Assembly (NCBI RefSeq): GCF_028867935.1
Contig: NZ_JAPQNS010000002.1
Span: 310,001-374,000, forward strand
DNA from: Flavobacterium sp. SUN052
GTDB lineage: Bacteria; Bacteroidota; Bacteroidia; Flavobacteriales; Flavobacteriaceae
Direction of reading: 5' to 3'
DNA length: 64,000 bases
The notes below the pieces were generated by a model. It saw only the letters and a program-made list of their open reading frames with translations, made no database searches and had not been told where the DNA came from. Numbering within the stretch: position 1 is the stretch's first letter; every line of letters starts with the position of its first letter. This document shows positions 1-64,000 of the stretch, one piece after another. A program made the position numbers and the translations under genes.

Positions 1-1
1 A

Positions 2-460
2 ATTGAATATAACCGGCCCTTTATTCGCCCCTACGAACCTGATCGAGACTTAACGGTTCATACGACGATGGACCCGAATGTGGCTATTCTAAAACTGTTT
101 CCAGGCATTACCGAGCAAGTTGTTCGAGCCGTTCTGGAGATACCGGGATTGCGGGGGGTAGTGCTCGAAACGTTCGGGGCAGGCAATGCACCTACCGCCA
201 AGTGGTTTTCAGCGGCCTTGAAAGACGCCATCGACAGGGGCATTGTGTTGTTCAACGTATCGCAATGCGAAGGTGGGCGAGTAACACAGGGACAGTACCA
301 GACCAGCACCCGCTTACAGGAGATCGGTGTAGTGAGCGGCACCGACATCACCACCGAAGCCGCCATCACGAAGCTTATGTTTTTGCTGGGCCAGGAAACC
401 GATCCGGCGAGGCTCCGCCAGCGATTAGGCGAGCCTATGTGTGGCGAAATGAGTTTGTAA
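2..460 (+). CDS. ansA: Type I L-asparaginase, C-terminal part (5' end outside window)
   Basis: Hydrolyses L-asparagine to aspartate and ammonia in the cytoplasm. The reading frame is open from base 2 to the stop at 458-460, so about 152 C-terminal residues are visible and the start lies left of the window. The segment IPGLRGVVLETFGAGNAP is the hallmark of the C-terminal domain of the AnsA (type I) family, followed by the SQCEGG and GTDITTEAAITKL segments of that domain. The catalytic threonines of the N-terminal domain are not visible. It converges on the leftward sugar isomerase gene, with a palindromic repeat between the two. Family call is secure; type I versus type II rests on the C-terminal motif. 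Confidence 0.9.
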   Translation: MEYNRPFIRPYEPDRDLTVHTTMDPNVAILKLFPGITEQVVRAVLEIPGLRGVVLETFGAGNAPTAKWFSAALKDAIDRGIVLFNVSQCEGGRVTQGQYQTSTRLQEIGVVSGTDITTEAAITKLMFLLGQETDPARLRQRLGEPMCGEMSL

Positions 461-465
461 ACATA

Positions 466-566
466 TGGAACGCTGATGACGCGGATGCTGCCCAACGCAG
501 ATGACCACTGATCAAAAAAATCTGTGTAAATCCGTGTTGCGCAGCATCCGCGTCATCAGCGTTCCA
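466..566. repeat. Palindromic intergenic repeat, family A, copy 1
   Basis: A perfect 26-bp inverted repeat (466-491 with 541-566; arm starts TGGAACGCTGATGACGCGGA) continues inwards as an imperfect stem. It lies between two convergent genes and could fold in both transcripts. The same element, with arms built on ACGCNGATG units, occurs at 33832-33947. Confidence 0.85.
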
Positions 567-571
567 ATGTT

Positions 572-1615
572 TTAGCTCAGCATCTTGGTGCAGAACTCGA
601 AACACTTACGTACCTCAGCCACTGAGTTAGAACCTTCTGGGATTTTGTATTCTAACTCTACCGCTGCCGGGAACGTGTACTTCTTTTCGCGCATCAATTT
701 CAACACATCAGACAATGGCGTATCGCCTTGTCCCCAGGGTAAATTGCCCTTTCCGTTGGCGGGTGTTTGGCGGTCTTTGATGTGCATGCTCGAAATCTTA
801 TCGTGTTTTTTCGCAATCAAACCCAGCGGATCAGGCTGGCCCGCAGCTATATAGTGGCCAAGGTCGAAGTTCATGGCATTACCCGGCGACTGCGCCAGGG
901 CCGTATCCCAAAACGTCGGAGTTTGTTGTTCGTGTCCGTGATAGCCCATTCGGATGCCGTGCTTTTGAGCCATCGTGCCTAGCCGGAGTGTCTGGGCATC
1001 GTCGGCCGGATGTTCTACCGTAACCTGATTGGCACCCAAGGCTTTAGCGGCCCGCATACCGTAATCAACATCGGCATCGGTGTTATCTTTACCAAACGCA
1101 TTGGGTTTGAATCCGTAAATTTTCACCCCAGCCTGCTCATACATTTTGCGCACTTTCTCAAACGGAGCCATCGATGCCGACAATCGCCATTTAGCCACTT
1201 CGGCATTGTAGGCTTTCGTTTGCGCATCGGCTTCGGCTAAAGTTTTTTGTTCATCGGCGGTAAGCTCCTGCTTCTGCGAGCGCTTGCGCATCAGCGGAAA
1301 AATGGACCGCATATCAACCGGATTTTTGGGTTTACCCGCAAACGATTCGGCCGGGTCTCCCATCAGTTCAATGGCACTGATGCCACTATCCAATACATAT
1401 TTGAGGGTTGCTTCGGCGCTTTGGTCGGGCATATCCCGGAACGAGTACGTGATGGTTCCAATCTGAACCCCATTGATCAACGAGTTGGGCTTGTTCAAAT
1501 TGCGGATAAGAGCGGGCATTCCAAACAGCTTATTGCTGCCTAAAACGGCACCCGAAACGAGGGCTGTTGTGGCACCCAAAAAGGCCCGGCGCGATTGGTT
1601 ATTGTTTGTTTCCAT
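572..1615 (-). CDS. Tat-exported sugar phosphate isomerase/epimerase (TIM barrel)
   Basis: A 347-residue protein of the xylose isomerase-like TIM-barrel superfamily. The N-terminus holds a twin-arginine signal (SRRAFLGATTALVSGAVLG), so export in the folded state is likely. Barrel segments with metal-ligand candidates are visible (AIELMGDPAE, ANQVTVEHP, GYHGHEQQ, NFDLGHYIAAG, SSMHIKDR, AVELEY). The substrate is not determined by sequence; relatives isomerise or epimerise sugars, keto-sugars or hydroxypyruvate. It is the last gene of the leftward cluster holding a second such isomerase, an SDR and two beta-propeller cytochromes, which suggests a shared periplasmic sugar pathway. A 203-bp gap with a palindromic repeat separates it from the gene upstream. 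Confidence 0.82.
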   Translation of the reverse strand: METNNNQSRRAFLGATTALVSGAVLGSNKLFGMPALIRNLNKPNSLINGVQIGTITYSFRDMPDQSAEATLKYVLDSGISAIELMGDPAESFAGKPKNPVDMRSIFPLMRKRSQKQELTADEQKTLAEADAQTKAYNAEVAKWRLSASMAPFEKVRKMYEQAGVKIYGFKPNAFGKDNTDADVDYGMRAAKALGANQVTVEHPADDAQTLRLGTMAQKHGIRMGYHGHEQQTPTFWDTALAQSPGNAMNFDLGHYIAAGQPDPLGLIAKKHDKISSMHIKDRQTPANGKGNLPWGQGDTPLSDVLKLMREKKYTFPAAVELEYKIPEGSNSVAEVRKCFEFCTKMLS

Positions 1616-1681
1616 ATTTATAAAAAGTTTTTGTAAGGCAATCGAATTCTCAATTCTGGGTGTTTAGGGCAAGTTTGAAAA

Positions 1682-1800
1682 TTGCTGACGCGAAGGGCTT
1701 CGACTCCGCTCAGCCTGACTCAAAAATTGACTTAAAACGGACTACTGCTCTCAAGTATACTGTCAGGCTGAGCGGAGTCGAAGCCCACAGGCGTCAGCAA
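1682..1800. repeat. Palindromic intergenic repeat, family B
   Basis: Inverted repeat whose arms are a 10-bp outer stem (TTGCTGACGC / GCGTCAGCAA) and a perfect 24-bp inner stem starting GGCTTCGACTCCGCTCAGCC (1696-1719 with 1762-1785). Loop of about 42 bp. It lies between two same-direction genes. It differs in sequence from families A and C, but the layout of two long arms is the same. Confidence 0.85.
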
Positions 1801-1818
1801 CTCGGCTAAACTTACACT

Positions 1819-4587
1819 CTAATTCTGGGCGAAGATTTTCAGCTGCCTCATCGACCAAGGAATATCTTCATTGTTAGTCCCTTCGTTCAGTTTTAACCGT
1901 AAGAACTTAGCTTTCTGGGCATTAAACGAAATGATATTTTCACCGGCAGTCCCTTTTCCTGAAGGGATTACATCCTGCCAGGTTTTACCATCCAAAGAAG
2001 TTTCTAAAGCATATTCTCTCGGATACGTCTGAATAAACGGCGGTCGGTCGGTTGGGCGTTTTGGATTGTACACCCATCCTCTTTGAGCCGTTTGCGGAGC
2101 ATTGAACGAAACTTCGGTTACCGTCATTTCTTTCGGAAATTCGACTTGATACCACATCCCTTTCTCCTGCTTCAACCCCGTCGACCAGCCTTCGTACGTA
2201 AAAGCGCTGGTAGGCGAAACATTACCCCCAATTCGGGTTGAAGCGGTGTGGCTGGCCGTTACCACGCAGCCGTTCTGCACCGGAATTTCATGAGGAACCA
2301 GTTTCACAAGTTTATCATATTGATAGATCGATTTCTGGTTGGCTGTTTTCGTTCGTATTGAGGCTACCAACTGGGGCGTAATCAGCGACGCATCGTTTGA
2401 TAAGCCGTTGCGGATATACGAAATAACATCAGCCATCCACTCATCCGACTGTTCCTTCATACTGGCCATCATCGTTCCGGCATAGGTTTTTCCGTCGATG
2501 GCCCCTTCCATACCATGCAAAAGCACCCGAACGGCATATTCGGGATGAGCCTGAACACGGGCCGAACCCGCCAGGGCTGGCGCAATCAGTTTACCATTTC
2601 CAGCGGGCGTTCCCATGCCTGTGTTACCGTGACACTGCGAGCACAATTCATTATAAATTACCGCACCCCGGTCAACCATGGCCTGTTGCTCCGTGGCCAA
2701 TACAGGCCCGCCAAACGGCCCCATGTTTCTTGGTTTGGGCGGAGTCAGAATTTGCTCCCCTACCAGCTTCACCCCGGCAGCTTTGTTTGTCGCCATGGTC
2801 GATTTGATGCTCGTTTCGAGGTCGGGAAGTTTCAAAAACTTAGCCGTCAACATCGATTGAACAGCCACATTCGCATCGGGGTCGCTCAGTGATTTTTTGT
2901 AATCGGCTTCCAGCGTTTTGTCGCCCGCTTTATACAGCGTTTCGCTCGCCCGGAGTGCCTGCACCCGCATGCGTGGGCTGGCGTCGGCCAACAGTTTCTG
3001 CGCAACGCTCGTTTTCAAGGCTCCAAGACCTTCCAGCGACCATAGGGCGTGGGTTCTGGCCAACTGATTTTTACCAGAAAGTGCCATAGCTTCCAGAGCT
3101 GGCACCACCGACAGATCTTTTTTCAGCACAATCAATTGCTGGGCGGCATCGCGCCACCAACCGTTGGGATGCTCCAGATGCTTTACGAGTTGTGCCGGTT
3201 TTTCGGTCAGCATTCGGGGTTGTTTTTTATCCCGCTCTTTGCCGTCGTACGTAATCCGCCAGATACGTCCCAGGCCTACCACTTTATCCAGCTGGTATTG
3301 CTCGATTTTAGTGCGCAGATACGTTCCCTTTTGCGTCCATTGCCCCTCCTGAATAATGCCGTGGTACATATCGGTAATATACATGGTCCCATCAGGGGCC
3401 GTGGTCATATCGACAGGCCGAAAAAGAGGGTCGGTTGAGCGTAAAAATTCAGAGCGCTGATCTTGGTAAACGTTGCTGAGCGTGGTGAGACCCTCGGTAA
3501 CGACCGGGTTTACTTGCCGGACAATCCGGGCTACAGGTTCCCCATAAAAGTACTGGCCTTTGAGCGCATCGGGCAGGCGGTCACCCCGATACACGTCGTT
3601 CCCAGCCGAACCCGTTACGTGATTCAACGAGCCGTCGGGCTGGCGAATCTCATCCATACCGCCCTGCATATCGGCAATTTTCACGGGTGCTCCCCAAGGC
3701 ACATCAAAGCCTTTCGCAAACTCGTTGGGCACCTCGAAGTTGCCATAGTGGATTGGAAACTGGAAATACGACGGTAACCCACTGGCACCGCCCTGAAACC
3801 ATAGCTTACCATCGTCATCGTGGGTTACGCCCCATTGCGCCCGGTTAAAGCCTGTTTTCTCCCGAATAACTCCGTTCGGCGTTTCCCGAACCCGGAAGGC
3901 ATTCACAGTACTGTACAGCCAGTTGTCCATGCCATAATACATGAAGGCCTGCTGGTGCTCTACGTTACCCGCCCGACCGTATTTGGTCGTGAACAGCTCT
4001 TTCTTATCCGCTTTGCCGTCGCCGTTGGTATCGGTGTATTTATAGACATTATCAGCGTCGGACTCCATCGACAGAATGCAGTCTTTCCCGTAGGGCAACA
4101 CGAAGCGCGGGAAAATCAGGTTATCGACAAAGGTGGTACCTGTTTCGTAGACGCCATCGTTGTTTTTATCCTCCCAGCGCGAGATTCGGCTCGTGGGTTC
4201 AAGTTCATCTTTCGAGTCAGCCGTGAGCATGTACGACCGTAATTCCAGTACATACATCCGCCCATTTCCGTCGAAGGCAACAGCGCCAGGTTGCTGAATA
4301 GCCGGTTCGGTCAGCACCGGTTCGATACGATAGCCGGGTGGCAACAAGAACTGCTTAGCCTCGTCGGCTGGCGACAGCGGTTTTAGTGGCTCTTTGGGCT
4401 CTAAATCGATGCCTTTCCAGTTTTCGTCGTTCGGGTCAACGCCTTCGGGTATTTTCACCCTGGGAAGGGTGTCAGCGGGTGCCCAATACGTAGTCGAAAC
4501 CGAATAGTTTGGGCTGGTTGGTACTGACACGACGAACGAGCACAGTCCAACAACACAGCAAGCAATGGGTAACGTGAACTGTTTCAT
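1819..4587 (-). CDS. Beta-propeller / HEAT / cytochrome c / discoidin protein (PVC-type heme-binding)
   Basis: About 922 residues; exported redox protein. The ATG at 4587 (MKQFTLPIACCVVG) gives a clean signal peptide, while the longer frame would use a TTG nine codons upstream. Order of parts: signal peptide; glucose-dehydrogenase-like beta-propeller of the membrane-bound dehydrogenase type (about residues 70-450, with calcium-like DTNGDGKADKKE); HEAT-like helical repeats (about 470-600); a c-type heme site CSQCH at about 649-653; a C-terminal F5/8 type C (discoidin) carbohydrate-binding-like domain in the last 130 residues. Such proteins are thought to oxidise sugars or alcohols in the periplasm and pass electrons to cytochromes. 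The 858-residue neighbour at 6614-9190 is a paralog without the discoidin domain. Substrate unknown. Confidence 0.85.
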   Translation of the reverse strand: MKQFTLPIACCVVGLCSFVVSVPTSPNYSVSTTYWAPADTLPRVKIPEGVDPNDENWKGIDLEPKEPLKPLSPADEAKQFLLPPGYRIEPVLTEPAIQQPGAVAFDGNGRMYVLELRSYMLTADSKDELEPTSRISRWEDKNNDGVYETGTTFVDNLIFPRFVLPYGKDCILSMESDADNVYKYTDTNGDGKADKKELFTTKYGRAGNVEHQQAFMYYGMDNWLYSTVNAFRVRETPNGVIREKTGFNRAQWGVTHDDDGKLWFQGGASGLPSYFQFPIHYGNFEVPNEFAKGFDVPWGAPVKIADMQGGMDEIRQPDGSLNHVTGSAGNDVYRGDRLPDALKGQYFYGEPVARIVRQVNPVVTEGLTTLSNVYQDQRSEFLRSTDPLFRPVDMTTAPDGTMYITDMYHGIIQEGQWTQKGTYLRTKIEQYQLDKVVGLGRIWRITYDGKERDKKQPRMLTEKPAQLVKHLEHPNGWWRDAAQQLIVLKKDLSVVPALEAMALSGKNQLARTHALWSLEGLGALKTSVAQKLLADASPRMRVQALRASETLYKAGDKTLEADYKKSLSDPDANVAVQSMLTAKFLKLPDLETSIKSTMATNKAAGVKLVGEQILTPPKPRNMGPFGGPVLATEQQAMVDRGAVIYNELCSQCHGNTGMGTPAGNGKLIAPALAGSARVQAHPEYAVRVLLHGMEGAIDGKTYAGTMMASMKEQSDEWMADVISYIRNGLSNDASLITPQLVASIRTKTANQKSIYQYDKLVKLVPHEIPVQNGCVVTASHTASTRIGGNVSPTSAFTYEGWSTGLKQEKGMWYQVEFPKEMTVTEVSFNAPQTAQRGWVYNPKRPTDRPPFIQTYPREYALETSLDGKTWQDVIPSGKGTAGENIISFNAQKAKFLRLKLNEGTNNEDIPWSMRQLKIFAQN

Positions 4588-4623
4588 ATTTACGGTGAAC
4601 TTGTAAAGGAGCAAAACTGAAAA

Positions 4624-5409
4624 TTACCGCGCTGTCCAGCCGCCGTCGACAGTGAGCATTGAGCCAACCATGTAGGTGGCGGCATCGCTGGCCAAGAAAA
4701 TAGCGGCTCCCTGAATTTCGCGTAACTCGGCCCAGCGGCCCATTGCTGTGGCTCCAACTACGAACTTTTTGGCCTCTTCGGTGTCGGCAATAGCCAGATT
4801 CATTTCGGTCAGGAATGGGCCGGGGCATATTGCATTAACATTGATATTGAACGGAGCAAACTCCAGCCCCAACGCACGGGTCATTTGCACAACAGCCCCT
4901 TTGCTGGCCGTATAAGGCGTTCGATTAGCGAGGCCCACCAAACCGAGTGTACTGGCTAAGTTGATAATCTTGCCACTGCCCGCCTGTTTCATAAAGGGCG
5001 TTACGGCTCGGCAACAGAGCCACGTCCCGTTGACGTTGACATCCATCACCTTCCGAAAGTCGTCGGAGGTTAGCTCATCGATAGCACCGCGTATGTTGAT
5101 TCCAGCGCTGTTGATCAGAATATCGATCTGACCAAAGGCATCCATAGCGGCTTGCGCCATAGCTATTGTCTGAGCTTCATCGGTGATGTCGGCGGCAAAC
5201 GAAATAGCTTCAATGCCAAAGTCTCGACTCAGCTCAGCGGCAGCAGCAATGCCTTCCTCGGCGTTCCGATTAACGAGCATAACGCGGCACCCGGCCGAAG
5301 CAAGCCCTGCGGCCATAGCCAGCCCGAGCCCTTTTGAGCCGCCTGTGATGATGGCGGCCCGGCCGCTCAAATTAAATTGGTTAATACCAGGTAATGGTTG
5401 GTTGGTCAT
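4624..5409 (-). CDS. SDR family oxidoreductase
   Basis: A 261-residue classical short-chain dehydrogenase/reductase, NAD(P)-dependent and cytoplasmic. The cofactor motif TGGSKGLG, the NSAG motif (ILINSAGINI) and the catalytic YTASK (Tyr-x-x-x-Lys) with the upstream serine (INLAST) are all present. The C-terminal AIFLASDAATYMVGSMLTVDGG is typical of glucose/gluconate-type dehydrogenases. It is set 36 bp upstream of the beta-propeller cytochrome gene in the same direction, so it is probably co-transcribed and acts on a sugar-derived substrate. The exact substrate cannot be read from the sequence. Confidence 0.88.
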   Translation of the reverse strand: MTNQPLPGINQFNLSGRAAIITGGSKGLGLAMAAGLASAGCRVMLVNRNAEEGIAAAAELSRDFGIEAISFAADITDEAQTIAMAQAAMDAFGQIDILINSAGINIRGAIDELTSDDFRKVMDVNVNGTWLCCRAVTPFMKQAGSGKIINLASTLGLVGLANRTPYTASKGAVVQMTRALGLEFAPFNINVNAICPGPFLTEMNLAIADTEEAKKFVVGATAMGRWAELREIQGAAIFLASDAATYMVGSMLTVDGGWTAR

Positions 5410-5414
5410 CTTTT

Positions 5415-5508
5415 GTACAATGGAGCGGTACTCCGTTGGGCCGTTAGGCCAAGTCGATTACAATTAAAAATTGGCCAAATGGCCCAACGGAGCAACACTC
5501 CATTGTAC
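5415..5508. repeat. Palindromic intergenic repeat, family C
   Basis: Inverted repeat with outer arms GTACAATGGAG / CTCCATTGTAC and inner arms ACTCCGTTGGGCC / GGCCCAACGGAGC plus AGGCCAA / TTGGCCA. It fills the 113-bp gap between the SDR and the upstream isomerase gene. Confidence 0.8.
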
Positions 5509-5522
5509 TGTACTAATTCATT

Positions 5523-6572
5523 TCACAGTTTGCCCTTCGTGTAGTCTAAACAGGCCACAATGTTCTGCTCTTCCAGCGCCAGCCGATCTTCGGGGCTTAA
5601 GGGAGTCGTTCGGGGCAGGGGTGTTGTTCTTTTTTGATCTTTCACCATCCGCAGTATTCGGGCCAGGTCGGAACCGGGAACACTGCCGAATGTGGACCAG
5701 TAGTCCTGTTTCAGACAAGGAATTTCCAGCGGGTCGCGGGTAATCATTTCCAGGTTGAAGGTGACGGCCGGGTTGTATTTTTTGCACAGGGCAAACATGG
5801 TCGGTAAGTCTAGGATACCTTTTCCCAGCGGCACTTCCGACAGCAAAAATCCGTCGGCGTATTCTTCCATAGCCATGTCTTTCACGTGCGTACTGACCAC
5901 GTAGGGAGCCAATGTCTGCACTACCTCCATGGGCTCTTCGAGCAAGGCGATGCTATTGCCAAAATCGAGCGTTACCCCTACCCATTCGCTGTCAATTTCT
6001 TTCAACATGGCTACCAACTCTTTTGCCCGCCAGTCTTTATGGTTTTCAACGGCCAGTTTAACGCCCTGTTTCCGAAGCACCGGTTCGGCTAGTTTGAGCG
6101 AAGCCAGCGCGTTTTTCCGCATGGTGTCAAACTCGGCAGCTGAGTGTAGGATTTCGTAGCGCCGACCACCCGAACAGACCGTTCGTAGCACACGTGCTCC
6201 GGCTTCTTTTGCCTGAATCACGTCCTTCTCAAAAGCGGGAACATCCTCCGCTTTTTTGGGCAAGCCAATGGAACCCTCCAGATACATGCCCAGTTTCTCG
6301 CGTCTGTCGCGCACCGATTTGGCGAAGTCGGGCGTCCATTTATTCACGACTACCTGAATCCCCCCCGCGTTAATGTCGTGGCAGTGATTGAGCAAGTCAA
6401 TGGCCGTAGTGAAGCCGGGATATTTGGCACTGGGTGTCTTCGAATTCCAACGACTTCCGTACGAATGCACCACAACGCCCATGCTCATTTCCTTAAAGAA
6501 GCTGGGCATTTCGGGCAGCGCGAACGCCATGGCCCCGGCAGTTGTCCGCTGTATAAATGTGCGTCGATCCAT
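5523..6572 (-). CDS. Exported sugar phosphate isomerase/epimerase (TIM barrel)
   Basis: A 349-residue xylose isomerase-like TIM-barrel protein. The N-terminus MDRRTFIQRTTAGAMAFA has the RR-x-F core of a Tat signal, though the hydrophobic part is short. Metal and substrate-binding segments are visible: AGARVLRTVCSGGRRY, KLAVENHKDWRAKEL, GVTLDFGNSIALLEEP, VVSTHVKDMAMEEY and FNLEMITRDPLEIPCL. It is only a distant relative of the isomerase at 572-1615, so the cluster probably performs two different isomerase, epimerase or lyase steps. Substrate unknown; the conserved Glu/Asp/His set suggests a metal-dependent active enzyme. Confidence 0.8.
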   Translation of the reverse strand: MDRRTFIQRTTAGAMAFALPEMPSFFKEMSMGVVVHSYGSRWNSKTPSAKYPGFTTAIDLLNHCHDINAGGIQVVVNKWTPDFAKSVRDRREKLGMYLEGSIGLPKKAEDVPAFEKDVIQAKEAGARVLRTVCSGGRRYEILHSAAEFDTMRKNALASLKLAEPVLRKQGVKLAVENHKDWRAKELVAMLKEIDSEWVGVTLDFGNSIALLEEPMEVVQTLAPYVVSTHVKDMAMEEYADGFLLSEVPLGKGILDLPTMFALCKKYNPAVTFNLEMITRDPLEIPCLKQDYWSTFGSVPGSDLARILRMVKDQKRTTPLPRTTPLSPEDRLALEEQNIVACLDYTKGKL

Positions 6573-6613
6573 CTGGTTATTGGTCTTAAGTTTAGTCGGT
6601 TTGGGAAGGTCTG

Positions 6614-9190
6614 TTATTGGCCACTGGTCTCTTTTGCCTGCGTATCAGCTATGTACTTATTTAGTTCTTTGGCCGTCCAGGGGGCTACTCGCCCTTGTGC
6701 CAATACACGGGTCATACCTACTGTTCGCCGGTTGATAGGACCTGCCTGATTACCCCATTCGTTGCGGATATACATCAGAATGGCCGTAATAGAGCCATCG
6801 TCCATGGTCGAGTGAGACGGCATCACGGGCAGAATTTCCGGCTTGTTATAGACCTTTCCCGCCACATCAACCGGGCCTTCCATACCGTGTAACAGAATCA
6901 GAGCCAACCGTTTGCCATCGCCCAGCACCCAATCGGACCCAATCAGCGGTGGCGCAAACCGGGAGACACCAACGCCATCGGTGCCGTGGCAGCCCGAGCA
7001 GGTGCTCAAATACAGCTGCCGACCAGTGGCAAAAAGCTTTTGATCCTCATCGCTCAACACGTTCTTTTTGGCTACAGTACTCTGCTCAACCGTGTGGCCG
7101 GGCCATTCAAACAGCGACGACATCGTAGCCAGCCGCGATGCGTCGACCGCTCCGTTTGGTTGGGTCAGAATTCGGGGAGCCGATGCGAGCTTGATGGGTT
7201 TCTGCTTGCTACCACTGCCACCGATAGATAAGCCGCCGAGAACTGCTTTGGTCCGCCAGGCAAGGGTACCTTTATTAGTATCGAGCATGGTTAACAGAGA
7301 TGCCAGCTCATTAGGATCGCGTTTACGGATGATGGACGAAGCCAGCATTTCCACAAAAATCTCTTTGCCCGGTTCCCGGGTTTGCCAGTTGGGAGCCGCC
7401 CAAAGTCGTTTCATAAAGGCAAACTCACTGTCTTGAAGGCTACTCAAAACGGCGTCCCGAATCAAAGGCGTGTTGCCATGCTGTGTGACAATGGCAGCCA
7501 GCAACTGGTGGGATGCCGATTGGTCGAGAACCTGAGCCGTCAGGGCTATTTGCAGAACCGACTCTACTGGCGCCTTGGCCACAGCCTGCACCAGTTGTTT
7601 GCCTAGCTTTTCCCGAACTACATTATCCGACTTTGCAACCGGTTCCAGCAACCGCAAGGCCGTTGTCTGTACCAGTGGGTTTTGGTCCGATACCAGTCCA
7701 AGAAGCATGTCCGGCTGGCTTAGTTTCAAACCATCCAGCGTCCACAACGCATGAAAACGACCAAGCGCGGTGCGACCGACCGGAACTTTCCCCGATTTAG
7801 CTAGGGCCATAAGTCCATCCCGAACACTTGCATCGTTACGGGCGATGAGTAACCGTTGAGCCATATCGCGGTGCCAGCCGTCGGGGTTCGACAATTCCTG
7901 AATGAGTTCGTTGGGGGACACCTGTGAGAGTTTTTTCGGTGCAGCGGGTTTCCAGTTCTGGGGAACAATGCGCCAGATACGACCCCGATTTATGGGCGCA
8001 TCCAGCTTACGAGTCAGTGTTTGCTCTTTCAAATGGGGCGTCATGTAGGCCACGTGCTGAATAATGCCTCGGTACATATCGGCTACATAAAGAGCCCCAT
8101 CAGGACCGCTGGCCAAACTAACAGGTCGGAATCGTTCATCGGTCGAGGCCAGAAACTCCCGACCTGGGTGCGGATCGCTGGCCGTCAGGATAGCTCCTTT
8201 TTCGGCCACTACGTTGCGCTTGATGAGGTTTCCGGCGGGTTCGCAGACAAACACGTTGCCTGAAAAAGTAGCGGGCAGGGCCGTTCCCCGATAAACAAGG
8301 GGCGAACAGGCAGCGGTGAACTCCAGCAACCGGCCTTCTTTGTCGAGCGTACCAGCAACATAACCCCGATTAATGGCCGGGTTAGGCCGAATGGGATAAA
8401 TCCGACGGTCGATGGTCAGACCGTGGTCGATGCCGGTAGTGGGCGTGTGGTGTTTGTTGCGCGAGAGGGTGTTGGGCGGTACCAGATCAGCGTGGAGCTG
8501 CGACCAGTTATAGTTGTAAACTAGGCGGCCTTTGTCGTCGTGGCTGATGCCCCACTGGCCACGAAACTCCGTAGAGTCGCGCTGCCACGAGCCATCTACC
8601 AGTCGGTACCGCTGCTTAGATTTGGCGTTATAAAACCAGTTGTCCATGCCCTGCCACAGCCCATTGGGAGCATGTTCGGGCAAGCCGGTTCCTGCGTAAT
8701 TTTTATCGACCAGTACTTTAGAATCGGCCTTGAGATCGCCGTTGAGGTCTTTTGCCATCCACAACGCCCCATTTTCGGCCACCAACGCGCCACCGGGAAC
8801 GAGCGCAATGGATCGGGGCATCACCAGACTATCGAGGTAAACGGTGCTGACATCCATTTGCCCGTCGCCGTTTTTATCTTCCAGCACCGATACGCGTCCC
8901 ACCGGCTTATCCTCGCCTTTACCCTCAATATTGGGCATGAAACCGCGCATCTCGACTACCCAAAGGCGACCATCTTCGTCGAAGGTCATCACAACGGGGT
9001 CCTGTACCATAGGCTCAGACGCTACAAGTTGGACCTTCAAACCCGGCTCGACCAGAAACGAAGCCAGTTCCTGCTCGGGGGTACGCACGGGGGATGGGCC
9101 ATCGTCGGTAGTGCCAACGTTGACCGTAAAACTGACCAGTCCCAGTACGCCAGCAAGCAGTAGGGACATGTAATACGTAGGTTTAAACAT
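6614..9190 (-). CDS. Beta-propeller / HEAT / cytochrome c protein (PVC-type heme-binding)
   Basis: An 858-residue exported redox protein, paralogous to the product of 1819-4587. Signal peptide MFKPTYYMSLLLAGVLGLVS; beta-propeller of the membrane-bound dehydrogenase type (about 40-420, with DKNGDGQMD and DLNGDLKAD loops); HEAT-like helical segment (about 430-640); one c-type heme site CSGCH at about 731-735 followed by cytochrome c fold (SMEGPVDVAG and PVMPSH, a likely Met ligand region). It has no discoidin domain. First gene of the leftward cluster, 41 bp ahead of the second isomerase gene. Probable role: periplasmic sugar or alcohol dehydrogenase; the cofactor other than heme is not evident. 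Confidence 0.84.
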   Translation of the reverse strand: MFKPTYYMSLLLAGVLGLVSFTVNVGTTDDGPSPVRTPEQELASFLVEPGLKVQLVASEPMVQDPVVMTFDEDGRLWVVEMRGFMPNIEGKGEDKPVGRVSVLEDKNGDGQMDVSTVYLDSLVMPRSIALVPGGALVAENGALWMAKDLNGDLKADSKVLVDKNYAGTGLPEHAPNGLWQGMDNWFYNAKSKQRYRLVDGSWQRDSTEFRGQWGISHDDKGRLVYNYNWSQLHADLVPPNTLSRNKHHTPTTGIDHGLTIDRRIYPIRPNPAINRGYVAGTLDKEGRLLEFTAACSPLVYRGTALPATFSGNVFVCEPAGNLIKRNVVAEKGAILTASDPHPGREFLASTDERFRPVSLASGPDGALYVADMYRGIIQHVAYMTPHLKEQTLTRKLDAPINRGRIWRIVPQNWKPAAPKKLSQVSPNELIQELSNPDGWHRDMAQRLLIARNDASVRDGLMALAKSGKVPVGRTALGRFHALWTLDGLKLSQPDMLLGLVSDQNPLVQTTALRLLEPVAKSDNVVREKLGKQLVQAVAKAPVESVLQIALTAQVLDQSASHQLLAAIVTQHGNTPLIRDAVLSSLQDSEFAFMKRLWAAPNWQTREPGKEIFVEMLASSIIRKRDPNELASLLTMLDTNKGTLAWRTKAVLGGLSIGGSGSKQKPIKLASAPRILTQPNGAVDASRLATMSSLFEWPGHTVEQSTVAKKNVLSDEDQKLFATGRQLYLSTCSGCHGTDGVGVSRFAPPLIGSDWVLGDGKRLALILLHGMEGPVDVAGKVYNKPEILPVMPSHSTMDDGSITAILMYIRNEWGNQAGPINRRTVGMTRVLAQGRVAPWTAKELNKYIADTQAKETSGQ

Positions 9191-9354
9191 ACAGCGCGGG
9201 CCTTTAGTCAGTTGAGCTTTCTTCGTATAGAGAATTAGGGCAATTAGTTACCCAGATAAAGCCCGTTAGATTTAGTAAATACTCCTACTATAACGACGAA
9301 AAACCCAAGAAGTACCCTCGTTGTCAAGTCGTCCCTAACGCCATAGTGCGACAG

Positions 9355-9503
9355 GTTACTAGAAACCGCATTGCAATGGTGGAAAAAAGCGCCGTAGGTG
9401 CGGTATGTTACTAGAAACCGCATTGCAATGATGGAATAGAGTTCCGTAGGTGCGCCATGTTTTTGGCGCGTCACGATGAACATGCCGCACCTACGGCGCT
9501 CCA
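9355..9503. repeat. 52-bp tandem repeat with an inverted third copy
   Basis: Two units with a 52-bp period (9355-9406, 9407-9458), each starting GTTACTAGAAACCGCATTGC and containing CCGTAGGTGCG. A partial inverted copy follows at 9481-9503 (CATGCCGCACCTACGGCGCT). The wider gap 9191-9585 holds nothing else that I can support; the open frame across these repeats is not protein-like. Confidence 0.8.
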
Positions 9504-9585
9504 CTAGGCCAATGATCTTATCGATTGCTATTGACATATCGCCCTGCTAGGGCTTGCACAGGCGAAAAGGCATCATTTACCTAAA

Positions 9586-10657
9586 TGAGGGGTGGGCATT
9601 ATTGGAAATTGGTTCTGAATGTTTCCATGCTGCCCAACTCTCGCTGATTGGCGTAATTATCGTACATCATCAATTGAACCGTACAGGTAGCCGTCAGTAA
9701 GTAACTACTGACCCGCTCTAAACCTCGATAAGGCAGTTGATGCTCCCCGATAAGCCCTGTCAAGGCTTTTAAATGAGCAAAACAAGGCTCAATCGATGGT
9801 TTGCGACGACCATAGCCCAACCGACCCAAGACACAACCGGCTAAATCATTGTAATACTGTTGGAACTGGGTCAGAACTTGATCGGCTTTGAAGAGCGAAG
9901 GCGTAAGGACGATAACCGAAAACTGGTCATAAAGGGCGGCCAGAGTCGCCAGCGAAAAGTAGCCCTTATCCGCCATGAGCATGCTCAAATGCGTTCGAAG
10001 GGGACCAACCAGGGTTGGCAACAAGGTATAATCTTTGGTCGAAGCGGTCGTCACAGTAGCCATGAGCGGAAATCGGTAGCGATTGCAGATTACGTGCAGC
10101 CCGTAGCCAAATCGCCAGCCGTGGTAATCGCTTTTAGCCCAAGAGGCTTGGGTGTCAATACTAGAGTGGGGAACCACCCCTAGCAGCATGTGCTGTTTAT
10201 GCCAGAGCCCGCCCAAAGCGCGAAAGACGCTTTTATCCGCATAGCTACAGGCATAGCCAAAGCGCGAATAATTCTGGGCAAGACATTGCCGGGCCATGGT
10301 GGGTATAAGTGTCTGTAAGACAGCTGGTAGTGCCAAAAATCGCCGTCGAATCGTTTTGCGGTCGGGCGCTTTTTGCCAGCCCAGTAGCCTAAAGTTGGTT
10401 TTGGCCCATTGATGCATGGTCTTGAACGCGTGGATTCGTTTGAGGAGCATGAGCATGAAAAACAAGACAAAGGACATGGTTGAAAAGAGCTCTGGCTTTC
10501 CTCGTTTTGGTTGTTGCGGAGGCCGTTGCAGCCAGACGGCATTTAGAAACTCAAGCAAAGAGGTTAATTTCGCTTCCATGGGGCCGCGTGTGTAAGGTGA
10601 AAGATTTGGTCGTCAATCCCTGAACACACGCTGGTTCCTATTTACGCCCACCCCTCA
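9586..10657 (-). mobile_element. Complete insertion sequence, about 1.07 kb, IS4/IS5-like
   Basis: Terminal inverted repeats start TGAGGGGTGGGC at 9586 and end GCCCACCCCTCA at 10657, with imperfect extension inwards. A 9-bp direct repeat TTACCTAAA flanks it (9577-9585 and 10659-10667, the right copy one base away from the end), consistent with a target-site duplication. One transposase gene fills it. Ends and gene are intact, so it may still move. The right end is 56 bp from the tRNA-Ser gene. Confidence 0.85.
9599..10579 (-). CDS. DDE transposase (IS4/IS5 superfamily)
   Basis: A 326-residue transposase. The N-terminal helical domain (DRKTIRRRFLALP) is followed by the catalytic core with candidate acidic residues in YADKSVFRALGG, in SMLMADKGYFS and in KPSIEPCFAHLKAL, which fits the D-D-E order with the C1-type R-x-x-x-E signature shape of this superfamily. 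The gene ends 13 bp inside the left terminal repeat and starts 78 bp inside the right one. No frameshift is seen, so it looks functional. Superfamily is fairly sure; the exact IS family needs a database comparison. Confidence 0.88.
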   Translation of the reverse strand: MEAKLTSLLEFLNAVWLQRPPQQPKRGKPELFSTMSFVLFFMLMLLKRIHAFKTMHQWAKTNFRLLGWQKAPDRKTIRRRFLALPAVLQTLIPTMARQCLAQNYSRFGYACSYADKSVFRALGGLWHKQHMLLGVVPHSSIDTQASWAKSDYHGWRFGYGLHVICNRYRFPLMATVTTASTKDYTLLPTLVGPLRTHLSMLMADKGYFSLATLAALYDQFSVIVLTPSLFKADQVLTQFQQYYNDLAGCVLGRLGYGRRKPSIEPCFAHLKALTGLIGEHQLPYRGLERVSSYLLTATCTVQLMMYDNYANQRELGSMETFRTNFQ

Positions 10658-10694
10658 GTTACCTAAATAGACGAAATCTTCCAATTAAAAGACG

Positions 10695-10702
10695 TAATTT
10701 TG
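10695..10702 (+). promoter_or_regulatory. Candidate -7 element of the tRNA-Ser promoter
   Basis: TAATTTTG matches the Bacteroidota TANNTTTG box and lies 12 bp before the tRNA. No clear TTG is found 19-21 bp upstream; that position lies only a few bases beyond the IS target duplication. Confidence 0.5.
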
Positions 10703-10713
10703 CACCTCCAAAC

Positions 10714-10800
10714 AGAGAGGTGTCCGAGTGGTTGAAGGAGCACGCCTGGAAAGTGTGTATGCGGGTAACCGTATCGAGAGTTCGAATCTCTTCCTCTCTG
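10714..10800 (+). tRNA. tRNA-Ser (anticodon GGA)
   Basis: An 87-nt class II tRNA. The acceptor stem AGAGAGG (10714-10720) pairs with CCTCTCT (10793-10799), with G as discriminator. The anticodon stem CACGC/GTGTG encloses the loop CTGGAAA, giving anticodon GGA at 10748-10750, which reads UCC/UCU. A long variable arm (TATGCGGGTAACCGTATC) and the T arm (GAGAGTTCGAATCTC) are as expected for tRNA-Ser. CCA is not encoded. Confidence 0.96.
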
Positions 10801-10821
10801 CTGAATGAATTGACTGTCACC

Positions 10822-10849
10822 AAGCCTGCTCAGATGAGTGGGCTTTTTT
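10822..10849 (+). terminator. Terminator after tRNA-Ser
   Basis: Hairpin AAGCC-TG-CTCA / TGAG-TG-GGCTT followed by a run of six T, 22 bp after the tRNA. Confidence 0.6.
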
Positions 10850-10954
10850 GCTTAAAGCCAATTTTACCGTCCTGATGCCACCCACATTGCTCAATCTGAT
10901 GCAAGTGTTACGCGATGTTCCATGCACGGCGCCAAAGGTCACGGGGGATGTGCA

Positions 10955-11010
10955 ATCTTTTACAAAAAAGCCCCAGAATCTTTCGATTCTGGGGCTTTTT
11001 TGTAAAAGAT
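10955..11010. terminator. Strong bidirectional terminator
   Basis: A perfect 26-bp inverted repeat with a TTTC loop; the stem includes GCCCCAGAATC and is bounded by A6/T6 runs on each side. It lies between the rightward tRNA and the stop of the leftward secreted-protein gene, so it can end transcripts from both sides. Confidence 0.85.
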
Positions 11011-11023
11011 TCATCTTAGCTTC

Positions 11024-11737
11024 TCAAAACGTCCCCGTCACTGTGGCCCGACATTCCTTGAATCGACTAAACACGGTGATGATATACGGGCCAGCCTGAG
11101 TAATCAGGAAGGAGCCAATTGCGTTCTGTTCTGATTGGCGAATCTCGTAACCGTTGATGCGGTCTACCAGCTTCAACCGCTCATAGCTAGCCCCGCCCGA
11201 TGCCTGCACAGCCAGGCCATCGGGTGTACTAGCTGTGATACTGCTGATAGTGGCGGGAAAGGTCGTGCAGAAAGTCGATCCTGAAACCGTAACGGTATAG
11301 TTACCACTCTCGCAGAGGTATGAGTCTAACTGAAGTGCGTACTCTCCACGGGATGGTACAGTAAACGTGACGGAGTAAGTACTTGGCCCTTCTGACTCGG
11401 TTAAACCGCCACCCGTTTTCACATCGGCCAATGTTCCCTCTTCCTGAAAATCACCAATATCAACGCTTCCATCAGGCGCTTTATAAACCCATACAAAGGA
11501 ATTATATGAATTTGAAACGTTTATAGTTATCTGGTCACCCGCATTGGCATTAAAAACAAACCAGGGGTGATCTACATTTGACTGTGTATATGCGCCGGTA
11601 AACGTACCCATTCCTGTATGGTCAATATCCGATACTCTCGCTCTATCGTGGCATGCATAAGCCTTCACCGACATTACCAGCAGCCCCATCACAATTAAGC
11701 TTAGGATAGAGAGTTTTTTTAGGAGCCAGGTACTCAT
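11024..11737 (-). CDS. Secreted protein with pre-peptidase-like beta-sandwich domain
   Basis: 237 residues from the ATG at 11737. This start gives a standard signal peptide (MSTWLLKKLSILSLIVMGLL...AYA), whereas the longer frame reaches 34 codons into an AT-rich leader. The mature part, GAYTQSNVDHPWFVFNANAGDQITINV...YSVTFTVPSRGEYALQLDSYLCESGNYTVTVSG, resembles the bacterial pre-peptidase C-terminal (PPC) type beta-sandwich. It is followed by a second small domain (STFCTTFPATISSITASTPD). Five cysteines in the mature part may form disulfides. No catalytic motif is seen. Stand-alone gene, shut off by the 10955-11010 terminator. Function unknown; probably extracellular. Confidence 0.7.
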   Translation of the reverse strand: MSTWLLKKLSILSLIVMGLLVMSVKAYACHDRARVSDIDHTGMGTFTGAYTQSNVDHPWFVFNANAGDQITINVSNSYNSFVWVYKAPDGSVDIGDFQEEGTLADVKTGGGLTESEGPSTYSVTFTVPSRGEYALQLDSYLCESGNYTVTVSGSTFCTTFPATISSITASTPDGLAVQASGGASYERLKLVDRINGYEIRQSEQNAIGSFLITQAGPYIITVFSRFKECRATVTGTF

Positions 11738-12220
11738 TTGCGGCCCCACATTGACAATCAATGTGTTGTTATTTAAGTAAATAGTGTTCATAAAAAGGAG
11801 TGAAAAAGTTAAAACAACGCAATATATGTTTTCACTCATATGATATTAAACTTAAAAAAAATAAAAGAACACTTACTTTTTTACCTAAAATGCACATTTG
11901 TTTGCTTATCTACTTTTAGCTGGTTTTAGTCTGGAAACTTTTTAATTGCAGTACCGCCGATACATCGTGCCCTACCAGTCAAGCTTCGATAAGACAGTAG
12001 GTAAGTTCTTACGAGCCTGCCGCCACTCTGGGCACTTGTGCAACAATAAACCATTTAGCAACGCCAACGCGTGCAGTCCTGACGTAATCACGTAGGTTGC
12101 AGCCCTGATTCTTTGTCCAAGCGGTTCTTAACAAACTATAAACCCCACTTAGCAATGGGGTTTTGTTTTCCCCACACCGCAAAAGGCCGTATCTTTGGGC
12201 CTTAGACTCACACATTCAGA
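11738..12220. other. Gene-free stretch of 483 bp
   Basis: The left part (to about 11960) is AT-rich leader of the secreted-protein gene. At 12140-12165 there is a hairpin AAACCCCA / TGGGGTTT followed by T's. TATCTTTG at 12190-12197 is a candidate -7 box 23 bp before the transglycosylase gene, with a TTTG at 12162-12165 that is a few bases too far upstream for an ideal -33 box. No credible gene is seen. Confidence 0.6.
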
Positions 12221-14440
12221 ATGACTGCTGGTCAACGAAAAGCACTCCGCATCACCGGCTGGGCCTTATTGGGATTATTTTTGCTCGGCGCTATTGGCGC
12301 GGGCTATGCCTATACCAAACGCGAAGAACTCCTGCGCGTAGCCCTCGACAGAGGCACAAAAAAAGCCAAACGGGATTATAAACTCGATCTCAAAATTGGA
12401 TCAGCCAAGTTTACCGGCCTTAGCTCGGTAGCCTTCACCGATATATCTATTGTACCCGAGCAGCGCGATAGTCTTGTCCGTCTGAACCGCGTAGAAGTGG
12501 GCGTTCGATTGTGGCCTATGCTGCTGGGACAAATTGCGCTGTCGGATTTGACGCTCGAAAATGGCATGGTGCAGGTGGTCCGGCGCGATTCGCTAACCAA
12601 TATTGACTTCATTCTACGGCGCAAAAAACGCGATTCAACATCCACCGAAACCCGTCGTGTTAACCTCGCCGATGTGGCTGAAAACCTGATCGACGAGTTG
12701 CTCTCTAAAATACCTAACAACCTCAATGTTAGAAATTTAGATTTCCGCTTGGCCGATACTCAGAAAGACACTACCCAACGGCTGTCATTATTTACGGAGC
12801 AGGCCATCATCGACAATCAGGATGTTTCATCGACGCTCCGACTCAATGGAAACGAAGCAACCTGGCACATATCCGGCACCGCCGACCCCGCCGACCGCGA
12901 GTATAATCTGGCGTTGTACGCTGATGGGAAGCCACTGGAATTGAAGTATTTAGAGAGTCGCTATAAACTCAAGCTACAAGCCGATACGCTCCGTGCTGAA
13001 CTGAAAGACGTTGACCGCTCTGGTGGCGAGTTTCGGCTCGAAGGCGCTGGATCGGTGCGAAATCTGCGCATAAACCACCCGGCTGTTGCCCGCACCGATG
13101 TATTCGTTGACCGGGCCGCGATGGACGCCAACGTGTTTGTGGGCGAGAACTACGTGGGCATCGACAGCTCGTCGGTGGTGTATCTGGGCGAGGTTAGTGC
13201 GAGGCCGTTTGTGAAATACACCCTGTCGCCCACGAAGCAGTACGAAGTGCAGCTCCACAGCGACATGATGAATGCGCAGGCGCTGTTCAATTCCTTTCCG
13301 CAAGGACTGTTTGAGTCGCTGGAAGGTATGCAGGTGTCGGGCAAGTTGAAGTATGATCTGGCATTTCAACTAGATGAAGCTTTACCCGACTCCGTGAAGT
13401 TCAATTCGGGTTTAACGCCCGAGAACTTCAAGATTCTGCGCATGGGCAGGGTTGATTTGGGCAAAATGAACAACTCGTTTGTTTTTACGCCGTATGAGAA
13501 AGAAAAGCCCGTCCGCGACATTATTGTTGGTCCCGAAAACCCCGATTTCACTCCGCTTTCGGCCATTTCGCCCGATTTACGGAATGCAGTGCTAACCTCG
13601 GAAGATTACAATTTCATGACCCACAAGGGTTTCAACGAGAAAGCGTTTCGGGTATCTATAGCGACCAATTTTAAAGAGAAGAAATTCAAGCGGGGAGCCA
13701 GTACCATTTCGATGCAGCTGGTTAAAAACGTGTATCTGAACCGCAATAAAACCCTGTCGCGCAAGGTCGAGGAGATTCTGATTGTGTGGCTCATTGAAAA
13801 TGGGCGGCTGGTCCCGAAAGACCGAATGTACGAAGCCTACCTGAACCTGATCGAGTGGGGCCGTAACATCTACGGTATTGGCGAGGCTGCCCGGTATTAT
13901 TTTGGCAAAACACCCGCCGAACTTAATCTGGGCGAAAGTATTTTTCTAGCGTTTGTGATTCCGAGCCCCAAACGAGCCATTAGTTGGTTCAATCCCGATG
14001 GGTCGCTGCAAACCCGCAATGTGCGCGGCTATTTCCGCATTATTGGCCGGATTATGGCCCGACGCGGACTCACTGCACCGGATAGTGGTGCCTATGGGTT
14101 CTACAATGTTCGGCTTCGCGAGGGTCTCCGTCAGCAGGTGGCCCCCATCGACAGCATACAGACCGACAGTCTGATGATTGACAACGAGGATGAAGGTGGC
14201 GGCATCGACGACTTCTTCAAACGGCTTTTCAACGGCAACCGCGACAAAGACAAAGATGACGACGATGACAACTCCGTGCAGCCTCAATCCGACAAAAGCA
14301 GCAGAACCACAGGCACTCCCGCTACCACTGCCCCCAGCGATACCGTGAAGACCCGCAAACAACTCCGGCAGGAACGCCGTGAACGCAAACGACGCGAACG
14401 CGAAGAGCAGGACAAACAGTCTGAGGGGTTATTGAATTAG
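12221..14440 (+). CDS. Monofunctional GT51 peptidoglycan glycosyltransferase with long N-terminal domain
   Basis: 739 residues, anchored by one N-terminal membrane helix (ALRITGWALLGLFLLGAIGAG region). Residues about 40-430 form a long beta-rich region like the AsmA-type domains of envelope proteins. At about 440-620 lies the glycosyltransferase 51 domain, with LTSEDYNFMTHKGF (catalytic Glu), RGASTISMQLVKN, LSRKVEEI and EAYLNLIEWGRNIYGIGEAA. It polymerises lipid II into glycan strands in the periplasm. No transpeptidase domain follows; the tail is a charged, low-complexity stretch (DKDKDDDDDN, then RQERRERKRREREEQ). The combination is unlike class A PBPs and like MtgA only in the core. Confidence 0.88.
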   Translation: MTAGQRKALRITGWALLGLFLLGAIGAGYAYTKREELLRVALDRGTKKAKRDYKLDLKIGSAKFTGLSSVAFTDISIVPEQRDSLVRLNRVEVGVRLWPMLLGQIALSDLTLENGMVQVVRRDSLTNIDFILRRKKRDSTSTETRRVNLADVAENLIDELLSKIPNNLNVRNLDFRLADTQKDTTQRLSLFTEQAIIDNQDVSSTLRLNGNEATWHISGTADPADREYNLALYADGKPLELKYLESRYKLKLQADTLRAELKDVDRSGGEFRLEGAGSVRNLRINHPAVARTDVFVDRAAMDANVFVGENYVGIDSSSVVYLGEVSARPFVKYTLSPTKQYEVQLHSDMMNAQALFNSFPQGLFESLEGMQVSGKLKYDLAFQLDEALPDSVKFNSGLTPENFKILRMGRVDLGKMNNSFVFTPYEKEKPVRDIIVGPENPDFTPLSAISPDLRNAVLTSEDYNFMTHKGFNEKAFRVSIATNFKEKKFKRGASTISMQLVKNVYLNRNKTLSRKVEEILIVWLIENGRLVPKDRMYEAYLNLIEWGRNIYGIGEAARYYFGKTPAELNLGESIFLAFVIPSPKRAISWFNPDGSLQTRNVRGYFRIIGRIMARRGLTAPDSGAYGFYNVRLREGLRQQVAPIDSIQTDSLMIDNEDEGGGIDDFFKRLFNGNRDKDKDDDDDNSVQPQSDKSSRTTGTPATTAPSDTVKTRKQLRQERRERKRREREEQDKQSEGLLN

Positions 14441-14503
14441 AGGGAAGTGAATACTTATAAAGGATAGCCAAAGTATATTGCGTGGAAATTTTAACCCCAC
14501 CCA

Positions 14504-14944
14504 ATGAATATCGTTCCTTATCCTTTAGCGGAATTGGATCATCTCCACTTTCGCTTTGCAAGTGTTAGTTCTCTTAAAACAATTCAAAAAGTTATCGTCT
14601 ATTCTCCTCTACCTGATGCCAATTTTTATAATCTAGCGCTTCTGGACGAGAACGAGGATGGTACATTAGATGATCTAACAGTTAGCGATAATCAGGATAT
14701 GCCCCGTGTACTAGCTACTGTAATAGCGTCGATACATATATTCTTTCAGCACCACCCTACAAAAATTCTTCTGTTCCAGGGAAGCACACCCGCCCGTACT
14801 CGGTTATATAGAGTGGCTATCTCGCAAAATCTTGCGTTATTTGAAGAGACATTTATAGTGAAAGGTTTGTTAGGAAAGAAGTTTGAAAGCTTCCAGCCTA
14901 ACCGTTCTTATGGAGCCTTCAGCGTAAGTTTAAAAAATAGATAA
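14504..14944 (+). CDS. DUF6934 family protein
   Basis: 146 residues, no signal peptide. The layout YPLAELDHLHFRFASVS...FYNLALLDENEDGTLDD...VLATVIASIHIFFQHHPTKILLFQGSTPARTRLY...F..GLLGKKFESFQPNRSYGAF matches the DUF6934 family, which is widespread in Bacteroidota. The function is unknown. The next ATG follows 4 bp after the stop, so it forms a two-gene unit with the 48-residue basic protein. Such tight pairs with a small basic partner have the layout of toxin-antitoxin modules, but no toxin fold can be named. Confidence 0.75.
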   Translation: MNIVPYPLAELDHLHFRFASVSSLKTIQKVIVYSPLPDANFYNLALLDENEDGTLDDLTVSDNQDMPRVLATVIASIHIFFQHHPTKILLFQGSTPARTRLYRVAISQNLALFEETFIVKGLLGKKFESFQPNRSYGAFSVSLKNR

Positions 14945-14948
14945 TCCG

Positions 14949-15095
14949 ATGAAAACTGCTCAGGAATCAAATCTTATTTCCAAGCCTGTTAAACGTAAGG
15001 GACGTTACTCATCAATAGAGAAAGCTCTCGCAGCAAAACAAAAGCATTTGTCGGCTACTCTGAAAGGAGTTGATTTATCAAAGCTTACTTCATGA
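14949..15095 (+). CDS. 48-residue basic protein paired with DUF6934
   Basis: ATG at 14949, stop TGA at 15093-15095. The product begins MKTAQESNLISKPVKRKGRY and continues SSIEKALAAKQKHL and ends LKGVDLSKLTS; it is strongly basic and probably helical. It starts 4 bp after the DUF6934 stop and shares its AT-rich composition, so it is probably a translated partner. No known domain. It is not a remnant of a longer gene as far as I can see. Confidence 0.6.
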   Translation: MKTAQESNLISKPVKRKGRYSSIEKALAAKQKHLSATLKGVDLSKLTS

Positions 15096-15145
15096 GTTTA
15101 TGATAGTAGCCTTTATATAAAACAGTTGCTACTAACTATTTATTC

Positions 15146-15571
15146 ATGCTTCCCAACACCTGGTGGTTCTTCGCGTTGCTTTCGGCGGTTTTTGCGGCTC
15201 TGACGGCGGTTTTGGCTAAAGTTGGCATCAAAAACGTTGATTCTGATTTGGCTACAGCCATCCGTACCACTGTGATTCTGGTGGTTGCCTGGAGCATTGC
15301 TTTGGCTCGCGGGGCTACAGTTGGGCTACCTATGCTGTCGGGGAAAACATATCTGTTTCTGGGTTTGTCGGGGCTGGCAACCGGGTTATCCTGGCTATGT
15401 TATTTCAGGGCCTTGCAGCTTGGCACAGTAACTCAGGTTGCCCCGGTCGACAAGCTCAGCGTAGCGTTAGCCATTGTACTGGCAGTCATATTTCTGGGGG
15501 AAACGCTCACCCTAAAAACGTCGCTCGGAGCTGGGCTGATCATTGCCGGAACGCTGGTATTAATCTGGTAA
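15146..15571 (+). CDS. Small EamA-type (DMT superfamily) transporter
   Basis: 141 residues with five predicted membrane helices (WWFFALLSAVFAALTAVLA, AIRTTVILVVAWSIALA, YLFLGLSGLATGLSWLCYF, LSVALAIVLAVIFLG, SLGAGLIIAGTLVLIW). This is one EamA repeat rather than the usual two, so it probably works as a dimer. The PVDKLSVALAIVLAVIFLGE segment is typical of the family. Substrate unknown (relatives export amino acids or metabolites). Single gene closed by a hairpin right after the stop. Confidence 0.85.
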   Translation: MLPNTWWFFALLSAVFAALTAVLAKVGIKNVDSDLATAIRTTVILVVAWSIALARGATVGLPMLSGKTYLFLGLSGLATGLSWLCYFRALQLGTVTQVAPVDKLSVALAIVLAVIFLGETLTLKTSLGAGLIIAGTLVLIW

Positions 15572-15599
15572 AACCCAGCCATTGTACAACGGCTGGGTT
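15572..15599 (+). terminator. Terminator of the EamA gene
   Basis: Perfect 9-bp stem AACCCAGCC / GGCTGGGTT with a 10-nt loop, starting at the last base of the stop codon. T-run is short. Confidence 0.65.
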
Positions 15600-15620
15600 C
15601 GTCATTATGGGCAGTAGGGC

Positions 15621-16205
15621 TCAATCCGGTATAAACGTGAACTCCGGGAAGCCGTACAGTTCGGTTTTTACATTCGTTACAACGTCGGGAAACAAAGCGG
15701 TGGCGGTATTCCGGTAGCAGGCGTTGTAGACCAAAATGCTGCCTTTAGTGAACGGCATAAACTCACTACCTCCCGTCTTATAAGCGAACCCGTATTTTTT
15801 GTTGGTACCTCCCGACTGGCTATTGACACTAATCACGTACTTCTTGTTGGCAGTCAATGCTAGTGACTCCACATTATCCAGCGTTAGTTTGTCGGGCGCT
15901 GTTTGTTCGATTGTCTTTTGACGAAGGACCTGTTTCGTATCGAAGTCCCAAATGATAATGCGGTACGTCCCCGGCTCTGGCATTTTGCTCCCAACCTGAG
16001 TTATTTTGCCCGCCACCGACGAGCTAAATACCACGCCCAGTTCCCACGGTCCAGACGTACGCACACCCGGCACAACAGTATTTTCGGTACTCATAAAATT
16101 AGTCAGCGTATTCTCGGCAGGTTTGGCATCGTCGCCTTTCTGGCAACCAATTAGAATTGCTACACATAGCAGCAACAGTAGTCCACTGAAGAGTAAAGAT
16201 TTCAT
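15621..16205 (-). CDS. Lipoprotein with beta-sandwich (DUF4082-like) domain
   Basis: 194 residues. Signal peptide with lipobox (VAILIGC, Cys about residue 21), so it is anchored in a membrane, probably the outer one. The mature part contains GKITQVGSKMPEPGTYRIII, then WDFDTKQVLRQKTIEQ and KKYVISVNSQSG. This pattern of paired strands resembles DUF4082-type beta-sandwiches, but the match is weak. It is convergent with the EamA gene. Function unknown. Confidence 0.65.
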   Translation of the reverse strand: MKSLLFSGLLLLLCVAILIGCQKGDDAKPAENTLTNFMSTENTVVPGVRTSGPWELGVVFSSSVAGKITQVGSKMPEPGTYRIIIWDFDTKQVLRQKTIEQTAPDKLTLDNVESLALTANKKYVISVNSQSGGTNKKYGFAYKTGGSEFMPFTKGSILVYNACYRNTATALFPDVVTNVKTELYGFPEFTFIPD

Positions 16206-16343
16206 GATTTGGTTAAATTAATGATCTGAACCCTTAGTCGGCAGGTAATCTTTTGAGGAAACAAATAGGCTCAACCATTGATTAAACGGTAATAAACAAC
16301 AGTACTCAGACTTCTATTACTCACTATACATTACCCATTACGG

Positions 16344-17492
16344 ATGCAGGATGTAGTTGTTATTGGAGGAGGATTAGCCGGACTGGTGAGCAGCCTCGAA
16401 CTGGCACGGGCCGGTTTTAACGTGACGCTTATCGAGCGCAAAACCTATCCCTTTCATAAAGTCTGCGGGGAATATGTCTCCAACGAAGTCCGACCCTACA
16501 TCGAATCGCTAGGCGTTGATCTGGATGCTCTCAGTGCGGCTACCATTACTCAATTTCAGCTCTCATCCCCCTCAGGGCGTACGTTATCATCGGCACTCGA
16601 TTTGGGTGGTTTCGGAATCAGCCGCTACACGTTGGACTATGAATTATACCAATTTGGCCTGGCAGCTGGCGTACAGTTTGTACTGGGTCAACAGGTTGAA
16701 GCTGTTGCGTTCACCAACTCCAACACGTTCACCATCACTCTCAGCAACGGGCAGCTTCTGCATTCCCGGCTCGTAATCGGTGCTTACGGCAAACGGTCTA
16801 AACTCGACAAAACGCTCGACCGGGCGTTTATGGATAAGTCTTCTCCTTACATCGGGGTGAAATACCACGTTGCGCCCGGCCCGCTATCGGAACCGTTCCC
16901 CAATGATCTGATTGCGTTGCATAATTTTAAGGATGGGTATTGTGGCATGTCGGCGGTGGAGAATGGCCGATATTGTCTGTGTTACCTTACCACTCGCGAT
17001 AACCTGCGCCAGTTCGGCAATATTCCCGATATGGAACGGGCCATCCTCTGGAAAAACCCGCACCTACGCCACGTTTTTGAGACATACAACTTTCTGTATG
17101 ACAAACCCGAAGTAATCAACGAAATATCGTTTGCTCCGAAACAGGCCATCGAAAATCACATTCTGATGGCGGGTGACTCGGCCGGACTCATCACACCCTT
17201 GTGTGGTAATGGTATGGCAATGGCTATTCATGGTGCCAAAGTTGTAAGCGAGTTAAGTTTGCGTTTTCTGCAAAACGAACTGAGCCGATCCGATCTTGAA
17301 CGGCTCTACGAAACGCGATGGAAAGCGTTGTTTGCCCGTCGGCTGTGGGTGGGGCGGACGGTGCAACGGCTCTTTGGCGACGAGCGATTGTCAGAATTAG
17401 CGGTGTCGGCATTTGGGTTATACAAACCAGCTTTGCGAGGTGTTATGCGGCAAACGCACGGAAAAGTGATAGCCGTTACCCAGCCCACATAA
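16344..17492 (+). CDS. FAD-dependent oxidoreductase, geranylgeranyl reductase/RebC-like family
   Basis: 382 residues. The N-terminal FAD-binding Rossmann motif is VVVIGGGLAGLVSSLELARAG with the acidic strand end LIERK. A second FAD motif lies near residue 275 (ILMAGDSAGLITPLCGNGM), the GD-x-A-G signature of the group A flavoprotein family. KVCGEYVSNEV at about residue 40 is typical of geranylgeranyl reductase-like enzymes. Likely a reductase or monooxygenase acting on an isoprenoid or aromatic compound; no biosynthetic neighbours fix the substrate. Confidence 0.82.
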   Translation: MQDVVVIGGGLAGLVSSLELARAGFNVTLIERKTYPFHKVCGEYVSNEVRPYIESLGVDLDALSAATITQFQLSSPSGRTLSSALDLGGFGISRYTLDYELYQFGLAAGVQFVLGQQVEAVAFTNSNTFTITLSNGQLLHSRLVIGAYGKRSKLDKTLDRAFMDKSSPYIGVKYHVAPGPLSEPFPNDLIALHNFKDGYCGMSAVENGRYCLCYLTTRDNLRQFGNIPDMERAILWKNPHLRHVFETYNFLYDKPEVINEISFAPKQAIENHILMAGDSAGLITPLCGNGMAMAIHGAKVVSELSLRFLQNELSRSDLERLYETRWKALFARRLWVGRTVQRLFGDERLSELAVSAFGLYKPALRGVMRQTHGKVIAVTQPT

Positions 17493-17608
17493 TGCCCAAA
17501 AAAGACATTTTCTGCTCAATTGTGTTTATAAAGTAAGTGCTTGCAGATCTGATCCGCTGGCGTATCGCTCAACGTTAATGAACGATGGCCTCTGCCATCG
17601 CCCTACTT

Positions 17609-18010
17609 ATGAAGAAATTACTCATTTCAATCGCCTTGTTGTTGCCGGGATTGGCAGCAACTGCGCAAAACAAAGGGGCAGTTTCGACACCGCCCGCTGT
17701 TGTGTCGTTGATAAGTGGAATAACCGACAAGCAGTTTCGACCCGACACGGCTTTTGTGGCTCTGTCTGATCAGGATGAATCGTTACTGGCTAAAGAGCCC
17801 GTAGCAAACTGGAGTTTGCCCCAGTCGTCGGGTAACATGACTTATTATAACCTCGTTTCGGGAACACGTTCCTACCAGTTGATTGTCAGCAGGCCACCCA
17901 AATCGGCTTATGCCACGGCAATGCTGTTACGATACGAAACGCCCAAGTCGAAGCCAGAACCAATTGCCCGTGGCATGCTTCTGTCAGAAGCTGAAGCGAA
18001 AGCGAAATAG
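17609..18010 (+). CDS. Secreted hypothetical protein
   Basis: 133 residues from the ATG at 17609, which gives a clean signal peptide (MKKLLISIALLLPGLAATAQ); an upstream in-frame ATG at 17585 would add eight residues before it. A small hairpin (CGATGGC-CTCT-GCCATCG, 17583-17600) sits 8 bp before the preferred start. The mature part (QFRPDTAFVALSDQDESLLAKEP) has no motif I recognise. Single gene ended by the long terminator at 18026-18095. Confidence 0.6.
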   Translation: MKKLLISIALLLPGLAATAQNKGAVSTPPAVVSLISGITDKQFRPDTAFVALSDQDESLLAKEPVANWSLPQSSGNMTYYNLVSGTRSYQLIVSRPPKSAYATAMLLRYETPKSKPEPIARGMLLSEAEAKAK

Positions 18011-18025
18011 AATTTACAGTAGAGG

Positions 18026-18095
18026 AAAAGCGAAAAGACGCTGGATAAAAGAGCCATTTCAGTGGTTGTCTTTCATCCAGCGTCTTTTCGCTTTT
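18026..18095. terminator. Bidirectional terminator between convergent genes
   Basis: Perfect 21-bp inverted repeat (left arm AAAAGCGAAAAGACGCTGGA..., right arm ending CGTCTTTTCGCTTTT) with a 28-nt loop; A- and T-rich ends suit both directions. Confidence 0.8.
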
Positions 18096-18107
18096 ACCTA
18101 AAAACGG

Positions 18108-19151
18108 TTACAGCGTACTCATATCGATCACAAACCGGTAGCGTACATCACCTTTCAGCATTCGTTCGTAAGCCGAGTCGATGTCTTTCATCTGGATCAA
18201 CTCAATATCGGAAACAATGTCGTGTTCAGCGCAATAGTCCAGCATTTCCTGTGTTTCGGGTAAGCCGCCAATCATTGACCCTGCCACACTTTTGCGACCG
18301 CCAATCAGGTTGAAGCCCAGAATTTCGGTTGGTGTTGGGGGAGCACCTACGCAGATATGAACTCCGTTAGTCTTTAGTAGACCAAGATACATGTTGTAGT
18401 CGTGAGGGGCCGAAACGGTATCGATAATGAAGTCGAAGTAGCCTTTCACTGCCTTCACCTGCTCTTTGTCGCTGGTGAGCACAAACTTGTGTGCCCCCAG
18501 GCGCTTGGCATCCTCGGCTTTAGATGGCGACGTGCTCAACATTGTCACCTCAGCCCCGAAAGCAACCGCAAACTTAACGGCCATGTGGCCCAGACCACCC
18601 AGGCCAAGTACAGCTACTTTGTGCCCCTCTCCTACTTTCCAGTGGCGCAGGGGCGAGTAGGTAGTGATGCCAGCACACAAAAGTGGTGCTACAGCCGCCA
18701 GATCGAGTTTCTCGGAAATGTGCAGCACGAAATCTTCATGCACCACAATTGTGTTTGAATAACCGCCGTAGGTAGGTGTTTTATGGTCCTGCTCATAGCC
18801 GTTATACGTTTGTGAGGCTCCATTGAGGCAGTATTGCTCCAAGCCGTCTTTGCAATTTTCGCAGTGCCGACACGAATCGACCAGGCAGCCTACACCCGCC
18901 AGATCGCCCGCTTTAAATTTATTGACATGATCACCCACGGCGGTAACGCGACCCACAATTTCGTGGCCGGGTACCATTGGAAAAATCGACCCGCCCCATT
19001 CGTCGCGAATCTGGTGCAGATCAGAGTGGCAAACGCCACAAAAAAGAATCTCGAACTGAACATCGTGGGGGCCTACTTCCCGACGTTCGAACTGAAACGG
19101 TGCCAGAGCCGAGTGAGGGTCCTGAGCCGCATAACCTTTGGCTTCAATCAT
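18108..19151 (-). CDS. Zinc-dependent NAD(P) alcohol dehydrogenase (cinnamyl alcohol dehydrogenase type)
   Basis: 347 residues. Catalytic zinc ligands lie in FCGVCHSDLHQIRDEWG and PMVPGHEIVG; the structural zinc site is the four-cysteine loop CRHCENCKDGLEQYC. The cofactor motif GLGGLGHMAVKFA precedes the TSPSKAEDAKRLGA specificity loop (Ser/Lys suggest NADPH). It reversibly reduces aldehydes to alcohols, like E. coli YahK and plant CAD. Single gene; a candidate -7 box lies about 48 bp upstream. Confidence 0.92.
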   Translation of the reverse strand: MIEAKGYAAQDPHSALAPFQFERREVGPHDVQFEILFCGVCHSDLHQIRDEWGGSIFPMVPGHEIVGRVTAVGDHVNKFKAGDLAGVGCLVDSCRHCENCKDGLEQYCLNGASQTYNGYEQDHKTPTYGGYSNTIVVHEDFVLHISEKLDLAAVAPLLCAGITTYSPLRHWKVGEGHKVAVLGLGGLGHMAVKFAVAFGAEVTMLSTSPSKAEDAKRLGAHKFVLTSDKEQVKAVKGYFDFIIDTVSAPHDYNMYLGLLKTNGVHICVGAPPTPTEILGFNLIGGRKSVAGSMIGGLPETQEMLDYCAEHDIVSDIELIQMKDIDSAYERMLKGDVRYRFVIDMSTL

Positions 19152-19198
19152 TTTGTAAAGTAATTGGTCGTTGTATTCGGGTGAAAACTCGATTTGTA

Positions 19199-19206
19199 CA
19201 AAGCTA
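19199..19206 (-). promoter_or_regulatory. Candidate -7 box of the alcohol dehydrogenase gene
   Basis: On the minus strand TAGCTTTG fits TANNTTTG; the trinucleotide 20 bp upstream is TTT rather than TTG. Also note a short dyad CTACAATGTAG right before it. Confidence 0.4.
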
Positions 19207-19266
19207 CATTGTAGCCAGTACTTACTAAAGGTTAAGCGTAGTCCTTTTGTTACCTACTTTTCAGCA

Positions 19267-20901
19267 TTAAGCTAACTTCTTTAGTTCTTCATCCCAGTTG
19301 GAACCGCTCCGAACGGCGTCTACCGATGGTGCATGCCCCGCTTGCATCAGCTCTCGAATAGCGATAATATCTTTGTCACACTTCAAGGCAGCAACCGCTT
19401 TAACTTTACCATTCTTAATGTAATAGGCTAGGAAAAACTCGTCGGTTTCGGGATTGCCTTCATAAATGATCTCGTCGAAGGTGTCTCCATAGCCGATGTA
19501 ATTGATACGTTTACTCTGTTGATTACTCCAGAAAAAGGGAACGCTCCGGTAGGGTTCTAACTCAACAACATCGCCTGAAGTCGCCAATAAAGAACGGGCT
19601 AATCCAAGGCGGGCCATGTTTAGGCCAGCAACGTAGCCCTGTTGACCAGCTATTTTCCAGTGTTCGGTGCGTTGCTGACCATCGGGTGTAGGATAATGAA
19701 CAATATCGCCAGCGGCAAAAAGTCCGTCGGCAACCTGAAGATATTCATCGGTTTTTACGCCCCCATCTTTTTCAAGAGTAACGCCTTTTAGAAAGTCTGT
19801 TTGAGGTTTCACCCCGATGCCCAGCAAAACGAAATCAGCAGGCAGGGACTCACCGTTATCCAGGACAACAGCACTAACCACACCTGCGCCGTCTAAACGT
19901 TCTAACTTCCGGCTGAGTTGAAATTTGATACCTTCTTTCTCGTGCCAGCTCTGCATAACCCGGCCAATTCGTGCACCCAGTACTTTCTCAAAAGGTACGC
20001 TTTCCTGCCCGACTACCGTTACGTCACAACCCAGTTTGCGAAGACTCATGGCGGCTTCCAATCCAATAAATGAACTGCCAACAATCACAACCTGTTTGCC
20101 TTTTTGCCCCAGCTTACGTAGCTTCTGGCTATCGTGCAGCGTTCTTAATGACAAAACATTACCAAGCTCAACGCCTGGAATGGGTAGTACATTTGGTTTG
20201 CCACCGGGACAAATTAGGGCTTGATCGTAGGCCAGTATTTCGCCAGATTCGAGTTCAATTCGTTTTGTAGATGGGTCAAGCGAGATGACGCGCTGATTCG
20301 TACGAATTTCAATACCGTAGTTTTCATAAAAAGCCTCATCGCGGAGGGGCATCCACTCGTCAGGAGCTTTGCCTTGCAAGTAATTCTTTGAACAGTTTGG
20401 GCGGTCGTAGGGAGCTTCCTGACTTAAGGTCAGCATGATAATTCGACCAGTGAACCCACCTTCACGCAACCCTTCAACCGCAAATGCTCCCGCCCCTCCG
20501 CTTCCAATAATCACGCAGGTTTCAAGGTTGGCTTCGTCGGGAGCAACCATTGGGTTGGTCATACTTTGTTTGTCGGTAGTCAGACGAACAAACACCTGGT
20601 CTCCTTCGATGCGCACTTCATGGGTAGATAACCCGTTCATAGCCGGGGCTTCGAGCCGGTGTCCATTCCGAACGTCGAAACAGGCATTGTGCCAGGGACA
20701 GACAAGTCGATGACCATTGAGAAGACCCTTTTGCAAGGGTGCCTGGTAATGGGCACATTTAGGATATAAAGCATAATATTGACCATCAACTCGGGCAAGC
20801 AACACATCGGTATCGCCCACACGGACGTCTTTCATTTGACCGTCAGCCATGTCGTCAACCCGGCAAACGGCAGCTTCAGTATAGTCGGTATTCATACTCA
20901 T
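19267..20901 (-). CDS. Rieske-domain FAD/NAD(P) reductase (AIF-like)
   Basis: 544 residues. The N-terminal Rieske [2Fe-2S] domain (about 8-105) has both ligand pairs, KCAHYQAP and VCPWHNACFD. Then a pyridine nucleotide-disulfide reductase fold: FAD motif VIIGSGGAGAFAVEGLREGG at about 130, NAD(P) motif VVIVGSSFIGLEAAMSLRKLG at about 270, and the second FAD motif GLFAAGDIVHYP. The C-terminal reductase domain (about 450-540) is of the rubredoxin/ferredoxin reductase type. The same fusion is found in human AIFM3 and bacterial relatives. Electron partner unknown. It stands alone between the ADH and the DinB-like gene. Confidence 0.9.
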   Translation of the reverse strand: MSMNTDYTEAAVCRVDDMADGQMKDVRVGDTDVLLARVDGQYYALYPKCAHYQAPLQKGLLNGHRLVCPWHNACFDVRNGHRLEAPAMNGLSTHEVRIEGDQVFVRLTTDKQSMTNPMVAPDEANLETCVIIGSGGAGAFAVEGLREGGFTGRIIMLTLSQEAPYDRPNCSKNYLQGKAPDEWMPLRDEAFYENYGIEIRTNQRVISLDPSTKRIELESGEILAYDQALICPGGKPNVLPIPGVELGNVLSLRTLHDSQKLRKLGQKGKQVVIVGSSFIGLEAAMSLRKLGCDVTVVGQESVPFEKVLGARIGRVMQSWHEKEGIKFQLSRKLERLDGAGVVSAVVLDNGESLPADFVLLGIGVKPQTDFLKGVTLEKDGGVKTDEYLQVADGLFAAGDIVHYPTPDGQQRTEHWKIAGQQGYVAGLNMARLGLARSLLATSGDVVELEPYRSVPFFWSNQQSKRINYIGYGDTFDEIIYEGNPETDEFFLAYYIKNGKVKAVAALKCDKDIIAIRELMQAGHAPSVDAVRSGSNWDEELKKLA

Positions 20902-20963
20902 TGGCGTTTCTAATTAAACGCTACAAGCCCCTAAATGATTAAAAAAAGATTAGAAAGGGATTA

Positions 20964-21806
20964 CTAAATCATCACTGACCTCATCGTAAGTATATTTAAA
21001 CCAATTGATTTACTTCCTTCTATCTGGACATACGAAGCCGCTACTTCAGTTGGCAGATTGCGGGCAAACAGCTGCCAAGCATACGCCCGATCGATACAGA
21101 CTATGGTATCCGGCTGTTTCAGCTCATCGTTTTCAACCAGTTCCCAATGGTTGTTTTGCCGGTACAGAAACCAGTTGCCCGAAACCAGGTTATTCACTGA
21201 AACCTGGAGCAAGGTATTATTCGCGGCCACCGTGTCGCGGTAGGCATACGGTAACGCCCGCATGAATGTGTCGAGAACAGGTTGGTAAAGTTCATCCGAC
21301 AAAATCCCCTCTGCTTGCCCAACGGCTAGCCGTATCTGCTGTTGATGATGCCATCGCTCGGTGTAATCGCGGGCTATGTGAAACCAGTTGGGCGAAACGT
21401 CTTGCCCGGCCCAGGCTACCGAAAACACAGCTGGTTCGTTGGGGGGCTGGGCAGTCAGATACCGATCTGCCTCCGGCCCGGCCTGCTCCAGCCAGTCGAT
21501 CAGTATGGCAGGGCTCAATCGGCGGGTGGCTCGGACCCAATCATTGTTGAGTTTGTTCAGAAAGTCGACCAGATCGCGGTATGACCGAATATCAGGTTTC
21601 TCAGGTGACGAATACCCATCCCGATACATGGTTATGGTGCGCAAGGTTGTGTCCAGCATATGCGAGGTTATGTCTTTCACCGACCAACCGGCGCAGATAG
21701 TTTCACGATGCCAGTCGTCGGGCGAGAGGCTTCGTAGTAAATCAATGAGTTTTTGGTGAAGTACGGGAAACAGATGAGACGTTTGGATAGGGCCAAGGGG
21801 TTTCAT
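20964..21806 (-). CDS. Maleylpyruvate isomerase N-terminal (DinB-like) domain protein
   Basis: 280 residues. The N-terminal four-helix bundle (about 10-175) shows DDWHRETICAGWSVKDITSHMLD, a metal-binding His region, and later ARDYTERWHHQQQIRLAVG, the third His. These are the features of the mycothiol-dependent maleylpyruvate isomerase / DinB superfamily. Bacteroidota lack mycothiol, so the thiol or substrate must differ. It is transcribed divergently from the TipAS-type MerR gene across an 89-bp gap, so it is a possible regulatory target. Confidence 0.8.
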   Translation of the reverse strand: MKPLGPIQTSHLFPVLHQKLIDLLRSLSPDDWHRETICAGWSVKDITSHMLDTTLRTITMYRDGYSSPEKPDIRSYRDLVDFLNKLNNDWVRATRRLSPAILIDWLEQAGPEADRYLTAQPPNEPAVFSVAWAGQDVSPNWFHIARDYTERWHHQQQIRLAVGQAEGILSDELYQPVLDTFMRALPYAYRDTVAANNTLLQVSVNNLVSGNWFLYRQNNHWELVENDELKQPDTIVCIDRAYAWQLFARNLPTEVAASYVQIEGSKSIGLNILTMRSVMI

Positions 21807-21857
21807 GGTATCTGTGGGATAGTTGTTAAATCATCTGCAAAAAAGTGAAAATTTCTC

Positions 21858-21890
21858 TTGACTCTCTCCTTACGTCATAGACTACATTTG
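21858..21890 (+). promoter_or_regulatory. Promoter of the MerR/TipAS gene
   Basis: TTG (21858-21860), 22 bp, TACATTTG (21883-21890): a Bacteroidota promoter with a slightly long spacer, as MerR-controlled promoters often have. CTCTCCTTACGT in the spacer resembles one half of the operator seen for TipAS-type regulators. The start codon lies only 6 bp further on, so the mRNA would be almost leaderless. Confidence 0.55.
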
Positions 21891-21895
21891 CCCGT

Positions 21896-22669
21896 ATGAA
21901 ATCGTATTCAGTAAAAAAGCTTGCCCAACTCGCGAGGGTCAGTGTGCGCACACTGCATCATTACGACCGGTTGGGGTTGCTGAAACCGTCGGTCAGAACG
22001 GAGTCACGGTACCGGCTTTACGGCGAGCAGGAATTGATGCGACTGCAACAAATTCTGTTTTACAAGGAGTTGGACTTTGCCCTCCACGACATTAAAGCTA
22101 TTCTGGACGACCCCGATTTTGACCATCGAACCGCGCTGGAGAGCCACAAACAGGCCTTAATGGCTCGGCGCGACCGATTATCGGTGCTGCTTACGACGAT
22201 TGACAAAACCATTTCAACTTTAAACAACAAACAGACAATGATGACCGACGATGAATTATACGCAGGCTTCTCCAAGGATAAAGCAGAAGCCTACCGCCGG
22301 GAAGCCGTGGACGCCTATGGGGCCGACGTTGTCGCCAAAAGCGAAACTCACCTGCGCCAGAAGGGGAAAGCAAACTTTGAGAAACTTAAAGCCGAGCAGC
22401 AGGAGATTGGCCAGACGCTGGCCTCAATGGTTGGTATGGACCCGGCAAGTACAGCTGTACAACAACAGGTTGCCCGACATTACGCCAATATTCTGGCATT
22501 CTGGGGCAACTCAGTGCCTGAATCGGAGCGGCTAGTAGCTTACAAAGGGCTAGCCCAATTGTACGTAGATGACCTTCGGTACACGAGTGCAGCCGGAGCG
22601 GAGAATCCGGCTTACGCAGCTTTTCTGAAGCAGGCTATGGTGCATTTTGTAGAGCAACAGTCAGCCTAA
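21896..22669 (+). CDS. MerR family regulator with TipAS ligand-binding domain
   Basis: 257 residues. N-terminal MerR winged helix (SVKKLAQLARVSVRTLHHYD, RLGLLKPSVRTESRYRLYGE), dimer coiled coil (about 80-120), then the all-helical TipAS antibiotic-recognition domain (about 125-255; YAGFSKDKAEAYRREAVDAYG, GNSVPESERLVAYKGLAQLYVDD). In actinomycetes TipAL binds thiopeptides and activates transcription. It likely controls its own promoter and perhaps the divergent DinB-like gene. The ligand here is unknown. Confidence 0.9.
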   Translation: MKSYSVKKLAQLARVSVRTLHHYDRLGLLKPSVRTESRYRLYGEQELMRLQQILFYKELDFALHDIKAILDDPDFDHRTALESHKQALMARRDRLSVLLTTIDKTISTLNNKQTMMTDDELYAGFSKDKAEAYRREAVDAYGADVVAKSETHLRQKGKANFEKLKAEQQEIGQTLASMVGMDPASTAVQQQVARHYANILAFWGNSVPESERLVAYKGLAQLYVDDLRYTSAAGAENPAYAAFLKQAMVHFVEQQSA

Positions 22670-22691
22670 CCTCTGGTGAACTATGAATTAG

Positions 22692-23699
22692 TTACCTGGG
22701 CGATAGTTGAATCACCACGCGTCGGCTTTTGCTTTTGGCCTCTTCGGGTTCGTTGGCTGCTACCGATGAATCGGGTCCTTTACCGGCCGAAACAAGCCGA
22801 TGCGATGGTATACCTTTTTGGCGCAGGTAACCCTCCACCATACGCGCCCGATACTCTGACAGGGTTACGTTCAGTTCCCGCCTGCCGACATTATCGGTGT
22901 AGCCAGTTAAATAGGCCACCAGGTTTGGTTGCACCAAGAGTAGACGAGCAATGGAGTCCAACGACGCTTTTGTTTCTTTCCGTAGCTCGTAACTGCTTTG
23001 TTCGAAGTACAACGAAGTCTTTGTATCGAATGGGTTGACTGGGGCCTTGTCGCTGCTTTTAGCCACGTCAGACTCGTTCGATTTTTTTAGGTAAACCGCT
23101 TTGAAGTTGATTCCCAGACCAGCCGTCATTTCTTCATTCAGCAACGTTCGTCCATCTGCTGTGGAGGCTGTGAGCACATAGTTTCCCTGTTTAAAATCCC
23201 GGATCGTCACCGTGCGGGGCGGCCTTCCTCGTTTAAAGTTGAAGGTGACAACATGATCTGAATTGTCTATTTCCTTCACTTCGCAGGTAACATCCAGGCT
23301 ATCCAGCATCGTAAAACACAAAACCAGCTGATTCATTGGCTCCACCGGCAAGGATTCTTTCGTGCTCATCGGAACGCCAATCCTGAATTTAGTATCACTA
23401 GCCATCGAACCGAGAAACCTGACGGGAATGGTGGCCGTTCGGAATCCTTTACACTCAAAAGAAAGGTACCTGGTTGAATCTGGAATTTGAAAATCAAAAT
23501 CACCGGCATCGCTGCTCTCACCCAGTGTCATTTTGCTTTTTCGAAACAACGCAAACGCTCTGACCTTCAGGTCAACGCCCGTGCCAGCATTGTAGCATGT
23601 ACCGTAAATTCTGACCGAATTATTGGTTTTTGCTTGGGCTGGCTGCCGAGGAGAAGCACCATAAAAAGAAATGATCCAGGCAAGAACGTAGAAAAACAT
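22692..23699 (-). CDS. OmpA family protein with carboxypeptidase-regulatory-like domain
   Basis: 335 residues, signal peptide (MFFYVLAWIISFYGAS). Residues about 28-105 (RIYGTCYNAGTGVDLKVRAF...TRYLSFECKGFRTATIPV) look like a carboxypeptidase-regulatory-like beta-sandwich. The C-terminal OmpA peptidoglycan-binding domain (about 220-333) includes LYFEQSSYELRKETKASLDSIA, YLTGYTDNVG, LSEYRARMVEGYL and KSKSRRVVI. It probably ties the outer membrane to the cell wall. It converges on the MerR gene with 22 bp between the stops. Confidence 0.85.
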   Translation of the reverse strand: MFFYVLAWIISFYGASPRQPAQAKTNNSVRIYGTCYNAGTGVDLKVRAFALFRKSKMTLGESSDAGDFDFQIPDSTRYLSFECKGFRTATIPVRFLGSMASDTKFRIGVPMSTKESLPVEPMNQLVLCFTMLDSLDVTCEVKEIDNSDHVVTFNFKRGRPPRTVTIRDFKQGNYVLTASTADGRTLLNEEMTAGLGINFKAVYLKKSNESDVAKSSDKAPVNPFDTKTSLYFEQSSYELRKETKASLDSIARLLLVQPNLVAYLTGYTDNVGRRELNVTLSEYRARMVEGYLRQKGIPSHRLVSAGKGPDSSVAANEPEEAKSKSRRVVIQLSPR

Positions 23700-23891
23700 A
23701 CGCTTAAGTGTAATTTATGCTCGATTCTCGTAGCTAAGTTAAGGCTAAATAGGAATTCACTGTAGTGCAAAATTGATGCCTACTATTGAACGGATTTAAC
23801 ATACTTATCTACCGTCCGGAATTGGCGTAGTTTTTGCGTTTCTCAAGAAGCAGTGCGTTATTGCACCAGAACCGCTTAAACAAAATCCGAC

Positions 23892-24077
23892 ATGAAAAAA
23901 GTACTGATGGGTCTGGCTTTACTGGCTACCCTCTCTACCATCTCGATTGCAGGCCCAGCCGTTAAAAGCAAAAAAGCTAAAGCGAAGGCTAAAGCTGAGT
24001 GCACTGAAACAAAAAAAGAGAACTGCGATAAAGTGGGCAGTTCAAGCTGTTGCATGAAGAAAAAAGCACAGGCGTAA
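23892..24077 (+). CDS. Small secreted Lys/Cys-rich protein
   Basis: 61 residues: signal peptide ([21 protein letters not shown]) followed by a very basic stretch ([12 protein letters not shown]) and five cysteines in the last 26 residues, ending [12 protein letters not shown]. The mature peptide of about 40 residues could bind metals or anions, or form disulfides; no family is recognised. TAGTTTTTG at 23828-23836 is a possible -7 box. The hairpin at 24099-24135 ends the transcript. Confidence 0.7.
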
Positions 24078-24098
24078 CCCTACGGTACTGTTCTTCTT

Positions 24099-24135
24099 AC
24101 AACGAGCCCGACGATAAAACCGTCGGGCTCGTTGT
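24099..24135 (+). terminator. Terminator after the small secreted protein
   Basis: Perfect 15-bp stem ACAACGAGCCCGACG / CGTCGGGCTCGTTGT with a 7-nt loop. It lies inside an upstream extension of the thyA frame, which argues against the longer thyA start. Confidence 0.75.
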
Positions 24136-24184
24136 GTTTGTAGGGAAAAGGACCGATTTTTGGGGTTGTATTCTGACTCATCCA

Positions 24185-25006
24185 ATGCAACAATACCACG
24201 ACCTGCTTCGGCATATTCTGGCCAATGGCACCCGAAAAACCGACCGTACGGGGACGGGGACCATCAGCGTTTTTGGCTACCAGATGCGTTTCGACCTGCG
24301 CCAGGGATTCCCGCTTTTGACAACCAAAAAAGTCCATACCAAGTCAATTATTCACGAATTACTGTGGTTTATCCGGGGCGAAACTAACATCAAGTACCTG
24401 ACCGACAACGGTGTAACAATCTGGAATGAATGGGCCGACGAAAACGGCGACCTTGGCGATGTGTACGGTAAGCAGTGGCGGAGCTGGGCAACTCCCGATG
24501 GCCGCGTAATCGATCAGTTGCAGGATGTATTGAACCAGCTGAAAAACAAACCTGATTCCCGGCGGATAATCGTGTCGGCTTGGAATCCCGCCGATGTGCC
24601 CAACATGGCCCTCCCACCCTGTCATTTACTCTTTCAGTTTTACGTAGCTCCCCCCAATGAAGATCGGGGCGAAACCAAGCCAAAGTTGTCGTGCCAGTTG
24701 TACCAGCGTAGTGCCGACGTATTTCTGGGCGTGCCGTTCAACATTGCTTCGTATGCGCTGCTGACCATGATGGTGGCTCAGGAGTGCGGCTATGAAGCGC
24801 ACGAGTTCATCTGGACCGGTGGCGACACGCACTTATACCTGAACCACCTAGAGCAGGTTGAGACGCAGTTATCCCGCGATTTTCGCCCGCTGCCGACCAT
24901 GCATCTGAACCCCGCTGTTGACTCTATTTTCGATTTCCAGTACAGCGATTTCACCCTCGAAAACTACAACCCGCACCCGGCTATCAAAGCACCGGTAGCC
25001 GTTTAG
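24185..25006 (+). CDS. thyA: Thymidylate synthase
   Basis: Methylates dUMP to dTMP with methylene-tetrahydrofolate in the cytoplasm. 273 residues from the ATG at 24185 ([20 protein letters not shown]); the frame is open further left, but through a terminator and the end of the previous gene. Motifs: [27 protein letters not shown], catalytic Cys at about residue 146 ([12 protein letters not shown]), and [20 protein letters not shown] for dUMP binding. E. coli ThyA has 264 residues. The methyltransferase gene follows 6 bp after the stop. Confidence 0.97.
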
Positions 25007-25012
25007 ACTTTT

Positions 25013-25798
25013 ATGTTCGAATTTCATAAAGACCGGGTGCTTTATTTTCAGCATCAAACGCTTAACACAAAGCAGTACGTCATTCCGTTTATCGAGGCCC
25101 AGAAGCCCCTCAAGCCCGGCATGCGGGTGCTTGAGGTTGGTTCGGGTGAGGGGGGCGTTTTGAAAGCATTCATCGATCACGGATGCGCGGGTGTGGGCGT
25201 TGAACTGGAAGCGCCCAAGGTGGAGGTTGCCCGCGCCATGATGGCCGACGATATTGCCGCCGGACGCGCTCAGTTTTTCGTTAAAAACATCTACGATACC
25301 GACGTATTGACTGAACTGGGTGGGGCTTTCGATTTGATTGTGTTGAAAGACGTCATTGAACACATTTACGATCAGGAGAAATGCCTGGCCCTGCTAAAAA
25401 CCTTTCTGAAGCCCGGTGGGGCCATCTATTTTGGATTTCCGCCCTGGCAAATGCCGTTTGGTGGTCACCAGCAAATTCTGCACAGCAAGTTTTTGTCTAA
25501 ACTCCCCTATTTCCATTTGCTGCCGATGCCGATCTACGTGGGCATTCTGAAAGCATTTGGCGAGCGACCCAAGGGGCTGATCGAGATTAAGGAAACGGGC
25601 ATTTCCATTGAACGTTTCGAGCGAATTGTGCGCCGAACGGGCTACCACGTTGCCAACGTCCGGCACTACCTGATCAATCCGATTTACGAATTCAAATTCA
25701 AGCTGAAGCCGCGCGAACAAAACTCTATTGTGAGTAAGATTCCATACCTGCGCGACTTTGTGACGACCTGTGTGTATTATCTGATCACCCCAAATTAG
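25013..25798 (+). CDS. Class I SAM-dependent methyltransferase
   Basis: 261 residues. SAM-binding motif I VLEVGSGEGGVLKAF, acidic motif II GVGVELEAPKVEVA, motif IV FDLIVLKDVIEHI, motif V LLKTFLKPGGAIYFGFPPW. The C-terminal half (HSKFLSKLPYFHLLPMP...YEFKFKLKPREQN) is like methyltransferases that act on lipids or glycans. Starts 6 bp after thyA, so probably co-transcribed. Substrate unknown. Confidence 0.85.
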   Translation: MFEFHKDRVLYFQHQTLNTKQYVIPFIEAQKPLKPGMRVLEVGSGEGGVLKAFIDHGCAGVGVELEAPKVEVARAMMADDIAAGRAQFFVKNIYDTDVLTELGGAFDLIVLKDVIEHIYDQEKCLALLKTFLKPGGAIYFGFPPWQMPFGGHQQILHSKFLSKLPYFHLLPMPIYVGILKAFGERPKGLIEIKETGISIERFERIVRRTGYHVANVRHYLINPIYEFKFKLKPREQNSIVSKIPYLRDFVTTCVYYLITPN

Positions 25799-25845
25799 GA
25801 GGAGCTGGATAATTGACTGGTTGTTATCGCAATCACCCAGTTGCC

Positions 25846-26148
25846 TTAATTACCCTCCTTCAGCCGTTGGTATTCCCGTTCGACCGGATTGGTGCCTTCC
25901 GATGTCCAATACACGCTAAAATAGTGCGAAGCGAGGCCGATGCCCCAACCGAGAGTCATGAATAACGGCCAGGGAAAAAGTCCCATCCGGTGGTTACCAA
26001 AGGCAAAAACCAGAACGAGGTACGTGGCCCATACAAACCCGTTCACGAGCAGGTATGACCGAAAGTGTTGTTTGAAACTGACCCGTTTTTGAGCTTGTTC
26101 CCAAAGATAAGGATCGCGATTGGCAGGGGTTTGTGAAGGAAATTCCAT
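25846..26148 (-). CDS. 2TM domain protein
   Basis: 100 residues from the ATG at 26148. Two membrane helices (YLLVNGFVWATYLVLVFAFG; FPWPLFMTLGWGIGLASHYF) between a basic N-terminal segment and a short charged tail (VEREYQRLKEGN). This is the 2TM family common in Bacteroidota, sometimes joined to sensor kinases. Function unknown. The longer frame adds 12 residues without improving the start. Confidence 0.75.
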   Translation of the reverse strand: MEFPSQTPANRDPYLWEQAQKRVSFKQHFRSYLLVNGFVWATYLVLVFAFGNHRMGLFPWPLFMTLGWGIGLASHYFSVYWTSEGTNPVEREYQRLKEGN

Positions 26149-26295
26149 GTGTGTATTGAATTTTGCGGTTGATTGATGAATCAAAGCTATCGCCCTTTGC
26201 TCTACACCCGAAACCCTTTCAGACGAACACCGGTCAGGGGTCGATGAATCCTGTTTTTGCCGGAGTCAACCTTGTTTTACTATCCAAACGCACGC

Positions 26296-26538
26296 ATGAA
26301 CCCTTCAATTGGAAAATTCCTGATCGTTACCGGAGCCGTAGTCCTGGTAATCGGGTTGCTAATCTATTTTGTTGGCGACCGCTTTCGCTGGCCCGACTGG
26401 CTCATACCGGGTCGGTTACCGGGCGACATCCGCGTTGAAGGCAAAAACGGTGGCGGTTTCTATTTCCCAATCGTGACTTGCATTGTAGTCAGTATCTTGT
26501 TAAATCTGCTGATCGGGCTATTCAAACGGTTATTCTGA
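26296..26538 (+). CDS. DUF2905 family small membrane protein
   Basis: 80 residues from the ATG at 26296. Two hydrophobic segments (FLIVTGAVVLVIGLLIYFVG; YFPIVTCIVVSILLNLLIGLF) flank the family signature WPDWLIPGRLPGDIRVEG. DUF2905 proteins are inner-membrane proteins of unknown function. It converges on the NAMPT gene with 20 bp between stops. Confidence 0.85.
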   Translation: MNPSIGKFLIVTGAVVLVIGLLIYFVGDRFRWPDWLIPGRLPGDIRVEGKNGGGFYFPIVTCIVVSILLNLLIGLFKRLF

Positions 26539-26558
26539 GGTCAATTTGATGTCCTGAA

Positions 26559-28025
26559 TCATAGTTGCCGATTCAATACTTCTCTAATTTCGGATAGAGT
26601 CTGTTTCTTCATAAGCTTTCCATCCAGAAAAACGGTTTGTAATAGACCAGAACCTTCTTCGGCCCAGCTGCATTGATCCTGCATTACCAGCTGGCCGTTT
26701 TCCTCCCGAACGCTTAGCAACCCTTTGGCCGAACGCTTAGTGCCGTCGTCGGTTTTGGGGTCTTTGAAAATATCGCGCGGCTCTCCGTTTACTTCGCCGT
26801 ACGTTGCTTTCACAGCAAACCCAAACGTATCGCGGGTTACGTACTCGTAGGTGTAAGAGCCAATCCCCAAAACCACATTGAACGAAGCAAATCCCTTTTG
26901 TTTGAGCTGTTCCAGTATCTGAAACTGGCGCTCGTGGGTAATACTATCCCCGTAAATCAGGCCGATATGACTGTCAAGAAGTTTGTAACCACGCTGGGTA
27001 ATGGTACCGCCGAACGTTTCCCACATACATTCTATGGCCCCCCGAAACGCCGGACTGCCTGGTTCAGCATTGGGGTCACCACAGATAATATGCACTGGGT
27101 CGCCCGAGTCAGGGCGAATCACAACCTTGCCGTCGCGAGCTAGAATAGCTGGTTTCAGTCGGGGTAAAAAGTCAGTGATAACCTGCCAGAAATCCCAGGT
27201 ATCCGATACAATCGACACTACTCCGGCCGGGTAGACCTCAGTAATGAGCCGATGAAATGTTTCTATTTCACTGTCTTTCAACCCCATACACATAACGCTG
27301 TGTTCTGTTGCGGGTACTGAGCCACCAACCAATTCCTGCTCAGCGTTGGCACCATAGTAGGTTTCAAGAAAGTCGATGGCGGGTACGGAATCAGTACCGG
27401 TGAAACTTAACAAATGCCCCGCTCCACTCATTACGGCATCTTCAACACCCGACATGCCCCGCATCGAGAAATCGTGGCCCTGCCAGCCCACAAATTCCCG
27501 GTTGCCCACCGTTTCATCGGCATAGCGATCGAACACCCTGCGGTACGTCAGAGCAGTAGTTGCCGAGGTACAAGGTTTCCATATTACGCATGATATGAGT
27601 GTTTCCAGGTAGTTGGTGAGCCAGAAAAACTCAGGTTTCGTGTTTTTCATGGTCAACATAGCCACCCGTAACGGCACCACTGTTCCTTCAGGAACGGCCT
27701 TAATCTCCAACGGCATATACCCCAAATCGTGTAACTTACCAATATGCGCCACATCGATAGAACCTGGTCCCAGAGAGGTATCCATCCGACGTTGGTAATG
27801 TGCCAGCACCTCGGCCTTAGGGCGATTGAAAAACCCCTCGTTCCACTGATGAATTAGATATTCCAGCACAAAGTATTGCAGGCCGAAAAACACAACAGCA
27901 TCCGTTCCGTCCACTCGGCTTTTGCGGGGTGTCAAGTTGCTATATACCAATTCGGTACCGTCGGGATATTGTCGGCGGTGATCAGCTTTATAAAAATCGA
28001 TCAGGGTAAGCGGATTCATTTGCAT
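26559..28025 (-). CDS. nadV: Nicotinamide phosphoribosyltransferase
   Basis: Joins nicotinamide and PRPP to form NMN, the first step of one-pot NAD salvage. 488 residues, close to the 491 of human NAMPT. Motifs: SNLTPRKSR near the N-terminus, GHDFSMRGMSG, SVPATEHSVM (catalytic His), VSIVSDTWDFW, VIRPDSGDP, and IYGDSITHERQFQI. The gene starts 12 bp after the PRPP synthetase stop, so enzyme and substrate supplier share a transcript controlled by the NrtR operator at 28897-28927. A second in-frame ATG is two codons in. Confidence 0.94.
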   Translation of the reverse strand: MQMNPLTLIDFYKADHRRQYPDGTELVYSNLTPRKSRVDGTDAVVFFGLQYFVLEYLIHQWNEGFFNRPKAEVLAHYQRRMDTSLGPGSIDVAHIGKLHDLGYMPLEIKAVPEGTVVPLRVAMLTMKNTKPEFFWLTNYLETLISCVIWKPCTSATTALTYRRVFDRYADETVGNREFVGWQGHDFSMRGMSGVEDAVMSGAGHLLSFTGTDSVPAIDFLETYYGANAEQELVGGSVPATEHSVMCMGLKDSEIETFHRLITEVYPAGVVSIVSDTWDFWQVITDFLPRLKPAILARDGKVVIRPDSGDPVHIICGDPNAEPGSPAFRGAIECMWETFGGTITQRGYKLLDSHIGLIYGDSITHERQFQILEQLKQKGFASFNVVLGIGSYTYEYVTRDTFGFAVKATYGEVNGEPRDIFKDPKTDDGTKRSAKGLLSVREENGQLVMQDQCSWAEEGSGLLQTVFLDGKLMKKQTLSEIREVLNRQL

Positions 28026-28037
28026 GACATAGTGGAT

Positions 28038-28895
28038 TTATAAGCTGATTAGGTTCTTTAGTTCAACTTGAGTGAAAGCTTCATTAGCTGATAATGACGA
28101 AAAACTATCCGTAGTGTACACGTGATCTAAGGCATCGGTTAGGGGTTGGAGTCCTCTACTAAAAATACCGTGCGAAACAGCCAGTGATATGCTTGCAGGG
28201 TTCAGTTTTCGGAGTTCGGCCGCTATACCAATAAATGTGCCGCCACCATCGCAAATGTCATCCACAATCAGGCATTGTTTTCCGCTCAAGTCGTCGGCAA
28301 AAACGCGAAAGCCCGTCAAATGACCCGTTTTCACGTCGCGTTCTTTATCACAAACCACTACCGGCACACCGCCCAGTGCCGTAGCCAGCTTGTGAATCTT
28401 TTTCAGAGCCCCCGCATCCGGCGATATCAAACAGGTAGTTTCGCGATTAAATTGAATCAGCACCTGCTCCACAAATGACTGATTGGTTAAAACCTGCACC
28501 CGGTTCAACAGGGCAGGCGTCACGTCGGAATGCGGATCATACACCCATACCCGTTCGTATTGTTGAGCGTTGATTAGATCGGTATAGACACGTACACTCA
28601 GCGGCTCACCCAACATCATTAACCGATCTTGGCGGGCAGCCGGGAAATAAGGCAGTAGCAACGACAGGTGTTCATACCCTGCCCGCCGAAGAGCGTCGGT
28701 TGCCAGTAACAACAGCATAAAATCACTGGAGTTGGTTACCCGTTGGGTAATCAAAACAGGTTCTGGCGTACAAGCCTCGTCGGCCGACAGGTGCAGTTTT
28801 ATATGGGGTTCTCCCCCTTTAAATATAAACGAGTCAAAGAGAATGGGCTTGGCGTCGGTTGGCTCAAAGCCAGGTGACAGGTGTAGTGCTTTCAT
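28038..28895 (-). CDS. prs: Ribose-phosphate pyrophosphokinase (PRPP synthetase)
   Basis: Makes PRPP from ribose 5-phosphate and ATP. 285 residues, shorter than the 315 of the purine-pathway enzyme. LPYFPAARQDRLMMLGEPLSV is the ATP/ribose-phosphate region, VWVYDPHSDVTPALL the flexible loop, and CLIVDDICDGGGTFIG the PRPP-binding motif. It lies between nrtR and nadV and probably provides PRPP for nicotinamide salvage rather than for general use. The 31-bp operator starts 2 bp before the ATG. Confidence 0.92.
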   Translation of the reverse strand: MKALHLSPGFEPTDAKPILFDSFIFKGGEPHIKLHLSADEACTPEPVLITQRVTNSSDFMLLLLATDALRRAGYEHLSLLLPYFPAARQDRLMMLGEPLSVRVYTDLINAQQYERVWVYDPHSDVTPALLNRVQVLTNQSFVEQVLIQFNRETTCLISPDAGALKKIHKLATALGGVPVVVCDKERDVKTGHLTGFRVFADDLSGKQCLIVDDICDGGGTFIGIAAELRKLNPASISLAVSHGIFSRGLQPLTDALDHVYTTDSFSSLSANEAFTQVELKNLISL

Positions 28896-28896
28896 A

Positions 28897-28927
28897 GTAC
28901 ATTTGCGTAAAATTTACGCAAATGTAC
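28897..28927. promoter_or_regulatory. NrtR operator, perfect 31-bp palindrome
   Basis: GTACATTTGCGTAAA, one central base, then its exact reverse complement. It lies 2 bp upstream of prs and contains the -7 box of the prs promoter. The core TTTGCGTAAA-TTTACGCAAA is of the length and shape expected for a dimeric winged-helix repressor, and the adjacent gene is NrtR. Confidence 0.85.
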
Positions 28928-28948
28928 TGGCCAATTTTTTAGACGCAA
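28919..28948 (-). promoter_or_regulatory. Promoter of the prs-nadV operon
   Basis: On the minus strand TTG (28948-28946), 19 bp, TACATTTG (28926-28919) is a textbook Bacteroidota promoter. The -7 box is inside the palindrome, so a bound repressor would block it. Leader of roughly 20 nt. Confidence 0.75.
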
Positions 28949-28974
28949 CTATTTTGCGTAAAATTTACAATAAA
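28948..28974. promoter_or_regulatory. Second, imperfect NrtR half-site
   Basis: TATTTTGCGTAAA on the left is almost identical to the main operator arm, but the right half diverges after TTTAC. It covers the -33 position, 51 bp (about five helical turns) from the main site measured from matching bases. Confidence 0.65.
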
Positions 28975-28988
28975 TAATTTCAGATCGT

Positions 28989-29675
28989 TTATTGAATATC
29001 AAAAACAAAGCCCTCTTTTTCAAGCACTTCGTATCGTGCCCGGTCAAATGAATAGAGTGCAGCAGGCCGGCCTTTGTCGGGAGTTACCTTTTCGGATAGC
29101 TCAGTAAGAATGCCGAAGCTGAGAAACTTCTTGCGGAAATTGCGCCGGTCAAACGATTTATCCAGTATTGTTGCATAGAGCCGTTCAAGGTCGCTGAACG
29201 GAAATTTTTCGTCGAGAAGATTCAAGCCAATCGGTTCGTAGGTGAGTTTCCCCCGTAGGCGTTTCAAACCAAATCCAACAATTTTCTTGTGATCAAATGC
29301 TAGCTCAGGCAAGTTATTAACCGGATACCACCCTACGTCCTGTGCATCGGTACTCGCCTGAATCTGAAAATCCGACGGACGAACCAGACATACATACGCA
29401 ATACTAACAATCCGTTGCCGTGGATCGCGCTCAACGGCACCAAAGGTATAGAGCTGTTCCAAAAAGCGAGTTTGAATACCCGTTTCTTCCCGCAATTCCC
29501 GTTCAACTGCCGTTTCAAGATCTTCATTGGGTAATACAAACCCACCAGGTAAGGCCCACTGACCTCGAAATGGTTCGTATTTGCGATTGATAAGCGCAAC
29601 AAATAGTTGTCCGTCCTGATAGCCAAAAACAACAGCATCGACGGTTAGCTTTATGGATTCGTTTGATTCATTCAT
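28989..29675 (-). CDS. nrtR: NrtR-type Nudix transcriptional regulator of NAD metabolism
   Basis: 228 residues. N-terminal Nudix domain (about 8-140) with a complete Nudix box: G-x5-E-x7-RE-L-REE-TGI (GGFVLPNEDLETAVE, then RELREETGI). C-terminal winged helix (about 155-228; FRKKFLSFGILTELSEKVTP, GRPAALYSFDRARYEVL) binds DNA. Known NrtR proteins repress NAD salvage genes and release DNA with ADP-ribose; here the two palindromic sites lie directly downstream, before prs-nadV. The intact Nudix box suggests hydrolase activity may be retained. The ATG overlaps the end of the histidine kinase gene by 8 bp. Confidence 0.92.
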   Translation of the reverse strand: MNESNESIKLTVDAVVFGYQDGQLFVALINRKYEPFRGQWALPGGFVLPNEDLETAVERELREETGIQTRFLEQLYTFGAVERDPRQRIVSIAYVCLVRPSDFQIQASTDAQDVGWYPVNNLPELAFDHKKIVGFGLKRLRGKLTYEPIGLNLLDEKFPFSDLERLYATILDKSFDRRNFRKKFLSFGILTELSEKVTPDKGRPAALYSFDRARYEVLEKEGFVFDIQ

Positions 29676-31812
29676 GCAGTTCTCTCTTCGTCACCGGCAA
29701 CTTAATCACAAATTCAGTACAAACACCCTGTTCTGTCTGAACCTCAAGTTGGCCGCCATGCCGTTTGGTGATGATGTCATAACTGAGTGACAGACCTAAC
29801 CCCGTCCCCTGACCAGGTGGTTTGGTCGTGAAAAACGGCTGGTAGATTTTGTTTACCAGCTCGGCTGGGATGCCCGTTCCATTGTCTTTCACCCGCAAGA
29901 TTACCTGCCCGTTTTCGAGCCGCGTCGTCACCCAGATTTGGGGTTCGTAGGCGTGTAACAAACCTTTGGCTTGTTGTTTTTCTTTTTCGTGGGTGGCGTA
30001 AAGCGCGTTGTTATACAGATTGAGCAGCACCCGTGTAAATTCCTGCGGCATCAGCTTCACTATAGAAAGCGCCGGATCGAAGTCGGTGTGGAGTTGGGCG
30101 CTGATCGTTTTGTCTTTGGCTCTTGCTCCCTGATAGGCCAGTTGCAGGCACTCTTCGGCTAATGCATTAAGGTCGGTTGGCTGGTACGCTTCGGCAACTC
30201 GGCGTGAGTGTTGAAGCATATCGCGAACAATGGATTCGGCACGTTTACCGTGGTGGTTTATCTTTTGCAGATTCGGCACCAGTTCATCAGCAAGGGCCAG
30301 CGCATCGGATTTATGATCGGCTTCTATTTCTTCTTTCAACTCCTCCAGCATCTCCGCACTCACCTCCGAAAAATTATTGACGAAGTTTAGCGGGTTTTGA
30401 ATTTCGTGGGCAATGCCGGCCATTAGTTCGCCCAGGCTAGCCATTTTCTCTTTTTGAATCAGCTGCTCCTGGGTAGCCTGGAGTGTTGTCAGTGTAGCCT
30501 GGAGTTCATCTTTCTGTACGTTCAATTCGTCGGTGCGTTGCCGAACTTTGGCTTCGAGCATCGTATTCTGTTTCTCCACCAATTCGAGGTTGGCCTGCTC
30601 CAACCGCAACTGCTCCCGTACAGCTTCTTCTTTTCGCCGTTTCAGCAGATTGACTTTGTAGACGAGGGCCAACGTAAAGAAAACAATCTCAATGCCCGAT
30701 CCAATATGAATGCTGTTGTATGCCCAGAACGTGTGCGGCAGATCTCCATTGGCGTATCGAATAAAAACGAAAATAGAGACGAAGAATACCAGATTGCCAA
30801 TTACATAGTACAATGCAGGCTTGAATCGGTGTCGGTAGGCGGTAATACCAGCCGTAAGACTATAAAGCCCTTCCAGCAGCGCAATAACCGGAATAATATC
30901 AATTGTTCTACCCGTGGTACCTCCTAGATAGGCAGTGATCAGGAACAAGATAATACCCAATGAGTAAGCGCCAATGACAACCCAACCTAAGCGATAATAC
31001 AGCGGTTGGTGCTTACGCAAACGCAAGAAAGACAGCGTAAACAGAACGTGCAGCAGGCCAGTAATCCCCGCTATGGCACTCCCATACTGCTCGAAAGCCT
31101 GTAGATTGGGCCACAGAAATTCGGTTGTAAAGCCCCGATACAACCCCAGCTGCAAACCTATGCTCAGTACCCAAATCGCATAACGCAGTGTATCCTTGTC
31201 ACGCAACTGGATAAACAGGAACAGGCCATACACCACAATGATCAGAATGAAACCGTAATAGAGGCCATAAAACAGGTCGTCGTAATGAATAACACCCAGT
31301 AAATTGATAGCCGATCGAGCGTTAAAATACAGGCAGGTGGTATATATCCCCTCCATATAAATGTAGATCGTATGGGTTCGACCGGCGTCTGGCAGTATGG
31401 GCACGAACAGCTTACTATAGCGAAAATAGTCGTTTGGTTCACTCACCAATCGTCCCATACTGCGCTTGCTCACAACCTTGTTACCGGCCACTTCGAACAC
31501 GTCGATACGTTCCGTTCCCGAGTAAACAAAGTGCAGAAAAAAGGCTTCTGTTAATGGATTACTCACCTCTACTCGAAACCAGTAGGCCCGCAATCGGTCG
31601 TTTGGGTGAATAGCCTCATTTTGCGTTGGCACAAACGTATAGCGATCCGGCGATTGCAGGAGTGAGTCAATCGTAACCCTCCCCGGTTGCACCTCCAGCA
31701 ACGAACTGGCCCGAAACAGGTCGTACGTTTTTTGTGGATCGGTCAGCGGCACGGGAGCAGCACGAAGTCCGGCACTTAGTAGGAGAAGTAAGAGTAGTAC
31801 ACGGTGTTTCAT
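29668..31812 (-). CDS. 7TMR-DISM sensor histidine kinase
   Basis: 714 residues from the ATG at 31812 (MKHRVLLLLLLLSAGLRAAP); a further in-frame ATG eight codons upstream is possible. Parts: signal peptide; extracellular 7TMR-DISMED2-type sensor (about 30-165); seven membrane helices (about 180-385); coiled coil (about 390-450); HisKA with the phosphorylated His at about 469 (GIAHEIQNPLNF); HATPase with LLNLYNNALYAT, VKDNGTGIP and GQGTGLGLSLSYDI. It autophosphorylates in response to an external ligand, perhaps a carbohydrate. No response regulator is next to it. It overlaps nrtR by 8 bp, which is unusual and suggests shared expression. Confidence 0.92.
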   Translation of the reverse strand: MKHRVLLLLLLLSAGLRAAPVPLTDPQKTYDLFRASSLLEVQPGRVTIDSLLQSPDRYTFVPTQNEAIHPNDRLRAYWFRVEVSNPLTEAFFLHFVYSGTERIDVFEVAGNKVVSKRSMGRLVSEPNDYFRYSKLFVPILPDAGRTHTIYIYMEGIYTTCLYFNARSAINLLGVIHYDDLFYGLYYGFILIIVVYGLFLFIQLRDKDTLRYAIWVLSIGLQLGLYRGFTTEFLWPNLQAFEQYGSAIAGITGLLHVLFTLSFLRLRKHQPLYYRLGWVVIGAYSLGIILFLITAYLGGTTGRTIDIIPVIALLEGLYSLTAGITAYRHRFKPALYYVIGNLVFFVSIFVFIRYANGDLPHTFWAYNSIHIGSGIEIVFFTLALVYKVNLLKRRKEEAVREQLRLEQANLELVEKQNTMLEAKVRQRTDELNVQKDELQATLTTLQATQEQLIQKEKMASLGELMAGIAHEIQNPLNFVNNFSEVSAEMLEELKEEIEADHKSDALALADELVPNLQKINHHGKRAESIVRDMLQHSRRVAEAYQPTDLNALAEECLQLAYQGARAKDKTISAQLHTDFDPALSIVKLMPQEFTRVLLNLYNNALYATHEKEKQQAKGLLHAYEPQIWVTTRLENGQVILRVKDNGTGIPAELVNKIYQPFFTTKPPGQGTGLGLSLSYDIITKRHGGQLEVQTEQGVCTEFVIKLPVTKRELHE

Positions 31813-31882
31813 TAGGTACGGTGTTTCACGTTTCATTAGCTGCGCTGTTTCATGAAACGACGCAGTTATTGAAACCTGGTAA

Positions 31883-33823
31883 TTATTTCACTCCCGGCAG
31901 CAGGGCTGTTCGCAGCATTACATCTACTTTCTGAGCGGGTGTCCCCGATTCATGGTTGGCTATTGGCTTAATTAGCCATTGAACCACCAAAGGCGGATGA
32001 ATAACCTTGAATCCCAGCTCGGCCGAATGGGCTTCAATCCGGGCGATGATTTTCTGTCGTTCGGTTTCGTCGGTGGTCTGGTGCAGTTCATTACTGACCT
32101 GCCAGGCATAAGCCCGGTTTTGCTTCATCATGCTGCGTTCCAGACCTTTAAACCTGTCCTCGATCAAGTGCAAAACCCGCCCGAACGGCCGGAAAATGCG
32201 CCCGACATTGTCGTTCATCTGGTCGTACATATCATCGAACAGCTTGTTCATCAGGTCGAAGTCTGCCGTGATGCTGGCCAATTCCTGCCCTTTGAAAACT
32301 TCCGCCAGCACAATCGGCAAATCGAAGGTAATGTGAGCGTTGGCCGCCGAAAAAATGTGCTGATTTGTGACCACGGGCAGCCGGGAAGCATCAAACGAAA
32401 CCTGCCAGGGGCCCGTTGCTGTTTCGCCATCGAAGTACCGGTTCAGCGCTTCGAAATAGCGATTACCGAAGCCAACATCCAGCCGCTCCATATCGACAGG
32501 GTTTTGAAAGATCCCTTGTTTAAGCCCTTCCGCTACGCGTTGCGTAACTACCCGATAAACGGCCGTGAACAAACCCATCGGATTGTTTTGCGCCTTAAAA
32601 TGGCGAGCCACTTTGTCGAGGTAAAAAATCACATCATCGATTTTTTCGAGGGGCGGAATGCGAAAATCGGGATTTAGTTCTTCCCACTCGTCAGTGAGCG
32701 CCGACGGCAAATAAAACTGCTGGCTCTTGGCGGCATTGGTAAATTCCAAAATCCGGCCGATCATCCCGTGACTAAACGCGCGGCCCATAGCCGCCACAAT
32801 CAGGTTGGTATTATCCAGGTTCCGAACGCCCTTATCGAACCATTGCACGGCCTCCATCACAAACGACTCGTTGGCATCGGCAGGGGCCACTTTGAGCAGA
32901 TCAGCGTAGTGATCACCCACAAAAAACCGGACAAAATAAGGTGTCAATCGTTGCAGAGGGCCCACAATCAGGCGGTCGCGCATCAGTTCAATGCAGGCAT
33001 CAGTTAGTTCCGCCCCTTCCAGCGACGGCCCCGATTGCTGGGCCAGAATAGCATTCATCAGATCGCGACACTCGGTTTCGTTTTCACTCAGCAGGTCATC
33101 GTCGATACCCATCATGGCGCCAACCACATGCCAAAGGTGCAGGTAGGCTTCGCGCTCTTCGGGAGTCAGCTTAATGCCCAGTTGCTCCAGCCCGTCGATA
33201 ATAACCACACCAAACGACAGCAGGGTACCTACCAAATCCTGCTGGTTAATGGGAATACCATACGTGTCTTTATCCCAGTTGCGTTGTTGGGCAAAATAAC
33301 GGATGGTGGCGTGCATGAGCCGCACTTTTTGCGTCGCGACAATGGCCGTTCCATCCTGCTCAAAGTTGTTCTTCGTAAGCATATCGACCACAAACTGCGC
33401 CGTTTCCATAAGCCGCCGACTGAACGCGGTCAGGCTTCCATCGTGAACACGTAACCGCCCGGTTTGGTACAGCACTTTAGCGCCCCGCCAGCAGGTGTAG
33501 CACAGCGGCAACGACTTACAGAGCAGAATGAGCAACATTTTGGGCCCGTGTTGCCGAAAAACGTCCGACGCAATCATCAGCTTAAATGGCTCGGCATAGG
33601 CGGGCAACTTCCGTGTATGCACAAAATACCCTTCGACAATGTCTCGTACTTTTTCGGGCAGGGCGTCGAAAGCCGGATTCGGAAATTGCCGGTTTTGCAC
33701 GAGCATCTGAAAAATCTGGTCAATTTCACCCTTTTGGTTTTCGGCCAGCAGCGTTGTAATGACTTCATCAGCAATGGGATCGCCCATTGTACGTTTGCTC
33801 CAGAGAAATTCGTCTGTATACAT
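31883..33823 (-). CDS. MpaB/DUF2236 oxygenase-like domain fused to DUF5995
   Basis: 646 residues, cytoplasmic by appearance. The N-terminal half (about 90-300) has QKVRLMHATIRYF, NQQDLVGTLLSFGVVIIDG and EAYLHLWHVVGAMMG, the conserved His/Arg pattern of the MpaB / rubber-oxygenase (DUF2236) heme-binding domain. The C-terminal half (about 400-640) has FTAVYRVVTQRVAEGL, MERLDVGFGNRYFEAL and ANAHITFDLPIVLAEV, which fits DUF5995. Each is normally a separate protein. Possible role: heme oxygenase acting on lipids or isoprenoids; not proven. It lies between the caspase-SGNH gene and the histidine kinase, same strand, with a palindromic repeat upstream. Confidence 0.75.
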   Translation of the reverse strand: MYTDEFLWSKRTMGDPIADEVITTLLAENQKGEIDQIFQMLVQNRQFPNPAFDALPEKVRDIVEGYFVHTRKLPAYAEPFKLMIASDVFRQHGPKMLLILLCKSLPLCYTCWRGAKVLYQTGRLRVHDGSLTAFSRRLMETAQFVVDMLTKNNFEQDGTAIVATQKVRLMHATIRYFAQQRNWDKDTYGIPINQQDLVGTLLSFGVVIIDGLEQLGIKLTPEEREAYLHLWHVVGAMMGIDDDLLSENETECRDLMNAILAQQSGPSLEGAELTDACIELMRDRLIVGPLQRLTPYFVRFFVGDHYADLLKVAPADANESFVMEAVQWFDKGVRNLDNTNLIVAAMGRAFSHGMIGRILEFTNAAKSQQFYLPSALTDEWEELNPDFRIPPLEKIDDVIFYLDKVARHFKAQNNPMGLFTAVYRVVTQRVAEGLKQGIFQNPVDMERLDVGFGNRYFEALNRYFDGETATGPWQVSFDASRLPVVTNQHIFSAANAHITFDLPIVLAEVFKGQELASITADFDLMNKLFDDMYDQMNDNVGRIFRPFGRVLHLIEDRFKGLERSMMKQNRAYAWQVSNELHQTTDETERQKIIARIEAHSAELGFKVIHPPLVVQWLIKPIANHESGTPAQKVDVMLRTALLPGVK

Positions 33824-33831
33824 AAAGGGAT

Positions 33832-33947
33832 TGGAACGCAGATGACGCAGATGCTGCGCAACGCGGATAAAACCGGATTTTTTTTATCGAAACAAGCAAA
33901 ATCCGTGTCGATCTGCGTTGCGCAGCATCTGCGTCATCCGCGTTCCA
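33832..33947. repeat. Palindromic intergenic repeat, family A, copy 2
   Basis: 37-bp arms (starting TGGAACGCAGATGACGCAGA at 33832; mirror arm 33911-33947) with only two mismatches. The right arm reaches 14 bp into the caspase-SGNH gene and supplies its last residues and stop codon. Confidence 0.88.
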
Positions 33948-36933
33948 TTTTGATTGTCTTATTTATCTCAGAAACAAACTTGGATGATAGGCTCAGAAAC
34001 CCTTTGTCGTTGGGGTGGATTTCGTCGTACCAATAATCGGCGAGTCGTTCGGTGCGCCGAACTGTTTTGCGCAGGTCGAGATACGTTACGTTGGGATATT
34101 GGGCCGCTACCGTTTGGAGTTGCTCGTTGAATCCGTCGATGATATGGCGAACGGTGGCTTCCCGTTCGGCCACATCGGTAATCCCTTTCTGGGTCAGCGC
34201 TTCGCCCATCCAGCTCGAACTACCGGGTAGTTTTTCGCTCCCCGACGGAATTACATAATCGTAGCCGTGAACCAGTACCCGTACCTCTGGATAACCCAGA
34301 TGCGCCAACCGCAGAATGCGCTTGTAGCGGTCGCAAACGGCGGTTACTGTTGTGTCAAAGGCATCGGTCAGAAAACGATTGGGACCAGTCTTACTGCCGT
34401 CAGGTGTATCACAGATCAGGCTGGCAAAAGTTTCACCAAGGAGGTCGTTACCGCCACCGCTAAGCAGGAAAAAAGCGGGTTTAACTTGGGCGATTGCTTC
34501 CAGAAACTCGCTGTTTTTCAGGTAATCCTCCAACGTTGCCCCGGCAGCCGCCACGCTGAATACCGAGTAAACCCCGGACAGGTAATCGACAATATCACGG
34601 AGCATGAATGGATATTGAAACCACGAATCACCCTCGGCCACAATGCGAACCCGGTCGGGGTAGCGCACGAGATTCTGGCGATACTGGCGATTCTGCACCC
34701 GATGTGCCACCGTATTAGCAACCGCTAGTTTAAGGTCCGTCCATAGGCCACGCTCGCTGCCGTCGGGCGTAATCACGCGGAGTTCGTTGCGCAGTTTGAG
34801 CGTTGGCTGGGAGCTGGTGGTATCGGTTTCATAATACAGACCAAGCGCAAAATCAGCCAGAAGATCTTCCTGAGGAGCATTCTCGGGCAGGGTTAGCATC
34901 TGGCTCAGCTCGTCTTCGCGAACGATATTATAAAGCGGATTAATCAATTGCAGGGTGATCGTCTGCGTACTCCAGTCGGGCAAAGGTTCCGACTCGTCAA
35001 CATCGGTTTGGATACTTCCCCGCGTGTCGTTTGCTTTGAGCCGGTCGGCCAAAACAGGGGGCGACGGTAGAGCGTCTAAACTCAGGAACGCCAACGTCTT
35101 TTCCGACAGCGGGTCTTTGGTGACCAGCAACTTAAAATACTCAGTCGCATGAGACCAGTTGTATTGTCGGATTACTTCCTCCAGCTTCAAGCGGAACGTG
35201 GTTTGGCGACCAGTAGGGGCTTTTTTATCCTTCAAACCCAGCGTGACGGTCTCTCCCGGCTCGATCCGGTAGTTGGTTGGCAAAAAGCCCGAAAATGACA
35301 TAAAATCCCGCGACAGATACAGCGTCGTACAGTAAACAGGCTGGTCGGCGGGATTCGTTAACCGAATGGTTAATGTGGTACTCCACTGTCCGTTATTAGT
35401 CTCGTACGTTATCGGAATCGCGGCCGGATGCGCTTCAGCCAATTGCACAACATCGCTTCCCTGTGGTACCAGTTCGACCGCCAATATGGGATCGACCACG
35501 TCGGGATTGCGCAGGTTTCGCAAATACTGCCACTTGGCTACGTGCCGCAAATCATCAGTCAGCCAGGTAAATACCTGCGGATCATCGGCCAGGAGTGGAC
35601 GAATGAGCGGTCTGTTTTCGTCATTCGGAGCCGACACATAATACAATCCATTCCGAACGTTCAGCGTATAATCGGCGCGGGCTTCGTCATCTTCGGGAAT
35701 CACAATGCCATCGGTCAGCGCGGGCTGGGTGGGATCACCCGATGGTTTCAGTAGTTCAGGCAGATCGTTGTTTGGTCCACCGTGGTTGGCAAAATGCAAC
35801 CGGATTGGCTGAGTTAGCAAGCCCGCGATGCTGGCTCGATAGATGACTGTTTTATCCAAGCTAGCCAGTATATCAGGGGCAACGGCAAGCACTGTGTAGT
35901 CGGGACCGACCCGTTGAACACCAACCGTATACGATTCACCGTTGGCTCCCAGAAGCTGAATAGCCTTGCTAAGTGCCATGCCATGAATGGCCCCAACATC
36001 GAGCAGCCAGCCTATCCGTTGGTTGTACGTTGCCGATGCTGACAATGTCGCGGGGTCGATAGTTTGATTCAGAAAACCCCGATTCAGGAGCAAGCTTCCA
36101 TCAGCAGTGCGGTCTGATGACTCCGGTACATACACCCGTGGGCGTTGTTCGTAGCCGAACCGCATATATTGCCGAACGCGGTTATGCAGGTCGCTGTAGG
36201 TCACTTGACCGTGGGCGGCCTCGAGAACGGCCAATAGATTTTTGGTAAAAATCCCCTCGCCATTTACTTCAACTGCACTTTCGTCGGATTCGCAGGCCGC
36301 CATCTGAATGTGTGCGCCCTGCGGCATGGCTACGTCAAGGCCCTGCTGAATCAGTTGGTCGGAAGTCAGTTCGTTATGAAAACAAAAAGCCTCATACGGT
36401 CGGCGGGGCATGGGATCATTGAGCTTGCGGTCGCGTACATCCTGACCATCCATCGCAGCACCAAGCAAGTCGATGACGCGGGTATTGTCGCCCGAGTGGC
36501 AACAGTCGAAAATCATGATGACGTGTGCCCCAGTCGCGCTAACCTGCCCAATCAGGTATCGTAATTCCTTATCGGCCAGTAAAAATTCGTGCGTTTCGAC
36601 CGTGTCTTTATCGTGGCATACCAGGCATTCAAGCTTTTTGTCGGTTTCGGTTGGCCAAATATCAGGGTCAGCCATTTCCTGCGCTCCGTGCCCAGCGAAA
36701 TAAAACAAAACAGTATCGTTCGGCCCAGCCTGGGTCAAATAGTTCTGGAAGCCGTTAATAATGGCAACTTTGTTTGCTTGTTGATCGGTCAACAGGAGCA
36801 GGTTGGGGACAAAATCAGACTGCTTCTGGAGATACTGAGCCATCGCTTCGGCATCGCCAACAGGTCCCCGTAACGCACGTACACGGTCGTAAGCCCCAAT
36901 ACCAACAAGAAGAGCGTAGAGATTTGGTTTCAT
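33934..36933 (-). CDS. Caspase-like peptidase fused to SGNH/GDSL hydrolase
   Basis: 999 residues, no signal peptide. The N-terminal caspase p20-like domain (about 1-260) starts YALLVGIGAYD, with the catalytic His at about 82 (YFAGHGAQ) and Cys at about 145 (FDCCHSGD). A long middle region (about 290-720) is beta-rich, including an Ig-like stretch (WSTTLTIRLTNPADQPVYCT). The C-terminal SGNH domain (about 755-995) has block I AEGDSWFQYP, a GATLEDYLKN glycine, block III SGGGNDLLGE and block V YDEIHPNDKGF, so Ser, Gly, Asn and His are all present. One chain thus carries a cysteine protease of the metacaspase type and an esterase/lipase-type hydrolase. It is the last caspase gene of the array; its stop codon lies in a palindromic repeat. 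Confidence 0.88.
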   Translation of the reverse strand: MKPNLYALLVGIGAYDRVRALRGPVGDAEAMAQYLQKQSDFVPNLLLLTDQQANKVAIINGFQNYLTQAGPNDTVLFYFAGHGAQEMADPDIWPTETDKKLECLVCHDKDTVETHEFLLADKELRYLIGQVSATGAHVIMIFDCCHSGDNTRVIDLLGAAMDGQDVRDRKLNDPMPRRPYEAFCFHNELTSDQLIQQGLDVAMPQGAHIQMAACESDESAVEVNGEGIFTKNLLAVLEAAHGQVTYSDLHNRVRQYMRFGYEQRPRVYVPESSDRTADGSLLLNRGFLNQTIDPATLSASATYNQRIGWLLDVGAIHGMALSKAIQLLGANGESYTVGVQRVGPDYTVLAVAPDILASLDKTVIYRASIAGLLTQPIRLHFANHGGPNNDLPELLKPSGDPTQPALTDGIVIPEDDEARADYTLNVRNGLYYVSAPNDENRPLIRPLLADDPQVFTWLTDDLRHVAKWQYLRNLRNPDVVDPILAVELVPQGSDVVQLAEAHPAAIPITYETNNGQWSTTLTIRLTNPADQPVYCTTLYLSRDFMSFSGFLPTNYRIEPGETVTLGLKDKKAPTGRQTTFRLKLEEVIRQYNWSHATEYFKLLVTKDPLSEKTLAFLSLDALPSPPVLADRLKANDTRGSIQTDVDESEPLPDWSTQTITLQLINPLYNIVREDELSQMLTLPENAPQEDLLADFALGLYYETDTTSSQPTLKLRNELRVITPDGSERGLWTDLKLAVANTVAHRVQNRQYRQNLVRYPDRVRIVAEGDSWFQYPFMLRDIVDYLSGVYSVFSVAAAGATLEDYLKNSEFLEAIAQVKPAFFLLSGGGNDLLGETFASLICDTPDGSKTGPNRFLTDAFDTTVTAVCDRYKRILRLAHLGYPEVRVLVHGYDYVIPSGSEKLPGSSSWMGEALTQKGITDVAEREATVRHIIDGFNEQLQTVAAQYPNVTYLDLRKTVRRTERLADYWYDEIHPNDKGFLSLSSKFVSEINKTIKMERG

Positions 36934-36981
36934 AGAGAATGGAGTCGGTCAAACTTACTGTTTAACAGGATCATAAGCAAT

Positions 36982-37194
36982 CTATAAAAAAGCGAACACA
37001 CGCTTTAATTCCGCATCTAATGGCGCTAACGGAGCCCGGCGTAACCACCGCAATACTTCATCCGGCGAGCGAATCAGTCGCGCCCCTGCCGACGAGACCA
37101 CCCACACGTTACCGTCGGGACGCACCGCATAATCCAGCACCGATCCAAACAGAATTTTAACCAGCGTGGTAGCCGTGAGATGGATACCAGTCAG
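36982..37194 (-). pseudogene. In-frame C-terminal remnant of a beta-propeller paralog
   Basis: Directly after the TAA of the 1018-residue gene (37195-37197) the same frame stays open for 70 codons to a TAG at 36982-36984. Its translation contains VRPDGNVWVVSSAGARLI and DAELKRVF, which align with IRPDGTAWIVTKAGIEML and SKELADKYVF at the end of the upstream protein. So a second, diverged copy of the last 70 residues follows the first. It has no start of its own and I read it as the leftover of a tandem paralog; stop-codon readthrough is a less likely alternative. Confidence 0.75.
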
Positions 37195-40100
37195 TTATTC
37201 GAAGACGTACTTATCTGCTAATTCCTTAGAAAGTATGGACAGACCGGCACTATGCAACCAGTTCAATTTCTCGGATGGGAGGTATAGCATCTCAATACCA
37301 GCTTTGGTAACAATCCAGGCCGTACCATCGGGCCGGATGGTCAGGTCTAGAAACTGGCGCACCGCTTGTTGAGCTAGCCGGACGCCGGTTGTCAGTTGCA
37401 GCACATCAACGACCACCTGCCCGTCGGTCAACTGGCGAGTGAGATAAAGCAGCCCATTCTGGGCGGTGGGAGGTCGCTCCAGGACTCCTTCGCCCACCTG
37501 GATGACCCGCTGCCTGCCCGCCTGTAGGTTTAGCCAAAACGTCTGGTTGAGGGTACTATACACCACGCCGTTAGTGTTCGCTTGATCAGTACCCGTTGGC
37601 ACAAAGGCAAACCGCTGAAACACCCCAGCCTGGGTATGTAGCAGACTAATAGCTCGCCCATTGAGCCGGTAAACCCAAATGTGATTAGCGTTCTTGATAA
37701 ATAGCAGTCTCCCATCCGAACTCAGCAAGTTAGTCGCTGGCTCTCCCGGCTTTTTTCCGTCCTGATAATTAAACTTACTCCCCGGAAAGCTACGAATCGC
37801 CTTCCATGTACCACCTTGAAAAAAATACAATACTGGTTCAGAGGGATACCAGGGAGCAATCACACTATGTCCGGTTCGGGGAGAAAACCCGAAAAGATGA
37901 TCGACACCTTTAGGTAGCGAGTAGGGATTCCGGGCGGTTGGGTCTATGGGCTGAAGGGTTACCCGGCTACCATTTGCCTGCGTTTGCCAGAAATACGACC
38001 CAATAAATCCCGCCCCTGGTGTCTGAATATTATCGTTGCCCCGCTGGAAAGAAAATAAACCCGTTGCTGTTTGCTCAACGGCGCGTATCGGCACAGCGCC
38101 CGCATCGGTTAGTTGCCATAAGCTATCGGCCACGTTGCCCCCCGTGTGCGTGAAAAAATGTCGCCCGTCTGGTGCCACCAGCAGATTGCGTTCAGTGATC
38201 AATCGCTGGGTTCCGCCAAGCCGTCTGAACGACCGGATGTAAGGCATTCGAAACCGATAAAACGGAGTTAATCCGTCGTCAGAAATACGCCAGATATAGT
38301 TGGCAGCCTGGTTTGGACTTTTTACACTCCCTGATTCGTGGTAGGTCAAAAGAAAACGATCCTGACGGAGAAACCGACTTTCGCCGATCCAAAACGGCAA
38401 TTTCAGTTTTTGCAGTAACGTCAACTGCCCGGCTCGAACCCTGTATAAAACTGTTGCCGAATCTGACGCTACGCTGCGGCCAAGCAGATACTGACCACTC
38501 TCCGAAAATTGGGCTTCAAGCAGCGGTGCATCCAGGTGCGGTTGGTGCAGCCTCCACAATAAAGCCGTGCTATACAGCACCTTGTCTGTCAATGCATTGG
38601 CCCCGCTCAGCAGCCATTGACCATCGGAGGAAAAAAGTGTAAAAACAGCCGACAATTGCGCTCGAAAGCCGTAGAGAGGGGTAAGTCTGTCGGAGCCGAG
38701 TTGCCATAGGCTGTCGGAACCAGCAACTGAACTGTATGTAAGGAGCAACCGGCTATCGGGTGAAAAGCGGGGATGCATCGCCGTATTAGAAGTTGCGATG
38801 TCGGATCTGCGGAGTGCGTTTTGAAAACCATGCACAGGCACAAGCCCCGCGTCTGAGCATCGCCAAAGGCTGTCGTTCTGAAGATGGTGCGCTAGTATAT
38901 AGCGCCCATCGGCCGAAAACTCATCATATTGAATCCCGTTTTTGTGGGTAAACTGGTGTAACAGCCTGGGAGCGGAACCGCGCAAACTCCAACACTGCGC
39001 TTCAGAGCGTTCGTTAGAAGAACCCCGCAGCAACCAGCTCCCCTCTGGCGAAAAGCGGCTCAACACGCGTTGGGTTGGTTCGCTTGCTCCTGGTTGCTGG
39101 CCAAACACGTGCCGAAGATTCAGGTTGTCGGGCGTTACCTCCCAAAGACTGTCCTGACTCGATTCAAAAGAACTCAGCATCAGCCAGCGGCCATTGGCCG
39201 AAAATGCTTCAGTTAACCGATCCGTATAGCAATTGGTAAATGAGCGAAGCTGCACGGAATCGGATTCGAGCCGGGCCAGTTCGACGGTGTTTCTGCTGTT
39301 GCCCTCCATCAATAGCCACCGGCTATCGGGTGAAAAAGCAGCATTGCGCAGGGGCTGCTGAGCGGTCAGATTACGCACCAAACGCGGACCATCAGGTGAC
39401 AGGTAATAGAGTTGCCGCACGGTAACCGGCCCCTCAGTGGCTAACAAACACAGAAAACGGCCATCGGGCGAGAAAATCGACTGTTTCGGGTTAGCCGCGA
39501 CATTAGTTTTTTCCAACTGACCATTCCGAATCCGGTAGAGCCAGTTCGTCCCATCGTTCTGAAAAGATGCCAGCATATAGCGACCGTCGGGTGAGCAAAC
39601 GGCCCCCTGTATGATATCAGGTAGCTTACTCACTACCCGTGCGCCCCTCGGCTGACAATTGAGCAGGAGCGTGCCAGTGGTGGTGGTAACCCACACATAG
39701 CGGTCGCCGGGGACGAAAAATACACCTTCAACTGGCCCTCCGAACGTAAAGAGGCTCGTGAGGCTGTCGCCCCGGCAGGCATAAAGCCGAGCTGGGTACC
39801 CCGAGGCTACCACAAAGCGCAGTGTTGTCGAATGCCAGAGCTGAGCTGCTTTCAGGGTAGACAGCCATAGATTTGGCCGGTTCACCAGCGTGCCAAGCTC
39901 CTGCAGAATCCGACTACTGTCGGGAAAGTATCGGTGGGCGTGTTCAAGCAGACGAATAGCTTGCACGGGATCATTATCAGCCAGAGAACGGTATTCGGTC
40001 AGTAAACTTTGCAACAGAATGTGATTCATATTGCGCCGACGGGCTTCTTCCATCCACGTCACCATACCGGCTGCTCCTAAACTACGTGCCAACTGAAACG

Positions 40101-40251
40101 CGCTGTACGCTTTCGAAAATTGCCCTCCTGCCATCAACGCTTTCCCCCGTGCCTCCCAATGCCGCGCCGATTCTGCCGGAGGCAGGATCTGTGCTATGGC
40201 TCCGCCAGCAGAGCAAAGCAAAAACAGGAAGAGTAGCGTTGTACGCATCAA
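37195..40251 (-). CDS. Secreted WD40/TolB-like beta-propeller protein
   Basis: 1018 residues. Signal peptide (MMRTTLLFLFLLCSAGGAIA), then a TPR-like helical part (about 25-125; GKALMAGGQFSKAYSAFQLARSLGAAG), then many beta-propeller blades marked by repeats such as SPDGRYMLAS, SPDGRFLCLL, SPDSRWLLME, SANGRWLMLS, SPEGSWLLRG and SADGRYILAH. Total length allows two or more propellers. It probably works as a protein-binding platform in the periplasm or at the cell surface. It lies 28 bp after the papain-fold gene within the caspase array. No catalytic motif seen. Confidence 0.82.
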   Translation of the reverse strand: MMRTTLLFLFLLCSAGGAIAQILPPAESARHWEARGKALMAGGQFSKAYSAFQLARSLGAAGMVTWMEEARRRNMNHILLQSLLTEYRSLADNDPVQAIRLLEHAHRYFPDSSRILQELGTLVNRPNLWLSTLKAAQLWHSTTLRFVVASGYPARLYACRGDSLTSLFTFGGPVEGVFFVPGDRYVWVTTTTGTLLLNCQPRGARVVSKLPDIIQGAVCSPDGRYMLASFQNDGTNWLYRIRNGQLEKTNVAANPKQSIFSPDGRFLCLLATEGPVTVRQLYYLSPDGPRLVRNLTAQQPLRNAAFSPDSRWLLMEGNSRNTVELARLESDSVQLRSFTNCYTDRLTEAFSANGRWLMLSSFESSQDSLWEVTPDNLNLRHVFGQQPGASEPTQRVLSRFSPEGSWLLRGSSNERSEAQCWSLRGSAPRLLHQFTHKNGIQYDEFSADGRYILAHHLQNDSLWRCSDAGLVPVHGFQNALRRSDIATSNTAMHPRFSPDSRLLLTYSSVAGSDSLWQLGSDRLTPLYGFRAQLSAVFTLFSSDGQWLLSGANALTDKVLYSTALLWRLHQPHLDAPLLEAQFSESGQYLLGRSVASDSATVLYRVRAGQLTLLQKLKLPFWIGESRFLRQDRFLLTYHESGSVKSPNQAANYIWRISDDGLTPFYRFRMPYIRSFRRLGGTQRLITERNLLVAPDGRHFFTHTGGNVADSLWQLTDAGAVPIRAVEQTATGLFSFQRGNDNIQTPGAGFIGSYFWQTQANGSRVTLQPIDPTARNPYSLPKGVDHLFGFSPRTGHSVIAPWYPSEPVLYFFQGGTWKAIRSFPGSKFNYQDGKKPGEPATNLLSSDGRLLFIKNANHIWVYRLNGRAISLLHTQAGVFQRFAFVPTGTDQANTNGVVYSTLNQTFWLNLQAGRQRVIQVGEGVLERPPTAQNGLLYLTRQLTDGQVVVDVLQLTTGVRLAQQAVRQFLDLTIRPDGTAWIVTKAGIEMLYLPSEKLNWLHSAGLSILSKELADKYVFE

Positions 40252-40279
40252 GGTCAGGTAGTTTGAGAAGTTGAGGGGT

Positions 40280-41665
40280 TCACAACCTAATCAACACCGG
40301 TATCATCGACTTCCCCTCCGAACAATTGAATGACATCTCAGCAGAGCCATATTCAATCGGTTTGCCTGACTGACCCTTCAACAGGGCAAGCACTTTCTGC
40401 TGTGGACTACCGGGAGTCTGTTGCAGCGTTCGCGTAATAATCCCGAGATCGGTTATAGGCGTTGAGCTGAACAAGAACAGCAAGTGATCCTGCCCCAATG
40501 CCTTTTCTAATGTAATAACCTGACTTTCAACCGGAAAAACAAATGGCTCGCCGGAGCGAATTGTAGGAGCGGATTCGCTCTCGGCAGGGATGTAGCGTTT
40601 TACGCCTTCGCTTCCCAACTCAAACAGATAAAGGTGCGCGGGCTGAACAGCATTTGCGTGAAATTTAACCTCTTTACCAGCCGGGTAAACACCTCCCGGT
40701 TGATAGGTACGTATGCCTTCCACCAAAACAGACTCCATCGGGATGGCTTGTCCGTTAGTCAGTCGAATATCGATTTGCCCCGAAAGCGTGGTATGGCGTG
40801 CTACCGCCGACAAGGGCGTTACCCGAAACGCGCCCATTGTAAAGGTTGGCATATCGGCGTATTTAATCCAGCATTTTCCGTTGTCGCCCCACTCCTGCCC
40901 CCAACTATTAACCACCCGAAACGCTCCGCCAAATTGATCGTCGTCGTAGCCAATCACACACAGAGCCAGGCCATACGGAGCCGTGTCGATGGTTTCGTTT
41001 GCGACTGGCGTCCAGACTTTTTTAGCCAGTGTAAACGATTCCGGTGCCATAAACTCCACCACAACGGGCGTACCGTCGGCGAGGGTTTTCTTCAATAGGC
41101 GAATTTTGTTGAGCTTTGAGGCTTTTGCTCCAAACAGGGGTTTATAGTCGGCAATACGGTAATTGACGGCTTCGCGAATGGCCGTACTGGAAGCCGGTTG
41201 ATTGCAAGGCATTACGCCCGCCGTTTGCAGCCTCGGCACACCTTCTGTTCGGAGGATGCCGAGGGCCGATTCCAGAAAAATGCCGTTTTTGCAGTCCGTA
41301 TCATCGGGCGATTTGCACCGCTGATATAAATAATCGGGCGACATTCGGTTGACGTTTATTGTTTCGCTTTCCTTACTATTGAGTGCCTGATTTTCCAGAA
41401 TTGTACGGAGATAATAAGCGGTAGCATAGGCTACTGTGGTTGCTTTTTCGCCCTGATTGCCAGCTACCGGGCAGAACACTTCGTAGGAGATTGAATGCGG
41501 CAGTTTAGCATTTTCTTCATCGGTCACCGCCAGTTTTTCTGACAAGCCAAAGTCGCGCTGCTTCATGGGTTTCAGCCCTCCCACAAATTTTTTGGCGGGC
41601 TGGGCCCGGGTTGCTCCTGCCGTAATCAGCAGAAGTAGAGTAAACAGAAGGCGGTGGTTTATCAT
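40280..41665 (-). CDS. Papain-fold (C1) protein lacking catalytic residues, with DUF4384-like C-terminus
   Basis: 461 residues, signal peptide (MINHRLLFTLLLLITAGATR). About 50-290 has the C1 peptidase layout: VAGNQGEKATTVAYATAYYL takes the place of the NQG-x-CGSCWAF segment, YGLALCVIGYDDD takes the place of the HAV-x-IVGY segment, and VVNSWGQEWGDNG keeps the Asn-Ser-Trp-Gly motif. The nucleophile Cys is replaced by Thr and the His by Leu, so it should not be a protease. About 325-410 (HLYLFELGSEGVKRYIPAES) resembles DUF4384. It is 4 bp after the Ig-caspase gene, so the two are translated together; binding of peptides or of a caspase is an attractive idea but unproven. Confidence 0.8.
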   Translation of the reverse strand: MINHRLLFTLLLLITAGATRAQPAKKFVGGLKPMKQRDFGLSEKLAVTDEENAKLPHSISYEVFCPVAGNQGEKATTVAYATAYYLRTILENQALNSKESETINVNRMSPDYLYQRCKSPDDTDCKNGIFLESALGILRTEGVPRLQTAGVMPCNQPASSTAIREAVNYRIADYKPLFGAKASKLNKIRLLKKTLADGTPVVVEFMAPESFTLAKKVWTPVANETIDTAPYGLALCVIGYDDDQFGGAFRVVNSWGQEWGDNGKCWIKYADMPTFTMGAFRVTPLSAVARHTTLSGQIDIRLTNGQAIPMESVLVEGIRTYQPGGVYPAGKEVKFHANAVQPAHLYLFELGSEGVKRYIPAESESAPTIRSGEPFVFPVESQVITLEKALGQDHLLFLFSSTPITDLGIITRTLQQTPGSPQQKVLALLKGQSGKPIEYGSAEMSFNCSEGKSMIPVLIRL

Positions 41666-41669
41666 CGGT

Positions 41670-42785
41670 TTATCGTCGTAAGAAATAGAAATCTCCTGTT
41701 ATGGAGGTGTTGAACCAGGGGAGCTGGCTGTGGCTCGACTCTTTATCCACCGTTTGGGCAACCGATTTGAATACCATTTCCAGCGGCAGGTTTGGCTGTT
41801 GCATGGTATCCAGCAAGACCTTGGTATAGAGCCCATTCTGCCCTGATCCATCACTGGCTTTTTTGCCAGGGCTTGTGGAGTACGCAATAATAGAACCAAT
41901 GGGCGAACGGACTTCAGCCAGTCCCCCGTCGTTCCCTAATGCCCGTGAACTTGTCCCCTCGAAGGGATTATTTCGGCAGGCATCAAGAATAATGATCTTG
42001 GCCAGTGCGTCGGTTTTGTCCAGCTGATCGAACAGATTACTGGTGGGAATGCAGGTAGCTTTGATCTCAGCTTTGTCGGGTTCGCGACCCACCGGAATTG
42101 CATCAGTCGGCACCAGATAATTGTCGCCGTCGATTTGTAAACCGTGTCCGGCGTAGTAAAACAGGCCAACCTGATACCCTCCTAACTCCTCAACAAATCG
42201 GTTAATCTCAATGGCCATATTCTGGCGACTCACGTCGGTTTTCAGCACAACTTTAAATCCTAGTTTGGTCAGTGTTTGTGCCATTGCTTGGGCATCGTTT
42301 ACCGGGTTGGGAAGTGCAGCCGATGCCGGATACGCCGAATTGCCAATGACCAGGGCTAGCCGACGTTCGGGCTTGTAGTACTTTACCATCAGAGTCGATG
42401 ATGTTTTTCCGCCCGGATTGGAAACTTGTAGTTGAATCGTATTTGCTCCTTCGCGCAGTGGAACGGTACGCATATACGAATAAGAGCCAGGACAACCATC
42501 GGACTCTTTGGCTACCTTGAGCGTCCGCTCACGGGCCAATTCCTGCCGGTTCAGAAACACCCGTAGCGTATCGCTCGCCGGTACGTAATTACGGATACAG
42601 GCCCTTAGAGGAAACTGATTACTTGATACAGCCGTATCATTACCCACAACGCCCGGCCACAGCACAGTCGGGGGAGCCGGAAACATCGACACAGTATTCA
42701 GCCGTATCCGGGCATCACCAGCAAACGACTGTGCTTTGGACCAAAGCGGACTTAGACCGAGCAGAACGAGGTATATAAATCTCAT
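41670..42785 (-). CDS. Secreted caspase-family peptidase with N-terminal Ig-like domain
   Basis: 371 residues, signal peptide (MRFIYLVLLGLSPLWSKAQS). Residues about 50-130 form an Ig-like beta-sandwich (REGANTIQLQVSNPGGKTSSTLMV). The caspase p20 domain (about 135-370) starts RRLALVIGNSAYP; catalytic His at about 214 (FYYAGHGLQ), catalytic Cys at about 270 (ILDACRNNPF), and the SGQNGLYTKVLLDTM segment is typical of bacterial orthocaspase-like proteins. Export to the periplasm is unlike the cytoplasmic caspase-SGNH protein. Gaps of 12 bp upstream and 4 bp downstream make it part of a tight operon. Confidence 0.9.
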   Translation of the reverse strand: MRFIYLVLLGLSPLWSKAQSFAGDARIRLNTVSMFPAPPTVLWPGVVGNDTAVSSNQFPLRACIRNYVPASDTLRVFLNRQELARERTLKVAKESDGCPGSYSYMRTVPLREGANTIQLQVSNPGGKTSSTLMVKYYKPERRLALVIGNSAYPASAALPNPVNDAQAMAQTLTKLGFKVVLKTDVSRQNMAIEINRFVEELGGYQVGLFYYAGHGLQIDGDNYLVPTDAIPVGREPDKAEIKATCIPTSNLFDQLDKTDALAKIIILDACRNNPFEGTSSRALGNDGGLAEVRSPIGSIIAYSTSPGKKASDGSGQNGLYTKVLLDTMQQPNLPLEMVFKSVAQTVDKESSHSQLPWFNTSITGDFYFLRR

Positions 42786-42797
42786 AATCAGTGTTTT

Positions 42798-43526
42798 TTA
42801 AAATATATAGGCTAGTCCTAACGATGTTCCTGTGCCTTGCCAACTCACGCGTGGGGGTTTATGGGGCGGTCGTTTTTTCAGCATAAATGAATAGGCCGCA
42901 TTGGCGATAATACTAAGACCTGCTGCAGCTATCCAAGGGTAAAGGCGATGTTTCTGGCCCATTAAATCAGCCTGTTTTTGATCGAATCCCGCCTTTTCGA
43001 GGGCATTTATTGGGGGGGCATCGTTTTTATAAGTCCGGATAGACTGAATAAGCCCGATACCTCTGGCAACCACAAGCGCTGTCAGAGCCGCACTGCCCCC
43101 CCATCGTCCGTAGGTAATGAGTTGTTTTTTAGTGAGTAGCAATCCCCGTCTTTTCCCCAAAAGTGTATCGACAGCGTACGTTCGGACCATGAACATGATC
43201 CGCACATCAGCATCAATTTTCCGCCCATCGGCCAGCGGGCTCCAGTAAAACGTGCGATCGGTACCGGGGCTTAAGTTGGTACCGATTTCTCCTTCCACGG
43301 CTTTGGGGAAGAAAACGTTATCAGGCGTTTCGATCTGGATATACAGCGAATCGTCGGGTTGGGCTTTGGGAAGGTCGTAGGTAAATTTGACGCGCTTGCC
43401 CAGCGTGTCAACCTGTATTCTAATATTGGTCACGTAGGGTTGTTTTTGGGCAAAGGCAGTAGCTGTCAGCAGGGTCAGTAAAGCTCCACTTAACCAGCGA
43501 GTTCCAAAAAAATAGCGTGTTTTCAT
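42798..43526 (-). CDS. Membrane protein of the caspase operon
   Basis: 242 residues. Signal peptide (MKTRYFFGTRWLSGALLTLLTATAFA), beta-rich extracytoplasmic part (about 28-120; VTNIRIQVDTLGKRVKFTYD, FYWSPLADGRKIDADVRIMF), then two hydrophobic helices (about 140-160 WGGSAALTALVVARGIGL and 195-215 YPWIAAAGLSIIANAAYSFM) and a basic tail (KKRPPHKPPR). No known domain. It lies 5 bp after the lipoprotein gene and 12 bp before the Ig-caspase gene, so probably it anchors or assembles the exported caspase parts. Confidence 0.65.
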   Translation of the reverse strand: MKTRYFFGTRWLSGALLTLLTATAFAQKQPYVTNIRIQVDTLGKRVKFTYDLPKAQPDDSLYIQIETPDNVFFPKAVEGEIGTNLSPGTDRTFYWSPLADGRKIDADVRIMFMVRTYAVDTLLGKRRGLLLTKKQLITYGRWGGSAALTALVVARGIGLIQSIRTYKNDAPPINALEKAGFDQKQADLMGQKHRLYPWIAAAGLSIIANAAYSFMLKKRPPHKPPRVSWQGTGTSLGLAYIF

Positions 43527-43531
43527 GGCGG

Positions 43532-45001
43532 TTAGAGAGGAACGATGGTAACGGCACCGGGGCGATTGAAGTCGATAGTTAGTTGGCTGGGACTGATTGT
43601 CCAGAGTTCGTAGTTATTGACTAAGAACCAGAGCGTATCGCCGATCACAACGCCCCGGTTGAACGCCTTAGCCGACGTTGCCGGAAACCAGCCTGCATAG
43701 ATCGAGGTAAATACAGGCTCATTTTTAGTGTCGAGCGTAACCCGGTAGATATTCAGCAGGTTGTTCAACAAATAAGCATGGTCGCCCTGCGAAATAGCCA
43801 ACACACGACTGTCAACATCTGAAGAGAGCCAGAGTTTGTTTCGGTCTGTGTAGGCAACCGTAGCTAACTTTTTCAAGCTCACATCAGCCAGATCATACAC
43901 ACTAAAAGTATTGACCAAATCAAATGAGTTGGCTACCAGCTTATTATTGATAACAAAAGCGACATTGGGGCTTATAACTTCTTTCGTGTTATAAAACGTG
44001 GTTTTGTTGGTGGACAGAGTAGTCGAATAGCCACCTGTCAGGTAAGAATTGCCAGTGGGTTGAGTGTTGGGTGAGTTTCGAATAACAGTGGCCCGGTCAT
44101 CCTGCACATCAGTTAGCGAGTAATAACTGGACTGAACATACGTAGCAAATTCACTTGTGGTTTTATAAGCAAAATTCTGATCAGTGATAACCCCACCAAT
44201 TCCGTAACGCTGCAAAAAACCATCACCTACGAGATAGGTGGTCACAAACAGACGGTACTCGTTATTGGCAAAATAGGCGTTGTTTATTCCTGCTATGTAA
44301 AGCTTGGTGGGGCGGGCTGGGTCGCGGGATTGACACTTACCCTGACACAGTTCATTTAGAAAACGTCCTCTGGTCGTCCATTTAGAAATAGCCGGGTCGA
44401 ACTCGTAGCTATAAATGGAGTCAGACTTACTATAACTGTCATATTTAATGCAAAACAGATTATTTTTGATCGGAGACAAAACGGGCATAAACCCAAATGC
44501 TGGCCCCGGCAAATCCGTCACGTGGGTCCACGGACTGATTTTCAGGCGTGTGTATCCCTGCGACGAGAACGCTTTTCGATAGTCTTGATACGTCCGAACA
44601 GCCAAGCTATCTTCTGATCTATAGGCAAAGGGAGTTACATAAAGGTACTGCCCTTTTGTGTTATCAAATTTTATTGTGTCCGAGATAAACTGGCTTGTTA
44701 CCGCCGTGCTGCTCCGTAACGCTGTTACGACCTGAACCCTACCAACGGTTTTTCGCTCCCGTACGAACGACGTAGCCGCTAGGCTATCATAGAAAATTAG
44801 TGCGCCATAAATCAGTGTTGCATCGTTACCTATAAAGCGGACTTTACAAGCGGTCTCACTGATTTTTTGCGGGGGAAGTTTTTCGTCCAACTCAATGGGC
44901 GAGTAAATTTCCCTTGGCGGAACATCAAACAGCTTAGTGCAGCCACTTAAAGCCCAGAGCATGGACAAGGCTAATAGCGCAAATAGGAGTAGCTTTTTCA
45001 T
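43532..45001 (-). CDS. Lipoprotein of the caspase operon
   Basis: 489 residues with lipobox LSGC (Cys about residue 21; MKKLLLFALLALSMLWALSG). The mature protein is beta-rich and looks like a propeller or kelch-like fold without a clear repeat (LPGPAFGFMPVLSPIKNNLF, SYEFDPAISKWTTRGRF, DTLWFLVNNYELW). No enzymatic motif. Its ATG overlaps the stop of the 39-codon ORF upstream (ATGA), and the membrane-protein gene starts 5 bp after its stop. Function unknown. Confidence 0.65.
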   Translation of the reverse strand: MKKLLLFALLALSMLWALSGCTKLFDVPPREIYSPIELDEKLPPQKISETACKVRFIGNDATLIYGALIFYDSLAATSFVRERKTVGRVQVVTALRSSTAVTSQFISDTIKFDNTKGQYLYVTPFAYRSEDSLAVRTYQDYRKAFSSQGYTRLKISPWTHVTDLPGPAFGFMPVLSPIKNNLFCIKYDSYSKSDSIYSYEFDPAISKWTTRGRFLNELCQGKCQSRDPARPTKLYIAGINNAYFANNEYRLFVTTYLVGDGFLQRYGIGGVITDQNFAYKTTSEFATYVQSSYYSLTDVQDDRATVIRNSPNTQPTGNSYLTGGYSTTLSTNKTTFYNTKEVISPNVAFVINNKLVANSFDLVNTFSVYDLADVSLKKLATVAYTDRNKLWLSSDVDSRVLAISQGDHAYLLNNLLNIYRVTLDTKNEPVFTSIYAGWFPATSAKAFNRGVVIGDTLWFLVNNYELWTISPSQLTIDFNRPGAVTIVPL

Positions 45002-45117
45002 GGTAGGGGCGAATGAATTGGCACATAAGAGGGTGAACTAAATTCTGTAGTAAAGCTAGAAAATACACGTTCCGCAAGCGTTTGAAAATCAGCCAAAAGT
45101 GTTTGATTTCCGGCCAT
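44998..45117 (-). CDS. 39-residue ORF coupled to the lipoprotein gene
   Basis: ATG at 45117-45115, stop TGA at 45000-44998 which overlaps the lipoprotein ATG as ATGA. The product begins MAGNQTLLADFQTLAERVFS and ends SYVPIHSPLP. The first 25 residues can form an amphipathic helix. Overlap of stop and start and the protein-like composition suggest translational coupling. It has no known domain and may equally be a leader peptide. Confidence 0.45.
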   Translation of the reverse strand: MAGNQTLLADFQTLAERVFSSFTTEFSSPSYVPIHSPLP

Positions 45118-45134
45118 ATTGGTGTCAACAGCAT

Positions 45135-48005
45135 TTAATTCGTTCGCCTAGATGCCACAAGCGATACCCTTTCCCTCGACACTGTTCGCTCATAGTTTTC
45201 CAGCGCTGCGCTGTATCTTCCATACTGAGCCGCCAAATCGGTCTGCCCGTTCAATTGATAGCTTTCCTGTACTTCGCGGCACGAAGCCAGCAGATTTTCG
45301 CGCATCACTTGTGTGACCAGGTAGCCCTCCTGCGCCTGTTTTCGTAACCGCCCGAGGGTACCTCTGTCCAACAGCTGACGTATTTTGGGGGTCAACAGAT
45401 TGTTCTCTAAAGCTCGATACAACGCATCGGTCTGAATGAACTGCCCAAAAGACCGGCAGGCACGCGCTACACCCATGCCTTGATTAATCGGATCATTACG
45501 GCCTGCCAATAGGAGAACAGTTACGTTTTTCAGCGAATCGGCCTGTTCTATTCGTCTGGTCAGCCTATTGTAAATGGTGTCTCGCTGCCCCGCGAGGTGA
45601 GCCAAGATCGGGAGTGAATCCGGGTCGAAACGCAGAAAAGGACGACCTGTACGCAGAAACAAATCATTTTTGGCCAGCGTGTCGGCGGCTAAATAATCCT
45701 TTTGGGCTGTCTGATACGCGTTCTGTAACTCAGCAGAGCGGGCATTACTTAATAACCGGACATACGATTCCTGGCTTTGATAAAATAGTGCAACGCCAAT
45801 AGCTATAAATATGAGCAATCCCAGTGCCCCTATCGCCAGTTTGTTGGCGCGCTGCACGGCAAAACTGCGTTTTAGAAATGCCCGCTCTGGCATCGATAGC
45901 CAGGTCAAATGCCCAAACTGCGAACCAAACGTGCTGAAGTTCCAAAGCCGTGAAATTTTTGCATTCACAGGTTTACCTAGCCGAATCAGATTTCGGAGTG
46001 GAACGGTGCCCCATACATAAGCCCGCCCCCGACCCAGTTCCACATAGCGGCTGGTAGCCTCGGCCAGTTCTTCCCGTTGCGTTAGTTGAGTTGGTCCCGT
46101 CTGCTGAATCCATTGCCGGTACGTTTGCCACGAACCAATAAGAGCCTCGTGGGTCAGTTCATGATAGCCTTTCCCGGCTTCGGCATCACGCCCGGTTAGT
46201 AATCTGTTGTCGGTTAGTGTTGTCAGTATCTGGGTGCAAATCGCTTGCTTTTCAGCACCAAAATCCAGTTCGGCATGATCCACTCGCCGACGCACAAACT
46301 CGCCCCCCTGAAACGCCACAAACCGAAGCAGCAAATCCCGAAAGAAGTCCATTTTGGTCTTGAACGGGGTAATAATGCTTTGTTCTTTGTGTTCCAGAAT
46401 TTGCCCAATACCGGCGTAATCGCGTTCGTAGATCGTCCGTTCGGGGCGATCCTTTGCCGATTCGTACAACTCGTTTAGTGCCAGCGATAGCAGAGGTAAC
46501 GCATTGGGGTAATGCCTGAAATCCTCGATGATGCGGGCGACTGTTTCTTTTTCGGGATAGTAAAACATACCCGTTTGCAGGGCCGGCCGGATAATGATTT
46601 CCTGCAACGCATCGACGTCGAGCACTGGAATGGTATATTGTTGCGTCTCCGTATCCCAGAACCGATTCTGCTTATTAACCTGGGGAACAAACTCAATTCG
46701 CATAGTGGCCACCACCTTTGTTAGCCGACCAGCTTCACTCTGTTGAAAGGAAGTCAAAGCCGCAAAAAACTGCACCAATTCTTCGTCTGTCCTATCTCCT
46801 GCCTGCGTTACCAGTTCTTCCATCTGGTCAATAAGTAGCAGTTGGGGCGGACTCTGCCGGACGCGTTCGAGTTCGGCTAGGGGCGTTTTGCCAGGCCGAA
46901 TCGTAGCATGCGTTTTACCCGCTTTATGGTAAGGCCCTAGAATACCAGCCTTCACCAGCGACGACTTACCGGTACCCGATGCGCCAACCACCACTACAAA
47001 GTAGGCGTCTTTGAGCAGTCGGTTCAGTTCTTTTATGGCTGCGTCGCGTCCGTAGAAAAAAGAACTGTCTTCAGGTTGATATGCGGCCAGCCCTTTGTAG
47101 GGATTCACGCGTTGCCGTACCGCCAGGTTGGTCGGGCTGAACGACGGCTCAAGAAACATGAACTGCCCTCCCTCATGGCTCGAAAACGAAAACAGGCAAG
47201 ACGTCTGTTCGTGTTGTTGAGCGGATGCCGTAGCTTCGAGCCGTTGCTGAATGTATAGTTGCAACTCGTTGACCGTCACAATGCCGTCGCGGTTGGTATC
47301 GGCATCGCGGTTGGTTAAAGCACGGGCGAGCAACGTAGCAAAGGGTGAGGCTGCTTGTGACTCATTGGCAGAGCCATTAGCTGAGTTGCTAGCTGCGGCA
47401 TCCTCCGAGCTAATATACTGATCTAAAGCCTGTTGATTGTGTGCCGACGAGGTCAGAATCTGGTTGGCCCGGTAGCGGGTATAATGTCCGAAATCATCCT
47501 GCGAAATATCGTCCAACTCCGTGTCAATGCCACCCCGAAAACCCGAAACAGCCTGTCGCACCGCTCCTGCATAGCAACAATCCAGAATCAGCAGCACTTG
47601 CTTGCCGTTCAGTTCTCCAATTTGGTCGGCCAGCCACTGCATGGAAATGGCCGTTTCGGCAAGTTGCGAGCGCTCAGCATCTACGGGTAGCAGATAGCCA
47701 CCGTAAACAGGCGGGCCATCAGTTTGTTGCTGCGTCAGCGCTACACCATGTCCGGCATAATAAATCACAATCTGCGCTTCTCCGTCGGCATCGAGCGCCT
47801 TTATTCCATTCAGAAACTGCTCAAATGTACGCTTATCAGGGTCGGGGCAGAGATGAGTCTGGTAGCCGTAAGCCGCAAGTGAATAGGCCATAAGCCGGAT
47901 GTCGTAGGTAGGCGTTTTGAGGGGCCGAATACCCGGATTCGTATACGTCTGAGCACCAATGAGAAAGGCGTGACGGTTCGGAAAAATGGCAAACGGGGCG
48001 TTCAT
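45135..48005 (-). CDS. Caspase-like domain fused to STAND-type ATPase, membrane-anchored
   Basis: 956 residues from the ATG at 48005; an ATG 19 codons upstream is possible. The caspase domain (about 1-260) opens NRHAFLIGAQTYTNPG, with catalytic His at about 86 (YYAGHGVAL) and Cys at about 144 (LILDCCYAG). NPYKGLAAYQPEDSSFFYGRD then begins a novel-STAND NTPase (nSTAND1-like) domain with Walker A GASGTGKSS at about 340 and Walker B LLLIDQMEEL. A winged-helix part (LTDNRLLTGRD, YHELTHEALIGSWQTYRQWI) follows, a membrane helix near 740 (LAIGALGLLIFIAIGVALFY), and a helical C-terminal part. This is the layout of signal-activated NLR-like effectors: ATPase senses or oligomerises and the caspase cuts. 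The trigger is unknown. Confidence 0.88.
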   Translation of the reverse strand: MNAPFAIFPNRHAFLIGAQTYTNPGIRPLKTPTYDIRLMAYSLAAYGYQTHLCPDPDKRTFEQFLNGIKALDADGEAQIVIYYAGHGVALTQQQTDGPPVYGGYLLPVDAERSQLAETAISMQWLADQIGELNGKQVLLILDCCYAGAVRQAVSGFRGGIDTELDDISQDDFGHYTRYRANQILTSSAHNQQALDQYISSEDAAASNSANGSANESQAASPFATLLARALTNRDADTNRDGIVTVNELQLYIQQRLEATASAQQHEQTSCLFSFSSHEGGQFMFLEPSFSPTNLAVRQRVNPYKGLAAYQPEDSSFFYGRDAAIKELNRLLKDAYFVVVVGASGTGKSSLVKAGILGPYHKAGKTHATIRPGKTPLAELERVRQSPPQLLLIDQMEELVTQAGDRTDEELVQFFAALTSFQQSEAGRLTKVVATMRIEFVPQVNKQNRFWDTETQQYTIPVLDVDALQEIIIRPALQTGMFYYPEKETVARIIEDFRHYPNALPLLSLALNELYESAKDRPERTIYERDYAGIGQILEHKEQSIITPFKTKMDFFRDLLLRFVAFQGGEFVRRRVDHAELDFGAEKQAICTQILTTLTDNRLLTGRDAEAGKGYHELTHEALIGSWQTYRQWIQQTGPTQLTQREELAEATSRYVELGRGRAYVWGTVPLRNLIRLGKPVNAKISRLWNFSTFGSQFGHLTWLSMPERAFLKRSFAVQRANKLAIGALGLLIFIAIGVALFYQSQESYVRLLSNARSAELQNAYQTAQKDYLAADTLAKNDLFLRTGRPFLRFDPDSLPILAHLAGQRDTIYNRLTRRIEQADSLKNVTVLLLAGRNDPINQGMGVARACRSFGQFIQTDALYRALENNLLTPKIRQLLDRGTLGRLRKQAQEGYLVTQVMRENLLASCREVQESYQLNGQTDLAAQYGRYSAALENYERTVSRERVSLVASRRTN

Positions 48006-48209
48006 GGAGAGAGGACTATAACCACTTAAAAGCCAGTAATTTAGTGGCTTATTTGTTCTCATCTACCAAGTTACGCGCTTATTTTTTTCTTTATGGTTAG
48101 TAAGCGCAACGAACGTCTGCCATTAGTGCTTACTTTCCCGAAAACAAGCGGCCAGCAACTATTCTGACCAAATTGAGTTATTGACCAAAGCACTATTCGC
48201 CTTGATTCA

Positions 48210-49349
48210 ATGACCTGGAAAGATGCCCTTATCAACTCGGCCCTTGGTGCCGAGGCCGCCTTCGACAAACTTAAAAGCCGCCTGTTCGACCGCCTAGACC
48301 GCGACAAACCTTACCAAATTATTTATTACCGGGGCTTCGGCTCCGAAACGGCCGTGATGATCAGTGGTCGCGTATTGCGACAGCACGAATTACCTACACC
48401 TTCTGACAACAGCCGGTTCTGGGAGAATCTGTTGGCGACTTACCAGCGTTTTGAAAGCGACGAAGTACCGGGGGTGGCTGTTCGTGTTGAAGCGTTTGGC
48501 AAGAGTTACACGACTATTACCGACGAGGAAGGCTATTTTGAATTGATTATTAACCCTCCCGATACGCTGTTGCCGGGTAGGGCCTGGTTTCCGGTGAGTT
48601 ATTATCTGGATGGGGTTACCCAACCCAATGGGCAACAGGTAGAGAAGCACGGCCATCTGATGATTTCGCCAACGTTCAGTCAGTTTGGTATTATTTCGGA
48701 CATTGATGATACAGTACTGGTAACCGGAGCCACCAGCATTCTGCAAACGGCCCGGCTCACGTTTTTAGGGAATGCCTACACCCGCCTACCGTTTGGTGGG
48801 GTGGCGGCTTTTTACCGGGCGCTACAGAGTGGCCCCGTCACCACGCTCTTCAACCCGATTTATTACGTGTCGAGCAGCCCCTGGAATCTGTATGATCTGC
48901 TCATCGATTTCTTCCGTATTCAGGGTGTACCAAAGGGGCCAATTCTGTTACGAGATCTGGGTTTGAGTGCGAATCAGTTAGGAGCCAGTTCGCACCATGA
49001 ACATAAGCTGGCTATGATCCAGAAAGTGATGGCTGTGAATCCACAACTTCCTTTTGTGCTGATTGGCGACAGTGGCCAGCAAGACCCCGAAATCTATTCG
49101 GAAGTGGTGCGCCAGAATCCCGGCCGTATCCGGGCCATCTACATCCGCGACGTAACGGTTCAGGAACGGCGCGACGAAGCTGTCCGCGAACTCATTCGCA
49201 CCACCGAAGCATACAACGTACCCATGCTACTCGTACCCGACACGGTTGCAGCAGCCGAACATGCAGCTTCGCTTGGCCTCATTGACCCCGACACATTGCC
49301 CGAAATTCGGGCAGACCGCCGGTCCGATGAAGAGGGCGGGGCAATGTAA
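48210..49349 (+). CDS. App1-type phosphatidate phosphatase family (DUF2183)
   Basis: 379 residues, no signal peptide. The HAD-like catalytic motif is GIISDIDDTV (about residue 160), then YVSSSPWNLYDLLIDFF, a conserved RDLGL, SHHEHKLAMIQKVM and FVLIGDSGQQDPEIYSEV, all typical of the App1 family. Yeast App1 dephosphorylates phosphatidic acid. The N-terminal part (about 45-145) is an Ig-like or C2-like beta domain (GVAVRVEAFGKSYTTITDEEGYF). It is divergent from the caspase-STAND gene (205 bp) and so might share control with it; a membrane-lipid role beside membrane-linked caspases is suggestive only. Confidence 0.87.
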   Translation: MTWKDALINSALGAEAAFDKLKSRLFDRLDRDKPYQIIYYRGFGSETAVMISGRVLRQHELPTPSDNSRFWENLLATYQRFESDEVPGVAVRVEAFGKSYTTITDEEGYFELIINPPDTLLPGRAWFPVSYYLDGVTQPNGQQVEKHGHLMISPTFSQFGIISDIDDTVLVTGATSILQTARLTFLGNAYTRLPFGGVAAFYRALQSGPVTTLFNPIYYVSSSPWNLYDLLIDFFRIQGVPKGPILLRDLGLSANQLGASSHHEHKLAMIQKVMAVNPQLPFVLIGDSGQQDPEIYSEVVRQNPGRIRAIYIRDVTVQERRDEAVRELIRTTEAYNVPMLLVPDTVAAAEHAASLGLIDPDTLPEIRADRRSDEEGGAM

Positions 49350-49397
49350 ATCACCAGACGGGCAAGCTTTTTGAAACCTTGCCCGTCTGGTGATTTA
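49347..49397. terminator. Bidirectional terminator containing both stop codons
   Basis: A perfect 20-bp inverted repeat (TAAATCACCAGACGGGCAAG and its complement) with an 11-nt loop. Its outermost bases are the TAA of the App1 gene on one side and the TAA of the leftward gene on the other. Confidence 0.8.
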
Positions 49398-50498
49398 CAG
49401 CCCAAACCCAATTCTAACACCCGGATAGACTTTCTTGAAAAAGCCGTTCATGTATAGTTCTGGCTGAATTTTGATGAAGCCCTTCTGGTAAATGGTGCCA
49501 CTGAGCCGAATGGTGTTTTTGGCAAAATAATCGCCAGACCGATGAGCCAGAAAGCCAACCGAAAAGCTGGTCCGCAACCGATCGAAAGCAGGTGTTCGTC
49601 CGTCTGAGTTCTTGCGGTAGAAAGCCACTCCAACTGTTAGAAAATCGTTGCGCTGAATCAGCCCTTGGCCATCTGTCGGGTTTTGGAAAAAGAAGTTAGT
49701 CAGGTAGCCAACCGAATAACCCACTCCCTTGAATCGGGTTGGAACAAACTGAATATCTAAATTTACCGACGGCACCCACTGGCTACGAATCAGCCCGACG
49801 CCAATGGTTGGCTGGAAAATCAGAAACGGATTTTTAGCTAAACCGGGGTTGATAAAATTGGTTCCGATCGATGTTCCTTCGTGTCTGTACCGCAAATCGA
49901 ACGACATTCTAGGACTGGTTAAATCGTGGTGTTTATAGTGCCGCGCGGCTAGAAGAGCTTCCTGTAATTTCCCATTAACACCCTCGTTCTGCAAGAGCCG
50001 CTCGACATGCCCAAGGCTATTTACCAGCATATAGGCACTGAAGTCATAATAAGTTAAGGGCGTTGTAGCTGAAGACCAAACGATCTGGAGTGTATCCTGC
50101 TGCGTTTTCACCAGTACGGGATCGGCTTTACCAGCCATAAACCGAAACGATGTAGTTGGTTGGGGATGGTGCCGTACATCGAGCGTCCGATTGATGTCGC
50201 CGAGTCGAAATAAAATGTGTGTCCCCCCCAACGGATTCTGGGTTGAATCGATCACCCGCCGGTAATCATTCACGAACAGGCGCAGGACTGAATCAATATT
50301 CCGTCGGGCCTCCAACTGGGCAAAGTCCTTGAAACCAACAACAAGCGCGTTTTTCTGCCCCAAATCGACCTCGATATGGCTTTGCCCATTAAAGCGCCCC
50401 CGCTTACCCGGCCCGACTAAGTGAGACTCTGCTGGTTGGGCCATAGTGGTCCCGGCTATGCTCAACAGGAGCAAAGCGATAAGTGATTTTATACGCAT
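49395..50498 (-). CDS. Secreted beta-barrel-like protein, sigma-factor operon
   Basis: 367 residues, signal peptide (MRIKSLIALLLLSIAGTTMA). The N-terminal part (about 25-190) starts SHIEVDLGQKNALVVGFKDF and is mixed; the C-terminal half has alternating strands (NPFLIFQPTIGVGLIRSQWV, SVNLDIQFVPTRFKGVGYSV, FIKIQPELYMNGFFKKVYPG) and ends VRIGFGL, which suits an outer-membrane barrel. No named family. It follows the anti-sigma-like gene by 2 bp and so completes a three-gene unit: sigma factor, membrane regulator, envelope protein. Confidence 0.65.
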   Translation of the reverse strand: MRIKSLIALLLLSIAGTTMAQPAESHLVGPGKRGRFNGQSHIEVDLGQKNALVVGFKDFAQLEARRNIDSVLRLFVNDYRRVIDSTQNPLGGTHILFRLGDINRTLDVRHHPQPTTSFRFMAGKADPVLVKTQQDTLQIVWSSATTPLTYYDFSAYMLVNSLGHVERLLQNEGVNGKLQEALLAARHYKHHDLTSPRMSFDLRYRHEGTSIGTNFINPGLAKNPFLIFQPTIGVGLIRSQWVPSVNLDIQFVPTRFKGVGYSVGYLTNFFFQNPTDGQGLIQRNDFLTVGVAFYRKNSDGRTPAFDRLRTSFSVGFLAHRSGDYFAKNTIRLSGTIYQKGFIKIQPELYMNGFFKKVYPGVRIGFGL

Positions 50499-50500
50499 AA

Positions 50501-51283
50501 TTATTGGGTTGATTTTCGGTTTAAGGGCAGCGTAAGCCCAGGTGAATCCTGGTCTGGGGAAGCCATTGTTCTGCTTCCGGTGCCTAATCGTACAAAACGA
50601 TCGGTGCGGCCTTCGTTGGCATACCGCACACGGTAGGCTTCCTCTTCATCCATTAGTTCGTTCTCATGAACCACCCGAAACCGATGCTTCGGAGCCGCTG
50701 CAACTGTCGGTTTTGTGGTTGGGATCGCAGAAGTAAGGCTTGTTGATTCGGGAAGTACAGGCTCCGTTATTTGGGCAACGGAGTGAGAATCTGTTGGATT
50801 GGAGGGCCAATTTTCCGTCTTTGTAAGTGCTTGACTATCTGACACAGCATTACTCGATAACTGAGCCTGACGTACTATTTGCTTTCTAGTCTCTGCAAAT
50901 GAACGTGTAGAGCCTGTAGCCTCCGTTTGCCAAGCGTGGCCCGGTGCTTTTACAGATGGCGATGTCTGGCCTTGCTTGTTTTTGTTCCGTTGTCCAAGCG
51001 TTTCAGCCTGTTTGGACCCATTCTTGACAGACTGGGGATCTGACGATGGCAAAAACGCCTGCAACCACCACAACCCCAACAGCAAACCCACCACTGTGGC
51101 TGCGGCCAACCACCACCCACCAATTCGTTTTTCGACAACCACAGGCTGGGCAGTTAATTCAGGACGGAGCTGCTCCCACAATCGGGCTGAATCAAACAAT
51201 GATCCGGGCGGAGGTCCATCGGGCAAACCGACGAGCGACTGCCGGATGCGCTGGTCAAGATGTTCGCCTTGTTTCTCGTTCAT
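50501..51283 (-). CDS. Anti-sigma-factor-like membrane protein
   Basis: 260 residues. The N-terminal cytoplasmic segment (about 1-55) is followed by one membrane helix (GGWWLAAATVVGLLLGLWWLQAF, about 56-78) and a long, Ser/Thr/Lys-rich, probably disordered periplasmic tail. There is no zinc-binding HxxxCxxC motif, so the call rests on topology and on position: its start overlaps the end of the sigma factor gene by 29 bp. Likely holds the sigma factor at the membrane until a signal arrives. Confidence 0.65.
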   Translation of the reverse strand: MNEKQGEHLDQRIRQSLVGLPDGPPPGSLFDSARLWEQLRPELTAQPVVVEKRIGGWWLAAATVVGLLLGLWWLQAFLPSSDPQSVKNGSKQAETLGQRNKNKQGQTSPSVKAPGHAWQTEATGSTRSFAETRKQIVRQAQLSSNAVSDSQALTKTENWPSNPTDSHSVAQITEPVLPESTSLTSAIPTTKPTVAAAPKHRFRVVHENELMDEEEAYRVRYANEGRTDRFVRLGTGSRTMASPDQDSPGLTLPLNRKSTQ

Positions 51284-51815
51284 AACCGTGTGTTGTTAAC
51301 CAGATTTGTAACTGTGCCCTCGCCTTGCTCAACTGTGATTTCGACGTATTTTCTGAGATGTGCAGTTGTGCGGCAATCTCTCGGTGCGTGTATCCTTCAA
51401 TAGCATACAGATTAAATACGGTCCGGTAACCTGGCGGCAATTCTCGAATCAGGTCGTAAATCTGTTCGGCGGCTAACTCACCATCCGGCAGCGGCTCTGT
51501 GGCCACTGTTTGTGCTATTTGCTCATCGTCATCTCGAAACAGAGGCAACGTCCGATTTGACCGTAGATGTAATAAGGCCTCCGTGACCACTATCCGCCGA
51601 AGCCAGGCTTCCAGCCCATTGTCATCCCGATAAAGGAAGCTTGGCAGATTACGAAATATTTTCAGAAACGCATTCATCAGCACCTCCTCTGCTTCGGGCT
51701 CATTTCGCACATACCGCAAACTCACCCGATACAACCGACCCACATACTGATCGTACAATCGCCGTTGGGCAAACGCATTCCCACGCTGGCATTGTTCGAT
51801 TAGTTGTTGAAGCAT
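51255..51815 (-). CDS. ECF-type sigma-70 family RNA polymerase sigma factor
   Basis: 186 residues. Region 2 (about 8-75; LYDQYVGRLYRVSLRYVRNE, AEEVLMNAFLKIFRNL) binds the -10 element and core polymerase. Region 4 (about 120-175; IRELPPGYRTVFNLYAIEGY, THREIAAQLHISENTSKSQL) binds the -35 element. No region 3, so ECF type. It heads a three-gene unit with the anti-sigma-like and barrel-like proteins. Its regulon is unknown; the caspase array 3 kb further on, same strand but beyond the opposing App1 gene, is a candidate. Confidence 0.92.
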   Translation of the reverse strand: MLQQLIEQCQRGNAFAQRRLYDQYVGRLYRVSLRYVRNEPEAEEVLMNAFLKIFRNLPSFLYRDDNGLEAWLRRIVVTEALLHLRSNRTLPLFRDDDEQIAQTVATEPLPDGELAAEQIYDLIRELPPGYRTVFNLYAIEGYTHREIAAQLHISENTSKSQLSKARAQLQIWLTTHGYERETRRTS

Positions 51816-51888
51816 AGTTGGTTTCTTGCTAAAAGGAGCGGTTCTGATTGTAGAAATACAGAATTACCGGCAAGGGTTGCCTAGGGTC

Positions 51889-51926
51889 AAAAAAAAGACC
51901 TGCAAGGGTCAAAATCCTTACAGGTC
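51889..51926 (-). terminator. Terminator of the Uma2 gene
   Basis: Read on the minus strand: hairpin GACCTGTAAGG / CCTTGCAGGTC followed by a run of T. It separates the Uma2 gene from the sigma factor gene. Confidence 0.7.
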
Positions 51927-51977
51927 ATCTATATCTATACGTTAGCTGAATCACCTTCAGTAAGCTAATCAGCCAAG

Positions 51978-52541
51978 CTAGGCAAACACAGTCGTTATAT
52001 CAACACTCAATCCGGCCAGTACACCTGACTCAATTGCACCTTTCTCTACAGCAAAAGCCACCAGATCATATCCGCTTCCCTGACGGCCATAGACTTCAAT
52101 GCTTTGGTGTTTTGTATCTACAATCCAGTACTCGGCTACGCCCGTACGCTCGTATAGTTTGAATTTCGTATTGCGGTCTAACTTGATTGACGAAGGAGAA
52201 ATGATTTCAATGACTAAATCGGGTGCACCGAAGAAACCATCTTCCTGTAGCTTAGGCAGGTTAGCATCCAACACTACAAATAAATCCGGTTGCACATCAG
52301 TGTTTGGCTCTGGCACTACGCCAAAGGGCGCGAAAAAGACTTTACCTAGTTTATTTGCTTTAACATGACTGCCGAGAAGTAGGTGCAATTCTGCTAGTAC
52401 GCTCTGATGTGTTGCGGTAGGATGATTCTTGGCCACTATTTCGCCATCAATAAGTTCAAAAATGTATGCCTTCTCTTCCTCCTCCGAAAATTCCATAGCC
52501 CGAAACTCCTCGTGAGTAACCGGCTTCATGATTGTCTGCAT
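51978..52541 (-). CDS. Uma2 family endonuclease-fold protein (DUF820)
   Basis: 187 residues from the ATG at 52541 (MQTIMKPVTHEEF); a TTG further upstream is a weaker start. It has the PD-(D/E)XK nuclease fold signature of Uma2: EPNTDVQPDLFVV with the Asp, PDLVIEIISPSS with the Glu, then DRNTKFKLYERTGVAEYWIVD. Many such proteins exist in cyanobacteria and Bacteroidota; some are parts of transposons, but most have no known role. It lies right behind the displaced glmS end, so it probably was the original downstream neighbour of glmS. Confidence 0.85.
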   Translation of the reverse strand: MQTIMKPVTHEEFRAMEFSEEEEKAYIFELIDGEIVAKNHPTATHQSVLAELHLLLGSHVKANKLGKVFFAPFGVVPEPNTDVQPDLFVVLDANLPKLQEDGFFGAPDLVIEIISPSSIKLDRNTKFKLYERTGVAEYWIVDTKHQSIEVYGRQGSGYDLVAFAVEKGAIESGVLAGLSVDITTVFA

Positions 52542-52583
52542 CGTCTTTGTTGTTTGCGTCAACTGAAAGAACAATTTACGGAA

Positions 52584-52650
52584 TTTACTCCACTGTTACC
52601 GACTTTGCTAGATTTCGCGGCTGATCTACGTTACGACCTCTCATGACGGC
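52584..52650 (-). repeat. Displaced copy of the glmS 3' end (att-like repeat, outer copy)
   Basis: 67 bp with 64 identities to 55340-55406. On the minus strand it encodes AVMRGRNVDQPRNLAKSVTV-E and a TAA, exactly the last 21 residues of GlmS. The three differences (CGG to AGA, CTG to CTA) are synonymous. Confidence 0.9.
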
Positions 52651-54094
52651 TAGGTTTGCTTGAGCCTAAAATCCTTTCGGCAACATCTGAGTTTAATTTG
52701 TAATAATACATCCGGCGATCCAAAGATGTTGGAATTCGCACAATAGCATCATCAATCTCAAATACCACTTTGAGCTTCGAGTTTAAACTCTTCAAAAACT
52801 CTGCTCGTATTTTACGCTGATTATCAGCAGTTTTATCGCCAATATTAAGCAGATTGTGCAGTTTATCATTCGTAAAACTATCATCTGTAATTTCTGCTAA
52901 ATCAGTCAATACATGTTTCTCTTGCGAAGTAAAAGCAAGCCAATCGAAAGGCGATTCCTTTACTTCTAGTATTTGACCACCAGTTCCTGAATGGATTGCA
53001 TGATGTCTTTTCCATACAATTAGGCTAAATAACCCGAGAATACTCAAGGCGGATAAAATCAAGTAAACATTAGGCAGGTATACATCAGTCTCGACTTCAT
53101 AGAATCGGCCTATTGGTTTAGCCTTTAGCCAAATTTCATTGACTGGCAATTTAAAAATCCCTATCGATTTTGCGAACTTGTTTGATGCCATGGTATGGAA
53201 ATACAATGTATCATGCCAAATATAAGATCGGTAGATATTAGCCTCAGAATTATCTTCAACGCCAGTCAGCAACCTTGGCGAATCTGACCATAAGCGAGCT
53301 TCATTTCGTATTGCGTCAACGATCAGTAAACTTACATAGGGGTGCTCATAATGCTTAAAGATGAAGTAGTTTCCAGCTTGAAACCAACTCAGTCGATTTA
53401 TCAAATCAGGCTTTATATGGTTCCGTATCGTCTCACTAATTTGCCCCGCTTTTCTCCACCCATTGCGCTTGAAAGAGTACAAATACACATTCTGATCCCA
53501 CGTTACAGTTTTGCCTGTCTTTGTATCGTACTGTTGTAGAGAAAATGTCGTTAGAAATTGATCACCTTCTGGCAAGTAACCAGTGAAGCCAAAACACATT
53601 GATAAAGGGCCAGGTATTATTGGCGATACCCCTTCCCATTCACGGGTCTCGGACTTAAAAAATGTTTGTACTCCGTTAGTCTGCCAAAAGCCATATCCAC
53701 CGAAACTATACAATGTATCACGCCTGAGAAATTTAGCAGCATAACAGTTATAACCACGGTAATAAGTATGATCGAGACGTTCCAACCTCAGAGAATCAAA
53801 ATCAAAGCGATAGACCTGCTGGGTACAGTCCATCAACAAGTAACGAGACTGCTGTTTACCTGTCTCAATGCTCTTTACCCGCACAACAGGTGGTAATTCT
53901 CTTTCGTCAATTCCTACTAGTTGAACTCTAGCCGCGAATTGCCAAATTCCATTTTGATCTTCGTAAGATAGCGTCCCTCGTTGTGTGTCTATCTGATACA
54001 ATCTACCATCTGGAAAATCTGGCCATACCAGTTTGGCAGCGTAGAGTCCGTTAAAACCTAACAGGAACAGAAGAAAAGTAAAGAATTGTCTCAT
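52631..54094 (-). CDS. Membrane protein with kelch/propeller-like ectodomain and cytoplasmic C-terminal domain
   Basis: 487 residues from the ATG at 54094 (MRQFFTFLLFLLGFNGLYAA, a signal peptide); the frame is open 49 codons further left. An extracytoplasmic beta-propeller-like part (about 20-340; GRLYQIDTQRGTLSYEDQNG, LYSFGGYGFWQTNGVQTF, YDTKTGKTVTWDQNVYLYSF), one membrane helix (about 350-370; VYLILSALSILGLFSLIVW), and a cytoplasmic domain (about 390-480; FTSQEKHVLTDLAEITDDSF, NQRKIRAEFLKSLNSKLKVV) that looks helical with a winged-helix flavour. One-component transmembrane sensor is a guess. The last six codons and stop come from the displaced glmS end read in another frame. Confidence 0.65.
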   Translation of the reverse strand: MRQFFTFLLFLLGFNGLYAAKLVWPDFPDGRLYQIDTQRGTLSYEDQNGIWQFAARVQLVGIDERELPPVVRVKSIETGKQQSRYLLMDCTQQVYRFDFDSLRLERLDHTYYRGYNCYAAKFLRRDTLYSFGGYGFWQTNGVQTFFKSETREWEGVSPIIPGPLSMCFGFTGYLPEGDQFLTTFSLQQYDTKTGKTVTWDQNVYLYSFKRNGWRKAGQISETIRNHIKPDLINRLSWFQAGNYFIFKHYEHPYVSLLIVDAIRNEARLWSDSPRLLTGVEDNSEANIYRSYIWHDTLYFHTMASNKFAKSIGIFKLPVNEIWLKAKPIGRFYEVETDVYLPNVYLILSALSILGLFSLIVWKRHHAIHSGTGGQILEVKESPFDWLAFTSQEKHVLTDLAEITDDSFTNDKLHNLLNIGDKTADNQRKIRAEFLKSLNSKLKVVFEIDDAIVRIPTSLDRRMYYYKLNSDVAERILGSSKPSRHERS

Positions 54095-54239
54095 ACAGTA
54101 GGCAGATGAATGCCTTAAAAGGAATGGACACAGCTCGCAAAAATGGCTAAAAGAACGTGAACATCTGTGAATGACTGAAATCACGGAATAGTTTTTGGCA
54201 GATTTTAAGAGGCTACTGACATTTGCATCCATAGTACAC

Positions 54240-54365
54240 ATGATACAAAATTGTCAACTCTTACTTCAGCTAATAAATGGAGAGCAAATGTCGAAAGAGC
54301 ATATTGACTATTTTGAATATACCAGTAACAGCACAGTTGCTCCATTAAGCGAAGCAGCGGTATAA
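54240..54365 (+). CDS. Possible 41-residue gene at the head of the island operon
   Basis: ATG at 54240, TAA at 54363-54365. The product begins MIQNCQLLLQLINGEQMSKE and ends STVAPLSEAAV. A second in-frame ATG (54288) would give 25 residues. GACATTTG near 54220 is a degenerate -7 box. The next gene starts 20 bp after the stop. Composition is protein-like, but there is no homology I can name. Confidence 0.35.
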   Translation: MIQNCQLLLQLINGEQMSKEHIDYFEYTSNSTVAPLSEAAV

Positions 54366-54384
54366 ACTCTTTATATAACACAAT

Positions 54385-54837
54385 ATGCTCGCATTTATCC
54401 TTTGCATCTCTGTACTCTTTATTGTTATGTACATTAAAAAACAAAAAGAAACTATTAAGGCTACTGGATTGGAACGTTTTAGAAACCCAAAAATATTGAA
54501 AGACATGCCAATGTCGCGAATTTCTGCTTGTTATGCAGACGAAAAACTCGCGTCCAATATCCAATCAAGAACTAACTTAATAGCTCTCATGAGAGATAGT
54601 ACGGAAAAAAAAGATGGCTATTCTCATCAAGAAATAAGGAGAAGAGTTATTCATGACTACTATGCAAAAACTATTGATTGTTCAGCCTCTACTGAGGAAG
54701 AAATTTTTAATAAGCTAGCTGAAAACGAAGTTGAAGAAACTCGATTCATTATGCTGAAAGTACATGCTGATGATATGTATACTAAAGTATTTGATGATTT
54801 GTGGAAAGAAAAGTATGGATTCAGTAGCCTTTTATAA
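54385..54837 (+). CDS. Island hypothetical protein with N-terminal membrane helix
   Basis: 150 residues. The first 17 residues (MLAFILCISVLFIVMYI) are a membrane anchor, followed by a basic segment (KKQKETIKATGLERFRNPK) and an acidic helical C-terminal part (EEEIFNKLAENEVEETRFIM). No recognised domain. AT-rich codons set it apart from housekeeping neighbours. It is followed after 25 bp by the beta-flower gene, same direction. Confidence 0.6.
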   Translation: MLAFILCISVLFIVMYIKKQKETIKATGLERFRNPKILKDMPMSRISACYADEKLASNIQSRTNLIALMRDSTEKKDGYSHQEIRRRVIHDYYAKTIDCSASTEEEIFNKLAENEVEETRFIMLKVHADDMYTKVFDDLWKEKYGFSSLL

Positions 54838-54862
54838 ACAGTAAAATAAAGCAACATAAACA

Positions 54863-55051
54863 ATGGCAAATCAGGTTCTTAAAGACCGATCAAACAACAG
54901 AATCGGCGAAATTCGAGAAGAAGGAGGAAGGCTCGTCATTTTCGATCCCCAAAATCGTAGGAAAGGAAGCTACGACCCTAAAACAAACACCACATACAAT
55001 AGTGTGAATAGTAAAATTGGTACAGGCAACCTTTTAACTACTCTACTTTGA
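54863..55051 (+). CDS. 4-fold beta-flower domain protein
   Basis: 62 residues. The repeated short strands VLKDRSNNRIGEIREEGGRL, VIFDPQNRRKGSYDPKTNTT and SKIGTGNLLTTLL follow the pattern of the small 4-fold beta-flower family. Each strand pair begins with D-x-x-(N/G)-R. Proteins of this type occur in accessory regions and next to secreted-polymorphic elements; the molecular role is unknown. Second cargo gene of the rightward island operon. Confidence 0.65.
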   Translation: MANQVLKDRSNNRIGEIREEGGRLVIFDPQNRRKGSYDPKTNTTYNSVNSKIGTGNLLTTLL

Positions 55052-55093
55052 ATTGATTACTTTTCAACCACAAAATTTCACAATCAACTCGTT

Positions 55094-55312
55094 ATGAGAC
55101 CCGTAGAAACGCATGTCTATCAAGGTAAAGAAATCCCTGTAGACCTAAAATTGACCGTTCTCAGTATAGCGGTTTTACCTGGTGACGAAGAAAAAGCGCT
55201 AGGATTGTTATCAATCGAAGCAGAGAAATACAAGGATCAAGGATTCTCATATAGAGAATTTCACCAAGAAGGCAATCCATACATTACAGTTTTTATCGAG
55301 GGTTTACCTTAA
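55094..55312 (+). CDS. Island hypothetical protein
   Basis: 72 residues, no signal peptide (MRPVETHVYQGKEIPVDLKL...GDEEKALGLLSIEAEKYKDQ...YITVFIEGLP). The predicted strand-strand-helix-strand order suits a small alpha/beta or ferredoxin-like fold. No family is recognised. 42 bp after the beta-flower gene and ended by a strong hairpin. Confidence 0.6.
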   Translation: MRPVETHVYQGKEIPVDLKLTVLSIAVLPGDEEKALGLLSIEAEKYKDQGFSYREFHQEGNPYITVFIEGLP

Positions 55313-55342
55313 AAAAAGGAGCGCAAATGCGCTCCTTTTTTT
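55311..55342. terminator. Bidirectional terminator between island operon and glmS
   Basis: AAAAAAAGGAGCGCA and its exact complement with almost no loop (AA), giving A- and T-runs on both sides. The T-run overlaps the last bases of the glmS stop codon. Confidence 0.8.
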
Positions 55343-55406
55343 ACTCCACTGTTACCGACTTTGCCAGATTTCGCGGCTGATCTACGTTACGACCCCGCAT
55401 GACGGC
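55340..55406 (-). repeat. glmS 3'-end repeat, inner (functional) copy
   Basis: Last 67 bp of the intact glmS gene; direct repeat of 52584-52650 with three synonymous substitutions. Confidence 0.9.
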
Positions 55407-57179
55407 AATATCGTACGAAAGCAACTGCAACGGAATCACCGAGATCAACGGCATCAGAATCTCGTGGACTTTGGGAATTTCAATCACGAAATCAACCATA
55501 CCGGGCAAGTTAGTATCACCTTCGGTTGTGATGGCGATTACGCGACCTTTGCGGGCTTTTACTTCCTGAATGTTCGATACTACTTTCTCGTAAGAGCTGT
55601 CTTTAGTGGCAATAACCACCACGGGCATATCTTCGTCGATGAGGGCAATAGGGCCGTGCTTCATCTCGGCGGCTGGGTATCCCTCCGCGTGTATGTAGCT
55701 AATTTCTTTTAGCTTAAGTGCTCCTTCCAAAGCAACGGGGAAGTTCAATCCCCGACCCAGATAGATAAAATTGCGGGCATACGTAAAAATTCGGGCAATT
55801 TCCTTCACTTTGTCAGCAGCCTGCAATACCCGCTCCACTTTGGAAGGAATGCTTTCGAGTTCGGCCAGTAATAACCGGAAAAGCGAGTCCGAAATAGTTC
55901 CTTTCCGCTTGGCGGCCGCTAAGGCAATCATGGTCAGTACCGTTACCTGAGCAGTAAAAGCCTTTGTACTGGCTACACCAATTTCGGGACCAGCGTGCGT
56001 AAATGCACCTGCGTGAGTTGCCCGCGCAATAGATGAACCAACCACGTTACAAACGCCAAAAATGGTTGCTCCTTTCGACTTAGCCAGTTCAATAGCAGCC
56101 AGCGTATCGGCTGTTTCGCCCGATTGCGAAATGGCAATTACAATGTCGCCTTCTTTAATAATTGGGTTCCGATACCGAAACTCCGACGCATACTCTACTT
56201 CGACCGGAATCCGGGCTAGCTCTTCAAAAATGTATTCAGCAACCAAGCCAGCGTGCCACGACGTACCGCAGCCGATAATGACAATCCGCTTCGACTTGGC
56301 CAGTTTGTCCATATAATCCCGCAGACCACCGAGTTGCAAAATGCCTTCATCGGCATTTACCCGGCCGCGCATAGAGTCGGCAATAGAGCGAGGCTGTTCA
56401 AAAATCTCCTTGAGCATGAAATGGTCGAATCCACCCTTTTCGATGGCCTCCAACTCCATTTCGACTTTCTGCACATAAGGTGTTTTCTCAGCGTTTTCGA
56501 GCGTCACAATTTTCAGGTCGCCGTCGCGAACTACGGCAATTTCGTAGTCGTTCAGGTAAACCACGTCTTTTGTGTACTCAATAATTGGCGATGCATCCGA
56601 CGCAAAGAAAAACTCGTTTTCCCCTACCCCAATCACCAGCGGGCTTCCTTTGCGGGCCGCAATCAATTGGGTCGGATCGTCTTTGCTCATTACTACAATG
56701 GCGTAAGCACCAACCACTTCCTGCAAAGCCAGCCGTACGGCTTCTTCCAGAGACGACCCAGTGTTTTCCTGAATATCCTCAATAAATTGAATTAGTACCT
56801 CCGTGTCTGTTTCCGACTGAAACTTATGCCCTTTTGCAATTAGGCTTTTCTTGATGGCCGCATAGTTCTCAATGATGCCGTTGTGAATAATGGCTAGCCC
56901 CCGATGGAATGAATAATGCGGGTGAGCGTTCACATCGTTCGGCTCGCCGTGGGTGGCCCATCGGGTATGACCCATGCCGATAGTCGCGTGTAAGTCCCGG
57001 CCATCCAACTCGCCTTCCAGGTCGGTAACTTTACCTTTTTTCTTATAAACCTTCAGGCCATGACCATTCAGCAGGGCAATGCCCGCACTGTCATAACCGC
57101 GATATTCCAGTCGTTTCAGGCCCTTCAGGACCAGGGGAGCCGCTTCGCGATGTCCCACATAGGCTACAATTCCACACAT
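55341..57179 (-). CDS. glmS: Glutamine-fructose-6-phosphate aminotransferase (isomerizing)
   Basis: Makes glucosamine 6-phosphate from fructose 6-phosphate and glutamine, the first step to UDP-GlcNAc for cell wall and outer membrane. 612 residues, standard length (609 in E. coli). N-terminal glutaminase with the nucleophile Cys2 (MCGIVAYVG), RYDSAGIAL-like RGYDSAG, and GMGHTRWATHG. Two SIS domains bind the sugar phosphate (IVIIGCGTSWHAGLVAEYIF, VIAISQSGETADTLAAI, YLGRGLNFPVALEGALKLKE). C-terminal end NLAKSVTVE. Its 3' end is the probable integration site of the 2.7-kb island. Confidence 0.98.
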   Translation of the reverse strand: MCGIVAYVGHREAAPLVLKGLKRLEYRGYDSAGIALLNGHGLKVYKKKGKVTDLEGELDGRDLHATIGMGHTRWATHGEPNDVNAHPHYSFHRGLAIIHNGIIENYAAIKKSLIAKGHKFQSETDTEVLIQFIEDIQENTGSSLEEAVRLALQEVVGAYAIVVMSKDDPTQLIAARKGSPLVIGVGENEFFFASDASPIIEYTKDVVYLNDYEIAVVRDGDLKIVTLENAEKTPYVQKVEMELEAIEKGGFDHFMLKEIFEQPRSIADSMRGRVNADEGILQLGGLRDYMDKLAKSKRIVIIGCGTSWHAGLVAEYIFEELARIPVEVEYASEFRYRNPIIKEGDIVIAISQSGETADTLAAIELAKSKGATIFGVCNVVGSSIARATHAGAFTHAGPEIGVASTKAFTAQVTVLTMIALAAAKRKGTISDSLFRLLLAELESIPSKVERVLQAADKVKEIARIFTYARNFIYLGRGLNFPVALEGALKLKEISYIHAEGYPAAEMKHGPIALIDEDMPVVVIATKDSSYEKVVSNIQEVKARKGRVIAITTEGDTNLPGMVDFVIEIPKVHEILMPLISVIPLQLLSYDIAVMRGRNVDQPRNLAKSVTVE

Positions 57180-57189
57180 AGTTGATTCT

Positions 57190-57227
57190 AAAAAAAAGCC
57201 CCAGCCCGTTTGTAACAGACTGGGGCA
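57190..57227 (-). terminator. Terminator in front of glmS
   Basis: Minus strand: GCCCCAG / CTGGGGC stem with partly paired interior, then eight T. It ends the DUF4270 transcript but also lies between a TATCTTTG box (57226-57233) and the glmS start, so it would be in the leader of any glmS transcript from that box. Confidence 0.7.
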
Positions 57228-57233
57228 AAGATA
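57226..57233 (-). promoter_or_regulatory. Candidate -7 box of glmS
   Basis: TATCTTTG on the minus strand matches TANNTTTG. No TTG is found at the right distance, so the promoter is uncertain. Confidence 0.35.
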
Positions 57234-57249
57234 AGATGTTCAATCGAGC

Positions 57250-58719
57250 TTAGTTCGACGATGTAAAAAACAGGATTAACTTCACGCTAGCCTTACCATC
57301 CAAAACCATCCGCTGTAGCCGGTCATTCAAATAAACCTGCTGCTGAGCGGGCGATAATACCCCAGCACTCGTAACAGGAGCAATGTTTGAACTTCCGGGA
57401 GTTAACAGCAGTAATCCGTTGTTGGGCGTTGTACCAGCCATAATTGACTGAATATAACCCGTCATATTGATCGTGTAGTTTTTGCCACGGCTATCATAAG
57501 TGGCCACCTGTGGACTATAAAACGACGTTTCATTCCGGTTCACAGCTGCCCCCGGAAATGATGGTACCAACTGAACCACTTTGTTGGGTGTAGAGCGTGC
57601 CAATTGGAAGCCGTTAGGTTCAGCCAGCGCCAGATACGGAACCACACTGAAACTAGAAGGGACAGTGCCATCCAGTTGCGTAGGTGTAATGACCAGGTCA
57701 GCCCGGTTGATAGCTACCCGACGACTCTGCTCCAATGACAATAAAGTCGGAAACTCAATCTTAGTTGTTACCCCACTGAACGGTTGAACGTACGTTCGCC
57801 CATTGGTTGCCGAACTAGACAGTGGCTGTCCAGCTTTTAGATTGGCCAAAGGCGTTCCAGTGCGGTCAACCGTTAAGTTGGTAAACCGGGGACCAGTAAA
57901 TGTAAAGAGTTGCGACCGGGCTGAGGTTTCCCCATCAACGTGAAAATACAACGCTACATTTGAGCCCGTAACAACCTGTAAAATAGCCGCTTTATCAGTG
58001 GTAGTCGGAACAATAGCGAAGCCTTTTTTATTTAGCGCCAAGTATTTTGTTTGATCTTTAGCGTCGTCAGTATTCGCTAACTTGATTAAATCCTGACCAA
58101 TTTCATCGGGTAATCGAAAAAATAAGCGTGTACTATCTCCCGCTGTACTCAACGGACGTGGATTCACTGTAAACTTGACAATGGGTTGCGCTTCATAACC
58201 GGCTGTATTCCGAATATCATAGTTGCCCGTACCCAGATCCTCAGTAAGCCGATGAATCCCCCACTCCTGGCGAACTAATGTATCACCGAAGTAATAAAAG
58301 TCGTACCCCATCAACAACTTCGTTGAATCGTAAACGATTTTATTAGCCGCTATTACATTACCGCTGTTATCAGTAACCGTAAACGCCGAGTTCAATACGT
58401 ACCGGGCGTACGATGTTGCCCGGCCTTTACCAAAAATCGGATCAGAATATCTACCAACCAGCAGGCCGCTCAGTCCGTTGCTTCGCACCGAATCCAGCAG
58501 GACAGTCGACCGGTTAATCGTGAATGTATCACTCAAGAAAACGCCCACCGGAGTAGTGGGCGCTAATCCAATCTCACTAGGTTCCTGGCAAGCCAGAACG
58601 GCCAGCGTAGCGCCGACCAGCAAGGTGGCCTTAGCCAACCAATTGCGTGTAGAGGTTAAAATACCGGTCGGCAAAATCTTCGTCTTCGTTAGTTCCGAGT
58701 TTATGGTCGGGTATGTCAT
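57250..58719 (-). CDS. DUF4270 family lipoprotein
   Basis: 489 residues in the longest form. The lipobox is at about residue 44 (LVGATLAVLAC) followed by QEPSEIG, and the body contains DSVRSNGLSGLLVGRYSDPI and many strands typical of DUF4270, a Bacteroidota outer-surface lipoprotein family of unknown function. The start is uncertain: the ATG at 58719 would overlap the GT5 gene by 89 bp and give an unusually long n-region, while a TTG at 58638 would start right at the GT5 stop and give a normal signal peptide. Confidence 0.8.
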   Translation of the reverse strand: MTYPTINSELTKTKILPTGILTSTRNWLAKATLLVGATLAVLACQEPSEIGLAPTTPVGVFLSDTFTINRSTVLLDSVRSNGLSGLLVGRYSDPIFGKGRATSYARYVLNSAFTVTDNSGNVIAANKIVYDSTKLLMGYDFYYFGDTLVRQEWGIHRLTEDLGTGNYDIRNTAGYEAQPIVKFTVNPRPLSTAGDSTRLFFRLPDEIGQDLIKLANTDDAKDQTKYLALNKKGFAIVPTTTDKAAILQVVTGSNVALYFHVDGETSARSQLFTFTGPRFTNLTVDRTGTPLANLKAGQPLSSSATNGRTYVQPFSGVTTKIEFPTLLSLEQSRRVAINRADLVITPTQLDGTVPSSFSVVPYLALAEPNGFQLARSTPNKVVQLVPSFPGAAVNRNETSFYSPQVATYDSRGKNYTINMTGYIQSIMAGTTPNNGLLLLTPGSSNIAPVTSAGVLSPAQQQVYLNDRLQRMVLDGKASVKLILFFTSSN

Positions 58720-59440
58720 TAAGAATGGCGTTCAAACTTTCACTTACTTCGTCTTCGGCGCGTACCACGGCGTCCGCATAGGCACAACCAACGCGGATAA
58801 ATCCTTCGTAATCACCTGTTTTTAATTCCGACAACATCTCGTCGTCAACATCCAGCATTTTAGCCTTCTCAATCAACTCTTCACTACTAAACTGGTGATC
58901 AAAGGCATTGTTATACACGGTGAATACCGACTTCGAGTCTTTAAACATCGGGTCGTTCTTGTATGTCGTTTTCAGATACAGCGGAATTAGCGCGGTCATC
59001 CAATCATTGCAATGGACAATATCAGGCGACCATCCTAATTTTTTCACTGTTTCGAGAGCACCCTTACAAAAGAAAATAGCCCGTTCGTCGTTGTCGTCAT
59101 AGAACCGGTTTTCCTTATCGTGAAAAACGTACTTCCGTTGGAAATAGTCTTCATTATCGATGAAATAAACCTGTAACTTGGCATTCGGAATCGAGGCAAC
59201 CTTGATAATCAGCGGTTTCTCTTCGTCACCTACCGAGATATTGATTCCCGACAGACGAACCACTTCATGCAACCGGTTTTTGCGCTCGTTGATCAAGCCA
59301 AACCGAGGAACCAGAATCCGAATTTCCATGCCCCGTTCCTGCATCACCTGCGGTAATTTGCGAACAAAATCAGCAACGTCGGTGGTTTTCAAGAAAGGGT
59401 TAATCTCACTGGCAACGTACAGGATACGGAGTTTGCTCAT
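58631..59440 (-). CDS. Short glycogen/starch synthase-like protein (GT5 N-terminal domain only)
   Basis: 269 residues. It has the N-terminal half of the GT5 glycogen synthase fold: ILYVASEINPFLKTTDVADF (the ADP-glucose site has lost the K-x-G-G-L of true synthases), IRILVPRFGLINERK, and SPDIVHCNDWMTALIPLYL. The C-terminal GT-B half is missing, so a normal synthase reaction is unlikely. Such short proteins sit next to panC in many Bacteroidota; here panC is divergent across 182 bp. Role unknown; annotated automatically as glycogen synthase in many genomes. Confidence 0.85.
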   Translation of the reverse strand: MSKLRILYVASEINPFLKTTDVADFVRKLPQVMQERGMEIRILVPRFGLINERKNRLHEVVRLSGINISVGDEEKPLIIKVASIPNAKLQVYFIDNEDYFQRKYVFHDKENRFYDDNDERAIFFCKGALETVKKLGWSPDIVHCNDWMTALIPLYLKTTYKNDPMFKDSKSVFTVYNNAFDHQFSSEELIEKAKMLDVDDEMLSELKTGDYEGFIRVGCAYADAVVRAEDEVSESLNAILNDIPDHKLGTNEDEDFADRYFNLYTQLVG

Positions 59441-59483
59441 AAAAGACGGGCGCTAATTGGACTGATTGAAATTAGAAAATCTG

Positions 59484-59514
59484 CAAAATTATACAATTTT
59501 TTCGCTGAATTCAA
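59484..59514 (-). promoter_or_regulatory. Promoter of the short GT5 gene
   Basis: Minus strand TTG (59514-59512), exactly 20 bp, TAATTTTG (59491-59484): strong Bacteroidota promoter with a leader of about 40 nt. Confidence 0.7.
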
Positions 59515-59622
59515 TACTAAAAGTCCAAAAAAACACCAATCTGGCAATAATACACACTTAAGGCACTGCTGCAAACTCTTTTATCCCTACTTTTCAGCCA
59601 GAAAAGTAAATCGTCTTTGTTT

Positions 59623-60465
59623 ATGCAGCGTTTTGATACCATCTATGCTCTCCAACAGTATTTAGCTCCTCTCCGTCATTCAGCTCAAACCATCGGTTTG
59701 GTGCCTACTATGGGCGCCCTCCACGAAGGCCATCTCGACCTGATCCGGCGAGCGCGACAGGAGTGTGACGTAGTTGTGGTCAGCATTTTTGTCAACCCTG
59801 TTCAATTTAACAACCCCGACGACCTTGCCCGTTATCCGCGCACTCTACAACAGGATTCCGAAATGCTCTCAACGGTTGGAACGGATATTCTTTTTTTTCC
59901 AGCTGTCGACGAAATGTACCCCGAACCGGCTCAACTCCGGCTCAATTTTGGCGAGTTGGAATCGGTCATGGAGGGTGCCTTCCGGCCAGGCCATTTTAAC
60001 GGAGTAGGGCTGGTGGTAGCCAAATTATTTCATATCATTCAACCCAACCGCGCTTATTTCGGCCAGAAAGACCTGCAACAGGTAGCCGTCATCCGGCGGC
60101 TCATCCGCGACCTGAATTTCCCCATCGAGCTAATCCGGTGCGACACCGTTCGCGAAACCGACGGGCTCGCCATGTCGTCGCGCAACCGGAACCTGACCGA
60201 GGTGGAACGCGAGCAGGCTACCTCGCTTTACAAAGCCCTCACCCTAGCCTACGATCTGTTGATTGAAGGCCAAAGCCCTAATCAGGCTAAGGCGGCTGTT
60301 ACTGGCTTGTTTGCCCAACTGCCTACTTTCCGATTGGAATACGTAGAAATAGCTAATGCGGATACGTTACAGGCGGTGTCTGAATTACAGGCTCCCGGGC
60401 AGACGGCCATCTGCATTGCTGCTCAGCTTGGTAAGGTCCGACTGATTGATAATGTAGTGTTTTGA
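59623..60465 (+). CDS. panC: Pantoate-beta-alanine ligase (pantothenate synthetase)
   Basis: Condenses pantoate and beta-alanine with ATP to form pantothenate (vitamin B5, CoA precursor). 280 residues from the ATG at 59623; the frame opens two codons earlier with a TTG. Motifs: LVPTMGALHEGHLDLIR, VSIFVNPVQFNNPDDL, PGHFNGVGLVVAKLF, YFGQKDLQQVAVIRRLI and MSSRNRNLTEVER (ATP-binding KMSKS-like). E. coli PanC has 283 residues. Confidence 0.97.
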   Translation: MQRFDTIYALQQYLAPLRHSAQTIGLVPTMGALHEGHLDLIRRARQECDVVVVSIFVNPVQFNNPDDLARYPRTLQQDSEMLSTVGTDILFFPAVDEMYPEPAQLRLNFGELESVMEGAFRPGHFNGVGLVVAKLFHIIQPNRAYFGQKDLQQVAVIRRLIRDLNFPIELIRCDTVRETDGLAMSSRNRNLTEVEREQATSLYKALTLAYDLLIEGQSPNQAKAAVTGLFAQLPTFRLEYVEIANADTLQAVSELQAPGQTAICIAAQLGKVRLIDNVVF

Positions 60466-60829
60466 GTGAGTATCCTTACCCCCCTTTCGGGTGGCTTCTA
60501 TGTATTCACTGCTCCACAATTTACCAAAAAGTAAAAAAAGCAATTGTTAGATTTATTGGCAATTGAATATACTTTTTTTTATATTTTGCCACTCTAATAC
60601 GAGAAATTTAGAGAAAATGCGCCTATAGTGTCAATATTTTGATTTCGGTTGCGTAAGAAGTCTAAAAATTACTGGTTACCGCTTGGTAACATTAGTTTTA
60701 ATTTACATTTTTGTGCCGATGGTCGTAAAACAATTGATTACTCCAACTTAAGGCGTATGCTTTATAGCCTCTTTGTGTATATAACGTAGTGTATAAACCC
60801 CAATAACCACCAAAAAGTCAGGTAACCCT
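60466..60829. other. Gene-free stretch of 364 bp upstream of the TetR gene
   Basis: AT-rich. Contains two candidate promoters reading right: TTG (60556-60558), 21 bp, TATATTTTG (60580-60588), and the one described at 60674-60713. No coding sequence is supported. Confidence 0.6.
60674..60713 (+). promoter_or_regulatory. Promoter and candidate operator of the TetR gene
   Basis: TTG (60683-60685), 18 bp, TACATTTTTG (60704-60713). A 16-bp palindrome GTTACC-GCTT-GGTAAC (60675-60690) covers the TTG, as an autoregulatory TetR operator would. Leader of about 110 nt. Confidence 0.55.
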
Positions 60830-61468
60830 ATGAAAGTAGTCAAGAGAAGAAACCGTGCGATGACAATGGAGCGCATCCTACGGGCAACGGGCGAAGTGAT
60901 CGCAGAGCGCGGTACTGAGAAGGCTGGCATTAATGCAGTAGCTGAAAAAGCCCAGGTCAACAAAGTTCTTATCTACCGTTATTTTGGTGGATGGAATGGC
61001 TTGGTTGAAGCCTACGTACAACGAGGCTTTTTCCTCTCGATGTTTAACGAAAAATACCTTGAATCGGTACCAGACAACGTTCCTGCGGCTGATCGGAGTA
61101 AGGTGTGGTCGGAGTACGCCATTAACCTGATGCGCGAATTTCGGAGTCGTAAATCATCGCAGGATTTAGTCCGTTGGGAAATGTCGAATGGCGAAACCGA
61201 ACTGGCTAAGCGAATTGCTACATTCCGGGACAATTCCTACGAGAAAATGATCAAAAAACTGGCTCCGTTTCCAGAATACGATCCTAATGCAATTGCGGCT
61301 CTGATCCTGTCAGGTATCACGCACCTGACGTTGCTGAGTAATCAACGTGATAATATTATGGATATCGACCTGAAATCTCAGGAAGGTTGGGACCGTATCG
61401 AAAAAGCTGTTCGCCGGGTATATTCAAGCCTGAACGCTGCCCTGGAGGTGGCTAAGGAGTCGAAATAA
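60830..61468 (+). CDS. TetR/AcrR family transcriptional regulator
   Basis: 212 residues. N-terminal helix-turn-helix of TetR type (TMERILRATGEVIAERGTEK, INAVAEKAQVNKVLIYRYFG, residues about 12-60). The C-terminal all-helical ligand and dimer domain (about 65-205) has FRSRKSSQDLVRWEMSNGET and NAIAALILSGITHLTLL. The ligand is unknown. Single gene; likely represses itself through the palindrome at 60675-60690. No adjacent transporter that would suggest a target. Confidence 0.9.
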   Translation: MKVVKRRNRAMTMERILRATGEVIAERGTEKAGINAVAEKAQVNKVLIYRYFGGWNGLVEAYVQRGFFLSMFNEKYLESVPDNVPAADRSKVWSEYAINLMREFRSRKSSQDLVRWEMSNGETELAKRIATFRDNSYEKMIKKLAPFPEYDPNAIAALILSGITHLTLLSNQRDNIMDIDLKSQEGWDRIEKAVRRVYSSLNAALEVAKESK

Positions 61469-61487
61469 ATACTACATATAGCAAAAA

Positions 61488-61529
61488 CAGGAACGGGCCA
61501 AGACTAATATAGTTCTGGCCCGTTCCTGC
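61488..61529. terminator. Bidirectional terminator
   Basis: CAGGAACGGGCCA / TGGCCCGTTCCTG, 13-bp perfect stem with a 15-nt loop and A5/T4 flanks, between the convergent TetR and aminopeptidase genes. Confidence 0.8.
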
Positions 61530-61531
61530 TT

Positions 61532-62827
61532 TTAGGCATTCATCAAATCTTCGATCTCCTCAATTTCCAGCGGAATCTGCCCCATTAAATCAATGTTGCC
61601 CGACTCTGTAATCAGGATATTATTTTCCAGGCGAATACCCAGCTTTTCAGCGGGAATATAGATGCCTGGTTCAACAGTAAATACCATACCGGGCTCGAAA
61701 CGCCGGTACTTATTGCCCACATCGTGCACGTCGAGGCCCAAAAAGTGAGAGGTGCCGTGCATAAAATACTTTTTGTACAAAGGCGCGTCAGGATCTTGTT
61801 TAGCTACTGCCTCCCGGTCCAGCAAGCCTAGTCCAATCAGCTCTGACTCCATTATTTTGCCAACTTCAACATGGTATTCGTCCCATAGATTACCGGGCTT
61901 AAGCAGTTGTGTAGCCTCCTTCATCACACGCAACACGGCACTGTACACTTCGCGCTGACGAGCCGTAAAACGACCACTGACGGGAATGGAGCGAGTCATA
62001 TCGGCATTGTAATTGGCATATTCGGCCCCTATATCCAGCAAAATCACATCGCCCGCCTGGCATTGCTGGCTATTGTCGATGTAATGCAATACGCAGGCAT
62101 TGGCCCCCGATGCAATAATGGGCGAATAAGCCGCCCCCCTTGAGCGATTCCGCAAAAACTCGTGCATCATCTCAGCCTCAATTTCGTACTCCCAAACGCC
62201 CGGTTTCACAAACTTGAGCAGCCGCCGAAACATCGTATCGGTGATGTCGATAGCGCGGTTAATAAGGGTTATTTCCTGTGGCAATTTTATAGCCCGCAGT
62301 TGGTGCATCAACGGAGCTACCCGTTCGAGGGTGTGCAGGGGGAAATGGTGCCGAAACCAGTCGATAAACCGGGCATCGCGGGTTTGCACCGCAACCTCAG
62401 CGCGGGTATGTTCATTGGTATTCAGGTAAACACGCTCGGCTTCAAAAACCATCTGCCCGAATATCTTATCGAACTGGCTTACCCAATAAATTGATTTGAG
62501 TGACAAGCCGGTGGTCTGAACGGCCTCTTCTTTGGTTAATTTATGGCCCTCCCAAATGGCAATCTCTTCGCTGGTTTCGCGCAGAAATAAAACCTCCCGA
62601 AACTTTTCGTCGGGATGATCGGGAAAGAGAACCAGAATAGTTTCTTCCTGATCAACACCGGTTAGGTAAAACAGATCATTATTTTGCCGGAAACCCATCG
62701 TTCCATCGGCATTGGTCGGCATAATGTCGTTGGCATTAAATACAGCTAAGGCCTTGGGTTTTAGCAGCGCTGCAAGCCGCTGCCGGTTATGAACAAAAAG
62801 TTGACTGTCGATAGGTTCGTAGCGCAT
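61532..62827 (-). CDS. pepP: Aminopeptidase P family (M24B) Xaa-Pro peptidase
   Basis: Removes N-terminal residues that precede proline; cytoplasmic, dinuclear Mn enzyme. 431 residues (E. coli PepP 441). The N-terminal creatinase-like domain (about 1-170) starts NRQRLAALLKPKALAVFNAN. The pita-bread domain has the metal ligands: LLDIGAEYANYNADMTRSIP (two Asp), HGTSHFLGLDVHD (His), FTVEPGIYIP (Glu) and GIRLENNILIT (Glu). All five ligands are intact. Confidence 0.95.
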   Translation of the reverse strand: MRYEPIDSQLFVHNRQRLAALLKPKALAVFNANDIMPTNADGTMGFRQNNDLFYLTGVDQEETILVLFPDHPDEKFREVLFLRETSEEIAIWEGHKLTKEEAVQTTGLSLKSIYWVSQFDKIFGQMVFEAERVYLNTNEHTRAEVAVQTRDARFIDWFRHHFPLHTLERVAPLMHQLRAIKLPQEITLINRAIDITDTMFRRLLKFVKPGVWEYEIEAEMMHEFLRNRSRGAAYSPIIASGANACVLHYIDNSQQCQAGDVILLDIGAEYANYNADMTRSIPVSGRFTARQREVYSAVLRVMKEATQLLKPGNLWDEYHVEVGKIMESELIGLGLLDREAVAKQDPDAPLYKKYFMHGTSHFLGLDVHDVGNKYRRFEPGMVFTVEPGIYIPAEKLGIRLENNILITESGNIDLMGQIPLEIEEIEDLMNA

Positions 62828-62831
62828 AAAA

Positions 62832-62906
62832 TTGGATCTTGGATGTTAGATTTTGGACCTTGGATCTGAATAACATCTAAAAGCCAGTGTCTAAAATCCA
62901 ACGTCC
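62832..62906. repeat. Imperfect inverted repeat of TTGGAT/TTAGAT units
   Basis: Left part: TTGGATCTTGGATGTTAGAT followed by TTTGGACCTTGGATC. Right part holds the complements (ACATCTAAAAGCC, TCTAAAATCCAACGTCC). A low-complexity palindrome just upstream of the aminopeptidase gene; may form a stem in the divergent leader region. Confidence 0.55.
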
Positions 62907-63014
62907 GTCAAGTAAGTTTGCAAAGAAAAACATTGTCGTTGAAAGTTATCCTGTCGACAGAGTACTTACTTTACAGCTCTGCTTCCTTTTTGCTTGTAGT
63001 AAACAACCTACCTT

Positions 63015-64000
63015 ATGCTTCGATTCACCGTATTGCTGCTCTGTCTGATTCCTGCCCTCACCAGGGCACAGCCTAAGTACTGGATTGTTTTCAACAGCAA
63101 AAACCAAACAGCTGCCCCGGCTTTATCGGCAACGTCGCTGGCTAACCGGCAACTTCGAGGCCTTCCCGTCGATGATACAGACCGGCCGTTGTCTGCTCAG
63201 TACGTTACTCAGTTAACCCAATTGGGAGTGGTTCCGCTATGCCAATCACGCTGGCTCAACGCGGTATCCGCACAGTTGACACCCGATCATTTGGCGCGTG
63301 TGAAGCAACTGCCCTTTGTAAAAGAATTGGTTCCTATAGACCGCAGTCTGGTGGTTACGAGCTTGCCTCGTGAGCCTCTGACGCGCCCGCAGCTGGCTCC
63401 CGTTATGAACCAGATCCAGGCGAGTGAATTCGCGTCGGCAGGCCTTACAGGGCGCTTCGTGCAGGTTGGTGTGATCGATGCGGGATTCTTCGGGGCCGAC
63501 TCGGCAGCAGCTCTTAAACATCTGTTTACGCGGCAGGGAGTAAAAGTCGTCCGCGACTATGTGAACGCAAAAAAAACCAAAGGTGACCTGTTTCATACGC
63601 TGGAAACCATGTCGGACTTTCACGGTACCGAAGTGCTTGCCGCCATTGCTGGCCTCGACCCAACCGATAATATTCAATATGGTTTAGCGACCGACGCGAC
63701 CTTTTATCTGGCTCGAACGGACCAGGGCAATCGGGAGTTTCGGGGCGAAGAAGATAATTGGGTGCAGGCCATCGAATGGCTCGATAGCCTTGGTGTGCGG
63801 CTCGTAAACACGTCCCTGGGTTACGCACGGGGCTTCACCGATCCGAAGGAGAACTATGAGCCTAAAGAGATGGATGGACACACAAGCGTCATCAGCCGGG
63901 CCGCTCAACTGGCCGCCGACAAAAAGGGCATGCTCATTATTGTATCAGCGGGTAATGAGGGCGATGACCGCAACTGGCGCATCATCAGCACCCCTGCCGA
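63015..64000 (+). CDS. Secreted S8 (subtilisin-like) serine peptidase, N-terminal part (runs off window)
   Basis: ATG at 63015; open to the end of the window (328 residues visible). Signal peptide (MLRFTVLLLCLIPALTRA), a propeptide-like part (about 20-130; YWIVFNSKNQ...LPFVKELVPIDRS), then the subtilase domain: catalytic Asp in VGVIDAGFFGAD (about 155), catalytic His in DFHGTEVLAAIAG (about 203), and the oxyanion Asn in IIVSAGNEGDD (about 315). The catalytic Ser lies outside the window. Probably secreted; many Bacteroidota homologs end with a type IX sorting domain, which cannot be checked here. Confidence 0.9.
   Translation, partial: MLRFTVLLLCLIPALTRAQPKYWIVFNSKNQTAAPALSATSLANRQLRGLPVDDTDRPLSAQYVTQLTQLGVVPLCQSRWLNAVSAQLTPDHLARVKQLPFVKELVPIDRSLVVTSLPREPLTRPQLAPVMNQIQASEFASAGLTGRFVQVGVIDAGFFGADSAAALKHLFTRQGVKVVRDYVNAKKTKGDLFHTLETMSDFHGTEVLAAIAGLDPTDNIQYGLATDATFYLARTDQGNREFRGEEDNWVQAIEWLDSLGVRLVNTSLGYARGFTDPKENYEPKEMDGHTSVISRAAQLAADKKGMLIIVSAGNEGDDRNWRIISTPA

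Follow-up and report, generated by a model that had tools for sequence, protein, structure and literature searches.

Most bacterial caspases have been described one by one or as products of short operons, and their roles have been guessed. An Amidase_2-metacaspase-GDSL protein of Chitinophaga pinensis is described in PMC3501461, which also counts 20 operons that encode two or three metacaspases. Caspase-NACHT/nSTAND1(-WD40) proteins appear in PMC3501461 and PMC8195603, and PMC7159879 sets out a two-gene EACC1-caspase conflict system with an N-terminal caspase, variable effector domains and a proposed auto-proteolytic release.

The locus analysed here lies in a stretch of 64,000 nucleotides (the window), in which the original prediction had placed an array of three caspase-like proteases and their neighbours. 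It has in common with the C. pinensis protein the caspase and GDSL parts of gene product B (33934..36933), which lacks a signal peptide and consists of a metacaspase-like caspase, a middle region and an SGNH (GDSL) hydrolase. Set against that single protein as PMC3501461 presents it, the Lcp/DUF5995 fusion, the gene order H-C-B-A-HK and a second set of genes (G, F, E and D) are features found here. The window genome also encodes an Amidase_2-caspase-SGNH fusion (L010). Like the EACC1-caspase system, B has a caspase followed by an effector domain, and auto-proteolytic release may be borrowed by analogy as a model for B. No EACC1 match, neighbouring a caspase or otherwise, was obtained among genes A to H with Pfam (E 0.1), which presumably includes the EACC1 model, and the NCBIfam model for EACC1-type caspases gave 52-75 bits against a cut-off of 140. 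Gene product H (45135..48005) is one of 216 caspase-nSTAND1 proteins at E 1e-50 or better among 7995 candidates scored, with 120 listed; compared with caspase-NACHT/nSTAND1-WD40 proteins, it has a transmembrane (TM) helix and tail instead of WD40, and the propeller is a separate exported protein, C (37195..40251). The passages of PMC3501461 on multi-metacaspase operons mention no composition of modules like the present one. None of the open-access PMC articles that the literature searches listed describes this combination in its title or abstract.

Layout and gene content of the locus

Genes H, G, F, E, D, C and B all lie on the minus strand at the positions predicted, and the three caspase-domain genes on that strand, with genes between them, were confirmed by Pfam matches to Peptidase_C14 in B (1.4e-22), E (6.4e-43) and H (3.8e-16). 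The spacing of 4-28 bp originally given to the intervening genes held from G to C (G-F 5, F-E 12, E-D 4 and D-C 28 bp) but not for H-G (133 bp) or C-B (261 bp). The start of H at 48005, rather than at the first ATG (48062), is backed by a 67% identical orthologue at L226, which begins at the same point. The array does not end at B, as had been proposed, since A (31883..33823) and a histidine kinase gene, HK (29668..31836), come next on the same strand, and do so in relatives as well. The proposed unit is partly supported, with wider borders (29668-48005) and in two parts: comparison with relatives divides the array into one module of H, C, B, A and HK (module 1) and one of G-F-E-D (module 2), with module 2 placed inside module 1 between H and C. 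Because gene order recurs across genera, the array is more than a chance assembly. Most products are exported, all four of module 2 among them, and the compartments proposed for them (cytoplasm, membrane and periplasm) agree with the predicted signal peptides, lipobox and TM segment. Sigma-70-type sites in the region were at the level of shuffled sequence (20 vs 17.4); terminator-like sites were above it (34 vs 22.1, sd 4.3) and spread throughout. The edges of the G-F-E-D insert, when compared, had no common repeat of 8 or more bases.

The caspase His and Cys are intact in B, E and H, as had been read earlier. E (41670..42785) has a signal peptide, an Ig/cadherin-like region and a paracaspase-like C14 domain with the dyad His214/Cys270, which is kept in 35/39 family members, window copy included. 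In B the caspase His and Cys are kept in all 25 homologues, and its Lipase_GDSL_2 (Pfam) domain has the residues of an SGNH/GDSL hydrolase (among the same homologues, Ser in 25, Gly in 24, Asn in 22, Asp in 25 and His in 24). H, assigned from Pfam, residues and relatives, carries a caspase with GHG in the His85 region and DCC at 142-144 (His and Cys present in 3/3 sequences checked), an nSTAND1 STAND NTPase (PF20703, E 3.8e-67; P-loop GASGTGKSS) and a single TM helix at 723-741, followed by a tail of about 215 aa that is probably periplasmic. PADLOC assigned B, E and H to one 'caspase' model, with a weak mad8 match for H (E 0.0025); it returned no match for A, C, D, F or G and no component set of one described anti-phage system.

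D (40280..41665) has a signal peptide, a papain-like domain (Peptidase_C1, PF00112) and DUF4384. It was rightly called a pseudo-papain: Thr replaces the catalytic Cys and there is no His at GHALC, so that both catalytic residues of a papain (C1) are lost, though nearly all relatives that reach the site keep them (Cys in 17/18, His in 18/19, L128 being the exception in both). C has a signal peptide, WD40-type Pfam matches that indicate the propeller, and a TPR-like region whose matches fell below threshold. F (42798..43526) and G (43532..45001) matched no Pfam family and have five homologues each in a large protein set. The description of F as a membrane protein stands in part, since it is exported and has beta strands followed by two long helices (predicted model, pLDDT 63), but helix hydrophobicity is only borderline in the window copy (best 19-residue Kyte-Doolittle means, 1.55 and 1.52). 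G is a lipoprotein with an LSGC lipobox; its predicted model is mostly beta at low confidence (pLDDT 46), and no solved structural relative was found. From the position of its gene we infer that G may act as a sensor, and the position before F in relatives is often occupied by a PQQ propeller, a kelch/fn3 protein or a LamG lectin.

A combines an MPAB/Lcp rubber-oxygenase-like haem domain with DUF5995, and aligns over residues 19-322 with Lcp rubber oxygenases (5o1l/5o1m; E 1.8e-16). Arg168, His171, Arg175 and Arg137 are invariant in 9/9 sequences, His171 aligns with the haem histidine of rubber oxygenase, and Thr141 is seen in the same alignment; by the residue roles given in PMC5522427, A thus keeps the proximal haem His with its flanking Arg residues as well as the distal Arg and Thr. 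It differs from Lcp in having Glu for the distal haem Lys, no signal peptide seen, a DUF5995 part and a link to a caspase. Cleavage of isoprenoids by A would be a guess, and 3/48 control loci also contain A-like haem domains that lack the DUF5995 part. HK has several TM helices in the window, and a Pfam scan of its L229 relative matched 7TMR-DISM and HisKA; seven further loci likewise have a histidine kinase gene after A (L201, L226, L228, L229, L231, L236 and L238).

The two gene sets in related genomes

Outside the window genome, F was found in 0/119 and 0/100 other genomes of the assigned family and genus. Because genomes of that family and genus are only 57-60% identical to the window genome in a marker enzyme in which G461 is 84% identical, comparisons used relatives of G461, in whose family (apparently Spirosomaceae) an F profile matched 73/222 genomes. 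Two peptide-pattern scans of named genome contigs, with patterns from two-sequence alignments, gave no match. Loci were fetched by E (L058-L076, excluding G868, G872 and three G862 places), TssC (L109-L135, with five of 37 places outside the fetched set), F (L166-L205), nSTAND1 (L206-L219) or B (L220-L239). Unless stated, counts use loci fetched by the partner gene, the D count being the exception. The F genes of L062 and L170 were missed in gene calling, and F coordinates for L062 come from a separate F search. Fisher values are optimistic, because five D-positive loci belong to a single genus (g442) and because two of the genomes, G859 and G860, are closely related (L060/L064, L068/L069, L070/L071).

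Module 1 is collinear on one strand at L226, in another genus, as H-C-B:A-HK, with B and A fused, the C homologue between H and B, and identities to window H/C/B/A of 67/30/63/69%; the G-F-E-D insert is absent. At L212, B, a weak C, H (32% identical) and A lie on one strand in a different order, also without module 2. Among the 20 loci picked by B alone, three of which are on contigs under 10 kb (L220, L222 and L228), three encode a B:A fusion and three more have A at a distance of up to 2 kb; B carries a fused Amidase_2 in 9, and nSTAND1 occurs no further than 8 kb from B in 5, as against 0/48 control loci (Fisher p 0.0015).

For module 2, an F-E pair with a D-like protein within 8 kb was found in six genera, and F adjoins E in 12/17 of the loci retrieved with E as the only bait. 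With T6SS clusters and the window genome set aside, 20 E loci remain, 14 of them reached by F; 13 of the 20 have a D-like protein no further than 8 kb from E, compared with 1/21 F-only loci (Fisher p 5e-5; 13/24 and p 4e-4 with four weaker E loci added). The D-like protein is a short form on the opposite strand in L067, L070, L071, L169, L171 and L173. A second secreted caspase follows E in 14/20 non-T6SS E loci, with the dyad intact in 15/15 members, and F stands beside a caspase-free gene family (f2) in 21 of the 40 fetched F loci. In some relatives, a sub-threshold Sigma70_r2 protein and a zf-HC2/TPR protein accompany the short D-like genes.

Coupling of the modules, candidate mechanism and alternatives

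Conservation across several genera, anticipated for a functional unit, was seen within sub-units (F-E-D-like, six genera; H-C-B-A, L226 and L212) but not for all seven genes together. The 29 E loci outside the window genome contain B or H in no case, and a weak C match in one; genes thus occur independently between the modules but not within them, and a single fixed seven-gene unit was rejected on this count.

Since both gene sets recur in related genera, the locus looks, on sequence grounds, like a genuine machine with a putative role in cell death or defence. We tentatively propose, as a possible reading, that the two conserved modules together form a system of regulated proteolysis spanning two compartments. 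G and C (relatives have a lectin or another propeller) would detect some feature of the envelope or of the cell surface, and F with the E/D pair would relay this recognition as periplasmic proteolysis. The signal might reach H via its tail or via F, whereupon H would assemble with NTP, and its caspase, together with that of B, would release or activate the SGNH hydrolase and A. The freed enzymes could attack membrane lipid esters and polyisoprenoids, e.g. menaquinone or the wall-synthesis lipid carrier, and the outcome would be growth stop or cell death, with HK setting expression. Against such a system stand the absence of B and H from the 29 E loci, the rarity of nSTAND1 near F in the genus, the F loci with f2, the A-like haem domains in control loci and the catalytically dead D of the window. 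We consider unlikely the more specific version, in which the nesting of the operons would connect periplasmic caspases and their surface sensors to a STAND-caspase in the membrane; this in turn would unleash a caspase-lipase, paired with or fused to a haem oxygenase that cuts polyisoprenoids, and under caspase control the cell would destroy itself via envelope lipid carriers or quinones.

It is also possible, though short of probable, that these are two unrelated neighbouring modules, module 2 having been captured between H and C, maybe under a common promoter, with no exchange of signals. The lack of B and H from the 29 E loci favours this, as do module 1 without module 2 at L226 and L212 and the rarity of nSTAND1 near F in the genus (1/24 matches above cut-off in 36 Spirosoma-genus genomes); what links H to module 2 is therefore the window, L182 (where nSTAND1 is a separate protein and no caspase was found), L201 and equal-sized contigs. 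Mere neighbourhood is harder to reconcile with nesting that occurs twice in the window genome, beside two different B genes (the second case being L009, amidase-[G-F-E]-B), or with L201, where F lies about 3 kb from an A-B pair. Among the matches listed, H also occurs with G or F on equal-sized contigs in five other assemblies, the contig being judged the same by equal size only and four of the five being 7.5-50 kb long. Out of five homologues each, two of G and one of F (P0006, 2,340 bases; P0010, 8,165,969; P0002, 18,015), together with one G/F pair (7,251 bases), lie on contigs whose size no listed H shares.

A role in envelope homeostasis rather than death, in which the locus would sense envelope damage and trim lipids, isoprenoids and exported proteins, controlled by the histidine kinase and, in certain relatives, by a sigma/anti-sigma pair, seems doubtful. 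The export of most products, the recurrent kinase after A and the sub-threshold Sigma70_r2 and zf-HC2/TPR proteins would suit it, but patchiness (B in 8/36 and E in 15/36 genomes of the Spirosoma genus), few F and G homologues and a reshuffled composition are more reminiscent of conflict systems. Very unlikely, in our estimate, is a type VI secretion system (T6SS) accessory, in which module 2 would respond in the periplasm to firing or to an incoming attack, the window copy being a detached descendant. An E-type caspase does accompany, within the fetched stretch, 9/9 ClpV proteins of one clade spanning two genera (support 1.0; tree n=33), compared with 1/24 elsewhere in the tree (Fisher p 3e-7), but eight of the nine were reached through E or F and one through TssC. 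In another ClpV clade, L125 contains three genes for members of the second caspase family; 19/20 non-T6SS E loci have no T6SS genes seen, which is the grouping criterion itself. As the leading explanation for the window copy, T6SS was set aside because the only TssC of the window genome lies about 307 kb past the window end, with no E or F nearby.

Gene order conserved across genera names partners of bacterial caspases here: a fusion of an Lcp-type haem protein with a caspase-lipase, a STAND switch that has a membrane helix, and exported live and dead proteases, the caspase among which also goes with one T6SS clade. With the partners named, it becomes possible to test which protease cleaves which protein and whether the target is isoprenoid lipids. 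If correct, the proposal would describe a bacterial protease relay that crosses the inner membrane.

Gene array and genome of origin

The seven genes that the original prediction had named, reading their three caspases as an array that could form a multi-layered protease system, were all found, and all lie on the - strand. First in transcription order is H (45135-48005), a caspase-nSTAND1 protein with a single TM helix, followed by the lipoprotein G (43532-45001), the exported protein F (42798-43526; with beta strands ahead of two long helices), E (41670-42785; signal peptide, Ig-like domain and caspase), D (40280-41665; papain-like plus DUF4384), the exported propeller C (37195-40251) and the caspase-SGNH protein B (33934-36933). 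The catalytic dyads of E, B and H are in place as had been claimed, and the description of the caspases as structurally different agrees with the closest solved chains, MALT1 paracaspase for the caspase of E and metacaspase-1 for that of B. D has lost both Cys and His; because nearly all of its relatives keep them (Cys in 17/18, His in 18/19), this loss is probably derived. The D-like protein of L128, a T6SS-linked locus, also lacks both residues. Upstream of H (49395-51815) lie an ECF sigma factor gene (51255-51815) and two partners without a clear family; in some relatives, sigma-like and zf-HC2/TPR genes accompany short D-like genes.

The window genome appears to be filed under the wrong genus in the search database, its marker enzyme being 84% identical to that of genome G461, versus 57-60% to those of the listed members of the database-assigned genus. 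We infer that the window belongs to a Spirosomaceae genome; the comparison set was the genus of G461, taken as Spirosoma, and the family was taken as Spirosomaceae. Published precedents include proteins that join caspase, GDSL and amidase parts, caspase-STAND proteins, and operons holding as many as three metacaspases (PMC3501461). The module compositions reported here were not described by title or abstract in the open-access literature searched. Elsewhere in the window genome, L010 (6009-11671) carries an Amidase_2-caspase-SGNH fusion and then a 520 aa gene that is CHAT-like by eye, and L008 (7546-10950) another caspase protein of 1134 aa whose end resembles, by eye, an alpha/beta-hydrolase; at L221, DUF7379/DUF676 matches were seen in a caspase protein.

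The caspase-SGNH module and its haem protein

B was present in 39 of 222 family genomes and 12 of 36 genera, and 20 B loci were retrieved irrespective of neighbours. The haem protein A was fused to B in three of these (L226, L231, L238) and lay within 2 kb of it in three more (L228, L229, L236), while Amidase_2 was fused to B in nine. A C-terminal CHAT match was seen on the caspase-SGNH protein of L232 (56 bits) and on that of L223 (20.6 bits, under the 24-bit cut-off); three of the 20 loci had no A, Amidase_2 or CHAT by the profiles used. An nSTAND1 domain occurred within 8 kb of B in 5/20 B loci, versus 0/27 T6SS loci and 0/21 loci with F only, and within the Spirosoma genus an over-cut-off nSTAND1 lay within ~10 kb of B, by coordinates, in six of ten B loci. 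The key locus is L226, in genome G582 of another genus, whose H, C, B and A are 67%, 30%, 63% and 69% identical to those of the window; B and A form one protein there, followed by the histidine kinase. Its gene order matches that of the window except that G-F-E-D is missing. One strand of L212 carries B and a weak C (58 bits, without a Pfam hit), together with H at 32% and A at 34% identity. The fusion is the best sign that B and A may act together. Counting against the specificity of the A-B link, A-like haem domains without DUF5995 also occur in 3/48 control loci, at 135-173 bits versus >1000 in B loci.

Residues 19-322 of A match Lcp rubber oxygenase structures (E 1.8e-16), and Arg137, Arg168, His171 and Arg175 are kept in all nine A sequences, the window copy included. 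By our pairing these align with Arg164, Arg195, His198 and Arg202 of Lcp, where Arg164 is distal and His198 proximal (PMC5522427). The distal Lys167 of Lcp is instead Glu in A, at a site reported as moderately conserved (PMC5522427). Family membership suggests a polyisoprenoid as the putative substrate of A.

The F-E pair and its relatives

Among 36 genomes of the Spirosoma genus, 15 had matches to E, and F adjoined E in 12 of the 17 E loci retrieved; in L072-L076, the five that lack F, different proteins occur, most of them longer, and the one pair of these that was scanned carries FGE-sulfatase. The F profile matched 73/222 family genomes in 14/36 genera. Of 40 F loci, 15 had a full E, one was cut by the contig edge inside E and one kept only an Ig-like remnant of E. 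The remaining 23 mostly share caspase-free families (f2 in 21; at least three of seven such families in 19), so F also occurs in settings that have no caspase, which suggests another, possibly older, role for F. The caspase-free neighbourhood was seen at L181, L183-L195, L197, L198, L200, L204 and L205.

Twenty E loci come neither from the window genome nor from T6SS clusters. In 13 of them, from six genera, D-like proteins lay within 8 kb of E, versus 1/21 F-only loci, and in 14 a second secreted caspase, f9, stood directly 3' of E; its His and Cys are intact in 15/15 members. Families f9, f7 and f13 are absent from the window. The slot before F in relatives often holds a PQQ propeller, kelch/fn3 proteins or a LamG lectin, which we read as exchangeable sensing parts preceding an F-E pair that stays constant. 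G has few close homologues, namely five from the protein set, the L009 paralogue and one in L182.

Nesting of the modules and a candidate mechanism

The window order H-[G-F-E-D]-C-B-A-kinase, set beside H-C-B:A-kinase in L226, places G-F-E-D inside a B locus. L009 of the window genome reads amidase-[G-F-E]-B; amidase and B, a single protein in L010 and in 9/20 B loci, are split there, which makes two cases in this genome of the module lying within a B locus. In other genomes, direct evidence for nesting is thin, B or H being near E in 0/29 E loci. At L201, F and nSTAND1 lie with A-B inside ~10 kb and E is absent; at L182, G-F-Ig precedes a low-scoring CHAT match (15.2 bits), an nSTAND1 protein and WD40 proteins, and B is absent; L215 has B, nSTAND1, C-like pieces, two caspases and a doubtful F (21 bits). 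Three H homologues have longest contigs equal in size to F-bearing ones (7,528; 50,145; 4,037,608) and two to G-bearing ones (38,606; 27,674); these five were taken as sharing contigs with F or G. That the two modules (H-C-B-A-kinase and G-F-E-D) work independently of each other is about as likely as the coupled mechanism proposed below.

Within the Spirosoma genus, seven E loci adjoin ClpV, TssC or tube genes. Their ClpV proteins form with those of L128 and L166 one clade of 9 (L058, L059, L060/L061, L062, L063, L064, L066, L128, L166; support 1.0, tree of 33), and an E-type caspase was in the retrieved stretch for all nine. Four clade loci have a short extra caspase, its Cys gone, adjoining or near ClpV, and L128 has a fuller kit (WD40-caspase, f7, D, f13, f9). 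Among the other 24 ClpV, L125 is accompanied by f9-family caspases and L196 by F; at L125 (6093-9079) three f9-family genes (118, 54 and 38 bits) lie by the ClpV of a different T6SS clade. That the window locus is itself a T6SS accessory seems quite improbable, and a function in envelope homeostasis is unlikely.

For the EACC1 system, auto-proteolysis of a constant caspase is proposed to release variable effectors (PMC7159879), a model borrowed here for B; the EACC1 gene was not found among genes A-H. Domain architecture, signal peptides, the lipobox, the TM segment, catalytic residues and conserved gene order are seen in the sequences; beyond these, we tentatively propose a mechanism that we would not yet call probable, in which G and C would sense a signal, F together with E/D would relay it, H would be activated, and SGNH and haem-oxygenase activities would be released.
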